This document shows positions 1-42,657 of a DNA stretch of 42,657 nt, piece by piece. The stretch covers positions 1-42,657 of IMG/VR virus record IMGVR_UViG_3300018476_000020; one strand, 5' to 3'. A program made the position numbers and the translations under genes. The notes under the pieces were generated by a model. The model made no database searches, was not told the DNA's origin, and saw only the letters and a program-made list of their open reading frames with translations. Within the stretch, counting starts at the first letter, position 1. The number at the start of each line of letters is the position of its first letter. Origin of the DNA: a virus.

Positions 1-123
1 GCTTTTTCGTAGTCCTTATGCTTAATTGCCATGCGCGCTTCTTTGAGGCTGACATAGTTACCGGTATAAGGTCCGAAAAGATTAAGGAGCTCGATACTCG
101 TCGGATGCATACTCTCAACATCC
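1..123. repeat. Left copy of 123-bp terminal direct repeat
   Basis: Bases 1-123 match bases 42535-42657 exactly. Joining the copies gives a 42,534-bp circle and restores a single open frame for the replication protein (2918 + 802 = 3720 nt, divisible by 3). A perfect overlap of this length is typical of assembling a circular or circularly permuted molecule. A true short terminal repeat cannot be excluded from sequence alone. Confidence 0.95.
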
Positions 124-2918
124 AAAAGTGCCACGTCTTCGTAAATTCCAGGTTCGGAGTAAACGTATCCACCCTCACCGGGTGATTCCCCACGGTAAGA
201 ACTCTCGTTTCCTTCATGTGTGTATCCCTTGAAGTCTTTGCTCAAGTCTGTATAAACGAAGACCTTTTGAGGATTCCTATCCTCCCCAAATATGATCTTC
301 GATGTATGTGCCTGAGTAGTATGATTAACAGACAGGCCCGACATCTCAGCAAGAATTTGCCGTGCTACGAAATCCTGCTTCCGAGCTTCAAACACCTTCT
401 CGGTCGCAGAAACATCATTCGCACAGTAATCTTCTACCTTTGACCACATTTCTTCCGGAACCGGTTGGTCCCACGGAAGATCGAGCTCCATGTGATGGAT
501 ACCTAGCTCAATTTGAAACTTCTTCAAGCCCTGCTTCTTCGAGCTGAAGTCGTAAATATCCGCATAGGAGAGGTTGTAGGCCTCCCCGAACAACACCTTG
601 TTATCATTTCCACCGTTGATGATCCTCTGGCTGAGGTTGTAGAGGTCCTCGAGAGACCAACCAAGGTACCGAGCATAGAGAATATGATTGTCGTATCGAC
701 GATTGTTGAATCCGACAAGCCTCTGGGCAAGGAGATCCTCAAGATCATCGCTGGTTGGGTTGATCATCCTAACAACTTCGCCATCTCCCTCAGTCTTCCA
801 ACACACAATGAAGAGGTTGGGATATACCTCAACATCGAAGAAGACCAAAAGCTTGTCAGACATGATGTCAGGTTCTAGCATCTTCTGACCGACGAACTTC
901 ATGTCTTGAACCATCTTGATACATTGAATAGATTGGTTCGAGCTCTTCGCCGCAAATGTCAGAATAACCGAACGCATGTCCTCAACATCGTAGGACAACC
1001 CTTCGTTGTAGGCATCTTCCAAGATCTTGTGGATGAAATCGATTGAGGGCTTCGTTCCTGGATGAATCTCCTTACGAAGATTCCGATCAATCAGATCACG
1101 AAGTCCCTTTTCGCTCTTGACCGCCTTGTTATCAAGCACCTTCTTGTCTCTTTTCGGTAGACCACCGTTCAACGGGGTTATGTTTACATTGTTGCTTTTG
1201 GTTACCAACCTTCGAAGAGAACTATCCCCAAGAAGGGACTTGATTTCAATACCCACATCATAGATCGATGCCAACTCACTCACGTCTTCGTTGTAAATAT
1301 AATGAAGATGTAAGCCCTGTCCACTCTTGCTGAGTTCGGCATACGTAGGTGGCCACTTCAAGGCTTCGCGAATATTAACCTCGAGACTCTTTTTGCCATC
1401 TTCGTCCGTTAGATCGAAGTCGATGACAATATGATTCTCTGGTACCTTGACGTAATGAAGCCTTGTAGTGTCCAATTCTGACAACGTCGTACTGACATTC
1501 TCCCACTTCTTGGTAGGAGTACCATCCTTCTTTGCATACTGAGCAGGCAGGAAAGCACCTACGGTATCAAAATGAGACGGTCCTTCTTCTAGAACAAGCC
1601 AATCGCCATTGATCTTCACTGAGATCTCAGGAGTAGGAACATGCACTAGATTCTTGAAGCCTGTGTAATATGATCGCACCTCGACTCCTTCTACACGATA
1701 CCGCTCATGGAACTCATCGAAATAATTCTTGAGCTCCTCACGTAGCTTGTACCTAGGAAGAACCCGATCGATACCAGTCTCAGAGCAGAACTCCTTGTAT
1801 AGGGCATATGCTCTAGCGACACTGATTCCATCAGCCGCCTTGAATATGTCGTACGTAGCTTCTACAAAATTGTAGAAGGTGTCGGTTTGCAGCATCATCT
1901 CGGTTGGTCGGTAAGCACTGTAGTAGTTCTTACCCATTTCCGAATATCGATCGAGACAATGCTGTGCGATAGCACCTAGTTCGAAATCTATCTGGTCCAT
2001 GAGAATATGATACGAGTCGTGATCAATGGTCTTCTGAGTAGGAATCACGTCGATGAGACGTCTGATGATTCCTGATTTTGCGTCAGAGATCTTGACCGCA
2101 ACGTTCGTACCCATGAATAAGAATGAATTCGACTTCATTTCAAACGGCGTCTTGTACTTCTCATTGATGGTCATACTCTCATGAGCTACGATCGAATTAA
2201 GTTTTGTGTTATCGTAAATTCTTGAGAGATCGCCGTCGTGCTGAATCGCAACCAGAGGGTTGGACTTAAACGCACCTGTAGCGAACGAGTTGTTTGATCC
2301 CGCCAACTCTCGTGCGTCAAAGATACTCGTATACCCCTGGAATAGCTTTTGTATGATGTTGAGGATAGTGGACTTACCACTACCAGGAGGACCATAAAAG
2401 ACCAGAAACTTCTGGATCTGCTTTGAGTCTCCGCTAATAACTGCACCGATCGCCCACTCGATCTTGCGCCTTTCCTCTTCGTTATACAAGGTACCGACAA
2501 TCGTATCCCAGGCATCATACGCTCCTTTGTTAAGAGAATATGGGAGTCTGCGACTGACATGATCAGCCTTCTTTACTTCTGTATCAGCAAACGTCAGCTT
2601 TTCATCTAAAGGATGACTGTTGTTCCCACTATTCCGCAAATATCGCTGAAACTCATCCCAGAGCTTCGTGCTATTGGACTCCAACGATGCAACCTTGTGG
2701 GGAAATCCTTGCTTGGTTGCGTATTCGTTGAGATCCTTGTCTACCAATCTTTGAACATCGTAAATGTCGGTCGACCAGAGGCCTTTCTCTTCATCCCAAA
2801 TTGCATAGAATGAGCCGCCACGAGTCATAAGGTCCTTCGATCGACCAACTCTCCAATCTGGACGGATCTGTAGATCACCATTCTTCTTCTCAACAGTGAC
2901 GATGTTGTAGAAGTCCAC
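1..2918 (-). CDS. SF3 helicase-primase-family B DNA polymerase fusion, N-terminal part (runs off window start)
   Basis: GTG start at 2918 with AAGGGGG five bases upstream. The frame is open to base 1 and continues at 42534 down to 41733, 1239 aa in all. Domains by residue: an unassigned N-terminus (1-120); D5N/SF3 helicase with Walker A GPPGSGKST (176-184), an acidic B-like stretch VAIQHDGD (223-230), sensor FLFMGTN (266-272) and an RR pair (286-287); a winged-helix-like region (about 340-425); a primase-like (AEP) domain with IVIDFD (497-502), SKSGQGLH (530-537) and GIEIK (556-560); a 3'-5' exonuclease with DVE (695-697), NNRRYD (738-743) and YCAND (831-835); and polymerase motif A, DVESMHP (933-939). 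It should unwind, prime and copy phage DNA in one polypeptide. Helicase and polymerase calls are firm. The primase call rests on three short motifs. The helicase-first order is unlike the usual primpol-helicase order. Confidence 0.85.
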   Translation of the reverse strand, partial: MDFYNIVTVEKKNGDLQIRPDWRVGRSKDLMTRGGSFYAIWDEEKGLWSTDIYDVQRLVDKDLNEYATKQGFPHKVASLESNSTKLWDEFQRYLRNSGNNSHPLDEKLTFADTEVKKADHVSRRLPYSLNKGAYDAWDTIVGTLYNEEERRKIEWAIGAVISGDSKQIQKFLVFYGPPGSGKSTILNIIQKLFQGYTSIFDARELAGSNNSFATGAFKSNPLVAIQHDGDLSRIYDNTKLNSIVAHESMTINEKYKTPFEMKSNSFLFMGTNVAVKISDAKSGIIRRLIDVIPTQKTIDHDSYHILMDQIDFELGAIAQHCLDRYSEMGKNYYSAYRPTEMMLQTDTFYNFVEATYDIFKAADGISVARAYALYKEFCSETGIDRVLPRYKLREELKNYFDEFHERYRVEGVEVRSYYTGFKNLVHVPTPEISVKINGDWLVLEEGPSHFDTVGAFLPAQYAKKDGTPTKKWENVSTTLSELDTTRLHYVKVPENHIVIDFDLTDEDGKKSLEVNIREALKWPPTYAELSKSGQGLHLHYIYNEDVSELASIYDVGIEIKSLLGDSSLRRLVTKSNNVNITPLNGGLPKRDKKVLDNKAVKSEKGLRDLIDRNLRKEIHPGTKPSIDFIHKILEDAYNEGLSYDVEDMRSVILTFAAKSSNQSIQCIKMVQDMKFVGQKMLEPDIMSDKLLVFFDVEVYPNLFIVCWKTEGDGEVVRMINPTSDDLEDLLAQRLVGFNNRRYDNHILYARYLGWSLEDLYNLSQRIINGGNDNKVLFGEAYNLSYADIYDFSSKKQGLKKFQIELGIHHMELDLPWDQPVPEEMWSKVEDYCANDVSATEKVFEARKQDFVARQILAEMSGLSVNHTTQAHTSKIIFGEDRNPQKVFVYTDLSKDFKGYTHEGNESSYRGESPGEGGYVYSEPGIYEDVALLDVESMHPTSIELLNLFGPYTGNYVSLKEARMAIKHKDYEK

Positions 2919-2930
2919 AGTATCCCCCTT

Positions 2931-3464
2931 CTATTCTAGTATTCGATCAGTACTTTCTAGGTAATCAAAGAATTGATACCAGAGTTCTACATCCCTTTGG
3001 TCTCGTTTAGCTTTACGGATTGGAAATAACCCACCTTGATTTCCATTGTTCTGATAGGTTCTCCATATGAACCGCTCGAGAATATTACTAATTCGAACGG
3101 GATCAGGATTGGTACTATCCGGCATCTCATCAAGGCCAAGGTTCTGCATGAACTCCCAGAACCAAGTCTTAGGATCGATTTCGGTTTGAAACCAACATCT
3201 GCGTGAGAAAGCTACCAACATCTCGAACACTGAACATCCGAGAGCCCGCCATTCTGGGTCTTCCTCCAGACCAGATTCCCTTAGGAAACTGTATCTGAGC
3301 TCCAACCCATCTTCCGCTCTATGACTATCGCCAGGAACTACCCAAACAAACTCTGTATTATGGAGCACCCTTAGCATCTTGAAATAGAACGGATTAGGGG
3401 TATTGATCGACACAACTTTCGCGCAGAGCCAATTGAAATATGCATGCTCAAGTGGCTCACTCAT
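2931..3464 (-). CDS. Conserved phage protein of unknown function, replication block
   Basis: 177 aa. ATG with AGGAG five bases upstream, lying inside the end of the preceding gene. It is soluble, rich in Trp and acidic residues, and resembles a conserved phage family with an HAYFNWL-type N-terminus, a central CSVFEMLVAFSRR helix, and a C-terminal NGNQGGLFP followed by DQRDVELWYQ. I recall such proteins beside replication genes in Gram-positive phages, but no function is known to me. It stops 12 bases before the replication fusion starts, so the two are probably co-translated and it may assist replication (inference). Confidence 0.7.
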   Translation of the reverse strand: MSEPLEHAYFNWLCAKVVSINTPNPFYFKMLRVLHNTEFVWVVPGDSHRAEDGLELRYSFLRESGLEEDPEWRALGCSVFEMLVAFSRRCWFQTEIDPKTWFWEFMQNLGLDEMPDSTNPDPVRISNILERFIWRTYQNNGNQGGLFPIRKAKRDQRDVELWYQFFDYLESTDRILE

Positions 3465-3466
3465 GA

Positions 3467-4318
3467 TTACTCCTGCCTGAACTTACGCACAGAATGCTTC
3501 AGACCCTCGTCTTCAGAATCTTCATCAGCATGAATGCCTAGAACCTCCACAGAGAACTTGCCTTCGTTAAGAATGATCTCGTATTCGCACATTCGTTGAT
3601 CGTTTCGAACATAAAATACGCTGGGATCACTTGATCCGTGACCAAACTTGAGTTCCCTGCCGATTATCGTCTGGTAGTTGTAGATTGGCTCATTCTTTTG
3701 ATCCACCAGAATATCATCACCAGCATAATAATCAAGACTAGTCTGATCGTAACCTTCTTCTTCGTTCCAGAACTCATCTTTGTGGATGACGTACGGGACA
3801 TCTTTACTCCTATGTTTTAGTTCTTCCTCGTAATCCCATGGGTCTACACTATCTTGAGCGAAGACGTTGGTTGTATCCAGAACCAGAGCGCCACCAGCAA
3901 TTACAATCTTTTCGGCGTGCTCAATGGGTGGCCTGTAATCCATTGCCTCCCAGTCAACCTGAATATCCGCTGGATCTGGACGATTCTCCTGCCTGACAAC
4001 TTCCTGAATCGCTCGCTCTTCGCGAACTCTTGCAAACGACTCAGAGCTTTCCTCGTCACTCTTTCTCTGAGCCTTGAACTCGGCGTATTCGGCAGCAATC
4101 CTCTCAAGCGAATCGTCCTCAAAGTCTTCGCCATCAAGAACGACGGTTTCAGTAACCTCCTGAATGGTCCTTCGACCAAGGAGGAAACCGATACCCAAGC
4201 CGACAACCAGAGATACTCCAGCAGCAACTGGAACCGCCCAAGGATTCTTTGCGTATTGCTGAATATCATCAACCACCTGGTCAACTTCTTCAGCCACCTT
4301 TTCAATCTCTTGCTTCAT
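3467..4318 (-). CDS. Single-pass membrane phage protein with acidic cytoplasmic domain
   Basis: 283 aa from the ATG at 4318, which follows a strong AGGAGGTG. A longer reading from 4390 would overlap the upstream gene and lacks this site. Residues 1-25 are an acidic coiled-coil-like helix. A hydrophobic glycine-rich membrane span follows at about 27-48 (VPVAAGVSLVVGLGIGFLLG), then a charged linker and a conserved soluble C-terminus containing YVIHKDEFWNEEEGYDQ and DPSVFYVRND. I recall this architecture from uncharacterised phage proteins next to DUF6353-like proteins, and the next gene upstream here is such a protein. Function unknown. A role in attaching replication or host factors to the membrane is a guess. 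Confidence 0.7.
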   Translation of the reverse strand: MKQEIEKVAEEVDQVVDDIQQYAKNPWAVPVAAGVSLVVGLGIGFLLGRRTIQEVTETVVLDGEDFEDDSLERIAAEYAEFKAQRKSDEESSESFARVREERAIQEVVRQENRPDPADIQVDWEAMDYRPPIEHAEKIVIAGGALVLDTTNVFAQDSVDPWDYEEELKHRSKDVPYVIHKDEFWNEEEGYDQTSLDYYAGDDILVDQKNEPIYNYQTIIGRELKFGHGSSDPSVFYVRNDQRMCEYEIILNEGKFSVEVLGIHADEDSEDEGLKHSVRKFRQE

Positions 4319-4328
4319 TTCACACCTC

Positions 4329-5225
4329 CTAGATTTTGTCGAAGATAACTCCATCAACATTGAAGTCGAGGAGAATGGACCGTTCATCACCGTTCACAAA
4401 GTTGGAGCTTCCAACATCGTACATTCCGAAGTCAACGAAATTATCGCCTTCGTCATTGAGTACCCATCCAACAACAGCACCTGCCTGTGAATGATCAAAC
4501 CCAAGAAGCTCATACACCTCGTTGAGGAAAATATGACCTCGGACTTGTAGAGTGTTGTTGGCATGAGACTGCTGACAAGTCACGAACAACTTGTTGATTT
4601 CAGCATTCTTCTCCCAGTTGACGTTGTACTCGTCAAATATCCTTGCATACATCGAGTACTTACTTGGATCACCAACGACAGGAAGAAGGCCGGTGTCTTT
4701 ACCCTTCTCGTCCTTCTCTACCACATACCTTTCGTGGTTCTGATAGATCTCAAGCTCTGTGTCTTCGCCGATTTCCTTCGCGACTGCCTCACGATACTTG
4801 GAATATGCTTCAGTAACGGCAACAACGGTAGCGGTCAGAGCTGCGTTACGACGCGTCAGGGAAACGTGCGAGCCGGTGAGTGCTGCAATAGAGAGAGCTC
4901 CAAGCGCAACGGAAGGAGCATACAGCTTCACAACGGCAATGGTGTTCTTCCCGTAAACATACGCCATGTCCTTCTGATACTGAGTGGCGTCGTAGTTGCT
5001 GCTGCTACCATCCTTGACGTCCTTGCCGAGCCCTTTCACCTGCTCGATGTCCTCGTTGAATGTGTTCATGGTGTCAGACAACTTTAGAGTTGCCCTGCAC
5101 GCCAGAACGGTCGTCCCCACGAATCCAACAATTCCTCCAGCAAAGAAAATATGCGGAGAATCTTTCTTGATGGTTAGCGCCTGACGAGCTACGGACCTAA
5201 CTAGTGTATTTGGAATCAGTTTCAC
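4329..5225 (-). CDS. Two-TM membrane protein, DUF6353-like, copy 1
   Basis: 298 aa. GTG start with AAGGAG upstream, overlapping the previous stop. There are two hydrophobic spans, near residues 27-45 (IFFAGGIVGFVGTTVLAC) and 105-120 (APSVALGALSIAALTG), each with a basic flank, then an amphipathic helix with YSKYREAVAKEIGED and a long soluble C-terminus. The protein at 6601-7356 has the same plan and the related string FSEYREKVVEQIGEN, so they are paralogs. I link them to the phage family DUF6353 from memory. Function unknown. They probably sit in the host inner membrane early in infection. Confidence 0.65.
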   Translation of the reverse strand: MKLIPNTLVRSVARQALTIKKDSPHIFFAGGIVGFVGTTVLACRATLKLSDTMNTFNEDIEQVKGLGKDVKDGSSSNYDATQYQKDMAYVYGKNTIAVVKLYAPSVALGALSIAALTGSHVSLTRRNAALTATVVAVTEAYSKYREAVAKEIGEDTELEIYQNHERYVVEKDEKGKDTGLLPVVGDPSKYSMYARIFDEYNVNWEKNAEINKLFVTCQQSHANNTLQVRGHIFLNEVYELLGFDHSQAGAVVGWVLNDEGDNFVDFGMYDVGSSNFVNGDERSILLDFNVDGVIFDKI

Positions 5226-5234
5226 AATTTCTCC

Positions 5235-5864
5235 TTAAATGGGTTCTGCCGGTGGAAGATCAATCAAATATCCTTCTCGAGTCTGGCGAATGTCTACACC
5301 AGCCAAGAAGGTCCAACCCCACTTGTTGTCAATGTGTGTGGTGGAAAGGCCAACGAGATCGTACAAGTCGGCAACAGAAGCAACATCATACTGGTTGATG
5401 ATGTCGAGAAGACGCTCGAGAACGGTTTCTGCTTCATCTCGGTTTGACAATATAACTTGGTTGTTATCAGGTCGTTTACGATTTACCTGATCTGGAAGAT
5501 TTGCGTAACTCCTGGATAGCTGACGACTCTCTTCTCCATAACTTGATCGCTGAACTGGATTGTTGTAGGTAACTCGAGGCCTATACTCAGGCATTCGCCG
5601 AGGAACCCTAGATTCTCCGTAGAGAACCCTCTCAGTTCCCTTGGACATGACGTCGTACACCAGGTTACGAAACGCCGGAAGAAGAACCGCATCCAACACA
5701 TACCGTCCTGCATCCTTGGCTTCGCCACCAAGAAATATGCGCCTGAATTTAGTACCCAACGGCATTGGCCTGGTTACAACCTCACCGATGACTACCTTTT
5801 CAACTACCTTTTCTGGCTTCTTCTTTTCTTCCTTTGATTTCTTACTGTTACCCTGATAATCCAT
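5235..5864 (-). CDS. Conserved phage protein with Lys-rich N-terminus and WGW motif
   Basis: 209 aa. ATG start. Residues 1-25 are Lys/Glu-rich. A conserved block (about 37-85) includes FLGGEAKDAGRYVLDAVLLP and ends in a VLYGES-like string. A basic, Tyr/Arg-rich disordered linker follows. The C-terminal domain (about 135-205) has SNRDEAETVLERLLDII, VADLYDLVG, NKWGWTFL and GYLIDLP. I recognise this as a recurrent phage family found with the neighbouring membrane proteins, without known function. The bipartite layout and basic linker could suit nucleic-acid binding, but no motif shows this. Confidence 0.65.
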   Translation of the reverse strand: MDYQGNSKKSKEEKKKPEKVVEKVVIGEVVTRPMPLGTKFRRIFLGGEAKDAGRYVLDAVLLPAFRNLVYDVMSKGTERVLYGESRVPRRMPEYRPRVTYNNPVQRSSYGEESRQLSRSYANLPDQVNRKRPDNNQVILSNRDEAETVLERLLDIINQYDVASVADLYDLVGLSTTHIDNKWGWTFLAGVDIRQTREGYLIDLPPAEPI

Positions 5865-5878
5865 ACCAATCCTTTAAA

Positions 5879-6310
5879 TTAGGTTGTGGGCGGGTTTGGT
5901 GGCGTAGGGGGAGTCTTCGCCTTTGGTAGTGCTTGATCGAAATCTCCACGCATGTCAGCAGGAAGAACAGCCGTAAGGAATACCGCAGCCTTCTTGTCAT
6001 CCTGTGCGAGCTCCATGAACAATTCATTGTATGCGTTCGTCTGAGTGAACTCCTCGCGAAGCTTATCCGACTTGATGAATCGCTTTCCATCGTCAGACTT
6101 CACACCATACGACATCAGAATAATCTTCTTGAATTCGGCAATGAGAGCCTTAAAATTCTGGGCTTCGATAATGCTCTGAAGAGACTTTCCAAACCCTCCG
6201 TCAACCTCTACCTCAAGCTCAACAAGTTCCGGCTTTGAGAGATTGAAATAAAAGGTCTCCGTAACGGTTTCGCCGTTATAATCTTCATAGGTGATTGGGC
6301 GCTTTAGCAT
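5879..6310 (-). CDS. Conserved phage protein, possibly tail-chaperone-like
   Basis: 143 aa. ATG with AAAGGAC nine bases upstream. Features include YEDYNGETVTETFYFNLSK at the N-terminus, central YGVKSDDGKRFIKSDKLREE, and NELFMELAQDD, followed by a Pro-rich tail from about residue 128. The start resembles phage proteins that have been annotated as tail assembly chaperones, but this gene lies outside the tail block, so I do not assert that role. A terminator (6331-6368) stands just before its start and no promoter fits between them, so expression needs read-through. Confidence 0.6.
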   Translation of the reverse strand: MLKRPITYEDYNGETVTETFYFNLSKPELVELEVEVDGGFGKSLQSIIEAQNFKALIAEFKKIILMSYGVKSDDGKRFIKSDKLREEFTQTNAYNELFMELAQDDKKAAVFLTAVLPADMRGDFDQALPKAKTPPTPPNPPTT

Positions 6311-6330
6311 CGTTGTCCTTTTCGGTTGTA

Positions 6331-6368
6331 GACAGACAAAGCCTAAAACCTTTGTGGGGTCTTAGGCC
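6331..6368 (-). terminator. Rho-independent terminator between the 55-aa gene and the 143-aa gene
   Basis: In the minus-strand transcript GCCTAA (from 6362-6367) pairs with TTAGGC (6341-6346). The apex is CC-CCACAAA-GG, and TTTGTCTGTC follows. The apex and tail match the terminators at 38266, 38544 and 38804. The next gene starts 20 bases downstream, so this one acts within an operon and may work as an attenuator. Confidence 0.8.
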
Positions 6369-6376
6369 GGAAGAGA

Positions 6377-6544
6377 TCACTGAGTGGGTTCAGTGGTCTT
6401 GTTCCGCATTTCCACGATCTTGTCGTATCCAACCGTCACGAGATGCGTAGCGATGAATCCGGCGGCAGTGCCGATCATCAACTTCGCGAACTTGTGGTTC
6501 GTGGATTCGACCTTCTCGGGGGTAATAACGGTTTCAATATCCAT
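6377..6544 (-). CDS. Small single-pass membrane protein, 55 aa
   Basis: The ATG at 6544 follows GAAAGGAAATCTA. The product has a polar N-terminus (MDIETVITPEK), a moderately hydrophobic segment at about residues 20-39 (KLMIGTAAGFIATHLVTVG), and a charged C-terminus with YDKIVEMRNK. It is the first gene after a copy of the repeated promoter element (6561-6597) and ends right before a terminator, so it forms a one-gene unit. No family recognised. Confidence 0.7.
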   Translation of the reverse strand: MDIETVITPEKVESTNHKFAKLMIGTAAGFIATHLVTVGYDKIVEMRNKTTEPTQ

Positions 6545-6560
6545 TAGATTTCCTTTCGTA

Positions 6561-6597
6561 GGGTCTCTTCATTACATGAGTTGTCAATCCTGCGATA
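6561..6597 (-). promoter_or_regulatory. Repeated promoter-like element, copy a
   Basis: On the minus strand: TATCGCAGGATTGACAAC, then TCATG, then TAATGAAGAGACCC. It lies between the stop at 6601 and the 55-aa gene. The TGTAAT/TAATGA box stands 16 bases after TCGCA. There is no canonical -35 at standard spacing: the TTGACA here is only seven bases from the box. It shares TCGCA, ACAAC and TAATGA with nine other copies. Confidence 0.75.
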
Positions 6598-6600
6598 TGA

Positions 6601-7356
6601 TTAGATTGGCTTCACGTAATTGTATTCGAATGAGAGACAGGGCCTTCCGTCCTCTGTGAGGACTGTTGAGAACTTCAATTCCATAAGTTTGTCGGAATCC
6701 CAACCTACGTTTGTGGACTGTGTGGTAGCTGGCAGTCCGATCTGGTAGTAGAAATCGCTGAGCGGAACGTACAAGTCCTGTAGGATCTTGGCGTTAATAT
6801 CATTTTGAGCCTTGCGTAACGTCTCCATGTCGCTCTCGAAATATCGCTTCGTGTACATCTCGCAACACAGGACATTGCCTGATCCCGTTATGATGACCTC
6901 ACTGCTTTTAGGAGGATTAGCAAGGACGCGATCTTGAGCGACTTCGTCACGTAGCTTCTGTTCCTTGTTTTCTCCGATTTGCTCAACAACCTTCTCTCGA
7001 TACTCAGAGAATGCCCGTTCTGTAAGCGTATACGCACCTGCAGCGGCTGCCGTTCGCCTGGCATTGACTCCCGAGGCTCCGATAATGCATGCCACAGTTG
7101 CGGTTCCGGAGAGGCCCACTGGAATATAAAGCTGCCAAACGAGGTTCGCCCGATGCTTGAATCGTTCCTTTGGGTCCGAGATAATCCCATTCTTGCTCTC
7201 CTCATTCTCGATGATACGAGCAGCCTTGTATGATGCCGCTCCTGCCAAATATGCGGTAGTGACAGTACCCGCTACACCAAGTGCAGTGAGAATCGTTGGC
7301 GTGTTCCTTCGTAGAAACTTCTCAGTGTTTCCTAGAATTTGATTAAGCTCCATCAT
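6601..7356 (-). CDS. Two-TM membrane protein, DUF6353-like, copy 2
   Basis: 251 aa, beginning with two consecutive ATG codons. The start immediately follows the stop of a 27-residue peptide, so it is probably translated by coupling, with GGAG about ten bases upstream. Hydrophobic spans lie near residues 18-42 (TPTILTALGVAGTVTTAYLA) and 75-95 (LYIPVGLSGTATVACIIGA). They are followed by AFSEYREKVVEQIGENKEQK and a soluble C-terminal domain. It parallels the 298-aa protein at 4329-5225 in order, span spacing and the YREKV/YREAV helix, so the two are diverged paralogs. Function unknown. Confidence 0.65.
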   Translation of the reverse strand: MMELNQILGNTEKFLRRNTPTILTALGVAGTVTTAYLAGAASYKAARIIENEESKNGIISDPKERFKHRANLVWQLYIPVGLSGTATVACIIGASGVNARRTAAAAGAYTLTERAFSEYREKVVEQIGENKEQKLRDEVAQDRVLANPPKSSEVIITGSGNVLCCEMYTKRYFESDMETLRKAQNDINAKILQDLYVPLSDFYYQIGLPATTQSTNVGWDSDKLMELKFSTVLTEDGRPCLSFEYNYVKPI

Positions 7357-7440
7357 TTACTTGAATCTCCATTTCAGGTATTTGCCCATTGCGATTGAAA
7401 GTATTATGCAAACTACGATTCCGAATATGATGCACTTCAT
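7357..7440 (-). CDS. 27-residue membrane peptide coupled to downstream gene
   Basis: ATG at 7440 preceded by GGGAAGGGGGGGCCA. The product MKCIIFGIVVCIILSIAMGK plus seven residues is one hydrophobic span with a basic C-terminus (KYLKWRFK). Its TAA directly abuts the next ATG, so it may act as a leader that loads ribosomes onto the two-TM gene. Coding status is inferred from the ribosome-binding site, the hydrophobic pattern and the tight junction. Confidence 0.55.
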   Translation of the reverse strand: MKCIIFGIVVCIILSIAMGKYLKWRFK

Positions 7441-7461
7441 TGGCCCCCCCTTCCCTGGGGA

Positions 7462-7599
7462 TTACCTACGCATCTCCCTTACGAACACCCAGATCAACCA
7501 GAATCCTCCCGTGATGCAGGTCATGAACGCGTCGCCTACGAAGTTCGTGAATCCGTAGTTACGACAATTACATCTGTAGTTACAATTACATGAACTCAT
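7462..7599 (-). CDS. 45-aa Cys-rich small membrane protein
   Basis: ATG at 7599 with GAAGGGAAAATC upstream. The N-terminus has four Cys in eight residues (SSCNCNYRCNCRNYG). A hydrophobic stretch (FMTCITGGFWLIWVFV) and a basic end (REMRR) follow. The Cys cluster could bind a metal, or sit at the membrane face and form disulfides. No family recognised. It starts ten bases after the upstream stop (7610), so it belongs to the same operon. Confidence 0.55.
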   Translation of the reverse strand: MSSCNCNYRCNCRNYGFTNFVGDAFMTCITGGFWLIWVFVREMRR

Positions 7600-7609
7600 G
7601 ATTTTCCCT

Positions 7610-8047
7610 TCATGCCACAGACAAACCGATACGCCTGAATTGGCGTCCGTCTGCATCTGGAAATTTCCCATTGAGGTGACCGGATAGAACGGTTTCTGGA
7701 ACTCCAGTGGCAAAGGATGCTTGACGTTGTGAAAGCCAAGCTTCTCCAGTGTTGACATCTTCAACAACATAGCCTGGCGATCCAGTGCCACCTCGATGCA
7801 CAGTTGTTTCCACCTTGGTCTCTTGTCGATTAGAGAAAAGTGAAAAAGGCTGCACGGTAACCCTTACGGGTCCATCCACCACTCCTCGAGCGGTGGCGTG
7901 ACGGCCTTTCATTACTAGCGTTGTCAAACCTACGGAAGCAAGCGCAACGCCAAGGCCAGAATATAGCGCCTTATGCTTCTCGATGTGCGTCTTGACTTCT
8001 TCCTTGATCTTGTGATCTCGGTAAGCAGCCTTGATTTCTTCTCGCAT
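7610..8047 (-). CDS. Membrane-anchored protein with NUMOD1-like DNA-binding C-terminus
   Basis: 145 aa. I choose the ATG at 8047 because TAAGGAG stands seven bases upstream. An ATG at 8101 would start inside a U-rich leader. Residues 1-27 are a charged helix. Residues 28-46 (ALYSGLGVALASVGLTTLVM) are a membrane span. The C-terminus (about 95-142) contains VNTGEAWLSQRQASFATGV, LSGHLNGKF and DGRQFRRIG, the pattern of NUMOD1 modules in homing endonucleases, which contact DNA. No nuclease domain is present. It may tether DNA to the membrane (inference). Confidence 0.6.
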   Translation of the reverse strand: MREEIKAAYRDHKIKEEVKTHIEKHKALYSGLGVALASVGLTTLVMKGRHATARGVVDGPVRVTVQPFSLFSNRQETKVETTVHRGGTGSPGYVVEDVNTGEAWLSQRQASFATGVPETVLSGHLNGKFPDADGRQFRRIGLSVA

Positions 8048-8188
8048 GATTCTCCTTAAAATTAGGATTGGAACAAAACAAAAAGAGAAGCTAGGGTTCA
8101 TAGCCCATCGAAAACTATGATTTTGCAGTTAAGCTCCTGCACCAGGTGGGTAGGTCTTTCACCTACGCATTCGTGTCTCACCTTCTTC
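8048..8188 (-). promoter_or_regulatory. Structured leader upstream of the NUMOD1-like gene
   Basis: About 140 bases lie between promoter copy c and the start at 8047. The leader holds a perfect hairpin (GTAGGT-GAAAG-ACCTAC in the transcript, 8150-8166) and, nearer the gene, GCTA-TGAACCC-TAGC followed by TTCTCTTTTTGTTTTG, a weak terminator-like element. A 27-32-codon frame crosses the first hairpin but lacks a convincing start. The layout suggests transcription attenuation. No known riboswitch recognised. Confidence 0.4.
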
Positions 8189-8222
8189 TCTCTCATTAGA
8201 GACGTTGTAAATCCTGCGATAT
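8189..8222 (-). promoter_or_regulatory. Repeated promoter-like element, copy c
   Basis: On the minus strand: GATATCGCAGGATTTACAAC, then GTCTC, then TAATGAGAGAGAAG. It overlaps the last codons of the HTH gene, whose C-terminal ISQDLQRL is encoded by the element itself. It is followed by the structured leader of the NUMOD1-like gene. Confidence 0.7.
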
Positions 8223-8432
8223 CAGATAATCGATAGTTCCAAGTTCCCAACCAAAATATTCCTCGATCTCTATCCATCGCATGAATAAGGGAAGACATAT
8301 ACCATCCCGCCAATGAACAATGGTGCTCCTGCTGACAAGACAAATATTGGCTAGCTCAGCAATCGAACCATACCCTTGTTGCTTTAGAGCTAATGTAAAT
8401 GCCTCTGTGAACACAGTTCTTCTTGCGGGCAT
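8196..8432 (-). CDS. Small helix-turn-helix regulator, 78 aa
   Basis: ATG at 8432 with AGAAAGGACGTG upstream. A longer frame from 8513 would begin in a terminator stem and lacks a ribosome-binding site. Residues about 20-60 (SIAELANICLVSRSTIVHWR) fit a Cro/C1-type helix-turn-helix, followed by FMRWIEIEEYFGWE, which resembles the C-terminal helices of that fold. It is probably a repressor or activator of early transcription. A dyad, TCCCC-CC-GGGGA (8464-8475), about 30 bases upstream of the start is a possible autoregulatory operator. With no integrase in the window, a lysogeny role is unlikely. Confidence 0.7.
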   Translation of the reverse strand: MPARRTVFTEAFTLALKQQGYGSIAELANICLVSRSTIVHWRDGICLPLFMRWIEIEEYFGWELGTIDYLISQDLQRL

Positions 8433-8500
8433 CACGTCCTTTCTGTCGCCCTTTTTCGGAAAGTCCCCCCGGGGAATTTTGCCAGGACAGAAAATATAAC

Positions 8501-8570
8501 CGCAGACAAACACATAGAAACCGTCAGGCTCCCTTGTGGGGGTCCTAAACGGCTTCTACGTGTTTGCTAC
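8501..8570 (-). terminator. Long perfect-stem terminator upstream of HTH gene
   Basis: In the minus-strand RNA, bases from 8565-8549 pair with bases from 8524-8508 over 17 positions, including two G-U pairs. The G-U pairs exist only in this orientation, so the structure suits the minus transcript. The inner apex is AGG-A-CCCC-CACAA-GGG-AG-CCT, and TTTGTCTGCGG follows. The apex and tail place it with the shorter terminators at 37993-38838. It separates the 96-aa membrane gene from the regulator. Confidence 0.85.
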
Positions 8571-8580
8571 TTGTTGGCGG

Positions 8581-8871
8581 TCAGAGTTGTTTCGGTCTAA
8601 CGAATTGCGGAAACATCTTGGACGTCAACACATGCTTCTGCTCGTAGGCAACCACGATGAGCGCAAGGGCAACGTTTCCGAAGACTATTGCCAATGTGTC
8701 GCTACTGACGAGCTCTCGGGTCTTCTTTCCCTTGAGCGTCGTCAGGCGCTCCAAATATGACAACATCTCCGGATAGTCATCCGAATACGGTTTCATCGAG
8801 GCCATCTCGAGTGTCACTGCTGTGATGAGGTCGTCTAATGCGTCTGGTTCGTTTTTCTTGAACAATCTCAT
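8581..8871 (-). CDS. Conserved small membrane protein, 96 aa
   Basis: ATG at 8871 after GAAAGGAAGTTA. It starts MRLFKKNEPDALDDLITAV, then MKPYSDDYPEMLSYLERL and a basic LKGKKTREL. A single membrane span lies at about 65-83 (TLAIVFGNVALALIVVAYEQ), followed by KHVLTSKMFPQFV. I recognise the overall pattern as a conserved phage family of unknown function. It stands alone between promoter copy b and the long terminator, so it is a one-gene transcription unit. Confidence 0.7.
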   Translation of the reverse strand: MRLFKKNEPDALDDLITAVTLEMASMKPYSDDYPEMLSYLERLTTLKGKKTRELVSSDTLAIVFGNVALALIVVAYEQKHVLTSKMFPQFVRPKQL

Positions 8872-8888
8872 TAACTTCCTTTCGGTAG

Positions 8889-8919
8889 GTCTCATTATAC
8901 GAGTTGTTTAGGTTGCGAC
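8889..8919 (-). promoter_or_regulatory. Repeated promoter-like element, copy b
   Basis: On the minus strand: GGTCGCAACCTAAACAAC, then TCG, then TATAATGAGACC. This copy has a perfect TATAAT. It lies between the last late gene and the first early gene, so early transcription restarts here. Confidence 0.75.
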
Positions 8920-9129
8920 CTACTGGTCGGATTCAACTTGGACTCGAAAGCCCACGTAATTATGATCCGCAAGTTCGTTCGGATCGCCGTCGATCTCAAG
9001 AGAAAACAATCTTCCTTCGTCTGTTTCCCTTATTACGATCGTACCGACGTGTTTGCCCATATAGGGCCTGAGCAGTAAGAATATGACAATTGCCGTCATG
9101 ATTAACGCCCAAATCCACAAAATTAGCAT
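8920..9129 (-). CDS. Small N-terminally anchored membrane protein, 69 aa
   Basis: ATG with ATAAGGAGAATT upstream. Residues 1-20 (MLILWIWALIMTAIVIFLLL) form a membrane anchor. The remainder is soluble and beta-rich (TIVIRETDEGRLFSLEIDGD, then YVGFRVQVESD). It is the last gene of the late block, eight bases after the baseplate gene, with early promoter copy b directly after its stop. It may be an accessory of lysis or superinfection control, but no family is certain. Confidence 0.6.
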   Translation of the reverse strand: MLILWIWALIMTAIVIFLLLRPYMGKHVGTIVIRETDEGRLFSLEIDGDPNELADHNYVGFRVQVESDQ

Positions 9130-9137
9130 AATTCTCC

Positions 9138-10241
9138 TTATATCGCGGAAAGCGTCGGATATGAATTTTCGCCATTCTTGTCTTCAATCTCAACATACTC
9201 AATAACGCGCATTGGTCGTGATTCGTCGTATTCTCCGGCTACCATGACAATGTCACCAACATCAAAATCCCGACGATACATATAGTGCTTCACGTTTCTA
9301 GAAATTTTGGCATTTGCGATAGCAAGTTGCTTTTGACCAGCCAAAATCATGTTACCAAAAGTTGTAAAGCTCGCTTTTAAGTTAGTAAACGTCGTGCCGG
9401 TTGGTTGTGTCTCATACATGTTGTCAATGAAACTTCCATCAACATAAAGCGTTCGTTTGTCGTATCCGGTCTGGGTACCGTGAAGGATAACCTCAACCCA
9501 ACGACCTGTAATAACGATAGCCGTTTTCAAACTCTTGATGCTCCACAAATAATCAGCAGTATCAATCTCTCCTGCATCATACGAAAATGTAATTTCTTGT
9601 GAGCGATCAACTCCTTTGTGGACGAGTATCACTGCGTTGGTGTTTTTTGGTCCAAACGGGGACGCCGGCCCAGGACGAATAAATTTGACTCCTAGATTAT
9701 CAACCTCAAGAATTTGAATAAAAGTTTCATATAGCGTTTGCCGCTGGAAAGTTCTCGCTTCAGAAACACCAGTTCCCGTAATGGTAGTATACCCAAGGAT
9801 GTTGTCTACTCTATCAGAATTTGTATATGATCCGTTGCCGAGATGATAGAGCAGCAAATATACAGCTTGCGACCAAGTTGTAGCCGCATTAATTGTGTAT
9901 GGAACATAATACCCGGTTGGGCTAGCTACATTAGGAGTTATAATTCTATTCTCCATAAACGTCTCAAAGCTTCGCCCAGTAATAGTAACTTCGGTTGACT
10001 TACCTCGTTCGGAAGAGATCTCGTGATTTTCGACGATCATTACTTCAGCGGTATCCAAATGAGAGATCATACATCCCTGAGGCAACTGCTCACGCAATGG
10101 AGAATCAAGTGGGCCTTTTATAGTGAATTCCCCAGGATCTCGATACCTTTCAATCCACATGACGTCGGTTATGTCATTTATGAATTCGCCTTGTTCGAAA
10201 TAGGTATCTCCCTTTGGGTTATGAAACTTGAAAATATCCAT
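9138..10241 (-). CDS. ReqiPepy6 Gp37-like tail/baseplate protein
   Basis: 367 aa from the ATG at 10241, which shares a base with the upstream stop and follows GGGGGGTGTG. The N-terminus (DIFKFHNPKG, WIERYRDPGEFTIKGPLDS) and the stretch GCMISHLDTAEVMIVENHEI match the Siphovirus Gp37-like tail family first named from Rhodococcus phage ReqiPepy6. A later segment with RNVKHYMYRRDFDVGDIVMV resembles baseplate hub proteins. By position (tape measure, distal tail, this gene) it should be the tail-tip hub that contacts the host surface. The match is from memory of the family. Confidence 0.75.
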   Translation of the reverse strand: MDIFKFHNPKGDTYFEQGEFINDITDVMWIERYRDPGEFTIKGPLDSPLREQLPQGCMISHLDTAEVMIVENHEISSERGKSTEVTITGRSFETFMENRIITPNVASPTGYYVPYTINAATTWSQAVYLLLYHLGNGSYTNSDRVDNILGYTTITGTGVSEARTFQRQTLYETFIQILEVDNLGVKFIRPGPASPFGPKNTNAVILVHKGVDRSQEITFSYDAGEIDTADYLWSIKSLKTAIVITGRWVEVILHGTQTGYDKRTLYVDGSFIDNMYETQPTGTTFTNLKASFTTFGNMILAGQKQLAIANAKISRNVKHYMYRRDFDVGDIVMVAGEYDESRPMRVIEYVEIEDKNGENSYPTLSAI

Positions 10242-11077
10242 CACACCCCCCAATACGCAGGATAATACTCAAGGTAATTCCAAGTGAACAGTTCGTCCGC
10301 CGTCTTGAATATGTTGTCACCAGGAAACAGAATTGGCCAAATAGAATCGGACTGGATTTTATCTGCCAAATGAATTTTCGCTCCTGCCTTGATCATATAA
10401 AGATACTTGTTTGAGTATTCACTAGAAAAGTATAGTTCATCATTTATAACAAACCCAGCAAGAGGAGTCACAGTAAACGACCACTCTGGTGTAGCTGAAT
10501 CTTTGAGAACGAATGTCGGAGAAGCTGCCGTAAATTTCACATTAAACTTGAACCCATGCGGAGCCGTTGAAAATGGATCAGTAACTTTTAACGAAGATTT
10601 TACTGTTGGTGAGTTGATGGCTACGACCTTTTTCACACCTCTAAGCATAGGGTCTTCGCAGATCATTGTGATCTGAATCTCTGGCATTTCAGTAAAATGT
10701 GGTGCTTCAAGCTTAGTTACAAACCCGGAAACATAGGCGACAGGCGATGTCCCCTCATTGAAATTCAATCGAATCTTTCCCGTCCTCGAAGACGAAATAA
10801 ACTTGTAGATTTCATCTCTAAGATCGGAATAACTTTGCATGCTGAAGTCGGGATTGAGAACGATTCGAAGAACAATCTCTCGTTTCTCAAGAGTTAGTTT
10901 GTAGTACTTTGAATTAGAAACTTTCGAAACGCCATAGAATCTAGAAATAATCTCGTCAGCATCTAACCCGATAATCGTTTTGGCAATATATGGATTTGAG
11001 GATGATGGATCTCTGAAGCTAAGATTGGCTACAACTTTATCGTTGGAGTCGCACAGATCAATGTTTGTAATCTTCAT
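10241..11077 (-). CDS. Distal tail protein (Dit-like)
   Basis: 278 aa. The ATG overlaps the tape measure stop as ATGA. The N-terminus (DLCDSNDKVVANLSF) and the central PHFTEMPEIQITMICEDPML fit distal tail proteins, and the C-terminus ILFPGDNIF is typical of the Dit galectin-like end. It should form the ring linking the tail tube to the tail tip. Its placement directly after the tape measure and before the Gp37-like protein agrees. Similarity is judged by eye. Confidence 0.75.
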   Translation of the reverse strand: MKITNIDLCDSNDKVVANLSFRDPSSSNPYIAKTIIGLDADEIISRFYGVSKVSNSKYYKLTLEKREIVLRIVLNPDFSMQSYSDLRDEIYKFISSSRTGKIRLNFNEGTSPVAYVSGFVTKLEAPHFTEMPEIQITMICEDPMLRGVKKVVAINSPTVKSSLKVTDPFSTAPHGFKFNVKFTAASPTFVLKDSATPEWSFTVTPLAGFVINDELYFSSEYSNKYLYMIKAGAKIHLADKIQSDSIWPILFPGDNIFKTADELFTWNYLEYYPAYWGV

Positions 11078-14000
11078 GGGATTTTCAGCCCCTCCTTTGC
11101 CAAAGCAATCTGACTACGCGTGTTTCTGTAAATATCATTCGTGCTCAAAGCTGTTGGCGAATAGATGTTCTGTTCGAAGTTGATCTCCGTTGGAGGCGGC
11201 GGAGTTGTCGATTCTGCTTCTGTTGGCTTTGAGTCGTTCGTATGTGAAATCATGTTCGCCTGATCCATTGACAACTTGGCTTCAATTGGAGTGAATATAA
11301 GTAAGTTGCTCAGATCCTTTGCGTCACGTTGAACCTTGGTGAGATCCAAGACCGGCGTAATGATTGGTTGAGCGACGTCCATGTCGCCAAGATATAGCGA
11401 AGCCTGATCTACGGCTTGCTGGAAGGCTGACGAGACATTCTTTACGAGATCGACTGAGGCGTTCTCGGCATTCTCGCTATTGGAAAGTCCTTTAGCAAGA
11501 CCGTCCACAATATAACCACCAAACTTCATGTACTCCTTTGACGGTGAATTAGCGCCGATGAAGCTCATTGCGGCATCCCAAACATTGCCGAGCAGATCCT
11601 CAACACCCTTCTTGAGCTTGTTGAACATGTCACTCAACCCGAATGCTTTGACGATGCCCTCGATCATTGCACTAACAAGATTCTTTGCCGACTTATTGAT
11701 CTTGTCGTCATTCTCACGAATAACACGAGCCAATCCATCAAGGAATGAGGTAAGAACCTTCAACACCTTATCGAGCAAGTTGACAATTGAATCTGCTGCC
11801 GCGTCAAGGAGCCCGGCCATCATGTCGGTCGCGCCCTTTGTAATTTCTCTGGTATTCTTGACAATCTCTTCGAACAGCTTGACGATGAAGTCTTTGGCTC
11901 CCGTTGCAAACGTTGTTGTAAGTGTCAGCATTGACGAGAATATAGTTTCGATCAAAGTCTTGACATGTGCCGTGATCTCTGTGACATTCTGGCTGATCGC
12001 GTCCAAGAATTGAATGAGTACTGCGGTACCAGCGTTGGCAATATCAAGAGCCATCCCGCCAATGGCAGTGATGAAGGTTACAATCAACCAACCAACTGCT
12101 CCGATGATCTGATTTGCGGATTGACCGATACCAACAATGAACTGAATAATAAGATTCAGGCCAGCAGCAATGATCAAACTGAGATTCTCAGTTATAGCAT
12201 TGATGAACGAAACAATGAGATTGACAGCAGCACCTACAATGAGATGAATGTTCGCAGCAAGAGAGTTGATGAATGCCGTCAGAATCTCGATAGCCAAAGT
12301 TGTAATCTGAGCAATGTTGTCTCGAATTCCAGTAAGTAGCGACATGATCATAAATATACCAGCGGCTACAATTTCTGGTGTAAGCTCGACAATGACCTCA
12401 ATGATCATGTGAATCAGCGCATAAATAGCTTCGCCGATCTTCGGCATGACTTCAATAATCATGTCAAGAAGCTCTTCGAGAATAACCTTAAGACCGTTGA
12501 CGAGCACTGGAGCAGCGTCCACAAAGGTCATGAACATGTCAATGATGCCCTCAGCAAGAGCCTGAATGAATCCAGGAAGCGCCTTGATGAGAGTCTCAAT
12601 GACATCAATAAGTACGTCGATACCCTTCTTACCTGCCTCTGCCATAACGATAAAGGCTTCAGCAACAAGCTTCGCCCCAATACCAAACAGAGCGAATCCA
12701 GCACCCACAAGAATAAGAGCAACACCCAAAGCTAGTAGAGCTGGAATAACGGGTTGCATGAGAAGTGCAGCTACACCGAGAACAGCGAGAACTGCGGCAA
12801 TGCCAACCAAACCCTTTAGGAGATCTCCCCAACTGAGAGATGAAAGGCTGGTGATAACTTCGGCAAGCACCCACAAAGCTGCAGATACAACAACGATGGC
12901 TGCTGCGCCAACTATAGCTCCAGTCATGGCATTTGTGGCTACGGCAAGAATAAGAAGCACAACCGCAATCGAGCCAATACCCTTGGCTAGCTCTCCGAAA
13001 TCCATGTCGGCGAAAGTTCCAACTGCTTTGGCTATAACGTTCAGCGCGATACCTACAATAAGAAGTCCCGCTGCGGTAAGAGGCAGATTAGCAGGCATGA
13101 GATGCATGGCTCCGGCAACGATGAGAAGACCAATGCCAACTCCAGCGAAGCCCTTTGCCATTTCTCCCCAGTCCATGCCAGCAAACGACATGACTGCTTT
13201 GCTGAGAATAAGCAATCCCGCAGATATGATTACAAGTCCAACGCCCTTACTTACCATATCGCCAGGCATTAGCTGAGTAGCACCAGCAATCATTCCAAGT
13301 CCGACAGCTACTCCAACAAATCCATGAAGCATGTCGTCCCAAGCGATTCCGGCAAATGCTCTAACCGCCAAACTCATAACAAGCAAGCCGGCAGATATAG
13401 CAATCATTGCAATTCCGGCGCGAATCATTCCGCCCGTATCGCTGGAAATAAGCTTGACTGCTGCAGCAAGAATAAGCAGACTGCCGCCAACGCCAGCAAG
13501 GCCCATGCCAAGTTCTGACCAATTAAGACCCGACAGGTTCTTGACTGCGAATGACAGAAGAAGAACTGCTCCAGCAATGAGTCCAAGACCCAAGGCTAGT
13601 ACAGACATCTTTGCTGCGCCTGTTCCAGAGGATATCTTATCTAGCAGTGCCAATACTCCGACAAGCTGACCGAAGCCAACGCCAACTGCAACGAGGGACT
13701 TCGTCAATGCGCCAGAATCAATCAATGACAGAACCACAATTGAAGCCGTCAAGATGCCGATAGCAATGGCAATCTTCATCAAAGCCTCAGCCTTGATCTG
13801 CGTCTGCATGCTCTTCAGAGTTCCAGTAAGCTGATCAAACATCCCAGTGATGGAATCAGTAATCCCCCCACCAAGATTCAGATCCAAGCCATTCTTCAGG
13901 AACTTCCGAAGAATAACTAGAAGCCCACCAAGCAAACCGACATTGACTGCGTCAACCGTTTTATCGAAATCTCCAGGCTTGAAGACCTCCGCGAAGTGAT

Positions 14001-15756
14001 CCTTTACCTCACCTACCCACTTCTTGATCTCTTCGAACACCGGCGCGAGAGCTTGTCCGAGCTTCTTGAACTGATCGCCAATCCACTGTACAGCGTCTCC
14101 AAGACGGTCAAATATAGACTTGACGTCGTTTGCTCGTTCTTTAACTCGATCAAGAACGTTAGCGGCGCCTTCGGCTCCTGGAATTCCCCCGCCAGGAAAC
14201 AGTTCCTTGACTTTAGCCGCAGCTTGACCCATCCACTGCCCAAAGGCCTGCAAATATCCAACGACGTTATCAAAGAAACGCTCAATGCCTCCGCCAGCAA
14301 CGAGCATGTCATTCAACTTCACGATGAAGTTTCCTGCGTCAGATGCTCCACCAGAGAACTGCCCAATGAAGTTGCCAAAGACGCTAATCAACTCACCAGT
14401 AACTCGCCACAAGTTCTTGATAATGGTCCAACCAATTTCAAGAGCAGCGAAGAGACCTCTAAATATAGATTTGATCTTGTCGGCAGTTTCGCCGCTTATC
14501 GCAATACGCTTTGCGAAATCAGCAAAGGTTGCGGTCAGGTTCTTCAGGGTTTGAGCAGTAGCTGGCGGAAATATGTCCGCAAAAGCTTCTTTGATCGGCT
14601 TGATGATCGTACCGATACCAGCAAGAGCATCTCTGAAACCCTGAATAAGTTCGTCTCTACCGCCAAGGTCCTTCCAACCCTGAAGCAGAGCATTGCGAGC
14701 ATCTGCGTTCTTTCCTACGAATGCGCTGATTCCGTTGTTGATCTCAGTGAAGAGACCCTTTGCTTCATCGAAATTACCAATAAGAATTTCGAATGACTGA
14801 GCCCAACCAGAACCAATCGATTCCTTGACCGTACTCATGAGCTGACTGAACGTCTTGACGTCCTGAGCGGCCGCAGTAGCCTTCTTGCCAATATCGGTCG
14901 TCGCGTCTGAGTAGTCGCCGAGCGTCTTGTTCAGTACTTCGGTGGTCAACCACTCATCAGTAAGAGACTCATTGAATCCCTTGGTCGAACTAACGACCTT
15001 TCCAGCACTGGTAACCCACTCATTACCTCTCTTTGTGAGCTTTCCTTGTGCTTCGGCCGCATCAATGAGCTGTTGCTTGAACTCAGCAGTGCCCATGTTG
15101 GCAAGCTCGATAGACTTCCAGTCAATCAACTGAACGTGACCCTTTGAGAGGGCCTGAGCAAAGTTGTACATTGCTCGACTGGCTTCTTCAGAGTTAGCGC
15201 CAGATACAGCGGCAACGTTTGCCACACCCTGAATGGACGAAACAGCTTGATCCAGACTAACGCCAGCGTTCGTGAACTTACCAATGTTGCTGGTCATGTC
15301 CTTGAACGAATAGATCGTCTTATCAGAATATGTATTTAGCTCTTGAAGCTTTGCATTAACTACATCAAGAGATTCGCCTGAGCCAGACATGATGGTTTGA
15401 ATAGAACCGAGTTTCAGTTCGTACTCCTGGAAACCACCCATGATCTGATCAAAACTCAGAGACTTGACTATCTGTGCACCCAACTCCATTACTTTGCTAG
15501 TAATGGTGGATATAGCAGTTACGGCAATTGTTGAAAGTGCGATAAAGCCTTTGCTGACGTGCTCAAGCCCTTGCTGTAAGCCTCCGAAGTGGAATCGACT
15601 GGCAGTAGCCTGAAGATCCTCCATGCTTTTCTTACCATCAGCAAAATTAAGACTCTGCTTCAGCTTGTCAAGACTTTTAAGAGTCTCTGACATCTTACGT
15701 TCGAATTGCGAATTATCAAAGGTAAGAGAGACGATACGATTATCAACCGAGCTCAT
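11074..15756 (-). CDS. Tape measure protein
   Basis: 1560 aa from the ATG at 15756, in an ATGA overlap with the upstream stop and with AGGTG six bases before. It is by far the longest late gene. The N-terminal 400 residues are the usual helical tape-measure domain (FERKMSETLKSLDKLKQSLNF, then IMGGFQEYELKLGSIQTIMS). The middle holds five tandem hydrophobic repeats of about 58 residues, followed by repeats of about 32 residues. The C-terminus ends in a Pro-rich stretch and EINFEQNIYSPTALS. It sets tail length and helps genome passage across the host envelope. No lysozyme or peptidase motif seen. Confidence 0.95.
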   Translation of the reverse strand: MSSVDNRIVSLTFDNSQFERKMSETLKSLDKLKQSLNFADGKKSMEDLQATASRFHFGGLQQGLEHVSKGFIALSTIAVTAISTITSKVMELGAQIVKSLSFDQIMGGFQEYELKLGSIQTIMSGSGESLDVVNAKLQELNTYSDKTIYSFKDMTSNIGKFTNAGVSLDQAVSSIQGVANVAAVSGANSEEASRAMYNFAQALSKGHVQLIDWKSIELANMGTAEFKQQLIDAAEAQGKLTKRGNEWVTSAGKVVSSTKGFNESLTDEWLTTEVLNKTLGDYSDATTDIGKKATAAAQDVKTFSQLMSTVKESIGSGWAQSFEILIGNFDEAKGLFTEINNGISAFVGKNADARNALLQGWKDLGGRDELIQGFRDALAGIGTIIKPIKEAFADIFPPATAQTLKNLTATFADFAKRIAISGETADKIKSIFRGLFAALEIGWTIIKNLWRVTGELISVFGNFIGQFSGGASDAGNFIVKLNDMLVAGGGIERFFDNVVGYLQAFGQWMGQAAAKVKELFPGGGIPGAEGAANVLDRVKERANDVKSIFDRLGDAVQWIGDQFKKLGQALAPVFEEIKKWVGEVKDHFAEVFKPGDFDKTVDAVNVGLLGGLLVILRKFLKNGLDLNLGGGITDSITGMFDQLTGTLKSMQTQIKAEALMKIAIAIGILTASIVVLSLIDSGALTKSLVAVGVGFGQLVGVLALLDKISSGTGAAKMSVLALGLGLIAGAVLLLSFAVKNLSGLNWSELGMGLAGVGGSLLILAAAVKLISSDTGGMIRAGIAMIAISAGLLVMSLAVRAFAGIAWDDMLHGFVGVAVGLGMIAGATQLMPGDMVSKGVGLVIISAGLLILSKAVMSFAGMDWGEMAKGFAGVGIGLLIVAGAMHLMPANLPLTAAGLLIVGIALNVIAKAVGTFADMDFGELAKGIGSIAVVLLILAVATNAMTGAIVGAAAIVVVSAALWVLAEVITSLSSLSWGDLLKGLVGIAAVLAVLGVAALLMQPVIPALLALGVALILVGAGFALFGIGAKLVAEAFIVMAEAGKKGIDVLIDVIETLIKALPGFIQALAEGIIDMFMTFVDAAPVLVNGLKVILEELLDMIIEVMPKIGEAIYALIHMIIEVIVELTPEIVAAGIFMIMSLLTGIRDNIAQITTLAIEILTAFINSLAANIHLIVGAAVNLIVSFINAITENLSLIIAAGLNLIIQFIVGIGQSANQIIGAVGWLIVTFITAIGGMALDIANAGTAVLIQFLDAISQNVTEITAHVKTLIETIFSSMLTLTTTFATGAKDFIVKLFEEIVKNTREITKGATDMMAGLLDAAADSIVNLLDKVLKVLTSFLDGLARVIRENDDKINKSAKNLVSAMIEGIVKAFGLSDMFNKLKKGVEDLLGNVWDAAMSFIGANSPSKEYMKFGGYIVDGLAKGLSNSENAENASVDLVKNVSSAFQQAVDQASLYLGDMDVAQPIITPVLDLTKVQRDAKDLSNLLIFTPIEAKLSMDQANMISHTNDSKPTEAESTTPPPPTEINFEQNIYSPTALSTNDIYRNTRSQIALAKEGLKIP
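11960..12440 (-). repeat. Tape-measure repeat array with ~32-residue period
   Basis: Within the tape measure protein, about five copies of the pattern AxNLIxxFIxxIxxN recur roughly every 96 bases (for example VGAAVNLIVSFINAI and IAAGLNLIIQFIVGI). This is protein-level repetition, with diverged DNA. Confidence 0.7.
12740..13580 (-). repeat. Tape-measure hydrophobic repeat array with ~58-residue period
   Basis: Five copies of a unit like AVxxFAGMxWxEMxKGFxGV followed by a long Gly/Ala/Leu-rich hydrophobic run recur about every 174 bases. Examples are AVRAFAGIAWDDMLHGFVGV, AVMSFAGMDWGEMAKGFAGV and AVGTFADMDFGELAKGIGSI. The segments could insert into the host membrane during ejection. Confidence 0.8.
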
Positions 15757-16130
15757 GCTTTCACCTGCTTCCACATGTCGTCAGCGATCTTGTCAAATAT
15801 AGGTCGCATTGCCGGATTGATGTAATCTCTACCAACTACATAACCGCCATTGCCAGTACCATGTCCATACTGAATAAGAACGGCGACAACTGATCCACCT
15901 TCGACATCGGTATTGTACCAATCAATCCTTTTATAGTTGCGACTTTGGGATATCTTGAATTTCCAAGAAGTTGCAACCAAACCGGTTCTACGAGGAGTGG
16001 CACTTGACAAAGCATCAACCCCACGAAGTCCGTATTGTTCAAGACCGAGGTATTGGTCTCCTCTGAGCATACGATTGAACCAGGCTCTCGTAGTGTCCCA
16101 TGAGCCTGCGCTTTTCACTTCAATAGACAC
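15753..16130 (-). CDS. Tail completion / HK97 gp10-like protein
   Basis: 125 aa. GTG start with AAAGGAAC upstream. Features include LGLEQYGLRGVDALSSATPR, RTGLVATSWKF, and a C-terminal LIQYGHGTGNGGYV followed by GRDYINPAMRPIFDKIADD. This arrangement fits the gp10-like family of tail completion and head-tail proteins, which usually have a central TGxLxxSW string and an end rich in aromatic-Gly motifs. Its place immediately before the tape measure gene is unusual for that family, which normally lies with the connectors. Confidence 0.6.
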   Translation of the reverse strand: MSIEVKSAGSWDTTRAWFNRMLRGDQYLGLEQYGLRGVDALSSATPRRTGLVATSWKFKISQSRNYKRIDWYNTDVEGGSVVAVLIQYGHGTGNGGYVVGRDYINPAMRPIFDKIADDMWKQVKA

Positions 16131-16156
16131 GACGAGTTCCTTTCTAATCGGAAGCG

Positions 16157-16220
16157 GCCCCCGGCCAGGCGAGCTTGGTATCGTGGCAGTCAGATACTAG
16201 CTCAAGCTCTGGCCGGGGGA
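16157..16220 (-). other. Long bulged inverted repeat after the 55-aa membrane gene
   Basis: CCCCCGGCCAG (16158-16168) and CTGGCCGGGGG (16209-16219) are perfect arms. They are extended inward, after a three-base bulge, by GAGCTT/AAGCTC, and an inner GTATC/GATAC stem follows. No U-tract follows on the minus strand, so it is not a standard terminator. A tRNA was considered and rejected. It could be an RNA stability or translation element. Confidence 0.6.
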
Positions 16221-16225
16221 GAATA

Positions 16226-16393
16226 TCACAGAAGCAGAAAGGCCACTGCGATCAGGGTGACAGCAATAGCAAGGAAATTAACTGTTCTGGACCCAGCAAA
16301 GTCAAAAACGACTTCCAGTCCCCCGGCAATGGCTGCGAGTAGAAATAGGACATCTGCAGCCGCCGTTTCTCCTGTTACAATGTCAGCTAACAT
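16226..16393 (-). CDS. Small two-TM protein in tail block, 55 aa
   Basis: ATG at 16393. An ATG five bases upstream opens only three codons. GAAAGGAACG precedes both. The product MLADIVTGETAAADVLFLL continues into two hydrophobic segments separated by EVVFDFAGSRTVN, the second being FLAIAVTLIAVAFLLL. I recall similar short proteins in tail regions of actinophages. It could be a second holin-like protein, but the lysis pair lies elsewhere (30554-31554), so the function is open. Its stop lies six bases before the long inverted repeat. Confidence 0.65.
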   Translation of the reverse strand: MLADIVTGETAAADVLFLLAAIAGGLEVVFDFAGSRTVNFLAIAVTLIAVAFLLL

Positions 16394-16409
16394 AACATCG
16401 TTCCTTTCG

Positions 16410-17189
16410 TTAGATGTGGATCATATAGTTCACAACAAGATATGGAGGCATGTTATTGTGAAGTCCACCTGAGCCATTGTTTCCCGACGATCCATTAAGC
16501 GCATTAACTGTAATGTTATGCCCATGATCTGGCGAATCGCCAGTAACCATAGTGTCATTCCAACCAAAAGGACCTGGCTGGCCTCCTAGCTGGAACTGCG
16601 CTGCTCCACCATAACCAAAACTCCCAAGAGTGTGAGTATGACGCGCAGTAGCTCCACTACTACTAGCACTATGATTGTGTGAAATATCATGACTGTGCGT
16701 TGGAATTTCAGCAAGATTCAACAAATGCCTTTCTTCACCACCAACTGCACCAAGAACATTATAAGGAGCAGCACCTGGGCCAACAGGCATTCTGACACTT
16801 AAATTCGGAACGTTAAACGTAGTAGATCCGTTTCCAGTTCCATAGCTAGTGCCAACAACAGCAAATAATGCGGCATAAGTCGTTCTACTAATTGCTGTGC
16901 CATCGCATTTCAACCAATTTGTCGGGAGTATCCCACCAGCAAACATCATAAGCATACCTGGCCTCAATGCCGCAGTGATCGCTGAATCAATTGCCGCATC
17001 AAGTTCCGCTTCGCTTACCTCTCCGATATCACCCTTAAGTCCTTGAGGCCCGCGAACGCTTCCTGCATCCTGAGTAGAACCGTCCCGAGCGACAAGAATC
17101 AAGTTATCGCCAATCACATTTCCATCAACAATAGCCTTATCTTCAATTTGCTTCATTCGTTGTGCGGTATAACCCGTAACGGTAGCCAT
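16410..17189 (-). CDS. Tail fibre with collar domain
   Basis: 259 aa. ATG overlapping the upstream stop (TAATG), with AGAGGT upstream. The N-terminal half carries a short collagen-like spacer (GSVRGPQGLKGDIGE). The C-terminal half starts RPGMLMMFAGGILPTNWLKC and has DGTAISRTTYAALFAVVGT, YGTGNGSTTFNVPNL, and His-rich THSHDISHNH and HGHNITV. This is the phage tail collar / microcystin-dependent-protein pattern. It is a structural fibre or adhesin, probably contacting the host surface. The His clusters in this family can bind metal ions at the trimer tip. Confidence 0.85.
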   Translation of the reverse strand: MATVTGYTAQRMKQIEDKAIVDGNVIGDNLILVARDGSTQDAGSVRGPQGLKGDIGEVSEAELDAAIDSAITAALRPGMLMMFAGGILPTNWLKCDGTAISRTTYAALFAVVGTSYGTGNGSTTFNVPNLSVRMPVGPGAAPYNVLGAVGGEERHLLNLAEIPTHSHDISHNHSASSSGATARHTHTLGSFGYGGAAQFQLGGQPGPFGWNDTMVTGDSPDHGHNITVNALNGSSGNNGSGGLHNNMPPYLVVNYMIHI

Positions 17190-18013
17190 TAAGACCTCTT
17201 TCTTGGAACATCAGTTACGTCGACTACGTCTGAAATCATAAATTCATCGTCAGTCAAATATGTTGCATTAGCGTTCATAATTTCAAACTCGTCTGCCGAA
17301 AGCATTCGAATGTTGTATCCATCGACATACTCTACCGCCGACCAAGTTCCATCGCCATGATCAATGATGTTAAGTCTAAACCACTTATCTACAAACTCGA
17401 TCAAATCCTCGATTGGAGCAAGCGAAGGATCTTTCGTATCGGTTCCATACAACATTTCTTCAAGGTCTTCTAGAAGCCATGGGTCCATTTTTGTAGAATC
17501 GAACAACAAATGTGAAGTTGGTCTGAAACCTGGAGTGTCCGAAGGAATCGATGTTATGTCCCATTCAAACTCAACAAGCTCTGGATCGTCCGACAAAGTG
17601 GCAAATGTCGTAGTGGTTGGGATGGCAGTGACGTTGTAAATCAAGTGAATCGTATAGCCGTCAAGTGGCTCTAAGTCGTTTCCGTTTAACGTCCTATAAC
17701 AAAGATTGAACGTTTTCAGTTTTTGATCACGAAAAAACAGTCCCGGTCTTAGGGCGGCAATTCCCTCGTACTCCAAAAATTCATCCGGGTAAGTTACAGC
17801 TTTCATAGTAGCTGAAAAATTACCAAGTTTTACGAAGTCATTTATCTTGCGGCCATCGAAAAAGATCTCTTCCGATTCATTACTGAAGCTTTCTTCAACC
17901 TCAGTTAAACCATTCCAAACAACACCGGACCCGTCTGACAAATAGAGGACGCCTCTATCTAAGCCATACTCAAACTTACGAACACCTGATTGATCCCAAA
18001 CCAGTTGTGTCAT
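17189..18013 (-). CDS. Major tail protein paralog
   Basis: 274 aa. It begins MTQLVWDQSGVRKFEYGLDR, closely matching the 289-aa protein at 18586-19455 (MTTLVWDQTGQRYYETGVDH). Both then share GVLY, VWNGLT, YPDEF and LHLIYN/LHLIYG. Both therefore come from one tube-protein ancestor. It differs in the middle and at the C-terminus, which lacks the GxGYVFPAxTDDDW end of the other copy. It may cap or initiate the tube, or mix into it at low copy. Confidence 0.75.
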   Translation of the reverse strand: MTQLVWDQSGVRKFEYGLDRGVLYLSDGSGVVWNGLTEVEESFSNESEEIFFDGRKINDFVKLGNFSATMKAVTYPDEFLEYEGIAALRPGLFFRDQKLKTFNLCYRTLNGNDLEPLDGYTIHLIYNVTAIPTTTTFATLSDDPELVEFEWDITSIPSDTPGFRPTSHLLFDSTKMDPWLLEDLEEMLYGTDTKDPSLAPIEDLIEFVDKWFRLNIIDHGDGTWSAVEYVDGYNIRMLSADEFEIMNANATYLTDDEFMISDVVDVTDVPRKRS

Positions 18014-18023
18014 GATCCTCCTT

Positions 18024-18566
18024 TCATCCGGTAGTGTTCAGGTTAGCTTTTCTTTGCGCATTCAATTCGCGATTTCTCTGAGCTACTTCGTGTTTGGACA
18101 TGCGTCTCGGCTTGGAGTTCTTGATGTTGCAGATCCGAATTAATGCCAACAATCGATTAAGATGCCAATGCTCACACTCAAAGGGAATGTTAAAGGCGAC
18201 CAACCAATAGTAAATGAGTTCAGAGGTGATCACTTCTCCTCGAGCGTTACTCTTTGGCATCATTCCAAAACTGGTAGCCGATTCTTTAGACTCGATGTAG
18301 TCGTTGATTAGATCGAACTCTTCCTTGGAAAATCGATCGAGGATGTCTGGCGTAACATCAGGCGTTAAAATCATGGCTTTGATGTACTCCAGAATCTCTT
18401 CTGAACTTTTCTCCCCAGGAGACAAGAAAGGCTTTTGGAATTTTGACTCCCATTTTGACAGTGAGACCAAAGAGTGCTCTAGGTCTATAACTACATCTCC
18501 AACTGAAGTGAACGTTTGTTCTTCTTCATCGAAGAATTCTTCTCCGGTAATAGTAATCCTGAGCAC
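18024..18566 (-). CDS. Tail assembly chaperone-like protein
   Basis: 180 aa. ATG start. Features are HSLVSLSKWESKFQKPFL, an acidic helical middle, ELIYYWLVAFNIPFECEHWH and LNRLLALIRICNIKN, then a basic end (RRMSKHEVAQRNRELNAQRK). It lies between the two major tail proteins, upstream of the tape measure, where a chaperone is expected. I recall similar chaperone annotations in actinophages. No slippery frameshift site is proposed, because no second overlapping frame is visible downstream. Confidence 0.65.
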   Translation of the reverse strand: MLRITITGEEFFDEEEQTFTSVGDVVIDLEHSLVSLSKWESKFQKPFLSPGEKSSEEILEYIKAMILTPDVTPDILDRFSKEEFDLINDYIESKESATSFGMMPKSNARGEVITSELIYYWLVAFNIPFECEHWHLNRLLALIRICNIKNSKPRRMSKHEVAQRNRELNAQRKANLNTTG

Positions 18567-18585
18567 TCTTTGGTCTCCTATCTAA

Positions 18586-19455
18586 TCAGCCTGCCGTATA
18601 AGGGAAGAACCAGTCATCATCCGTCACTGCCGGGAAGACGTATCCATCTTCAGGCCGAGCAGTAACCACAGTATCCTCTGTGATGACAACGGTTCCAGGA
18701 ATCTGAATTGCGCCCTCAATGTAGTATCCAACACCGGGAACCCCTGGAATAGTAACCGAGTTTCCAACAGCAGTAGGCGGCTGCGGGGTAACCAGTTGCG
18801 ATCCGCCACTGAAGATCGAGACGACGGAGTCGGGAAGAGGCATAGATGGATCGGTGCCTGGGGTACCGTAGAGAAGACCTTCGAGGGTAGCGAGGTTTGC
18901 GGCATCCACGGCAGTGGAGTCCACGGTGATCAACGAGGTCGGTCGCATACCGGTAACCCCCACAGGGATGGTCGAAACCTCCCAGCTAAAGGTAATCGCC
19001 TCGGGCGAATCATTGATCGTGTTATAGGCCTTCTCCGACGGACTGGCAGTGCATCCATAGATGAGATGCAACTTGTAGCCGTGATCGTCGCCCTCGAGAT
19101 CGTTACCGATCTTAGAGCGATACGAAAGTCCGAAGCTCTTACGAGCCTGCTGTCCAATGGTCACGCCCTGAGAAGGGATTCCCAGACCATCGAACTGAGC
19201 AAACTCATCCGGGTAGGTGAAAGCCTCGATCGTCGCACCAAACTCTTCGGCCGAGTAGAGGTTCAGGTACTTGATGTTGTCGGCATACTGAGCATTGGGC
19301 TCAGCTCCAGAAGGCGTCTCTGAAACGCTGGTAAGACCGTTCCAAGCAACGCCCTCGGTGTATGCCCCGTAAGAATCGGGAATGTAAAGGACTCCATGAT
19401 CTACGCCAGTTTCATAATAACGCTGGCCAGTCTGGTCCCAAACGAGGGTTGTCAT
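18586..19455 (-). CDS. Major tail (tube) protein
   Basis: 289 aa. ATG preceded by AGAAGGAGAAAAAC. It opens MTTLVWDQTGQRYYETGVDH GVLYIPD and contains GVAWNGLTSVSETPSGAEPN, EEFGATIEAFTYPDEFAQF and HGYKLHLIYGC, a pattern of actinophage major tail proteins. The C-terminal 70 residues form an added domain with VTPQPPTAVGNSVTIPG, GVGYYIEGAIQIPG and GYVFPAVTDDDWFFPY, probably displayed on the tube surface. It should be the most abundant tail component. Confidence 0.85.
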   Translation of the reverse strand: MTTLVWDQTGQRYYETGVDHGVLYIPDSYGAYTEGVAWNGLTSVSETPSGAEPNAQYADNIKYLNLYSAEEFGATIEAFTYPDEFAQFDGLGIPSQGVTIGQQARKSFGLSYRSKIGNDLEGDDHGYKLHLIYGCTASPSEKAYNTINDSPEAITFSWEVSTIPVGVTGMRPTSLITVDSTAVDAANLATLEGLLYGTPGTDPSMPLPDSVVSIFSGGSQLVTPQPPTAVGNSVTIPGVPGVGYYIEGAIQIPGTVVITEDTVVTARPEDGYVFPAVTDDDWFFPYTAG

Positions 19456-19467
19456 GTTTTTCTCCTT

Positions 19468-19767
19468 CTAAAAGAACAGGTTGTAGACGTCGTGATTGAG
19501 ATTGTTGGCTGTATAAAAGCGATCATATACACATAAAGGCAGCGAAGCGATTTGATCCGGAATATCGCTGTCCGGATTATGGTCAATGACCATTATTTGA
19601 TATCGCTTCCTCCTTTTGTACGGATAGTTGTCTGCGAACTCGGCTTTTTCATAATCTCGTTTATAGATGATACAAGGATATACCAAGCTCACGGTTGGAG
19701 GAGGTTGAAAATAAACGTTAGGCGTCTTCTCCAACAACAGATTGTGTAGATCCATCCGTTGGGCCAT
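19468..19767 (-). CDS. Tail terminator protein
   Basis: 99 aa. ATG at 19767 with AAAGGTGTACA upstream. A longer frame (to 19884) would overlap most of the connector gene. The sequence MDLHNLLLEKTPNVYFQPPP, VYPCIIYKRDYEKAEFADN, RYQIMVIDHNPDSDIPDQI and NNLNHDVYNLFF is the usual pattern of small tail terminators next to connectors in siphoviruses. It should cap the tube and join tail to head. It overlaps the upstream gene by 50 bases. Confidence 0.7.
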   Translation of the reverse strand: MAQRMDLHNLLLEKTPNVYFQPPPTVSLVYPCIIYKRDYEKAEFADNYPYKRRKRYQIMVIDHNPDSDIPDQIASLPLCVYDRFYTANNLNHDVYNLFF

Positions 19768-20080
19768 TGTACACCTTTCCGAGATTAAGGATGAGTCGGG
19801 GGCTACGAACTTCGACGGTCGGAACAGTCCATAGCACCCCTTCCCATCGAATATACCGAATCGCAAAGAAATGTTCGATGGCATACTGGTCTGCTACGAT
19901 GCTAATTGAATTGCTAACCGCCAAATCATCGTTGAGTCCTTCTCCACTTTCCAGTTTCCTGTAGTTTCGGATAACGTCGCCGAAATATGAAAATTCCGTG
20001 ATGACATCTTCCCAAACACCAGATCCTGGAGGCATTTCTACAGACTCACCATAACCAACTTCTCCAAAATATCTTGCCAT
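19718..20080 (-). CDS. Head-tail connector (head closure-like) protein
   Basis: 120 aa. ATG start. Features are MARYFGEVGYGESVEMPPGS, GVWEDVITEFSYFGDVIRNY, SNSISIVADQYAIEHFFAIR and WTVPTVEVRSPRLILNLGKV with a terminal VYNGPT. This pattern is common among head-tail joining proteins of siphoviruses, located here right after the capsid gene. It should seal the portal channel and form part of the interface with the tail terminator encoded next. Confidence 0.7.
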   Translation of the reverse strand: MARYFGEVGYGESVEMPPGSGVWEDVITEFSYFGDVIRNYRKLESGEGLNDDLAVSNSISIVADQYAIEHFFAIRYIRWEGVLWTVPTVEVRSPRLILNLGKVYNGPTDGSTQSVVGEDA

Positions 20081-20096
20081 CGAACATCTCCCTCAA

Positions 20097-21950
20097 TCAG
20101 TCGTCAGACTTGCCCTTACCACCCTTGGTTGAGGCGGTCTCGGCCGTGGTTCCGATTCCAGGACCAGGCAGCGAACCGTGCTGCGGCGGGACACTCTGTC
20201 GAGCGTTCGGCGGCTCAGGCACGATAGCGTGAACAGTTCCAGCAGGCGGAGGAACGAAGGTTCCCTGAGTGATGACGAGAGCCGACTTCAGCTTCACCAA
20301 AGCACCGGAGACGCGAGTCTCGATCAGGTACTTGTACTGGTTGTAGTCGATGTCGAAGTCGTCAAACAGGCTGACCTGTCCGCCAGAATCAGCGCCGATG
20401 ACATAGTCATTCATGTTGACAATGATCGCGAGCGGAGAACCGGCTGCGGGATCGAAAACGTCAACGGGGACAACCGAGGAGACACGAATCTCGTTCGCAA
20501 ACTGATCGAGCGAGGTGTAGATACGACGCCCAAGCGTGTCCTTGAGGAGCATGACCTGGGAAATAAGCGCCTCACTGGTATACAGGGTAGGCGTTCCAGA
20601 TCCACGATATTGCGGACGGTACTGGATGACCGCATCGACGAAGTCCGAAATATCACCAGCAGCGAGATCGGCCTTGACCTGAATGGCGAACAGCGGATCG
20701 TCCTTGGAGATCGGACGAATACGATCCTCGAGGATCTTGTCTGCGTCGGGAAGCGTACGACCGTCACCGATCAGAACTGCGCGAGCGAGTTCCTCATCGA
20801 GCATCAGCCTCATCTCACCCTTCATCCAGGTGACGACATCGAAGTCTGTGATGTCGAGAATATCATCCCGATCCAGCTTCTGCTTCTTGTAGATGGTCTG
20901 AGGGCCGGTCTCTCGACGAGCAGTCCCGTAGAACTCCTCGGTCTTCACGTCACCGGTAATATAACCCTTCGCACGAGCATCGTCGTACGTGAGGTCAGCC
21001 CAGTGGGTCTTCACCCGGCTAAAGGGGCTCTTACGAGCACCGTTGAGGACCGAATTCACCCATTCCTGGCGGCGGGTGTAGAACTCTGGAGACGTGGTAA
21101 GCGCCTTGGCCTCGGGGAAGAGGGTATCGATCTGGTTGATCCCGTGAGCGAGGGCGTAATTCTCCACCGCCTCCTTGAGGGAACCAGTCTTCGTAGCATC
21201 AGCCACGATTCCCTTTACATCGGCGTGGGAGATAGTCGGGCCCGTGGCCTTCGCATCGCCCTGCTCGAAAACGTTCATCGTTGTGCCTTCCTGGTCGTCA
21301 TCGTCGTTCATGTTGTCTTGCTGCACGGAACCACCGGAAGACTCCATGGCCTCACCGATCATGTAGTGCAGAACGTTCTTCTGCTTATCGTTCATGGAAT
21401 CGTAGATGTCCTGAATGGTCTCGCCATCCGCTTCATCATCTCCACCATCGTCATCATCTGCATGACGGACATCACCATGAACCAACTGACCAGGCTCAAC
21501 CGGAATTCCGGTGTAGATGATGGCCTCATTGTCGAGAGTCATCTCGTCTCCATCTGAGTGTCGGATAGTAACGTTTTCGATTACAGCGCCTGGGTTTGCG
21601 CCGGACAGTACAAGACTAACCTCACGGATTGCCCCGTGAAGAACTCGACCTGATCGTTCAATAAGATCATTTGCCCAGATAGAAAGCATGGAAATGTCAC
21701 CATGCTCGAGAAGGCTGTGAGCGTGCTCTGCCTTCGCTGACTTGTTGAAGAATCCGTAAGCGTAGACACCATCGCTTCGACTTTCAAGAATGGTGTGTCC
21801 AAGCACGTTTTCCGGATCACTGTGTCCGTGCTGCCAAACGAGAGGGACCTTCATTGTGTCCTGATGCTTGAATGCCTCAGGCATGATGGTGCGACCGTCT
21901 GAGCACTTTAGTCCTGCCTTAGTGGCATAGCCGCTAAAGTCTGCTTCCAT
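20097..21950 (-). CDS. Fused prohead protease-major capsid protein
   Basis: 617 aa from the ATG at 21950 with AAAGGAC about ten bases upstream. Residues 1-150 are a prohead protease: FSGYATKAGLKCSDGRTIMP, VPLVWQHGHSDPENVLGH (candidate catalytic His), ISMLSIWAND and REVSLVLSGANPGA (candidate catalytic Ser). A disordered acidic linker (about 160-235) follows, then an HK97-fold capsid protein with HGINQIDTLFPEAKAL, KTHWADLTYDDARAKGYI, LDEELARAVLIGDGR and IIVNMNDYVIGAD. Fusing protease and capsid on one chain implies self-maturation and release of the protease. The Gly/Pro-rich C-terminus is probably flexible. Confidence 0.9.
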   Translation of the reverse strand: MEADFSGYATKAGLKCSDGRTIMPEAFKHQDTMKVPLVWQHGHSDPENVLGHTILESRSDGVYAYGFFNKSAKAEHAHSLLEHGDISMLSIWANDLIERSGRVLHGAIREVSLVLSGANPGAVIENVTIRHSDGDEMTLDNEAIIYTGIPVEPGQLVHGDVRHADDDDGGDDEADGETIQDIYDSMNDKQKNVLHYMIGEAMESSGGSVQQDNMNDDDDQEGTTMNVFEQGDAKATGPTISHADVKGIVADATKTGSLKEAVENYALAHGINQIDTLFPEAKALTTSPEFYTRRQEWVNSVLNGARKSPFSRVKTHWADLTYDDARAKGYITGDVKTEEFYGTARRETGPQTIYKKQKLDRDDILDITDFDVVTWMKGEMRLMLDEELARAVLIGDGRTLPDADKILEDRIRPISKDDPLFAIQVKADLAAGDISDFVDAVIQYRPQYRGSGTPTLYTSEALISQVMLLKDTLGRRIYTSLDQFANEIRVSSVVPVDVFDPAAGSPLAIIVNMNDYVIGADSGGQVSLFDDFDIDYNQYKYLIETRVSGALVKLKSALVITQGTFVPPPAGTVHAIVPEPPNARQSVPPQHGSLPGPGIGTTAETASTKGGKGKSDD

Positions 21951-23190
21951 TTTGACTTGTCCTTTCAAGAGCTAAGCCACTAGGTGGTTCGATTGATTCA
22001 GTTGGTTGTGGCATGTTGGGATTGGCTAGTTGATCTGCTTTTGGTTCTGGTGAAGGAGGAATTCCCATGAATCCTCTGATCTCATTAGAAGTGAGAATCT
22101 CATTCCGAGTAAACTTGTCGGCAATCTCTGCAAGTTCACCAACAGGAACCAGCTTGAATGGATCACGGAAGTATTGAATCCGTTCACCCTTAGCGGTACC
22201 AACTGGGCCGAGGAAGGATCGTTGCATAGCTTGAACGATGGCATCGACGATGGGCTCAATGGTTCGATTAAAGTAATTGAGCATTGCCTTCTCATCGGCA
22301 GTGCCGTTCATGATCTCGTCGGTAATCCCTAGCTGCCCATACAACATGTTGGTGAGATACTCAACCTGGGTGAGGAGATTGTTCTCGGCAGGTCGGTTGA
22401 GTTGGGTAATCTTCTCGGTGCCGTCGGTGTAGGCAATGCCGTACTTGCTGCCGGAGAGTTGGAATTCAATGTCCTCTCGGCGTTGCTCGGCTTGCTGACG
22501 TCTGGCCTCGGACTTGATCACATACGGAAGCTGAATGATAATGTCAAGCTTTCCGGAACCAGACTGTTCGTCAATCTGATCGAGAAGTCCGAGCTTTCGA
22601 ATTAGTCTTTGAAGTGTGGAGTTCGGCTCATTCATTACCGCATACAGCGGGTTCTCCACAATAGCAACAAATCGCTTTAGTAATGTGACCTCTTGACGCT
22701 TGCCCGCATTCTCATTGTATAGATCAACACGAACATGCTTTGGATACCAAGAGACCACCTCTCCAACTCTAAGCGTGTAGATGTCGAAGACTTCACTGGT
22801 CATTGGATTAACAGCAGTATCAACTGGAACAATCGCAGCACAACCCTTGTCGAAGAGCGTCATTGCGATGTCTTGCCGGAAAGCTCGAGGAGACTGATCC
22901 AGATTAGGCTCAAGCGTCAATGTCTTGTTCAAAACACTGGAAACATCCGAAGAATATCGTCCATACTCATCAAGCTTTACGTGACGAAGCAGAAGGTCTG
23001 CGACATCAATGCTGATTCTTGTATAGATGGCAGAAACGATCGAACGCTCATTGAAAAACTGACGTTGTACCTTTTGGGGAGGCATTCCCCCATAACTGGG
23101 AGTTCCTAGACCATAATCTCCCTTATACTGGTTCGCATCGTTGTACCGAAATGCATTCCAGGCTTTCCTAATTCTGTCGCCGATAGGCAA
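21934..23190 (-). CDS. Portal protein
   Basis: 418 aa. ATG start. Features are RQFFNERSIVSAIYTRISID, VADLLLRHV, LEPNLDQSPRAFRQDIAMTL, GCAAIVPVD, LTQVEYLTNMLYGQLGITDE and IMNGTADEKAMLNYFNRTIEP, and a C-terminal clip/crown-type region EIADKFTRNEILTSNEIRGF. It forms the dodecameric ring through which DNA enters and leaves. Its end overlaps the capsid start by 17 bases, and it lies directly downstream of the terminase and tagged proteins. Confidence 0.9.
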   Translation of the reverse strand: MPIGDRIRKAWNAFRYNDANQYKGDYGLGTPSYGGMPPQKVQRQFFNERSIVSAIYTRISIDVADLLLRHVKLDEYGRYSSDVSSVLNKTLTLEPNLDQSPRAFRQDIAMTLFDKGCAAIVPVDTAVNPMTSEVFDIYTLRVGEVVSWYPKHVRVDLYNENAGKRQEVTLLKRFVAIVENPLYAVMNEPNSTLQRLIRKLGLLDQIDEQSGSGKLDIIIQLPYVIKSEARRQQAEQRREDIEFQLSGSKYGIAYTDGTEKITQLNRPAENNLLTQVEYLTNMLYGQLGITDEIMNGTADEKAMLNYFNRTIEPIVDAIVQAMQRSFLGPVGTAKGERIQYFRDPFKLVPVGELAEIADKFTRNEILTSNEIRGFMGIPPSPEPKADQLANPNMPQPTESIEPPSGLALERTSQNGSRL

Positions 23191-23196
23191 GTTAAA

Positions 23197-23694
23197 TCAC
23201 CTCCTTCGTGCTTTTTCCCTAGCCAAAGCTTGACGCGGGGTCATTGTCGTTTGCTTTCTTGGTCTAGCAAGCTCCCTTTCAAGCATGGCTTTGGTTCTAT
23301 TAGTGGAAGATCTTCTAACAGCCGGAGGAACACTAGCACTACCTTGAGATTCCCAGAATTGTTTTCTGGTCATGGCCGGATTACGACTAATGTATTTCGT
23401 ACCAGCGGCAATCTTTGAAAAATCTGCATTGCCGATTTTATCGTAATCAATTTTCGGACCATACTCTCTTGGTTTGACCAATCCGAGCTTTTTAGCTCCG
23501 GCTCTTGCTAAAATTCCTGCAGCTAATGAACCACCAACAAGAGCTACTGCTTGAAGAGCAGCCTTTTGATCTGGTGACAACTTTTTCTTCTTAGAAGTCT
23601 TTACTCTGCCTTTACGTGCATTTCGGACACCCCACTTTTGACCCTTTACGCCGTAGTGTTCGAGAAAGTCGCTTACATCTTCGTCGATAATCAT
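23197..23694 (-). CDS. Small tagged head-associated protein A (HYGVKGQKWGVR)
   Basis: 165 aa, highly basic. Residues 1-25 include IIDEDVSDFLEHYGVKGQKW and GVRNARKGR. Similar tags occur on minor head proteins of many Gram-positive phages. After a basic linker a hydrophobic Gly/Ala-rich span (ALQAVALVGGSLAAGILARA) and a long basic tail (RKQTTMTPRQALAREKARRR) follow. It lies between terminase/tagged genes and the portal. I infer that the tag targets it into the prohead and that the basic tail can bind DNA, with the span possibly inserting into a membrane on ejection. Confidence 0.65.
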   Translation of the reverse strand: MIIDEDVSDFLEHYGVKGQKWGVRNARKGRVKTSKKKKLSPDQKAALQAVALVGGSLAAGILARAGAKKLGLVKPREYGPKIDYDKIGNADFSKIAAGTKYISRNPAMTRKQFWESQGSASVPPAVRRSSTNRTKAMLERELARPRKQTTMTPRQALAREKARRR

Positions 23695-23719
23695 TCAAAC
23701 ACCTCCTTCGGCGGTTAGG

Positions 23720-24121
23720 TTACATCTTTCGGGCAGCCTGGTTAAAGAAGATTTGTGCGGCAACTGCTCCGCCGGTTAGAGCAAGAATTGCAAAGGCTTC
23801 CTTCTTGTTCTTTGCCTGCTGAGCCTTATCAATATTGGCCATCTTTTTGTCTCGAGCCTTCTGCAAAATCTTTCTTGCTTCATAGCTGCCTTTTGTGGCC
23901 TTGTTGGACTTGTAGTCCTTTTTGGCCTGCTTCCACTCAGCCTTAGCCTCTCCACTCTTGATCTTTTCTCGAGCCTTAGTTACCTCACGACCATGCTTTT
24001 CATAGTCTTTTCCTCTGGCTTTCTTGTTAAGAGCTCGATTCTGCTTACGACGGACTCCCCACTTCTGGCCTCTGACGCCATAGTGTTCGAGGAAGTCTTC
24101 TACATCTCCGTCGATGATCAT
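23720..24121 (-). CDS. Small tagged head-associated protein B (HYGVRGQKWGVRR)
   Basis: 133 aa. The N-terminus IIDGDVEDFLEHYGVRGQKW with GVRRKQ is nearly the same as in the next protein. A strongly charged Lys/Glu helical middle follows, then a hydrophobic C-terminal span (AFAILALTGGAVAAQIFFNQ). The ATG overlaps the terminase stop as ATGA. It shares the tag and a single hydrophobic span with protein A but not the rest, so the tag is a module joined to different cargo. Confidence 0.65.
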   Translation of the reverse strand: MIIDGDVEDFLEHYGVRGQKWGVRRKQNRALNKKARGKDYEKHGREVTKAREKIKSGEAKAEWKQAKKDYKSNKATKGSYEARKILQKARDKKMANIDKAQQAKNKKEAFAILALTGGAVAAQIFFNQAARKM

Positions 24122-25863
24122 TCAAATGCCTCCTTGTTCGCTTTGTAGGCAACGTATGCGTCCATCATGGCCGACACGTTATCGATCTTCTCATCTGCTC
24201 GCTTCTTTAGAAGCTTACGGTTTCCGTTTGTGTCTTCCAGAGTTACGGCGTTGCCCATGGCGAATGACATGAGATCCTGATCGAAGATTAGCGCACGTTG
24301 CTCAGCAAGTATCTTCAATTCACCCAAAGGAACCGATTCTGTACGTGCTCCCTGAATGACTTTCTCTATACCATAGGACCCGTTCTCAGCTTCCCATCGA
24401 GTAACAAACTCCTTAGCGTTGTAAGGGTCGAAGCCAAGGCATCTGACATCATACTCATTCGTTTGAATGAACAAATCCAGATCCTCATAGACTTCCATCA
24501 TGTCAAGGACAGTTCCCTCTAGAACTTGCAAGCTTCCTTCATTGATGAACTCGTCATACTTCTGACGCATAGCTCCAGGAAGCTTCATCAAAGTCAAAGT
24601 CGTGATGTAACTACGAGTCTTTACCCCAAACGACCCATTGGTTAGAGGAAAGAGAAACGTAAACGCACAGAAGTCATCACCTTGCGACAAGTCCGCTCCC
24701 AGCGAGCACGGAATTGTCCAGAACTCACGCGAACGATGCGGGAGCGTCTCTTCATAGGTGAAGAAGTAGGTAAACCCCTCCATTGGAATACCGAATCGCT
24801 TTGCGAGAATATCATTTCTCGCTGCAGGAGCTTTTTCAGCTCGTTCAACGTCCAAATGATAGACGTCGTACGTTACGGTAAGTCCAAGATTCGGATTTGC
24901 CTTCAACCAAGTCTGTGGATTGGCAACTTCCTCGATTTCGTCCAACTTGTAGTGCCAGATCGAAATGTGTGGAGCCATGTAGTCACCACGAAGAATGCTA
25001 GCAAGTTCCATTTTGATGGTGTCGCCAGAACCGTTGCGAACAGTTCCTTCTGAACTCATAGCAACGATCAAGTAGTCGTCCATCTTGGACGCTCCCTGTT
25101 CAATTGCTCCGACAACGTCCTCTCTGATGTCACCACTCAACCATTCGTCGATTGTAGAGACCTTAGGTCTAAGTCCCTGAAGTTTGTTGATCGTCATAGG
25201 ACGAACTTCAAGTAGTGAACCAGTGAGAAAGTTCTCAACACCCTTCTTTGTTGCTGCTAACTTCTGTCGGAACACTCGGGAGCCGGTAGTGTTGCGGACG
25301 GTCCCCTCGGTTAGGAACATGAAGAGGGGGCCACGAGACCTGGTGATAGCGGTACGGAAGGGCGACATGATCTCGTCGGCCTGCTTCATGGTTGGGGCGG
25401 TTGTGACCTGGTGTGTGGTCGAGGTATCTACATTCAGGAAGTAGGCTTGGATGCATGCCCCGTACATGGACTTGGCGGCACCACGTGCCACGATGAGGTA
25501 TTGCTTTGTGGTAAGCCTCTTCTTGATTGACTTCTTGACGTAGGTTCCCTGTGCACCGTCTATCCCTGGCTGATACACGCTTCTCTCAACAAAGAAGTAC
25601 CATCCAAAAATCTGTTCTGCCCAAAGCTTGAAGGTATCAAGAAGAAACAGATCACTTCCGTCAGTGAGTGTTAGTTCTCGTTCGCAGTATTGAATGAAAC
25701 CATTGATCGCCATGTCGTCGTAGTAGATGTTAGGATTGGCAATTAGTTCGTCAATCCTATTCATCTCCAAAGAGATCTCTCTATTGACAGGAATTTCTCC
25801 ACGAAGCACCTTGTCGCGGAACTCTCCATAATACAGAGGAGTAGCCGTATTAGACAATCCCAC
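24118..25863 (-). CDS. terL: Terminase large subunit
   Basis: 581 aa. GTG start with AAGGAGGAG upstream. ATPase motifs: an adenine/Walker A region TTKQYLIVARGAAKSMYGAC (GAAKS at the P-loop), a Walker B-like VSTIDEWLSGD, and a coupling region around IVAMSSEGTVRNGSGD. The nuclease domain has acidic residues in GADLSQGDDFCAFTFLF, RCLGFDPYNAKEFVTRWE and EKIDNVSAMMDAYVAY. It translocates DNA into the prohead and cuts at each genome end. The small subunit (27045-27374) and an HNH protein are encoded just upstream. Confidence 0.92.
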   Translation of the reverse strand: MGLSNTATPLYYGEFRDKVLRGEIPVNREISLEMNRIDELIANPNIYYDDMAINGFIQYCERELTLTDGSDLFLLDTFKLWAEQIFGWYFFVERSVYQPGIDGAQGTYVKKSIKKRLTTKQYLIVARGAAKSMYGACIQAYFLNVDTSTTHQVTTAPTMKQADEIMSPFRTAITRSRGPLFMFLTEGTVRNTTGSRVFRQKLAATKKGVENFLTGSLLEVRPMTINKLQGLRPKVSTIDEWLSGDIREDVVGAIEQGASKMDDYLIVAMSSEGTVRNGSGDTIKMELASILRGDYMAPHISIWHYKLDEIEEVANPQTWLKANPNLGLTVTYDVYHLDVERAEKAPAARNDILAKRFGIPMEGFTYFFTYEETLPHRSREFWTIPCSLGADLSQGDDFCAFTFLFPLTNGSFGVKTRSYITTLTLMKLPGAMRQKYDEFINEGSLQVLEGTVLDMMEVYEDLDLFIQTNEYDVRCLGFDPYNAKEFVTRWEAENGSYGIEKVIQGARTESVPLGELKILAEQRALIFDQDLMSFAMGNAVTLEDTNGNRKLLKKRADEKIDNVSAMMDAYVAYKANKEAFE

Positions 25864-25880
25864 TCCATCTCCTCCTTAGT

Positions 25881-26255
25881 TTAAATGGTGATGCCCTTCT
25901 TCTTAAGAGCGTTTCTAACAGCAAGCATACCAACACCAGTAAGTGCGGTCACTGCAATTCCCTTGGCCGCGCCAAGCACAATGTCCTCAGCAAACTTCTT
26001 ACCCTGCGTTTGCTTTGCCGAATTCAGATCCTTGTACTGCTTCTCCATCTGCAATCGTTTGATTCGATCTTGGAGTTGCTTGTCTGTGAGCTGAGCCGGC
26101 TTCTTTGTGTACTTCGTCTTGCTCGCTTGCCGCTTCTTCTTGAATTCACTATTACTTACGCCACCTCTTCCTGCGCGTCGAACGCCCCACTTCTGGCCTC
26201 TGACGCCGAAGTGTTCGAGATGATCTTCCAAGTATTCTTCGAAAGTCTGATTCAT
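25881..26255 (-). CDS. Small tagged head-associated protein C (HFGVRGQKWGVRR)
   Basis: 124 aa from the ATG at 26255, which follows GGAGGTACC and overlaps the upstream stop as ATGA. A longer frame would begin inside the preceding gene. The tag is TFEEYLEDHLEHFGVRGQKW and GVRRAGRGG. A Lys/Gln-rich charged helix and a hydrophobic C-terminus (LGAAKGIAVTALTGVGMLAV) follow. It is a third copy of the tag on unrelated cargo, on the other side of the terminase gene from copies A and B. Confidence 0.65.
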   Translation of the reverse strand: MNQTFEEYLEDHLEHFGVRGQKWGVRRAGRGGVSNSEFKKKRQASKTKYTKKPAQLTDKQLQDRIKRLQMEKQYKDLNSAKQTQGKKFAEDIVLGAAKGIAVTALTGVGMLAVRNALKKKGITI

Positions 26256-26626
26256 GGTACCTCCACTTCTTCTGGCGGCAATGGGTACAACTGCACTTCC
26301 CGAAATACGTTCAACCTCCACTCATACTCTTGAATCTGCCGGTTCGCGGCTTCGATCAAGAACGAAGTGGCGGGTGGATCAAATAACATGCGAACCTTTA
26401 GGAACACATAGGTCTTTACAAGATTCATTTGATTATCCGGAACAAGAAAATCGCTCCAGATCGCCGTATCATCCACAACGAAGAAACCTTCGTCGGGACC
26501 CACTCCCAATTGATTCAAAATCGAGAAAGCGGCGTTGATGTGCGTGAGAATATCAAGATCGAAGGCGACGTAATTTGCCGAAATTCCAAGAATCTTCTTT
26601 GTACTGATTAGAATACTAGGTTCCAT
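26252..26626 (-). CDS. Head-tail connector-like protein (gp6-like)
   Basis: 124 aa. ATG start after AAGGAGG. It contains ILISTKKILGISANYVAFDL, DILTHINAAFSILNQLGVGP, VVDDTAIWSDF and LVKTYVFLKVRMLFDPPATS, which is the helical adaptor pattern seen in gp6-like connectors. Its unusual location, upstream of terminase and not with the other connectors, could mean a different role. By sequence pattern I still prefer the connector assignment. Confidence 0.6.
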   Translation of the reverse strand: MEPSILISTKKILGISANYVAFDLDILTHINAAFSILNQLGVGPDEGFFVVDDTAIWSDFLVPDNQMNLVKTYVFLKVRMLFDPPATSFLIEAANRQIQEYEWRLNVFREVQLYPLPPEEVEVP

Positions 26627-26644
26627 TTCAAAACCTCCTTTTGG

Positions 26645-27070
26645 TTACCAGAGTCGGGTATCGCCTTGTTTTCGCTCAACATATGGCTTCTTTAAGAACT
26701 CTCGGTTGCCATAATGTATGGCATTATGAGTATCATGACTCGTTGTTATCAAATAATCGGGATCAAGTATCCATTCTTCAGCATGAAGAATATCATTAGA
26801 GTCCATAGGATTAAGATGATGAACGAGAAGATTTCCATGAATTTCATAACCAGGAATCCCTAAATCGCAGCCATTATCCCGCAAAATAACCTGTTGACGA
26901 ACGCGTTTCCACTGGTTTGACGTATAAAATTGTTGATTAATATAGCGATCGAAGCCAAACGTGGAATGACCGACTGTCCCACCTATTTTCAGGTAATCGA
27001 ATCTATCTTCGAAGGTTTCTAGTCTACGAAGCTCCGAATATCGTCTAATCTTCGACATTGTCGTATTCAT
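26645..27070 (-). CDS. HNH endonuclease (terminase-associated)
   Basis: 141 aa. It reads FYTSNQWKRVRQQVILRDNG, CDLGIPGYEIHGNLLVHHLN and LITTSHDTHNAIHYGNR. The HH in LLVHHLN and the later H-N-x-H pattern fit an HNH nuclease beside terminase, which in many siphoviruses assists the terminase in cutting at cos. The start overlaps the end of the small terminase gene by 26 bases. A Cys-based zinc site of the kind seen in some HNH proteins is not complete here. Confidence 0.8.
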   Translation of the reverse strand: MNTTMSKIRRYSELRRLETFEDRFDYLKIGGTVGHSTFGFDRYINQQFYTSNQWKRVRQQVILRDNGCDLGIPGYEIHGNLLVHHLNPMDSNDILHAEEWILDPDYLITTSHDTHNAIHYGNREFLKKPYVERKQGDTRLW

Positions 27071-27374
27071 CTATCAATTGGCCTGCATAAGAGCGCATTG
27101 CATTCAAAGCAGTCTCGTACAGCTCTTCGATGCGCTTTGCTGACGCCAGTTGATCCGCTTTAGCGCCAAGAAGTAGGTTCTCTCGGGATAAACGTTCCTG
27201 TTCCAGCTTCTCTCTTGTAGAACCAAGCTTCAAATAATGACTAATCACTTGAGCTGAAGCGGTTCCTTCTGTCATCTGCTTCTCAGCAAGATCCGTCGCC
27301 AGAGAAATAAGTTGATTCTCTCTGTTCTCAGGAGTAGTCGCCGGACGCCCAACACGCCTCTTTGCGACGCCCAT
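27045..27374 (-). CDS. terS: Terminase small subunit
   Basis: 109 aa. ATG with AGGAGGTTACT upstream. It contains VGRPATTPENRENQLISLAT, a helical TEGTASAQVISHYLKLGSTR, and REKLEQERLSRENLLLGAKA followed by EELYETALNAMRSYAGQL. I recall this small family next to HNH and large terminase genes in Gram-positive phages. It should bind the packaging site and hand DNA to the large subunit. A shortened match to the early promoter element, TATCGCAGG then TCAATGAACC, lies upstream near 27402-27427. Confidence 0.75.
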   Translation of the reverse strand: MGVAKRRVGRPATTPENRENQLISLATDLAEKQMTEGTASAQVISHYLKLGSTREKLEQERLSRENLLLGAKADQLASAKRIEELYETALNAMRSYAGQLIDEYDNVED

Positions 27375-27387
27375 AGTAACCTCCTAT

Positions 27388-27666
27388 CTATTGTGAAGAG
27401 GGGTTCATTGACTGAACCTGCGATAGAATCATGCCATCAGTAATAACGGCTTCGTCTAATCCTGGATTATACCCCGGGTCTTCCTCATTACTAACAAGCG
27501 CTGATTCCCATGCAGCATCCCAACCAGGAGCAGACGCCCAGTCTCGACGATTATCGTATGTCCAGCGATCTGGATCACCCTGAACATTCTCTTGGGCGGC
27601 AGCCTGTGCCACACGAGAAAGGATAGCACCATTGTTAGCAATATCGTTTTGTGTTAGATAACTCAC
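27388..27666 (-). CDS. Small conserved phage protein, 92 aa
   Basis: Starts with GTG at 27666 in a GTGA overlap with the LamG gene stop and GGAGAG just upstream. A longer ATG reading has no such site. The sequence has SYLTQNDIANNGAILSRVAQ, DRWTYDNRRDWASAPGWDAA and DEAVITDGMILSQVQS. I recognise the general form from actinophages, located between fibre genes and terminase. No function is known. It is acidic and helical, which fits a scaffold- or fibre-associated role. Confidence 0.6.
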   Translation of the reverse strand: MSYLTQNDIANNGAILSRVAQAAAQENVQGDPDRWTYDNRRDWASAPGWDAAWESALVSNEEDPGYNPGLDEAVITDGMILSQVQSMNPSSQ

Positions 27667-28448
27667 AACTCTCTCCAATTGGTAGGTGATGCCACACCGA
27701 CATCGTGGTTCATGGCAACCTCGATTGCAGTAAGTCTCCTGTTGTAGATCGCCACCTCATCGATGACTCCGGTTAACTCCTGTGAAGCGTAGTCGTTGTA
27801 TCCGACAGCCAGTGTGTGGTTCTGATCGAGGAGGGTGTGACTGAACAGCGGGCCGACCGGCAACCCGTCGAGGTATAGTTGGGATTCTGCCGGGCCGTAG
27901 TTGATCCCGAACACCACCACAGCATGGTGCCGTACACTGTCGTCAACCCGGATGCCGGAATCCACGATCAGCGCTGACCCCCATTCGTAGACGGCGAGCT
28001 TGTTGTCGATGATGAAAATGCCGTAGTCATTCTGTTTCACAACGAGGCTGCGGAAACTGGTTCCAGGCGTCGTTGTCTTGAACCAGCACTCCACTGTGAA
28101 GTCGTGATAGAGCTGGAAATCGGTGTTCCCGGCATTCATGCCCTGGCTGCCAAGCCCGAAGACCTGCATCGCCGCGTCAAGGTCACCCTCGATTAGGCCC
28201 GCCACACCCAACACTGGGGCTCCGGTGTAGGCAGCGTCGTGATAGCCCATCTTGTCGACGGCTGTTGAGCTGCCAATTGGCTCACCAAGCCGCCAGTAGC
28301 TTAACGGCGTCGACGAGATGATCTGCTCCTCGTACCTTGACGGCGGCACGAACGGTGGAGGAGGCCAAACTTTTGTATCACCATCATACAATGCGCCAGC
28401 ATTAAGTGACCCGTATTGCAGATTTGTGGTTGGAAGAAGTACAGGCAT
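27663..28448 (-). CDS. LamG/concanavalin A-like lectin domain protein
   Basis: 261 aa. After a short N-terminal tail-attachment-like stretch (PVLLPTTNLQYGSLNAGALY, DGDTKVWPPPPFVPPS) one LamG/ConA-like jelly-roll spans about residues 40-255: SYWRLGEPIG, DFTVECWFKTTTPGT, HHAVVVFGINYGPAESQLYL, DGLPVGPL and LTGVIDEVAIYNRRLTAIEV. Such domains on phage virions bind cell-surface glycans. The coding region is visibly richer in G+C than its neighbours (runs such as CGGGTTGACGACAGTGTACG), so it looks acquired. Call firm, receptor role inferred. Confidence 0.85.
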   Translation of the reverse strand: MPVLLPTTNLQYGSLNAGALYDGDTKVWPPPPFVPPSRYEEQIISSTPLSYWRLGEPIGSSTAVDKMGYHDAAYTGAPVLGVAGLIEGDLDAAMQVFGLGSQGMNAGNTDFQLYHDFTVECWFKTTTPGTSFRSLVVKQNDYGIFIIDNKLAVYEWGSALIVDSGIRVDDSVRHHAVVVFGINYGPAESQLYLDGLPVGPLFSHTLLDQNHTLAVGYNDYASQELTGVIDEVAIYNRRLTAIEVAMNHDVGVASPTNWREL

Positions 28449-28462
28449 GAGTCTCCTTGTGT

Positions 28463-30226
28463 TTAAACGGCACGAACGTAGCCGATGCCCATTCCTTGAC
28501 GACTTCCGGTCGGGGTTCCAAACGGATTTGGTGGTGGTACTCCGACTCCAACGTTTCTATAAAGAGCATTGTTAGCGGCTGTTGGCGGAGGATTCGTTGG
28601 TTCATAAACCAGTTCGTTATAAACACCAGAAGGAACGCCTCTAAAAACCACAGCTTGTGGACCAGGTCCTGAATTATATATACCAAAGAAATAGATTCCA
28701 GCAGGAACTATCGTGTCAAATAACGCAGTTTTCGTTCCTGTAGTATCGGTTGGTATAGATGGCGTCATAGTGATTAATGCTCCAGGCATACCATTTGGTA
28801 GGACTTCATAAATACAAAGTATAGAAACCGACCCTGCTGTAGCCGCAGTAGTCACGAAAAAACAGCCTTCATTAATTGGAACATCCCAATGACCACGTGT
28901 AAGCCGAATATCTCCATTCATAGCTGGAGTAACTGAACTAACCCCACTCGAAAAGTTCCATGCTTGAAGCCAAGCTCCAGATGGTGCTAATTTAGGAACC
29001 GGATTGCCGCCACCTCCGGTGTCAAGATCTGGAATCTGCGCAATTGGTATTTTGCGGTTAGCATCAAGGCTGGCATAACCGTTGGCTTGCCCCTTATACA
29101 TTATTCGCTCAAGGTTTGCGTGAGATGAGCTTTGGGTATTATGATTGGCTAATCCCTGGGTGACAAAGATTCTTGGTACCGCATCATTATTACCACCAAA
29201 ATCACCAACTCGGATTGCGCCACCATAGTACGCCCAAGCATCATTTGGATTAGCTACCCATTCGGGTCCTACGTAATCACTTCCACCACCGCCAGATGGA
29301 GCATCAGTAATAACATACAGCGTTTCCGGATCTGGCGTGACAATAGCATCATACTCAGCCTGTGTAAGACTAACGATTGGTACATCGCCATCCTCACCTG
29401 GAGGACCTGGAACGGTAGATGGGGCACCTTCTGGACCCGCTGGACCTTCCGGGCCTATAGGACCTTGCGGACCCGGAACTGTTGAGGCTGCTCCTTGAGG
29501 ACCTGCTGGGCCTTCCGGGCCTGTAGGGCCTGTTGGGCCAGGGACAGTTGAGTCGGCACCTGTAAGACCGATAGGGCCTTGTGGGCCTGCTGGACCTTCT
29601 GGACCCACTGGACCTGGAACTGTTGAATCAGCGCCCGTAAGACCGATAGGACCTTGAGGCCCTTCTGGGCCCGCTGGACCCGGTACCGTTGAGTCAGCGC
29701 CAATAGGACCTGCCGGACCAATGGGACCCGCTGGACCTGGAACTGTTGAATCAGCACCTGTAGGACCCGTAGGACCTTCTGGACCAATCGGACCTGCCGG
29801 ACCCGTGGGTCCTGGTACCGTTGAATCAGCTCCCGTTGGACCTGTCGGGCCGATAGGACCCGTAGGACCTGCTGGACCTGGAACGGTTGAGGCTGGACCC
29901 GTTGGACCTGTCGGGCCTGTAGGACCTTGCGGGCCATCCGGACCTTCTGGGCCTGGGACAGTTGATGGATCACCTTGTGGACCTCTTGGGCCTGTTGGGC
30001 CTGTAGGACCTTGCGGACCCGCTGGTCCTGGAATCGTAGACTCTGGACCTTCTGGACCAATAGGACCTTCTGGACCGGGAGGTCCTACCGCACCAATTCC
30101 ACTGGTAACTACTTCAACAACATCCAGAGAGTCGTTAGCGACTACGTCAATGACTTCTGGAGATGAAGTTGTTACAACCTCTACAACAACTTCACCACCT
30201 TCGATAACCTCGATCGTACTAGTCAT
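28463..30226 (-). CDS. Collagen-like tail fibre
   Basis: 587 aa. ATG overlapping the upstream stop as ATGA. An N-terminal beta-type domain with Val-rich repeats ([30 protein letters not shown]) precedes a collagen-like rod of Gly-Pro-X triplets (about residues 55-280), divided by returning ADSTVPGP-type spacers. A soluble C-terminus (about 300-587) follows, including [39 protein letters not shown]-like text, and [19 protein letters not shown]. The rod is likely trimeric and the C-terminus the receptor-binding end. The repeats could let the rod expand or shrink by recombination. Confidence 0.9.
29390..30090. repeat. Collagen-coding DNA repeats
   Basis: Short near-identical DNA units of about 9-45 bases code for GPxGPxG and STVPGP. 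They are variants of a few codon blocks (GGACCT/GGCCCT). The array keeps an open frame on the complementary strand too, which is an artefact of the repeat. Confidence 0.9.
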
Positions 30227-30573
30227 CAGAACACCGCCGAGTTGGTAATATCCTGCTTAACAACAACTTCTCCAGCAAGCAAAGTGTATACTTCTGTCGG
30301 AGAAAATGTAACTTCAAGATCCCAATACCCCTTGGCCGGAGTCGAACTGGCCCACTGGGCGGGAACGAGATGAATTGTGATTGTGTTCGGGAGAGTGACG
30401 ACACAAGTAAACGCTAAAACACTTGCTCCTCCCGGCTTATCGCGAAACTCTGCTTCAGCAACAGCACCAGTTAGATCGAATGGAGTGCCATTTATAGTAG
30501 TTTCCCAAAAACGAAATCCACGACTAAAGGTGTCGCCACGATATAGGTTCAGGTCATACTCCCCCTGTTCCAT
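30226..30573 (-). CDS. Small beta-type fibre/baseplate accessory protein
   Basis: 115 aa from the ATG at 30573, nine bases after AGGAG. The ATG nine bases earlier touches the ribosome-binding site. It contains [39 protein letters not shown] and [20 protein letters not shown], which resembles small Ig-like/BppU-like accessory proteins next to fibre genes. Its end is ATGA-coupled to the collagen-like fibre, so it may help anchor that fibre. Confidence 0.65.
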
Positions 30574-30817
30574 CAGATTCATCTCCTTTCTCTTCCAGTC
30601 GTTGTTTCCAAATTAGGGCAGCGCCCGCACCTAGAAAACCTGCCGTGGCCCCTGTGAGGACGCCGCCCAAACCTGATAAAAGTTGGATTCCTGCATCAGA
30701 AACACTATCGTCCAAAGCAGCAGCCAGCATTGCGCTCGCCCACCCTGCCGAGGTAAATAAGGCAACGACAAAGGCTGTTGCTCCCACCCAACTCGATAGA
30801 GTGCGAGGCTGTTTCAT
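30554..30817 (-). CDS. Holin
   Basis: 87 aa from the ATG at 30817, in an ATGA overlap with the endolysin stop and with GGAGCATATTGC upstream. Two hydrophobic spans: SSWVGATAFVVALFTSAGW and GIQLLSGLGGVLTGATAGF plus FLGAGAALIW, with a polar loop (AALDDSVSDA) and a charged C-terminus ([13 protein letters not shown]). This and its pairing with endolysin fit a class II-type holin that opens the membrane at lysis time. Assignment by topology and neighbourhood. Confidence 0.75.
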   Translation of the reverse strand: MKQPRTLSSWVGATAFVVALFTSAGWASAMLAAALDDSVSDAGIQLLSGLGGVLTGATAGFLGAGAALIWKQRLEEKGDESDGTGGV

Positions 30818-31554
30818 GCAATATGCTCCGGAGGTACGCCCGGCGTGTGCTGAGCAATAATGCTTGTGTTCCAATACACCTGACTATCAGTAACCTCTGG
30901 GTAGGTAGATGCCCACCACGGATCGACATCCCAAATGGTTGAATCCATCTCGAGAACCGTCAACATGATCTGGTCACCGCCGAGCATCTGCTCGTTAGGA
31001 ACAAGGACGCGATGAACGCCGTTCCACCGATAGACCTTTCCATCATAACGAATAAGTGCGAACATTTGATCCTTTCCGATCTCTGGTAGTGGCTTTACTC
31101 CACCTTGGATTCCTGTGGCCAGATCTGCCGGCGAGCAGTCTGCTTCGTAGTGCATGGCGTCTTTGTTGTTGGACCACGATCCGCCCCATTCCCAGACTCG
31201 ACATCCGTTGTTGGTTCGGAGGCCTGTGATCGCATCCACCATTCCCTGAGGCATGTCCGTAATGAGATTGGGTCCATAAGGATTGCTGCTCCAGTTCAGA
31301 TCTAGTGCGATGCCATACGCGTGCAGACTGTAGCCAGACCCACCTGTGATCTGACGACAATTATACGCTCCTGTATCAGATGCTCGAGTACGGTAGTCCC
31401 AGTCTACGAGAATATCGTTAAGGCGATTTACCGCTTCCACCATTCGAGGATCAACAGTAACGCGACCACCACCATGTAGAGTAATAGTAACGAAGCCAGA
31501 AGAATTACAAGGAGGGTCCCAAACATCACGGAGCTGGCTTGTATTCAGACCCAT
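30814..31554 (-). CDS. Endolysin, M15 (VanY-like) peptidase
   Basis: 246 aa. ATG with AAGGAGGTAGAGGACG upstream. The peptidase domain (about residues 25-150) has the metal site YSLHAYGIALDLNW (SxHxxGxAxD) and a second His in DAMHYEADCS, which completes the zinc triad of the M15 family. It should cleave peptide cross-links in the host wall. The C-terminal 90 residues (KDQMFALIRYDGKVYRWNG, DQIMLTVLEMDSTIWDVDPW) may be a cell-wall-binding part. Paired with the holin just after it. Confidence 0.9.
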   Translation of the reverse strand: MGLNTSQLRDVWDPPCNSSGFVTITLHGGGRVTVDPRMVEAVNRLNDILVDWDYRTRASDTGAYNCRQITGGSGYSLHAYGIALDLNWSSNPYGPNLITDMPQGMVDAITGLRTNNGCRVWEWGGSWSNNKDAMHYEADCSPADLATGIQGGVKPLPEIGKDQMFALIRYDGKVYRWNGVHRVLVPNEQMLGGDQIMLTVLEMDSTIWDVDPWWASTYPEVTDSQVYWNTSIIAQHTPGVPPEHIA

Positions 31555-31669
31555 CGTCCTCTACCTCCTTGTCTTCGTCCGAGTTCACACCATGCTCGGC
31601 GACCTCGTCCATGTTGGCGTGAGGATCTTCCTTGTCGTCATCTCCAAAGAGACGATCACGAAGATTCAT
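31526..31669 (-). CDS. Acidic small protein, 47 aa
   Basis: ATG at 31669 after AGGGGGATGCCG. It is MNLRDRLFGDDDKEDPHANM followed by a very acidic tail ending EYKPAP. It overlaps both neighbours slightly, ending 28 bases inside the endolysin gene. It may be a small cofactor. No family recognised. Confidence 0.5.
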   Translation of the reverse strand: MNLRDRLFGDDDKEDPHANMDEVAEHGVNSDEDKEVEDDGSEYKPAP

Positions 31670-31802
31670 CGGCATCCCCCTCGACGGATGCATCAGTTGA
31701 CTCCGTGTTATCATCGGTATCACGGACGGCATCTGCTTCATCAGCAAGAATTTCCTTCACACGCTCTTCAACGGATTCTGGATCAACAGCTTCGTCACTC
31801 AT
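31656..31802 (-). CDS. Acidic small protein, 48 aa, first gene of late block
   Basis: ATG at 31802 with TAGGAGAAACCA upstream. It reads MSDEAVDPESVEERVKEILA and then a low-complexity acidic tail (TDDNTESTDASVEGDADESS). It overlaps the next acidic gene by 14 bases. It follows the GC-rich terminator at 31851-31931, so it leads the late block. Confidence 0.55.
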   Translation of the reverse strand: MSDEAVDPESVEERVKEILADEADAVRDTDDNTESTDASVEGDADESS

Positions 31803-31850
31803 TGGTTTCTCCTATGCTAAAAGTCGGATTGTTTGGTCCAAAATTTCCAT

Positions 31851-31931
31851 CGGGGGAAAAATATAGGGCCGGCGATGTGGGAGGGGGGCTAGATTGCGAA
31901 GACCTCCCCCCCGGATGGCGAGGTAGGCCCA
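31851..31931 (-). terminator. GC-rich terminator separating RNA polymerase-like block from late block
   Basis: Minus-strand GGGCC (from 31930-31926) pairs with GGCCC (31870-31866). Inside these, a run of G (31912-31906) faces a run of C (31889-31882). TATATTTTTC follows. It lies after the 77-aa gene and 49 bases before the first late gene, so late transcription needs a new promoter or read-through. Confidence 0.7.
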
Positions 31932-31944
31932 AGCAATTTTAATT

Positions 31945-32178
31945 TTATCTAATAACTTTCTTCCAAACACCAGAAACATTTTCTTTTACAATCTCATCAA
32001 TTGCTTGTTCAAGTGCTAAATCTTGATCAGCTTCAGAGAGTTCATCTGAAAGCATTGTAACTCTACCTAGGAAGGAAGAGGTACAGTACCCTGCTCTTTC
32101 ATCCCATGCGTACCATTCATCGAACTGATCGAAGGGGTCATAAGGATTGTCTATGGTGGTTAGCATCACCTCACTCAT
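31945..32178 (-). CDS. Small acidic partner of RNA polymerase-like gene
   Basis: 77 aa. ATG at 32178. An alternative start is four codons in (MLTTIDNPYDP). It contains MLTTIDNPYDPFDQFDEWYA, GYCTSSFLGRVTMLSDELSE and ADQDLALEQAIDEIVKENVS. I recall this small family next to DFDGD-motif genes in phages, which suggests a co-factor of the polymerase. Acidic and helical. The link is contextual, not demonstrated. Confidence 0.65.
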   Translation of the reverse strand: MSEVMLTTIDNPYDPFDQFDEWYAWDERAGYCTSSFLGRVTMLSDELSEADQDLALEQAIDEIVKENVSGVWKKVIR

Positions 32179-32203
32179 TAGATACTACACTCCTCTCTAC
32201 TAC

Positions 32204-34879
32204 TCAACCAAGAGTAGCAACGTCAAGCGTTGTCAATGATACACCAAGCTGCTCTGCTATGTCAGCTCTATCATAGCCTAGTGCTAGCATGTGTAGTGCA
32301 CGCTTAGTCTTAGCTGACGTCATTAGCTTAGCCTTGGGTGGAGTAGCCAACTCTTTGATTCTATCTAGGTCTGCGTTGTCTAGTATCTCTTTGAGCTTGC
32401 TGTTACTGATAGCGCCTGCTTGAATAGCTTCCCATTCCTTATCAGTAATGTCTACTCTAAACTTCTGTGCACCAGTGCGCACTCTTGCCTCAGCTAGGGC
32501 ACGATACCTTTCCTTCTTCTTTGTATCATTGTCCATCTGTGGATTCGCATTGATCTTAGCTCTTAGTATTGTGTTACCAACTACTTGTGCTTGCCTCTCT
32601 AGGGGCTTGTTCTTTATGGCCCGGTCTAATTTGTGGGTGAGGGAGTCAACTTCAGTCTTGTATGCCGCTTTAGCAGAGGCATCTTGTTTGATACCGGGGG
32701 TATTAAAAGCCTCTAGCCTAGCCGCATTAGCCATGGCCTTGAGCCTGTTGGAATGGTTGGCATAGATGCGCTCTACCTGGGTGTTAGCAGTGGACACCAG
32801 TGCATGGGCATCTGATTCAATGGCCAGCCACTTTACTTTCTCCTGCTTGGGTACTCGTTCACCCTTCCTATTGGTAGTTGTCTTACCACTGGGCTCATAC
32901 TTAAGTTCACCAGTGTTGACATCAATAGGACCACCTAGCTTAGAAGTCCTAGGCTTTCTTAAATCAATACGGACATCCTTACCAGCCCTAGAAAGAAGCG
33001 TTGCTGCACCAGCATTAGAGCGCCCTTGATACTCTGCCTTAAGCTTAGCTATGTTGTTTCTTCTTTCAGATTCCTTGAAGTTCAGCTTATGCTTGTGTGC
33101 ATCAATGACTACCATCGAATGACGAACTGCCCTAACCATGTGTTCTGGTGGGGCACCCTTGATTGTCATGTCGGTGATGAGGTTGGAGATCTTACCCATC
33201 TCTTGCTGGGTTCTCTTCTTTGACATCACCTCCATTCCATCATACCCTTTGTATTCCTCATGTGGTTTGAAGTTCTTCAAACCTTCCAAGGCTGGAGAAG
33301 CCTTGATCCTACCTTTGCCATTCGGTATGACCAGGACGGTATCACCATCAAAGTCTGCGCCTGACAATCTCTCAGCAACACTATGATGAATACCAACAGC
33401 ATGCTTGGCATCACGAAGAAGACGCTTGGCTTGAGGGTTGCGGTTGTTGACGGTTAGTTCTGGAATCTCAAACGTACCACCATGTGGATAACGAATGAGC
33501 GCAACTCTTTCTCCTGCCTCGAAACCAGGTGCGTAAATCTCAGTAGGACGCATCTTTGTGATTGGCAAGATAGCACGCCAGCTTTGACGAGGGAAAGACG
33601 CAGCCTCTAGGTGAACTGCTGAGGCATCGGTTCCATCAGCAAAGGCCTCAAGCAACCTCTTCCTAACCGTAGGGTTGGTCAACGCCTTTATGCTATCCAA
33701 CTCACCCTTACGGTTCTCGAATGTCATGTCGAGCTGTGCTTTAGCAAGGGCGGGGGATTGTTTTGACAACATCTGTGCCGAAACATTCTTACCCCACTTA
33801 GACCAATCGCCTTCTTCATTGACGATGTTCATAACTGAGGTAAGTTTATCCTTACCGTTCTTACCAGTGACTACGATTTGACGAGCGATGTTCGCTCCAA
33901 ATGGATTCTCTGCTTCGGCGTGTGGTTCAACCTTCTTCAAAACATCCATTTTACTAACATCGTGCCCTTTGTCTGTATGAAAGAGAACATCAATCCCATC
34001 CGGCATGTCATGATGATACATGGCCATGCCCTTGAGATATCGATCCTTTCCAACTAGAACACGAACCTGAGCATATCGAGATTGGCCAAGAGAAATATCC
34101 TCTACGCCTTCTCTAACATACATCACTCCATCAGATTTGCTACCACCATCAGGACCATAAACAATCCCAACTCGCTTCGGATCAAGAGACATTGGGGGTT
34201 GAAGCCGATGCTTTGTTTTGCCACCATCCTCAGACCACTGCCCAGTCTGTTGAATTTTGTCTCGATTCATCCAAGCTTGTTTTTGTGTGGTTACATCTGG
34301 AGTACAAAGAACTTTCATTCGAGTGTCTTTGCCTGTTCCAAGCTGTGGAACATTAACTGGCCAAACCTTGTACCCCTCTTGCTTAAGTATTTCAACCGCA
34401 GTCCTAAGTCTTTCTTGACTTACTCCAATTCTATTCTCTACCCCAACGCCAATATCAAGATACTTCTTCGAGTCAACTTCTTCACGAAGCAAGTCGGCTA
34501 TAGTTGAAAGACGATCGTTCTTTTCCTTAGCACCTGGAGCAAGAAGCGTACGAACAGTAGGCTCAGGAATTCCCATGTGTCGACCAATTGCCGAAGGTCC
34601 CCAACCCTTATCCTTCAAGGCCCACGCTTGATTGATCTGAGACTGCTTCCTTTCGTTCCTAGCAATTGTTTTTCTAGCTCGATACTCTGTGCTAGAAATC
34701 TTCATTGCCCTGAAGATCTCTGAGTCGTTCATTCCTTCGCCCTTGAGCTGTTGAATGAACCCTAGAAAATCTTCGTTATTGGTGTCGGCATTCAATCCAC
34801 CAGATCCCCAAGGATATCTTCCAGACTTACGAGGCGTACCAAAGTGCGCCAAATAATCTTCTTCGTTTATGGTTACCAA
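32204..34879 (-). CDS. DFDGD-motif RNA polymerase-like protein (YonO-like), possibly virion-carried
   Basis: 891 aa. TTG start with GAAGGAGGCAGACCG upstream, overlapping the previous gene by seven bases. Residues 505-513 read LSGADFDGD, the metal-binding motif of the beta-prime subunit of cellular RNA polymerases and of single-subunit phage relatives such as YonO and crAss-like virion polymerases. A possible first barrel, EIYAPGFEAGERVALIRYPH, precedes it. The N-terminus starts EDYLAHFGTPRKSGRYPWGS, a tag also seen on phage virion proteins. HTH-like helices lie at about 45-115 and in the last 30 residues (GYDRADIAEQLGVSLTTLD). I infer an RNA polymerase carried in the capsid. The second barrel's residues cannot be confirmed by eye. 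Confidence 0.75.
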   Translation of the reverse strand: MVTINEEDYLAHFGTPRKSGRYPWGSGGLNADTNNEDFLGFIQQLKGEGMNDSEIFRAMKISSTEYRARKTIARNERKQSQINQAWALKDKGWGPSAIGRHMGIPEPTVRTLLAPGAKEKNDRLSTIADLLREEVDSKKYLDIGVGVENRIGVSQERLRTAVEILKQEGYKVWPVNVPQLGTGKDTRMKVLCTPDVTTQKQAWMNRDKIQQTGQWSEDGGKTKHRLQPPMSLDPKRVGIVYGPDGGSKSDGVMYVREGVEDISLGQSRYAQVRVLVGKDRYLKGMAMYHHDMPDGIDVLFHTDKGHDVSKMDVLKKVEPHAEAENPFGANIARQIVVTGKNGKDKLTSVMNIVNEEGDWSKWGKNVSAQMLSKQSPALAKAQLDMTFENRKGELDSIKALTNPTVRKRLLEAFADGTDASAVHLEAASFPRQSWRAILPITKMRPTEIYAPGFEAGERVALIRYPHGGTFEIPELTVNNRNPQAKRLLRDAKHAVGIHHSVAERLSGADFDGDTVLVIPNGKGRIKASPALEGLKNFKPHEEYKGYDGMEVMSKKRTQQEMGKISNLITDMTIKGAPPEHMVRAVRHSMVVIDAHKHKLNFKESERRNNIAKLKAEYQGRSNAGAATLLSRAGKDVRIDLRKPRTSKLGGPIDVNTGELKYEPSGKTTTNRKGERVPKQEKVKWLAIESDAHALVSTANTQVERIYANHSNRLKAMANAARLEAFNTPGIKQDASAKAAYKTEVDSLTHKLDRAIKNKPLERQAQVVGNTILRAKINANPQMDNDTKKKERYRALAEARVRTGAQKFRVDITDKEWEAIQAGAISNSKLKEILDNADLDRIKELATPPKAKLMTSAKTKRALHMLALGYDRADIAEQLGVSLTTLDVATLG

Positions 34880-35433
34880 CGGTCTGCCTCCTTCATAGCC
34901 TCGATCTTCAGGTCAAAGTCAACGATGGTATTCATGATTGCTTCAATAGTTTCAGGAAATGGTTCAAACACTCGAATCTCGTCTCTCTGGTAGATACGAA
35001 GTTCAATTTCGATTTCGAATGGTGAAATACTATACTCTAAACAGAATATAGCAGCATACACTTGAAGTTGCTTTTCTGAAGATGGTGTAAGTCCAGTCTT
35101 AAGATCATGAATCCTAAGTTTGTTTCTTCTGAAGGATATGGTATCGGCATGACCGAAGCAATTATCCGAATAGAACAGAAGTTGCTCAGGAACCATCTTG
35201 TAAGATATAGCATCATTCACATAGGTAGACATGGATTGATTTGACTTGGATAACTTGACACCAAGCCTAACTGCTTCATGAGCAAGCGCATGTAAATCAG
35301 TACCACGCCTAGCCGACATTGATGCAAAATATCGTGTTTGCAGCTTCTGATCGTCGTAATTGATCCAGTGATATGTGCTAGGACTTAGAAACGCATGCTT
35401 CCCCTGAAGGTCGGAACGCCGATTGAAGATCAT
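34873..35433 (-). CDS. Cas4-like / PD-(D/E)XK exonuclease
   Basis: 186 aa from the ATG at 35433, 6-7 bases after GAGGAGG. A longer frame starts inside the upstream gene. Core motifs: RGTDLHALAHEAV, FGHADTISFRRNKLRIHDLK with TG (PD-(D/E)XK-like D and DLK), and QLQVYAAIFCLEYS. This is the pattern of Cas4/RecB-type nucleases, which process DNA ends in phage recombination or replication. The four Cys of iron-sulfur Cas4 proteins are not apparent, so I call it Cas4-like only by fold pattern. Confidence 0.7.
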   Translation of the reverse strand: MIFNRRSDLQGKHAFLSPSTYHWINYDDQKLQTRYFASMSARRGTDLHALAHEAVRLGVKLSKSNQSMSTYVNDAISYKMVPEQLLFYSDNCFGHADTISFRRNKLRIHDLKTGLTPSSEKQLQVYAAIFCLEYSISPFEIEIELRIYQRDEIRVFEPFPETIEAIMNTIVDFDLKIEAMKEADRW

Positions 35434-35695
35434 TAAATACGGCCTCCTCATTCTCCGGATATAGGAAAGCAGCAAAAGACATGTCGTTCATTTTCTGAAT
35501 GTAATACGTTTGATTTGGTTGATTCCTTGCGTTTACAGACAGTTTGATCTCAAGAGCAGCCCAACGATCATTATAGAAAACCGTCAGATCTGGAATACCT
35601 TGTCGATAACCAGCATCGTTCTTGAGGACGACACATCCTGGAAAATACGTTTCGAGCTTGTGAATGATTTGTGTTTGGTATTGTCGTTCGTTCAT
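35378..35695 (-). CDS. VRR-NUC domain nuclease
   Basis: 105 aa. ATG with GGGAGGAGC upstream. Motifs: RQYQTQIIHKLETYFPG, DAGYRQGIPDLTVFYND (PD), RWAALEIKLS (ExK) and QPNQTYYIQKMNDMSFAAFL. This fits the VRR-NUC nuclease family, structure-specific DNA nucleases common near phage helicases. The last 56 bases overlap the Cas4-like gene. The repeated promoter element (copy d) stands about 40 bases upstream of its start, so it may head an operon with the nuclease and the RNA polymerase-like gene. Confidence 0.85.
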   Translation of the reverse strand: MNERQYQTQIIHKLETYFPGCVVLKNDAGYRQGIPDLTVFYNDRWAALEIKLSVNARNQPNQTYYIQKMNDMSFAAFLYPENEEAVFNDLQSAFRPSGEACVSKS

Positions 35696-35735
35696 GCTCC
35701 TCCCATACAGAATGAAAAATAGTCGTCAAACTCTT

Positions 35736-35765
35736 TCCTCTCATTAGATACGTTGTTTGCGATAT
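35736..35765 (-). promoter_or_regulatory. Repeated promoter-like element, copy d (short form)
   Basis: On the minus strand: TATATCGCAAACAACG, then TATC, then TAATGAGAGGAAAGAG. Four bases of the usual middle are missing, so the TCGCA-to-TAATGA distance is shorter than in the other copies. A TTTGACGACT lies just downstream. Confidence 0.55.
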
Positions 35766-35778
35766 AGGAGCATACTCA

Positions 35779-36273
35779 CTACAGAATCACGTAGGTATGC
35801 CAATACGGAAATATAGAATCTCCGCTATAGCATGATCTGAATACTTCAATGAATAAACATCCCTCAGCCGTAGCCGCTTCTACAATAGATTTGTATTCTA
35901 TTCCAAGCTCAGTATTCATGACTGGCAAGGTGTAGTAATGAGGCGGATATACTTCTCCGAATTGATGACGATACTTCCAAGCAAACCACCTAGGACGCCA
36001 TAGAAGATTCTCTACACGTAAATTGGTCCGGTCATTGTCTTTACAGATCACCGCATCAAATATCTGAGATTTCTCAGGAACGAACGTATCGGCCACCAAG
36101 ACTTTCACAGACACAGTACGCCTTACCCCCTCCTGCCACAGGGAAAGCTTCACATCTCCGTACTTGGTTAGGCTAGTTCGCATGACATACCCGTTTAGCC
36201 TGGCAACTCTTCCATACGTGCTCACCATGTAATCTGGGAAATTCCAGATGTACTCCCAAACTTCTTCATCCAT
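35779..36273 (-). CDS. NUMOD4/HNH-type protein with degenerate catalytic site
   Basis: 164 aa. ATG after AAGGAGATCACA. The N-terminus EEVWEYIWNFPDYMVSTYGR matches NUMOD4. The HNH core is altered: SLTKYGDVKLSLWQEGVRRT and VLVADTFVPE, then AVICKDNDRTNLRVENLLWR where active members have His-containing VNHxDGdxxN. The C-terminus has EYKSIVEAATAEGCLF, NUMOD1-like. Loss of the catalytic His predicts DNA binding without cleavage. It could be a regulator or a decayed homing nuclease. Confidence 0.75.
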   Translation of the reverse strand: MDEEVWEYIWNFPDYMVSTYGRVARLNGYVMRTSLTKYGDVKLSLWQEGVRRTVSVKVLVADTFVPEKSQIFDAVICKDNDRTNLRVENLLWRPRWFAWKYRHQFGEVYPPHYYTLPVMNTELGIEYKSIVEAATAEGCLFIEVFRSCYSGDSIFPYWHTYVIL

Positions 36274-36532
36274 TGTGATCTCCTTGCGTCATTTCTGAAA
36301 AATATACAAAGGAAAAACCTTTTTGTGAAAACGTCACTGTATACTCCCTCTATACAACAGGGTGGGAGTATGAAGTTAAAAAATATAGAAAACTCTTTGA
36401 AAGTGTTTTGCCTCATTTTGTCAAACTCTTATTTTAGCCAAAATCCCAGTAAACATAAGGGTTTTGAGGCTTTTTGGGGGTGCGTCAAAACCGTCAAAAC
36501 TAAAGTCTTCCGTCTCGACGCCTGCCCACACG
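36274..36532. other. AT-rich intergenic region with TTTTGACG repeats and dyads
   Basis: The longest non-coding stretch in the early region. On the minus strand it holds TTTTGACGGTTTTGACGC (36483-36500), TTTGACAAAATGAGG (near 36413-36428), a dyad ATACTCCC (36341-36348) / GGGAGTAT (36364-36371), a small AAAGG-AAAAA-CCTTT hairpin, and TATATTTTT. Candidates are a promoter/operator for the helicase gene's neighbours, or a replication origin. No clean sigma70-like -10 at 16-18 bases from the TTGACA. Confidence 0.4.
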
Positions 36533-37708
36533 TCACAATTCTCCACCCTCAGTAATGAACTTCTTCTCGTTGAAACTGCGCTTTTGGCCCAAGCTCTTCC
36601 TTACGGACAGGTCGATGGTCGAATTTGACGTAAGCATGTAGTAGTACAAAACATCGAATTCAGTGTCCAATCTGTCGATTCTGCCCTGTGCCTGGACGAA
36701 ATTCTTGTACGAATACGTCAAGGAATACAGAATCATGGCGTTGGTAGACGTGCAATTCCACGCTTCTGCCCCAGCAACGTACTGTACGAGATATACCCAC
36801 CTGTCCTCTTGAGGCACCGGGTCTTTCTGATGACCATTCCATTCGAATACGCCTATGTACCGGCTCAGACTTCTCAGGATCTCTAGCTCGTAGTTGAAAT
36901 TGTAGAAAATTACCAATCTTGGGTGACACTTCATCAAACAATGGACCATCTCCAATCGCGAGGGGTCTGTATTTACTACCTTACGCATTACACGGAACAT
37001 CTCAGATATGTCCTTGAGCGGCCTGTCCTCATAGACGTGCCATCGATTCTTGACTACCTGTGTGTAGAGGGATTCGTCATAGCTCACGTCCATCCAGTTC
37101 GTGTTCTTTGTGGTGTGCTTGAGATATGGCATCTCCACCAGGACCTCATTACGCAACAACTCGAGCTTACTCTCGTTGATGTAGCCCTTGACCTTCGGGT
37201 ACTTGGCAAAGGCCTCGTAGATAACGTGCTTCCACTTGAATTCGGTGATGTTCTTGTAGTATCCATTGGCGATGAATATGGGAGCATAGTCAAGCCATAC
37301 GTCACCTGGAGTAGCAGTGAGTAATATCCAGGGATTGTTGCGTGCGATCTTGATGAATGATTTCACCCAAGAACCCGTACCGACAACCCTCTGCTCATCG
37401 AATATGAAGAAGGTGTTTGTGTACTCGGTGTACTTACCTATGTTGTTCCACGAGTCCACGAATATGGTCCCATGGACAGTTGCATCCTCCTCAGCACCAA
37501 TACCGAACTTTGCGGCCTCTCCCTGCCAATCTAGAGTGTCACGCTTCTTAGCTGTCGTAATGACGACGATGTTGTGATCGGACAGATTCTCCACGTACCA
37601 TGCGAGAACCGTCATAGACTTTCCTGCACCTACACCACCCCAGAGAACCTTACCGCTCGAGAGGTGTTCGATTGCTGCCTTCTGATGAGGCATTAACTCT
37701 ACAGCCAT
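36533..37708 (-). CDS. SF2 (SNF2-like) DNA helicase
   Basis: 391 aa. ATG with AAGGAGATTAT upstream. Motifs in order: Q-like PHQKAAIEHLSSGKVLWGG, Walker A GGVGAGKS (about residues 24-31), DEQR box in FFIFDEQRVV, motif III LLTATPGD, and motif VI QAQGRIDRLD. The protein is short for an SNF2 family member but keeps both RecA-like lobes. It should move on or unwind DNA in replication or recombination. A terminator lies 11 bases before the start. Confidence 0.9.
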   Translation of the reverse strand: MAVELMPHQKAAIEHLSSGKVLWGGVGAGKSMTVLAWYVENLSDHNIVVITTAKKRDTLDWQGEAAKFGIGAEEDATVHGTIFVDSWNNIGKYTEYTNTFFIFDEQRVVGTGSWVKSFIKIARNNPWILLTATPGDVWLDYAPIFIANGYYKNITEFKWKHVIYEAFAKYPKVKGYINESKLELLRNEVLVEMPYLKHTTKNTNWMDVSYDESLYTQVVKNRWHVYEDRPLKDISEMFRVMRKVVNTDPSRLEMVHCLMKCHPRLVIFYNFNYELEILRSLSRYIGVFEWNGHQKDPVPQEDRWVYLVQYVAGAEAWNCTSTNAMILYSLTYSYKNFVQAQGRIDRLDTEFDVLYYYMLTSNSTIDLSVRKSLGQKRSFNEKKFITEGGEL

Positions 37709-37718
37709 ATAATCTCCT

Positions 37719-37752
37719 TAGACAAAAAGGAAAGCCGTTGTGGCTCTCCTCT
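37719..37752 (-). terminator. Terminator between the 61-aa gene and the SF2 helicase
   Basis: Minus-strand AGGAGAGCC-ACAAC-GGCTTTCCT forms a stem, followed by TTTTTGTCTAAGG. The tail overlaps the ribosome-binding site of the helicase gene, so termination and helicase expression are alternatives. Confidence 0.8.
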
Positions 37753-37761
37753 TGAATATCA

Positions 37762-37947
37762 CTATCGGGTTCTGTGGTCCCAGTTTCCTCGTGTGTCCTC
37801 GATGACACCCATGCGCATAAGGCATAGCTTACACGTAACATCCTCTTCAGATTCGGTGGTATCGAATCCTCTTTGGATCATTCGTATGTTGCCTACACAA
37901 TATGGGCGATGTGGTGCATCGACGTTCAACAAGTGAATCTTTCTCAC
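37762..37947 (-). CDS. Small Cys-containing protein, 61 aa
   Basis: GTG start with GAAAGGAACATT upstream. It contains VDAPHRPYCVGNIRMIQRGF, TTESEEDVTCKLCLMRMGVI and EDTRGNWDHRTR. A single Cys (YC) and a CxxC (CKLC) could form a small zinc site with a nearby His. It lies between promoter copy e and the terminator before the SF2 helicase, forming a one-gene unit. Function unknown. Confidence 0.6.
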   Translation of the reverse strand: MRKIHLLNVDAPHRPYCVGNIRMIQRGFDTTESEEDVTCKLCLMRMGVIEDTRGNWDHRTR

Positions 37948-37962
37948 AATGTTCCTTTCGTA

Positions 37963-37996
37963 GTGGGTTCATTATAAGAGTTGTTTCCACTGCGAG
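37963..37996 (-). promoter_or_regulatory. Repeated promoter-like element, copy e
   Basis: On the minus strand: TCTCGCAGTGGAAACAAC, then TCT, then TATAATGAACCCACTACG. It has a perfect TATAAT and directly follows the T-tract of the terminator at 37993-38028. It serves the 61-aa gene. Confidence 0.75.
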
Positions 37997-38028
37997 ACAA
38001 AAGCTAAACCCCTTGCGGGATATAGCCT
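37993..38028 (-). terminator. Terminator after the 60-aa gene, before promoter e
   Basis: Minus-strand GCTA-TAT-CCC-GCAA-GGG-GTT-TAGC, then TTTTGTCTCG. It shares the apex CCC-GCAA-GGG with other members. The T-tract runs straight into promoter copy e. Confidence 0.85.
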
Positions 38029-38034
38029 TTGGAA

Positions 38035-38217
38035 TCACTTCCAAGTAACTTCGGCTTGGGTAATAAGAACTTGCGCGATCTTCTTCGCTTGGTCGTAGTC
38101 GACTCCGTACGTCTTGTTCACCAGCTTGTTAGCCAATTCATTGACTTCATGCTGTTGATCAGCGTACTTCGATGCGACTTCACCAGCAAAGCTCAGTGCG
38201 TTCTTGAACTTGCCCAT
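38035..38217 (-). CDS. Small charged helical protein, 60 aa
   Basis: ATG at 38217 with AAAGGAGACCGAC upstream. It reads MGKFKNALSFAGEVASKYAD, then QQHEVNELANKLVNKTYGVD and YDQAKKIAQVLITQAEVTWK. It is alpha-helical and amphipathic without a clear span, the second of the small genes in the array between 37762 and 39627. No function known. It ends next to terminator 37993-38028. Confidence 0.6.
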   Translation of the reverse strand: MGKFKNALSFAGEVASKYADQQHEVNELANKLVNKTYGVDYDQAKKIAQVLITQAEVTWK

Positions 38218-38236
38218 GTCGGTCTCCTTTGTAGTG

Positions 38237-38268
38237 GGTTCATTAGAGGCGTTGTAAAACATACGGAG
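38237..38268 (-). promoter_or_regulatory. Repeated promoter-like element, copy f
   Basis: On the minus strand: CTCCGTATGTTTTACAAC, then GCCTC, then TAATGAACCCACTAC. It is the most diverged at the first box (CCGTA instead of TCGCA). It serves the 60-aa gene at 38035-38217. Confidence 0.65.
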
Positions 38269-38299
38269 ACAAAACCTAAAGCCCTTGCGGGCGATAGGC
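38266..38299 (-). terminator. Terminator after the 60-aa membrane gene
   Basis: Minus-strand GCCTATCG-CCC-GCAA-GGG-CTTTAGG, then TTTTGTCTCC, which abuts promoter copy f. It is nearly the same as the terminator at 38544 in apex and tail. Confidence 0.85.
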
Positions 38300-38482
38300 T
38301 CAATAGCGATCAAGCACTTCTTGGGGGTAACCTTGCTTCTTCATCCAACGCTTGGTGCGCTTATCACTGATCTTCTCCTTCACTGCAAATACTGCAATGC
38401 CAGTTACGGCACCAACAGCAATTGCGAGTGAAAGCTTTCCAACAGTCATTTCGCTTCCATCTTCGTAGGTCTTAATAACCAT
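38300..38482 (-). CDS. Small single-pass membrane protein, 60 aa
   Basis: ATG with TTAAGGAGACATC upstream. It reads MVIKTYEDGSEMTVGKLSLA with a membrane span in LAIAVGAVTGIAVFAV and then KEKISDKRTKRWMKKQGYPQ, a positively charged C-terminus. Topology is N-out/C-in by the positive-inside rule. One of five or more small membrane proteins in the early array. Confidence 0.65.
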   Translation of the reverse strand: MVIKTYEDGSEMTVGKLSLAIAVGAVTGIAVFAVKEKISDKRTKRWMKKQGYPQEVLDRY

Positions 38483-38506
38483 GATGTCTCCTTAATAGGG
38501 GTTGAT

Positions 38507-38541
38507 CTCTCTTCATTACATACGTTGCAAATCCTGCGATA
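38507..38541 (-). promoter_or_regulatory. Repeated promoter-like element, copy g
   Basis: On the minus strand: TATCGCAGGATTTGCAAC, then GTATG, then TAATGAAGAGAGATC. It comes right after the terminator at 38544-38579 and serves the 60-aa membrane gene. Confidence 0.8.
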
Positions 38542-38543
38542 AG

Positions 38544-38579
38544 GAGACAAAACCTAAAGCCCTTGTGGGGCCTTAGGCG
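38544..38579 (-). terminator. Terminator after the 53-aa gene
   Basis: Minus-strand CCTAAGG-CCCC-ACAA-GGG-CTTTAGG, then TTTTGTCTCC. It is placed eleven bases after the stop of the 53-aa gene and directly before promoter copy g. Confidence 0.85.
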
Positions 38580-38588
38580 TGAAATAGG

Positions 38589-38750
38589 TCACCGATTGAC
38601 TCGGTAGTTGACCTGCTTGGCATATGCGCGACGGCCCTGTGCAGCACTAACAGCGTTGAGCAGCTTCGCAGCAGCGGTTACTGCGAGGCTACCAACGATG
38701 ATCGTGGTAACGGGGTCCTTCTCGAATTGTGCCTTCAGCTTGTCAATCAT
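38589..38750 (-). CDS. Small single-pass membrane protein, 53 aa
   Basis: ATG at 38750 with GAAAAGAGATTCAG upstream. It reads MIDKLKAQFEKDPVTTIIVG, with a span TTIIVGSLAVTAAAKLLNAV, and ends in a basic GRRAYAKQVNYRVNR. Translation length and the ribosome-binding site support it. It sits between promoter copy h and the terminator at 38544, forming a one-gene unit. No function known. Confidence 0.65.
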   Translation of the reverse strand: MIDKLKAQFEKDPVTTIIVGSLAVTAAAKLLNAVSAAQGRRAYAKQVNYRVNR

Positions 38751-38770
38751 CTGAATCTCTTTTCGTTGAG

Positions 38771-38803
38771 GGTCTCTTCATTACATGAGTTGTTATTTCT
38801 GCG
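38771..38803 (-). promoter_or_regulatory. Repeated promoter-like element, copy h
   Basis: On the minus strand: TTCGCAGAAATAACAACTC, then ATG, then TAATGAAGAGACCC. It follows the terminator at 38804-38838 without a gap and serves the 53-aa gene. Confidence 0.8.
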
Positions 38804-38838
38804 AAGACAAAAGGAAAAGCTTTGTGGGCTCTTCCTCT
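38804..38838 (-). terminator. Terminator after the 68-aa gene
   Basis: Minus-strand AGGAA-GA-GC-CCACAAA-GC-TT-TTCCT, then TTTTGTCTTC. It belongs to the shared terminator family. The tail runs into promoter copy h. Confidence 0.85.
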
Positions 38839-38844
38839 TGAATA

Positions 38845-39051
38845 TCAACTATTCAACTCTTCATAAGCTTCCGGGCAGTAGTACTCCATCGGGTCAATGC
38901 CCTTGGACTCCAAGAATGCGTAGAACGCCTTCACGTTGCTCTGCTGCAACCAGATCGCGCCAAAGGCGATTGTGGTAGCGGCGTAAGCAACCTTGTTGCG
39001 TCCGACGTGGTTCTTGATCTTCCGGGCGTTAGCCTTGATCGTTTCCTTCAT
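38845..39051 (-). CDS. Small single-pass membrane protein, 68 aa
   Basis: ATG at 39051 with AATCAGGAGACCGAA upstream. A longer reading starts in promoter copy i. It begins KETIKANARKIKNHVGRNKV, then a span VAYAATTIAFGAIWLQQSNV and a C-terminus EYYCPEAYEELNS. Basic N-terminus and acidic C-terminus suggest N-in topology. Another member of the small early membrane set. Confidence 0.65.
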   Translation of the reverse strand: MKETIKANARKIKNHVGRNKVAYAATTIAFGAIWLQQSNVKAFYAFLESKGIDPMEYYCPEAYEELNS

Positions 39052-39070
39052 TTCGGTCTCCTGATTAGGT

Positions 39071-39107
39071 TGAGGTCTCTTCATTACAAGCCCTGTTATT
39101 CCTGCGG
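39071..39107 (-). promoter_or_regulatory. Repeated promoter-like element, copy i
   Basis: On the minus strand: CTCCGCAGGAATAACAGG, then GCTTG, then TAATGAAGAGACC. It overlaps the end of the 72-aa gene (stop at 39096) and serves the 68-aa gene. No terminator lies before it, unlike copies e-h. Confidence 0.75.
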
Positions 39108-39314
39108 AGGAAATACCACGTCCGTCGTCTTGTCAGCTATCTTCGTAGACGTCTTGTCGACCCATTCGCTGATCTCATCTTCGTGACGCTCATACAGCTT
39201 TTGCGCGGTACGGTCGAGCACCTTATAGGTGAACTTGGAGATCTTGTACAGTACGATGATCTTCACGACATCTCCAGCCGTGATATCAAAGATGGTTTTC
39301 TTCCTGAGCTTCAT
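39096..39314 (-). CDS. Small amphipathic/membrane-associated protein, 72 aa
   Basis: ATG with AAGGAGACTG upstream. It reads MKLRKKTIFDITAGDVVKII and VLYKISKFTYKVLDRTAQKL, then an acidic-basic tail (ERHEDEISEWVDKTSTKIAD). The hydrophobic stretch (VVKIIVLYKISKFTYKV) is amphipathic, so it may lie on the membrane surface. The start overlaps a 46-aa gene on the same strand. Confidence 0.6.
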   Translation of the reverse strand: MKLRKKTIFDITAGDVVKIIVLYKISKFTYKVLDRTAQKLYERHEDEISEWVDKTSTKIADKTTDVVFPPQE

Positions 39315-39426
39315 CAGTCTCCTTATGGATTATTTCGCGTCGGGCTATTACGATGAAATATGAGAGAACACAGATAAGACATAAACCAAAACCACAAAAT
39401 AGCGCAAAGCCCCATGGATCTCTCAC
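39286..39426 (-). CDS. Small membrane protein, 46 aa, GTG start
   Basis: GTG at 39426 with GAGGAAAAAG upstream. It reads VRDPWGFALFCGFGLCLICV then LSYFIVIARREIIHKETDEA, one hydrophobic span with a charged C-terminus. It overlaps the 72-aa gene by 29 bases. Coding status is supported by its start site, its span and the fit between neighbouring genes. Confidence 0.5.
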   Translation of the reverse strand: MRDPWGFALFCGFGLCLICVLSYFIVIARREIIHKETDEAQEENHL

Positions 39427-39438
39427 CTTTTTCCTCGA

Positions 39439-39627
39439 TTAGTCATCATAGTTATCCACTATCTCGTTGAACTCTTCGTCAACGATTTCTTGATACAGGG
39501 ATTCAACGTGGTCAAGATATGCTGTTCCTAAAGCCTCCAGTTCTGCCGACAAGTACCTTATGCGATAATGATGGTAACCTAAACCTGCTGCAATAATGCC
39601 AATACAAATAACCAGGTTTCTTTCCAT
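39439..39627 (-). CDS. Small N-anchored acidic protein, 62 aa
   Basis: ATG overlapping the previous stop (TAATG), with CTGGGGGTTTTA upstream. It begins ERNLVICIGIIAAGLGYHHY, a short hydrophobic segment, and continues as an acidic helix (LEALGTAYLDHVESLYQEIV, DEEFNEIVDNYDD). It lies directly after the lipoprotein gene. It may form a pair with the lipoprotein in the cell envelope (inference). Confidence 0.6.
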   Translation of the reverse strand: MERNLVICIGIIAAGLGYHHYRIRYLSAELEALGTAYLDHVESLYQEIVDEEFNEIVDNYDD

Positions 39628-39941
39628 TAAAACCCCCAGGGTCTTGTTCCTGCCTCGTTATATAGGTGCAAGGCAGCGAGAGTGTTTGCTACTGGATCGT
39701 ATCGTTGCGCCCATGAGGTGCCCGTAGCATCGAAGCGCCACGAATGCATCCTGAGCAGTTGGAAACAACCAGCAGCAGATGATCTTGGATTCTGTGCTGT
39801 TGCATCTCCACCAGATTCTCTGTCTACGACGTTATGAGCCCACTGCCTAGATCCAGAAGGCCAAAGAGCGTCAACAGCTTGATGGCAGTTACATCCCGTA
39901 AACACCAAAGAAGCTACAATAACAAGGATAACCTTTTTCAC
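39627..39941 (-). CDS. Lipoprotein with transglycosylase-like domain
   Basis: 104 aa. GTG start with AGGAGATATT upstream. The signal peptide and lipobox are KKVILVIVASLVFTGC, predicting lipidation at Cys17. The mature part has WAHNVVDRESGGDATAQNPR with the ES-GG pattern of lysozyme-like transglycosylases, then SSAAGCFQLLRMHSWRF and VANTLAALHLYNEAGTRPWG. The glutamate in RESGG would be catalytic. Membrane-anchored wall-active lipoproteins made early can block superinfection, and that role is possible here. Confidence 0.8.
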   Translation of the reverse strand: MKKVILVIVASLVFTGCNCHQAVDALWPSGSRQWAHNVVDRESGGDATAQNPRSSAAGCFQLLRMHSWRFDATGTSWAQRYDPVANTLAALHLYNEAGTRPWGF

Positions 39942-39967
39942 AATATCTCCTCATGTATGCTTCCCCC

Positions 39968-40108
39968 CTATGGCAAATAACCAAAGGCGTACCAAAACGT
40001 TAGAGCGTAAGCCCCTGCAAATCCGAATACTATCAAAGTGAACCAGAGCAGAATAAAGAATAGATCACGCATTGCTTCCTCAACCCATCCTCTATTCCGC
40101 CCTGGCAC
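39968..40108 (-). CDS. Small membrane protein, 46 aa, GTG start
   Basis: GTG at 40108 with AAAGGAGAAAC upstream. It begins VPGRNRGWVEEAMRDLFFIL and continues into LLWFTLIVFGFAGAYALTFW, then YAFGYLP. One or two hydrophobic spans. The start overlaps a preceding candidate ORF by 17 bases. Part of the small membrane protein array. Confidence 0.55.
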   Translation of the reverse strand: MPGRNRGWVEEAMRDLFFILLWFTLIVFGFAGAYALTFWYAFGYLP

Positions 40109-40208
40109 GTTTCTCCTTTAAGTAACTAGAAATTGCTGGGGGAGAGGTCGGGCGATACACCACAACCTCTCGACCCCCCAGCGTCCTTAGGCTCTTAAGG
40201 TCCCTCAT
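40092..40208 (-). CDS. Candidate 38-aa peptide with leaderless start
   Basis: ATG at 40208 opening MRDLKSLRTLGGREVVVYRP then TSPPAISSYLKEKRARAE. There is no ribosome-binding site. The TATAGT of a candidate promoter ends eight bases before the ATG, so the RNA could start near the codon itself, as in leaderless genes of actinobacteria. The coding region contains the large hairpin 40135-40183. Could also be non-coding RNA. Confidence 0.4.
   Translation of the reverse strand: MRDLKSLRTLGGREVVVYRPTSPPAISSYLKEKRARAE
40135..40183 (-). other. Large bulged hairpin in candidate leader/peptide region
   Basis: GCTGGGGG and AGAGGT pair with ACCTCT and CCCCCAGC in the minus-strand RNA (14 bp with a three-base bulge, 16-base loop). 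No T-tract follows, so it is not a simple terminator. The bulged form resembles the hairpin at 16157-16220. Confidence 0.6.
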
Positions 40209-40257
40209 TGCGAGTCACTATACCCTATTGATATAGTTCATGTCACAATGCCTTAAG
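40194..40257. promoter_or_regulatory. Nested dyad and candidate leaderless promoter/operator
   Basis: Three pairs of inverted arms share nearly one centre: CTTAAGG/CCTTAAG (40194-40200, 40251-40257), CATTG/CAATG (40206-40210, 40246-40250) and ACTATA/TATAGT (40217-40222, 40232-40237). On the minus strand TGACAT-N17-TATAGT reads as a promoter ending eight bases before an ATG. The inner dyad covers the -10 box. Confidence 0.5.
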
Positions 40258-40447
40258 ACTGGGTTCCATCAGGGTGGATGGTAAGGCCAGTTGCTAATGC
40301 ATACCTAAGCGGTTTTTTATTTGGCGACCTCCAACTGATCAAGATGTTGGTCCTTCTGTGTGTTCCTTCACAGTTCACATAGGGCGGGCTGACGAGCGCC
40401 TGCAACAGCCTGTAAGAGTCCATGGCCTCCTGGGAGGGATTGGCCAC
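40253..40447 (-). CDS. Small possible protein, 64 aa
   Basis: GTG start at 40447. An ATG at 40423 has AGGAGG only two bases away. It reads MANPSQEAMDSYRLLQALVS, then SPPYVNCEGTHRRTNILISW and KKPLRYALATGLTIHPDGTQ. Soluble, slightly basic, no recognised family. The stop falls in the arm of the nested dyad at 40251-40257. Support is an uninterrupted frame and plausible composition only. Confidence 0.4.
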   Translation of the reverse strand: MANPSQEAMDSYRLLQALVSPPYVNCEGTHRRTNILISWRSPNKKPLRYALATGLTIHPDGTQS

Positions 40448-40496
40448 GTGTCTTAGCGCCCTAACGCTCTGAGCTTAAGAACCTATTTAACGTCGC

Positions 40497-40709
40497 TCAG
40501 TCGACGTCTTTCTCTCCCTCCACACTCTTCAGAATCTTGGCGAGTTCTTCCACGTGTCGAGAAAGCGCCTTCAGATCATCCACCAGCCCAAGAAGACTCT
40601 CGTGGCTGTAGACATTCCCACCAAGGCCGAAGAACTTTCCTTCGACCACCTTGGAATATCGCGTTCCTGTGGCTTTCTTCATTGCTGGAATTAGGACTAA
40701 TCCACTCAT
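40497..40709 (-). CDS. Small protein, 70 aa, behind an attenuator-like leader
   Basis: ATG at 40709 with GAAGGAGAAAACA upstream. A longer in-frame reading (from 40790) would start before the terminator. It reads MSGLVLIPAMKKATGTRYSK, VVEGKFFGLGGNVYSHESLL and GLVDDLKALSRHVEELAKIL. Charged helical C-terminus, no known family. A terminator stands between its promoter (copy j) and this start, so its expression may be conditional. Confidence 0.6.
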   Translation of the reverse strand: MSGLVLIPAMKKATGTRYSKVVEGKFFGLGGNVYSHESLLGLVDDLKALSRHVEELAKILKSVEGEKDVD

Positions 40710-40731
40710 TGTTTTCTCCTTCAATAGGTAA

Positions 40732-40772
40732 TAAGACAAACACAAAAGAAGAACCGGTGGTGGTCCTTCTTC
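40732..40772 (-). terminator. Terminator in the leader of the 70-aa gene
   Basis: Minus-strand GAAGAAGGACC-ACCA-CCGGTTCTTC pairs as a stem followed by TTTTGTGTTTGTC. The tail TTTTGTG differs slightly from TTTTGTCT of the family. It lies between promoter copy j and the gene start, giving an attenuator layout. Confidence 0.75.
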
Positions 40773-40849
40773 ATAAAGAGGCTGTCGCATCGCTTTATCG
40801 GGTGCAAACTAAGTATGTTAAGTCTGCTGGCCTTAGGCGAGCGGTGTAT

Positions 40850-40881
40850 CTCTCATTAGTAGCGTTGTAATTCTTGCGATC
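40850..40881 (-). promoter_or_regulatory. Repeated promoter-like element, copy j
   Basis: On the minus strand: GATCGCAAGAATTACAAC, then GCTAC, then TAATGAGAGATACACC. It overlaps the stop of the upstream 105-aa gene. About 140 bases with a terminator lie between it and the 70-aa gene. Confidence 0.75.
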
Positions 40882-41197
40882 AGGCTGGGTCCGGCTCCCT
40901 CTCAGATTCAGCAAGGAAATCAACCCACTGTCGAATATCGGGCGTGATCTCTGTGAACTGATCATCGAAAACATCATCCGTGTAGCAACGAATCTTGTCC
41001 CCCATGCGAGTCATCCAGTATCCCGGATAGACTTCAAGCAAGTAAGGAATGAGTCGTCGATTCACCTGAATATAACGATCGCCCTCCTTAGTCGTCCGGA
41101 GGGTTCCGATATACTCGGCAACTTCATCAATGTTCTGTTCCGTGATGAGTACCGCTTTAACCACAAACGGCTTGCGAATAAATTCGTCAAAGTCCAT
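40880..41197 (-). CDS. Conserved phage protein of replication operon, 105 aa
   Basis: ATG at 41197 with AGGATTGAT upstream. It reads MDFDEFIRKPFVVKAVLITE, NIDEVAEYIGTLRTTKEGD, RYIQVNRRLIPYLLEVYPG and YWMTRMGDKIRCYTDDVFDD. I recall a conserved phage family of about this size in replication blocks, without a known role. It is co-transcribed after the candidate ssDNA-binding protein, with its start two bases before that gene's stop. Confidence 0.65.
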   Translation of the reverse strand: MDFDEFIRKPFVVKAVLITEQNIDEVAEYIGTLRTTKEGDRYIQVNRRLIPYLLEVYPGYWMTRMGDKIRCYTDDVFDDQFTEITPDIRQWVDFLAESEREPDPA

Positions 41198-41198
41198 A

Positions 41199-41723
41199 TC
41201 AATCCTGTTCCATGAGTTCGTTTGCCTGGTACTTGCGCTCCAAAGCATCTTCTCGAATCGTCACGAACATCGTTTGAAGATAGGCCTTGAGCATTACTTT
41301 TCCTTGCGTCTCGTGTCGATAGGATCGGCAAATAAGATCAACAGTTTCCATGTCAACCCAATCCAAGATCTCGACAGTATCTTCCGTTAGATTTGTACGA
41401 CCGGCAGAGGTGATCATGACAATGCGAGGAGGACGAACATCCCATCGTGCTTCCACAGGAACATACGGGCGTTCAAGATTGATCATGTCTCCAGGCTTTG
41501 CGTTTGGCCTTGGATCGGGAACAATATGCGGTCCTTCTTCGCCTGGCTGCGCCTTGTGAAACTTGACGTTCCAATGATCGTTCATCATCGGCTCTACCAC
41601 TTCGACGTCAATATCAACACAGAAGGTCTTCTGACCTTCACGGTTGTACATCCCTTCCTTACCTTTGAAATTCAGCCAGTTGAGGGTAGCATCATCAACC
41701 TGAAATGTCTTTGGTTGGTCCAT
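41199..41723 (-). CDS. Possible ssDNA-binding protein, OB-fold-like
   Basis: 174 aa. ATG with ATAAGGAGAAACG upstream. It reads TLNWLNFKGKEGMYNREGQK, TFCVDIDVEVVEPMMNDHWN, VRPPRIVMITSAGRTNLTED and DLICRSYRHETQGKVMLKAY. Beta-rich with a basic/acidic split and no catalytic motif. It follows directly after the replication fusion, the usual place of a phage single-stranded DNA-binding protein, and I recall this family labelled that way. The OB-fold assignment is inferred. Confidence 0.6.
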   Translation of the reverse strand: MDQPKTFQVDDATLNWLNFKGKEGMYNREGQKTFCVDIDVEVVEPMMNDHWNVKFHKAQPGEEGPHIVPDPRPNAKPGDMINLERPYVPVEARWDVRPPRIVMITSAGRTNLTEDTVEILDWVDMETVDLICRSYRHETQGKVMLKAYLQTMFVTIREDALERKYQANELMEQD

Positions 41724-41732
41724 CGTTTCTCC

Positions 41733-42657
41733 TTATGAAATAAGTTGTTCGTATGACCAGAGCTCTTCAATTGCCTTAACGGCGTCTACCTTCAATTTAC
41801 CGAAATATCGCATGTCAACGTCAAGCTCACCAATCTTTTCACGATTAGCAGCCATCTCACGCTCAATCCATTTATAACCCTTCGTCCCGGATACGTGATA
41901 GGATTTATCGTCTTTAACCCTGAACAGGTCTCCGCCACCGCTCAGAACTGGAACGAAACTTCCCGTGCGACCAACATGTCGCCAATCCTCAACTTTTAGC
42001 GATTCGTTGAATGCGAGATACATCGTCCCCTGCACGACGTTCTTCGTTTCACAATAATCATCGAACACGATAGGTTCATTGCTGAGAAGCGTCTTGAAGA
42101 CGTAAGGATGCTGGAACTGTGCGCCTACAGCAGTCCATTCGCCATTGGAACGAGCAATATAAACTGCATCGTTGACAAGGCAGAACTTCTCATATGTCTT
42201 TTCGTGCTCGAAGGTGTATCCGTACTTCGCCCCAAACTCCATAACGAATTTGATTATCTCAGGAGTCGCCCCGGGGATTTTTATAGAATCTGTTTTGATG
42301 TGTGCTACCGTGAAACCCTGTTCCTGAACGGCGTGCTTCAGGTCAATCATGAACAGAGCTCCGCGCTTCGCTACAATGTTGTCCTTGTTTCGATTATCCA
42401 AGAACATGTTGGGGAATTTCGCACTCGTCAAACCATATACGATATTGATGACGATCTTAAGAGCGTAGGAAAGAGCTTCAGCATCCTCAGGGCTACCCAG
42501 AAATTTTCCGAGCTTGCCGTCAAGCATGTTGCGGGCTTTTTCGTAGTCCTTATGCTTAATTGCCATGCGCGCTTCTTTGAGGCTGACATAGTTACCGGTA
42601 TAAGGTCCGAAAAGATTAAGGAGCTCGATACTCGTCGGATGCATACTCTCAACATCC
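41733..42657 (-). CDS. SF3 helicase-primase-family B DNA polymerase fusion, C-terminal part
   Basis: Completes the replication protein that starts at 2918 and wraps over the window join; its last 123 bases are shared with the window start. It supplies the polymerase catalytic core: motif A DVESMHPTS (D933 by whole-protein numbering), motif B KIVINIVYGL (K999, Y1006, G1007: K-x3-N-x2-YG), motif C IKTDS (D1055). A thumb-like end follows, and the protein stops at 41733. The family B assignment rests on the TDS triad, KxxxNxxYG and the exonuclease. The ssDNA-binding candidate follows ten bases later. Confidence 0.88.
   Translation of the reverse strand, partial: DVESMHPTSIELLNLFGPYTGNYVSLKEARMAIKHKDYEKARNMLDGKLGKFLGSPEDAEALSYALKIVINIVYGLTSAKFPNMFLDNRNKDNIVAKRGALFMIDLKHAVQEQGFTVAHIKTDSIKIPGATPEIIKFVMEFGAKYGYTFEHEKTYEKFCLVNDAVYIARSNGEWTAVGAQFQHPYVFKTLLSNEPIVFDDYCETKNVVQGTMYLAFNESLKVEDWRHVGRTGSFVPVLSGGGDLFRVKDDKSYHVSGTKGYKWIEREMAANREKIGELDVDMRYFGKLKVDAVKAIEELWSYEQLIS
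42535..42657. repeat. Right copy of 123-bp terminal direct repeat
   Basis: Identical to bases 1-123. Base 42535 of this window corresponds to base 1, and the sequence continues the frame of the replication protein. Confidence 0.95.

Follow-up and report, generated by a model that had tools for sequence, protein, structure and literature searches.

A further HelPrimPolB protein, uniting helicase, PrimPol, exonuclease and family B polymerase, encoded by a circularly permuted virus record

The IMG/VR virus record IMGVR_UViG_3300018476_000020 (42,657 bases, analyzed in full and referred to here as the window) encodes one further member of the HelPrimPolB group, an architecture that is real, already named and widespread. 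This protein very probably serves as the replicative HelPrimPolB in a tailed phage with affinity to actinobacterial siphophages, combining an SF3 helicase, a PrimPol, a 3'-5' exonuclease and a family B polymerase in one chain.

The record is circularly permuted. Since bases 1–123 are identical to bases 42535–42657, this exact 123-bp end repeat defines a circular map of 42,534 bases that is cut inside a gene. The gene lies on the minus strand, as do all features of this record described below, and its frame runs from a GTG at 2918 (preceded by GAAGGGGG) through the join to a TAA at 41735–41733. The first 972 codons are open within 1–2918, and the frame continues beyond the join from 42534 to 41733 (41733–42657 in the linear record, where 42535–42657 repeat 1–123). 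Translation of the circularized minus strand afforded 1239 codons before the TAA with neither stop nor shift, which confirms the single 1239-residue protein that the initial annotation had proposed. The remark that linear coordinates split this gene was also correct, but the expectation that automatic annotation would miss it was not, because a gene caller that works on the linear record and accepts incomplete genes would list the frame as two fragments.

All sequence motifs quoted in the initial annotation were found at the residues it had given: GPPGSGKST (176) and FLFMGTN (266) in the helicase part; IVIDFD (497), SKSGQGLH (530) and GIEIK (556) in the primase part; DVE (695), NNRRYD (738) and YCAND (831) in the exonuclease part; and DVESMHP (933), KIVINIVYG (999) and IKTDS (1052) in the polymerase part. 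PHROG 4210, a family of 1304 positions named DNA polymerase, matches the protein nearly end to end (1500 bits on residues 1–972 and 429 bits on the rest). Eleven residues (D500, D502, H537, E558, D695, E697, D743, D835, D933, N1003 and D1055) show no variation among 71 aligned members, and the same catalytic residues are all kept in RosaAsantewaa, ReqiPepy6 and the Lactococcus phages 1706 and P092. Given the PHROG 4210 scores and these invariant residues, we can eliminate chance as the origin of the pattern. Ten loci were left out of the 71-member alignment, namely nine whole fusions excluded by pattern for their GKGT Walker A motif and one locus (L073) that is cut by a contig end. A phmmer search of the window protein against PDB sequences gave nothing useful, and a search of the window with PF03175, run without a positive control, gave no match. 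Profiles, predicted folds and conserved motifs nevertheless agree on the proposed four-domain, helicase-first order, in which the helicase is recognized by profile.

The SF3 helicase of the D5/DUF5906 type occupies about residues 130–420 (1659–2531), as judged from Pfam, PHROGs and motif conservation, with the Walker A motif at 2393–2367. This N-terminal part matches PF19263 (DUF5906) with 51.3 bits (cut-off 27.6) and PF03288 (Pox_D5) with 22.0 bits (cut-off 21.4), two families that both occur in D5-like SF3 helicases, and also many PHROGs of phage primase-helicases. These profiles predict an SF3 helicase of the DUF5906/D5 type for the N-terminal part.

The archaeo-eukaryotic primase (PrimPol) domain was placed at about residues 444–600 (1119–1589), with the invariant residues D500 and D502 at 1421–1413, the SKSGQGLH motif containing H537 at 1331–1308 and E558 at 1247–1245. 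To the AlphaFold (AF2) model of residues 430–690 (mean pLDDT 89.8), Foldseek found ten PDB matches at E ≤ 0.001, all of them NrS-1 or pRN1-type PrimPols (best E values 1.2e-5 and 4.9e-5, respectively); the eleventh match was an unrelated non-PrimPol at E 0.56. The modest TM-scores of 0.30–0.40 indicate that this resemblance is specific yet loose over the whole segment. The Prim-Pol family PF09250 matches 43 of 68 relatives at E ≤ 0.1 (best 4.8e-4), the window protein's own segment has no confident Pfam match, and a PrimPol profile searched against PDB sequences gave chance matches only. The assignment is thus informed by the fold comparison and by the weak Pfam matches of the relatives. The initial annotation had staked its reading on a primase fold in the region 495–560, and the AF2 model and Foldseek are in accord with that fold. 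On the strength of this model, residues 430–690 are predicted to hold a PrimPol domain of the archaeo-eukaryotic primase fold. A helical segment follows the PrimPol core at about residues 601–670 (909–1118 by AF2 secondary structure).

The 3'-5' exonuclease domain, comprising the DVE, NNRRYD and YCAND motifs, spans about residues 690–890 (249–851) according to phrog_1252, phrog_403, the motifs and the fold of an orthologue. The motifs place the start of the polymerase domain at 1–221, with motif A (DVESMHP) at 122–102 by motif and alignment, and its C-terminal part lies across the join at 41736–42534 (motifs, profile and orthologue fold), with motif B (KIVINIVYG) at 42458–42432 and motif C (IKTDS) at 42299–42285. 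Since the record ends interrupt this part in the window, we modeled the exonuclease-polymerase of the orthologue from locus L001 (74% identity) instead. This model (mean pLDDT 89.5) best matches the family B polymerases 9N, E. coli Pol II and Pol alpha, with E values down to 5.7e-16 and modest TM-scores of about 0.4–0.5, and a profile search of the exonuclease-polymerase part found Pol II at 1.3e-7. By the fold of this orthologue, the C-terminal part is predicted to be a family B polymerase with a 3'-5' exonuclease.

Because the frame crosses the contig ends, the join of this metagenome contig rests on the 123-bp repeat, and an assembly artefact could have wrongly joined the ends of what are really two genes. 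The same span is, however, one uninterrupted ORF encoding the whole protein in 79 of 80 related viral loci, the remaining one being the truncated L073; identity across the join (residues 920–985) with eight close loci is 70–77%, no different from the level elsewhere; and the equivalent proteins of GenBank phages are encoded by single genes of 1275–1344 aa. With uninterrupted relatives and normal identity across the join, we rejected assembly error, the probability of which is close to nil. The PrimPol segment could likewise be a degenerate, non-catalytic spacer in a phage that relies on the host primase, as the missing Pfam match of the window's own segment and the moderate structural similarity would allow. 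Yet D500, D502, H537 and E558 are invariant in the 71 members and retained even in the Lactococcus phages, so that we consider such a spacer highly improbable.

The polymerase active site deserves a similar examination. Motif A reads [SA][ML]HP in 75 of 75 fused sequences aligned, and alignment to Pol II puts its His in the place of the Tyr that serves as steric gate in other family B polymerases. For phi29 polymerase, a single Tyr is described as the steric gate in the relevant passage of PMC11638069. Motif C is KTDS in every one of these 75 fused members, with Lys replacing the first Asp. With both of these positions exchanged, polymerase activity is not guaranteed, and the polymerase part might be inactivated or specialized, for example for lesion bypass, while the host polymerase does the bulk of synthesis. 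According to the pertinent sections of PMC7544198, the first motif C Asp is also absent from group B2 PolBs, weak enzymes that serve in lesion bypass. The same sections report, on the other hand, that primer-independent PolBs without this Asp polymerize efficiently; stand-alone phage relatives lack it as well (NTD, with Asn at this position), and neither D933 and D1055 nor the exonuclease residues vary. We therefore regard an inactive or specialized polymerase as unlikely. In the passages of Kazlauskas et al. 2020 on this group (PMC7544198), a discussion of the motif A His was not found. A tentative and rather doubtful idea is that the active site of the fused polymerase may have changed so as to accept primers made by the PrimPol of the same protein, for instance through altered ribonucleotide discrimination.

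The architecture itself is not new. The initial annotation had implied novelty for the helicase-first fusion while cautioning that close relatives may exist; the caution proved justified, and the novelty is contradicted by PHROG 4210, by at least 252 phage records and by a name given in 2020. In the passages concerned, Kazlauskas et al. 2020 gave the architecture its name, HelPrimPolB, with credit to an earlier 2016 paper, described it as a polymerase domain with an SF3 helicase and a PrimPol fused to its N-terminal side, placed it in the EpsilonN-like clade and called its motif C and KxY divergent (PMC7544198). The window protein shows the same arrangement, with an N-terminal SF3 helicase, the PrimPol before the polymerase, a C-terminal PolB with exonuclease and the same divergent motif C, and has no difference of substance from this group, as represented by PMC7544198 and PHROG 4210. 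Proteins with the same domain order, for which a search had been suggested, are present in the related loci and in GenBank phages. A translated search matched 389 phage records, at least 252 of which have one place covering ≥80% of the query. Among the near-full-length matches listed, most come from Gordonia, Arthrobacter and Streptomyces phages, and the usual annotation is DNA primase/polymerase or DNA polymerase. In cultured phages, relatives of full length range from 61% identity (RosaAsantewaa, ReqiPepy6) to 39–41% (Lactococcus P092, 1706); the nearest deposited phage proteins are about 59–61% identical and the nearest metagenomic protein 74%. RosaAsantewaa gp39 (Streptomyces phage, Scapunavirus; MK686072) has the same domain order in one ORF of 1275 aa, is annotated as DNA primase/polymerase in a 42.7 kb genome of similar size, and differs by sequence divergence only. 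The ReqiPepy6 record already annotates two domains, a primase-type one at the N-terminus and a PolB at the C-terminus.

The stand-alone PolBs of Listeria LP-083-1, Eggerthella EL753P1, Pseudomonas 73 and Enterococcus AL3 also combine an exonuclease with a compact PolB without the first motif C Asp. Unlike the fused protein, these four are separate genes and keep the motif A Tyr. The Listeria and Eggerthella genes adjoin a separate primase-helicase gene; in EL753P1 (L089:3624-7983), the two adjacent genes encode an AEP-SF3 protein, AEP motifs first, and a PolB, both annotated as hypothetical protein. The window protein shares the AEP fold and motifs with NrS-1 phage PrimPol and pRN1 ORF904, in which the PrimPol precedes the helicase and PolB and exonuclease are lacking. 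Since the window protein is helicase first and contains a PolB, we rejected its identity as an NrS-1/pRN1-type primase-helicase.

Other genes on the record were also inspected. An 891-aa protein (32204–34879, minus strand) has helix-turn-helix matches, a match to PHROG 4291 "RNA-dependent RNA polymerase" (1210 bits) and the sequence LSGADFDGDTV, which carries the DxDGD signature typical of double-psi beta-barrel RNA polymerases; the protein is possibly a single-chain RNA polymerase of the YonO type. Its counterpart by position in RosaAsantewaa, gp54, carries no annotation other than helix-turn-helix protein. Two phrog_2152 paralogues lie close together at 4329–5225 and 6601–7356 (minus strand), the first of which matches DUF6353. 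A 391-aa protein matching the phrog_62 DNA helicase (36533–37708, minus strand) adds another helicase to the replication region.

The next gene downstream of HelPrimPolB encodes a phage single-stranded-DNA-binding protein (41199–41723; PF24083, 141.7 bits; phrog_4787), which is its probable partner. By analogy to the respective families, the helicase part would form a ring and unwind the phage DNA, the PrimPol would lay primers on the exposed strand, and the polymerase part would take over these primers, handed off within or between subunits, and extend them. The exonuclease would proofread, and the single-stranded-DNA-binding protein would coat the single strand. We found no biochemical paper on the HelPrimPolB family in the open-access literature. 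With the architecture named and widespread, the value of this member as a discovery is small. As a predicted single-chain replisome, however, it would permit joint assays of helicase, primase and proofreading polymerase, and the family-wide His and Lys substitutions allow a direct test of nucleotide selection.

Follow-up and report, generated by a model that had tools for sequence, protein, structure and literature searches.

Does a gene that lies outside the head block of a phage encode an RNA polymerase carried in the virion, and if so, where would that polymerase begin transcription? The question is raised by an open reading frame at positions 32204..34879 of IMG/VR record IMGVR_UViG_3300018476_000020, all 42,657 nucleotides of which are referred to here as the window. 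A first-pass annotation made from the letters of the DNA had read this frame as an RNA polymerase-like protein with a tag typical of virion proteins, injected with the genome and possibly targeting repeated promoter elements in the early block. Computed here were the predicted fold, the conservation of the tag, and the promoter family together with how regularly it accompanies the polymerase gene.

The polymerase gene and its predicted fold

The frame encodes 891 amino acids and is here assigned to the minus strand, a detail that had not been given; it starts with TTG and has GGAGG immediately 5′ of the start. The phrog_4291 profile matches the protein over its full length (1210.9 bits, residues 3-886 of 891). 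Depositors have named members of this family 'HTH DNA-binding protein', the usual label, or 'structural protein', and PHROGs and RefSeq use 'RNA-dependent RNA polymerase'; an NCBIfam scan of the window protein returned chance matches only, and the plasmid collection gave no match. The gene adjoins helicase and exonuclease genes and is followed directly by a gene for a 77-aa phrog_4303 protein (31945..32178, minus strand; profile match). A small gene likewise stands directly after the polymerase gene in annotated relatives.

The catalytic metal motif LSGADFDGD lies exactly where it had been placed, at residues 505-513 (33341..33367, minus strand). Because it does not vary across an alignment of 56 sequences, many loci of which were fetched using GADFDGD as a pattern, and because it falls in the predicted double-psi barrel region, it is not attributed to chance; subject to the same fetch bias, the alignment shows no variation at the three aspartates, at K283 or at many positions of the barrel. 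What we take to be a beta-subunit-like signature, KGMAMYHHDMPDGID, occupies residues 283-297 (33989..34033, minus strand), with K283, G284 and P293 invariant. The conserved stretch GKISNLITDMTIKGA...HSMVVIDAHKH at residues 562-597 (33089..33196, minus strand) is marked by the alignment, by a weak Pfam RdRP match (PF05183, residues 500-601, 14.7 bits, under the cut-off of 23.8) and by an hhalign comparison in which it pairs with GEYSNNITK of YonO. The HTH-like segments suspected at both ends were recovered as helices in the predicted structure: HTH_23 at residues 86-111 (34547..34624, minus strand) exceeds its Pfam cut-off (26.9 vs 24.6 bits), and Sigma70_r4_2 at residues 862-885 (32225..32296, minus strand) falls under it (20.7 vs 25.7 bits).

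Sequence searches of the PDB gave two matches with the polymerase itself and 19, mostly repeat or HTH proteins, with an 18-sequence profile; no clear polymerase was among them, nor any significant match to the polymerase core, QDE-1 and RDR2 included, and fold comparison was therefore needed. One profile match was to a tape measure chain (E 0.47) aligned around the catalytic motif. The predicted structure (pLDDT 81.6, pTM 0.66; structure alignment of 56 sequences, 55 of them from a set of 107 loci) found its best Foldseek matches in QDE-1 (E 3.7e-9) and in P74-26 gp62 and P23-45 gp64 (E 2e-6 to 3e-6). VIA comparison gave Z 17.8 for QDE-1 (4.5 Å, 373 aligned residues, polymerase 226..724), Z 13.8 for the gp64-type non-virion RNAP of P23-45/P74-26, and Z about 10 for the largest subunits of RNA polymerase II over roughly residues 426-620, a double-psi-barrel match region that contains the DxDGD motif. 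Both barrels would lie in one chain, since residues 226..724 align to single-chain enzymes of the QDE-1 type. Lack of a double-psi beta-barrel in a predicted structure was one half of what the annotation had said would overturn its reading; residues 226-724 of the model do match RNA polymerases of the two-barrel kind, and on its strength the protein is almost certainly such an enzyme. Residues 1-225 alone resemble winged-helix/HTH proteins only (Z ≤7.6), a likeness that may reflect a common arrangement and no more.

QDE-1, the RNAi polymerase of Neurospora, and plant RDR2 (Z 17.6) share the single-chain two-barrel core and DxDGD but are eukaryotic and act in RNA silencing; we know of no tag or HTH in either. 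The virion-packaged two-barrel RNAP of crAss-like phage phi14:2, gp66, is a solved chain of 2166 residues, compared with 891 here; that structure (6vr4) ranked 28th in Foldseek (E 0.12) and was not among the 50 VIA matches listed. P23-45 is described as having a virion RNAP, gp96, and a non-virion RNAP, gp64, both two-barrel, together with repeated promoter motifs in the early region, and gp96 as being fused to the tape measure protein (PMC10770324). The window polymerase, unlike gp96, is free-standing with a short tag, and the tape measure ORF is separate (11074-15774). YonO of phage SPbeta, a single-chain RNAP of about 100 kDa, is reported to transcribe late genes (PMC5467207). Its RSPH/RYPH, DNDGD/DFDGD and SNxIT motifs are in register with those of the window polymerase, the sequence match is weak (hhalign E 0.014 in one comparison, probability 3%), and no DUF7211 tag was found anywhere in its phage.

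The N-terminal tag and probable carriage in the virion

The tag recognized earlier, YLAHFGTPRKSGRYPWGS, is present at residues 9-26 (34802..34855, minus strand), as judged from sequence, alignment and family count. Residues S19, G20, R21, Y22 and G25 are invariant in the alignment. The pattern SGRYxxG[ST] occurs in all 97 non-redundant family ORFs, a count that omits loci fetched by the tag pattern and so avoids that bias, and it is thus not a chance feature; an HxG lies upstream in 95 of the 97. The tag is disordered in the predicted structure, as expected of a sorting signal.

The further claim that such a tag is otherwise seen on structural proteins calls for amendment. In isolate phages, hardly any protein but the polymerase has the exact SGRYPWGSG form: a tag-only search and the search for the phrog_4291 polymerase each returned 250 records with near-identical genus counts. 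The related form HYGV.GQKWGVRR (Pfam DUF7211), on the other hand, sits on proteins adjoining TerL and portal: in the window, all on the minus strand, HFGVRGQKWGVRR before TerL (25881..26321), and HYGVRGQKWGVRR (23720..24121) and HYGVKGQKWGVR (23197..23694) between TerL and portal. Pfam DUF7211 has no match to the window polymerase at E up to 1, and partial 9-residue matches in three polymerase relatives (E 0.002-0.005) fall under the cut-off. The link to structural proteins gains support from the close relative L166 (TerL 75% and portal 60% identical to those of the window), in which a protein between TerL and portal carries the polymerase-type tag.

Two annotated relatives share both family and tag: orf75 of Lactococcus phage 1706 (38% identity to the window protein) and gp106 of ReqiPoco6 (50%). 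Their GenBank records propose no function. The former was deposited as 'structural protein' and the latter is recorded as such by similarity; mass spectrometry was reportedly used in the phage 1706 paper. It is this one depositor's label on orf75 that argues for the polymerase being carried in virions, which we hold to be quite probable; the position of the gene outside the head block and the near restriction of the exact tag to polymerases among isolates argue against it. In 1706 the sole ORF with DUF7211 matches, orf7, was deposited under the same label.

A broader proposal, put forward tentatively and at slightly less than even chances, is that the HYG...WG peptide is a portable head-loading signal by which unrelated proteins are packed and injected, the polymerase then starting early transcription without host RNA polymerase. 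The signal would exist in two forms, LxHYG-SGRYPWGSG on the polymerase and the DUF7211 form LxHYGVKGQKWGVRR on other proteins, and the packed set would include the RNA polymerase, GNAT acetyltransferases, 2'-5' RNA ligase-like proteins and others, many encoded beside TerL/portal. The capsid targeting sequence of phage T4, a short N-terminal peptide that sorts internal proteins and Alt into the head, has a similar role to the one proposed and an unrelated sequence.

A promoter-like element shared with other phages

The repeated promoter elements that the first-pass annotation had reported proved real. The window has 11 copies of a promoter-like element of 34 bp, CGCA-n4-TTACA-n5-TATAATGA, with leave-one-out scores of 12.7-40.4 bits against best-per-shuffle scores that averaged 10.7 and reached 14.8 at most in 20 shuffles. 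All copies were located by motif scan on the minus strand, in the non-structural part only and with none in the structural block: 40845..40878 (with TAATGA from 40858), 39073..39106, 38770..38803, 38505..38538, 38232..38265, 37961..37994, 35733..35766, 8884..8917, 8185..8218, 7901..7934 and 6561..6594. The copy at 35733..35766, the weakest (12.7 bits), lies 5′ of the exonuclease and polymerase genes, and that at 8884..8917 is the first past the tail genes.

The element recurs in all 18 of the RNAP genomes examined. Motif refinement was seeded with sites of four genomes, and the counts from that refinement are not independent; the independent tests are the scan of each genome with a matrix from other genomes and the scan with a frozen matrix. 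The eight-genome list comprised 73 sites after the weak sites Rosa 28853 and Mudcat 38173 were dropped from 75 found; matrices from other genomes recovered 68 of the 73, with 2 on the other strand, and gave 6 extra unlisted sites (HotFries 2, Rosa 1, Mudcat 1, Kardashian 1, 1706 1). In ten unseen RNAP genomes, from each of which 36.8-40 kb was taken, the frozen matrix found 106 coding-strand sites and 2 on the other strand. Five control sequences yielded 0, 0, 0, 1 and 1 sites (2 in total). The portions scanned were 50 of 74.4 kb for GTE7 and 49 of 134 kb for SPBc2, a phage with YonO in place of this polymerase; absence of the RNAP was checked by tblastn in phiC31, sk1, ArV2 and the scanned 50 kb from GTE7. 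In annotated genomes the first copy lies directly past the tail or lysis block, and in Mudcat a copy at 55517 stands 5′ of the exonuclease-polymerase operon.

The co-occurrence in 18 of 18 genomes, set against the sparse sites in controls, provides strong circumstantial support for the elements being targets of the polymerase, and their use by it as promoters is judged highly probable. A literature search, with most subscription papers outside its coverage, found no description of this promoter family or of the phrog_4291 family as a virion RNAP, and no match to the tag strings.

Alternative explanations and significance

The best explanation, and in our estimate a likely one, is a virion-carried single-chain DNA-dependent RNA polymerase for early/non-structural genes. 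An enzyme of the two-barrel, QDE-1/YonO-like kind would be loaded into the phage head by its N-terminal tag, enter the cell together with the DNA and begin transcribing the non-structural genes at the phage-specific elements, its own HTH domains probably helping to read them; we infer that the tag directs packaging, that the protein is injected and catalytically active, and that it recognizes the elements. Its most serious competitor, which we nevertheless consider unlikely, is a non-virion RNAP of the P23-45 gp64 or YonO type, synthesized once infection has begun, that serves middle/late genes and uses the tag for, say, membrane or replisome docking. The helicase-exonuclease neighbourhood, the second-best fold match to a non-virion phage RNAP and the element copies that precede the exonuclease-polymerase operon of the window (at 35746) and of Mudcat all agree with synthesis after infection, but the label on 1706 orf75, the tagged protein that L166 encodes between TerL and portal, and the absence of element sites from the window's structural block do not.

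Somewhat less likely still is that the host's RNA polymerase, directed by a sigma factor of host or phage origin, recognizes the element while the phage polymerase serves other genes. The TATAAT core does resemble a sigma-A -10 box; however, the fixed TTACA lies about 5 bp rather than 17 bp 5′ of the core, with CGCA farther out, and a sigma-70 scan of 30500-42657 gave fewer matches than shuffles (10 vs 16.8). Phages of Streptomyces, Arthrobacter, Gordonia and Lactococcus have one 34-bp element in common, and this suggests that it is read by a factor of the phage and not of the host. Two remaining possibilities are very improbable, each to about the same degree. The PHROGs/RefSeq name implies a true RNA-dependent RNA polymerase acting on RNA, and both the nearest solved fold, QDE-1, an RNA/DNA-dependent polymerase, and the weak RdRP match would accord with it, but that match is sub-threshold and the dsDNA phage lineage, the built-in HTH domains and the co-occurring promoter family speak against it. 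A catalytically dead relic retained as a structural or DNA-binding protein would suit the depositors' names, but not the finding that the aspartate triad, K283 and many residues of the barrel never vary in the alignment, fetch bias noted.

On the preferred explanation of a virion-carried polymerase, the particles of a large set of bacterial viruses probably contain a one-piece RNA polymerase, and the signals at which it starts most likely recur throughout the early region of every such genome. If this is true, a gene family that is common in actinobacterial phages would encode a small virion RNA polymerase for which candidate promoters are already listed, and direct tests would be easy in cultured phages. 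A new promoter-specific polymerase would be available for work in actinobacteria and lactococci, Pfam DUF7211 would gain a function, and a candidate cargo signal would be at hand for loading proteins into phage heads.

The tagged polymerase and its predicted fold

The minus-strand ORF running from 34879 down to 32204 encodes a predicted polymerase of 891 residues, with a TTG start codon and GGAGG upstream. Two of the sequence features ascribed to it in the first-pass annotation were found, the LSGADFDGD motif at residues 505-513 and the N-terminal tag YLAHFGTPRKSGRYPWGS at residues 9-26. The family is already catalogued as phrog_4291, 'RNA-dependent RNA polymerase', which the ORF matches over its full length in a profile comparison (1210.9 bits). 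A protein search matched 250 isolate-phage records, and in 249 of these a matching place spanned 80% or more of the query; the host genera were dominated by Arthrobacter (95), Gordonia (55), Streptomyces (54) and Lactococcus (13); among the matches listed, most isolate records annotate a helix-turn-helix protein. The family is encoded in at least 511 stretches of IMG/VR, according to a profile-guided scan. In one relative locus, L116, the polymerase is broken by a single in-frame stop into an N-terminal part (1510-3045) and a DFDGD part (3046-4425), reflecting either recoding or a pseudogene.

The likeness to RNA polymerases that had been proposed was borne out by structure prediction. The model, built from 56 aligned relatives, had a mean pLDDT of 81.6 and a pTM of 0.66, with residues 1-36 below 50. 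Foldseek returned QDE-1 as the top match (E 3.7e-9), followed by the non-virion RNAPs of P74-26 and P23-45 (E 2e-6 to 3e-6) and plant RDR2. With VIA-align, the model matched the two-barrel polymerase QDE-1 at Z 17.8 (4.5 A, 373 residues, 226..724), the P23-45 type at Z 13.8, and the largest subunits of RNA polymerase II at Z ~10 over about residues 426-620. K283 is invariant within KGMAMYHHDMPDGID (residues 283-297), which we take to resemble the beta-subunit barrel signature. At the sequence level the link is faint: the Pfam RdRP match falls below cut-off, and hhalign against a 19-member YonO profile gave a similarly faint match (E 0.014, probability 3%) in which RYPH aligns with RSPH, DFDGD with DNDGD and SNLIT with SNNIT. 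It was concluded that the polymerase belongs, by its predicted fold, to the class of two-barrel single-chain polymerases. The P23-45 and crAss-like virion RNA polymerases are nearest in proposed way of working; however, the window polymerase is a short, separate protein and falls outside the P23-45 type, in which the enzyme is fused to the TMP.

Two tag forms and the proteins that carry them

SGRYxxG[ST] occurs in all 97 non-redundant family ORFs, counting only those not fetched through the tag itself, and is preceded by HxG in 95. Because the tag is invariant and predicted to be disordered, it suggests a linear signal. Among isolates, hardly any protein other than the polymerase carries the exact form: a tag-only search returned 250 records with near-identical genus counts. 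An IMG/VR scan reported 120 stretches, and the 80 loci examined held 82 ORFs with the form, 67 of which carry the catalytic motif. The remaining 15 consist of ten that run off the locus, the stop-interrupted polymerase of L116, and four different proteins: two GNAT acetyltransferases in locus L136, one unassigned protein, and one in L166 that sits between TerL and portal, which in that phage share 75% and 60% identity, respectively, with their window counterparts. The earlier statement that the tag is otherwise seen on structural proteins is at odds with the isolates, but accords with the position of the L166 carrier. L136 encodes four adjoining small proteins with HYG- or HYN-type N-termini (154-702, 717-1211, 1544-2323 and 2770-3801, minus strand); these neighbours, including the two acetyltransferases, are possible injected enzymes.

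A related tag, H[FY]GV[RK]GQKWGVR, lies at the start of or inside three window ORFs around TerL and portal and was identified as Pfam DUF7211, a 25-residue family of unknown function. DUF7211 scored above cut-off in 19 of 19 polymerase records versus none of five others (phiC31, sk1, ArV2, GTE7 and SPBc2), a co-occurrence that may be due in part to relatedness. In many pairs of DUF7211-tagged proteins only the tag matches, and a 2'-5' RNA ligase fold is among their other domains. Proteins preceding TerL in three phages combine this fold with an internal DUF7211 tag (L113, 14111-15727; L230, 2374-3393; L232, 7492-9204). The DUF7211 profile matched the polymerase tag weakly in three relatives (E 0.002-0.005, below cut-off). 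The isolates keep the two tag forms on different proteins, and the case for treating them as equivalent therefore comes from L166, L136 and the common LxHYG half.

Promoter-like elements and genome layout

Repeated promoter elements had also been proposed, and eleven copies of CGCAggatTnACAACnnnTnTAATGA were located on the window minus strand; every one of them is in the non-structural part, and the stretch from 31.9 to 9.1 kb contains no copy. Their leave-one-out scores were 12.7-40.4 bits, versus a best-per-shuffle mean of 10.7 and maximum of 14.8. Among the matches listed from an unsupervised search, counterparts of this element appear in HotFries, P118 and 1706. When each genome was scanned with a matrix from the other seven, the coding strand yielded 68 of 73 sites; the opposite strand gave 2 hits, and shuffled sequences 0-1.4 per genome. 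A frozen matrix gave 7-16 coding-strand hits in each of ten genomes outside its construction (36.8-40 kb scanned per genome), 106 in total versus 2 on the opposite strand; the five controls, with GTE7 and SPBc2 scanned in part (50 of 74.4 kb and 49 of 134 kb), gave 0, 0, 1, 1 and 0. The first copies lie just past the tail or lysis block, and both the window and Mudcat have a copy upstream of the exonuclease-polymerase genes. Terminator-like hairpins (GCCC-n-GGGC, T run; minus strand, 38552-38578 and 38008-38021) end just before promoter-like copies, and transcripts may therefore be separated by terminator-promoter pairs.

All PHROG-named genes of the window lie on the minus strand, in the order helicase, HNH, exonuclease, polymerase and a 77-aa phrog_4303 protein, followed by lysis, fibres, TerL, portal, protease-capsid, tail and tape measure, and then small genes. 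Each contig end cuts into the minus-strand replicase gene (phrog_4210), leaving its N part at 3-2918 and its C part at 41733-42644, so that the window probably represents almost an entire genome, ~42.7 kb long and circularly opened within this gene. Phage 1706 GP55, described as a four-in-one replicase (PMC12205980), occupies the matching genome position. Annotated relatives share the gene order, with the polymerase as the penultimate gene at the right end; in ReqiPoco6, a cos site directly follows the last gene. Elsewhere in the window, a tail fibre ORF (28463-30226, minus) carries, at ~29393-30057, a tandem array of ten collagen-like repeat units whose spacing varies. Two phrog_2645 major tail protein paralogues (18586-19455 and 17189-18013) flank an uncharacterised protein, a pair annotated likewise in several relatives, and the early region holds two members of phrog_2152, of function not known (6601-7356 and 4329-5225).

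Virion labels and a proposed route of early transcription

The tagged homologue in Lactococcus phage 1706, orf75, is labelled 'structural protein' in the original GenBank record and RNA-dependent RNA polymerase in RefSeq. The same 'structural protein' label is given to orf7, which alone among the 1706 ORFs has DUF7211 hits (two, one of them over cut-off), and, by similarity, to the ReqiPoco6 homologue gp106. The phage 1706 paper reportedly used mass spectrometry. Literature searches found no account of phrog_4291 as a polymerase carried in virions that has a sorting tag and its own promoters.

Computation supports the predicted fold, the tag, the promoter family and its co-occurrence with the polymerase, whereas all of the functional steps that follow are inferred. 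Late in infection, the right-end operon would express the polymerase, whose tag would draw it into the prohead, and the protein would accompany the DNA into the cell. The late structural genes have no element, and their transcription would depend on host RNA polymerase or on read-through. After injection, the polymerase would initiate at the repeated elements, where HTH segments at both its ends may touch the outer CGCA and TTACA blocks, and would thereby transcribe the small early genes, the replicase and the recombination genes.
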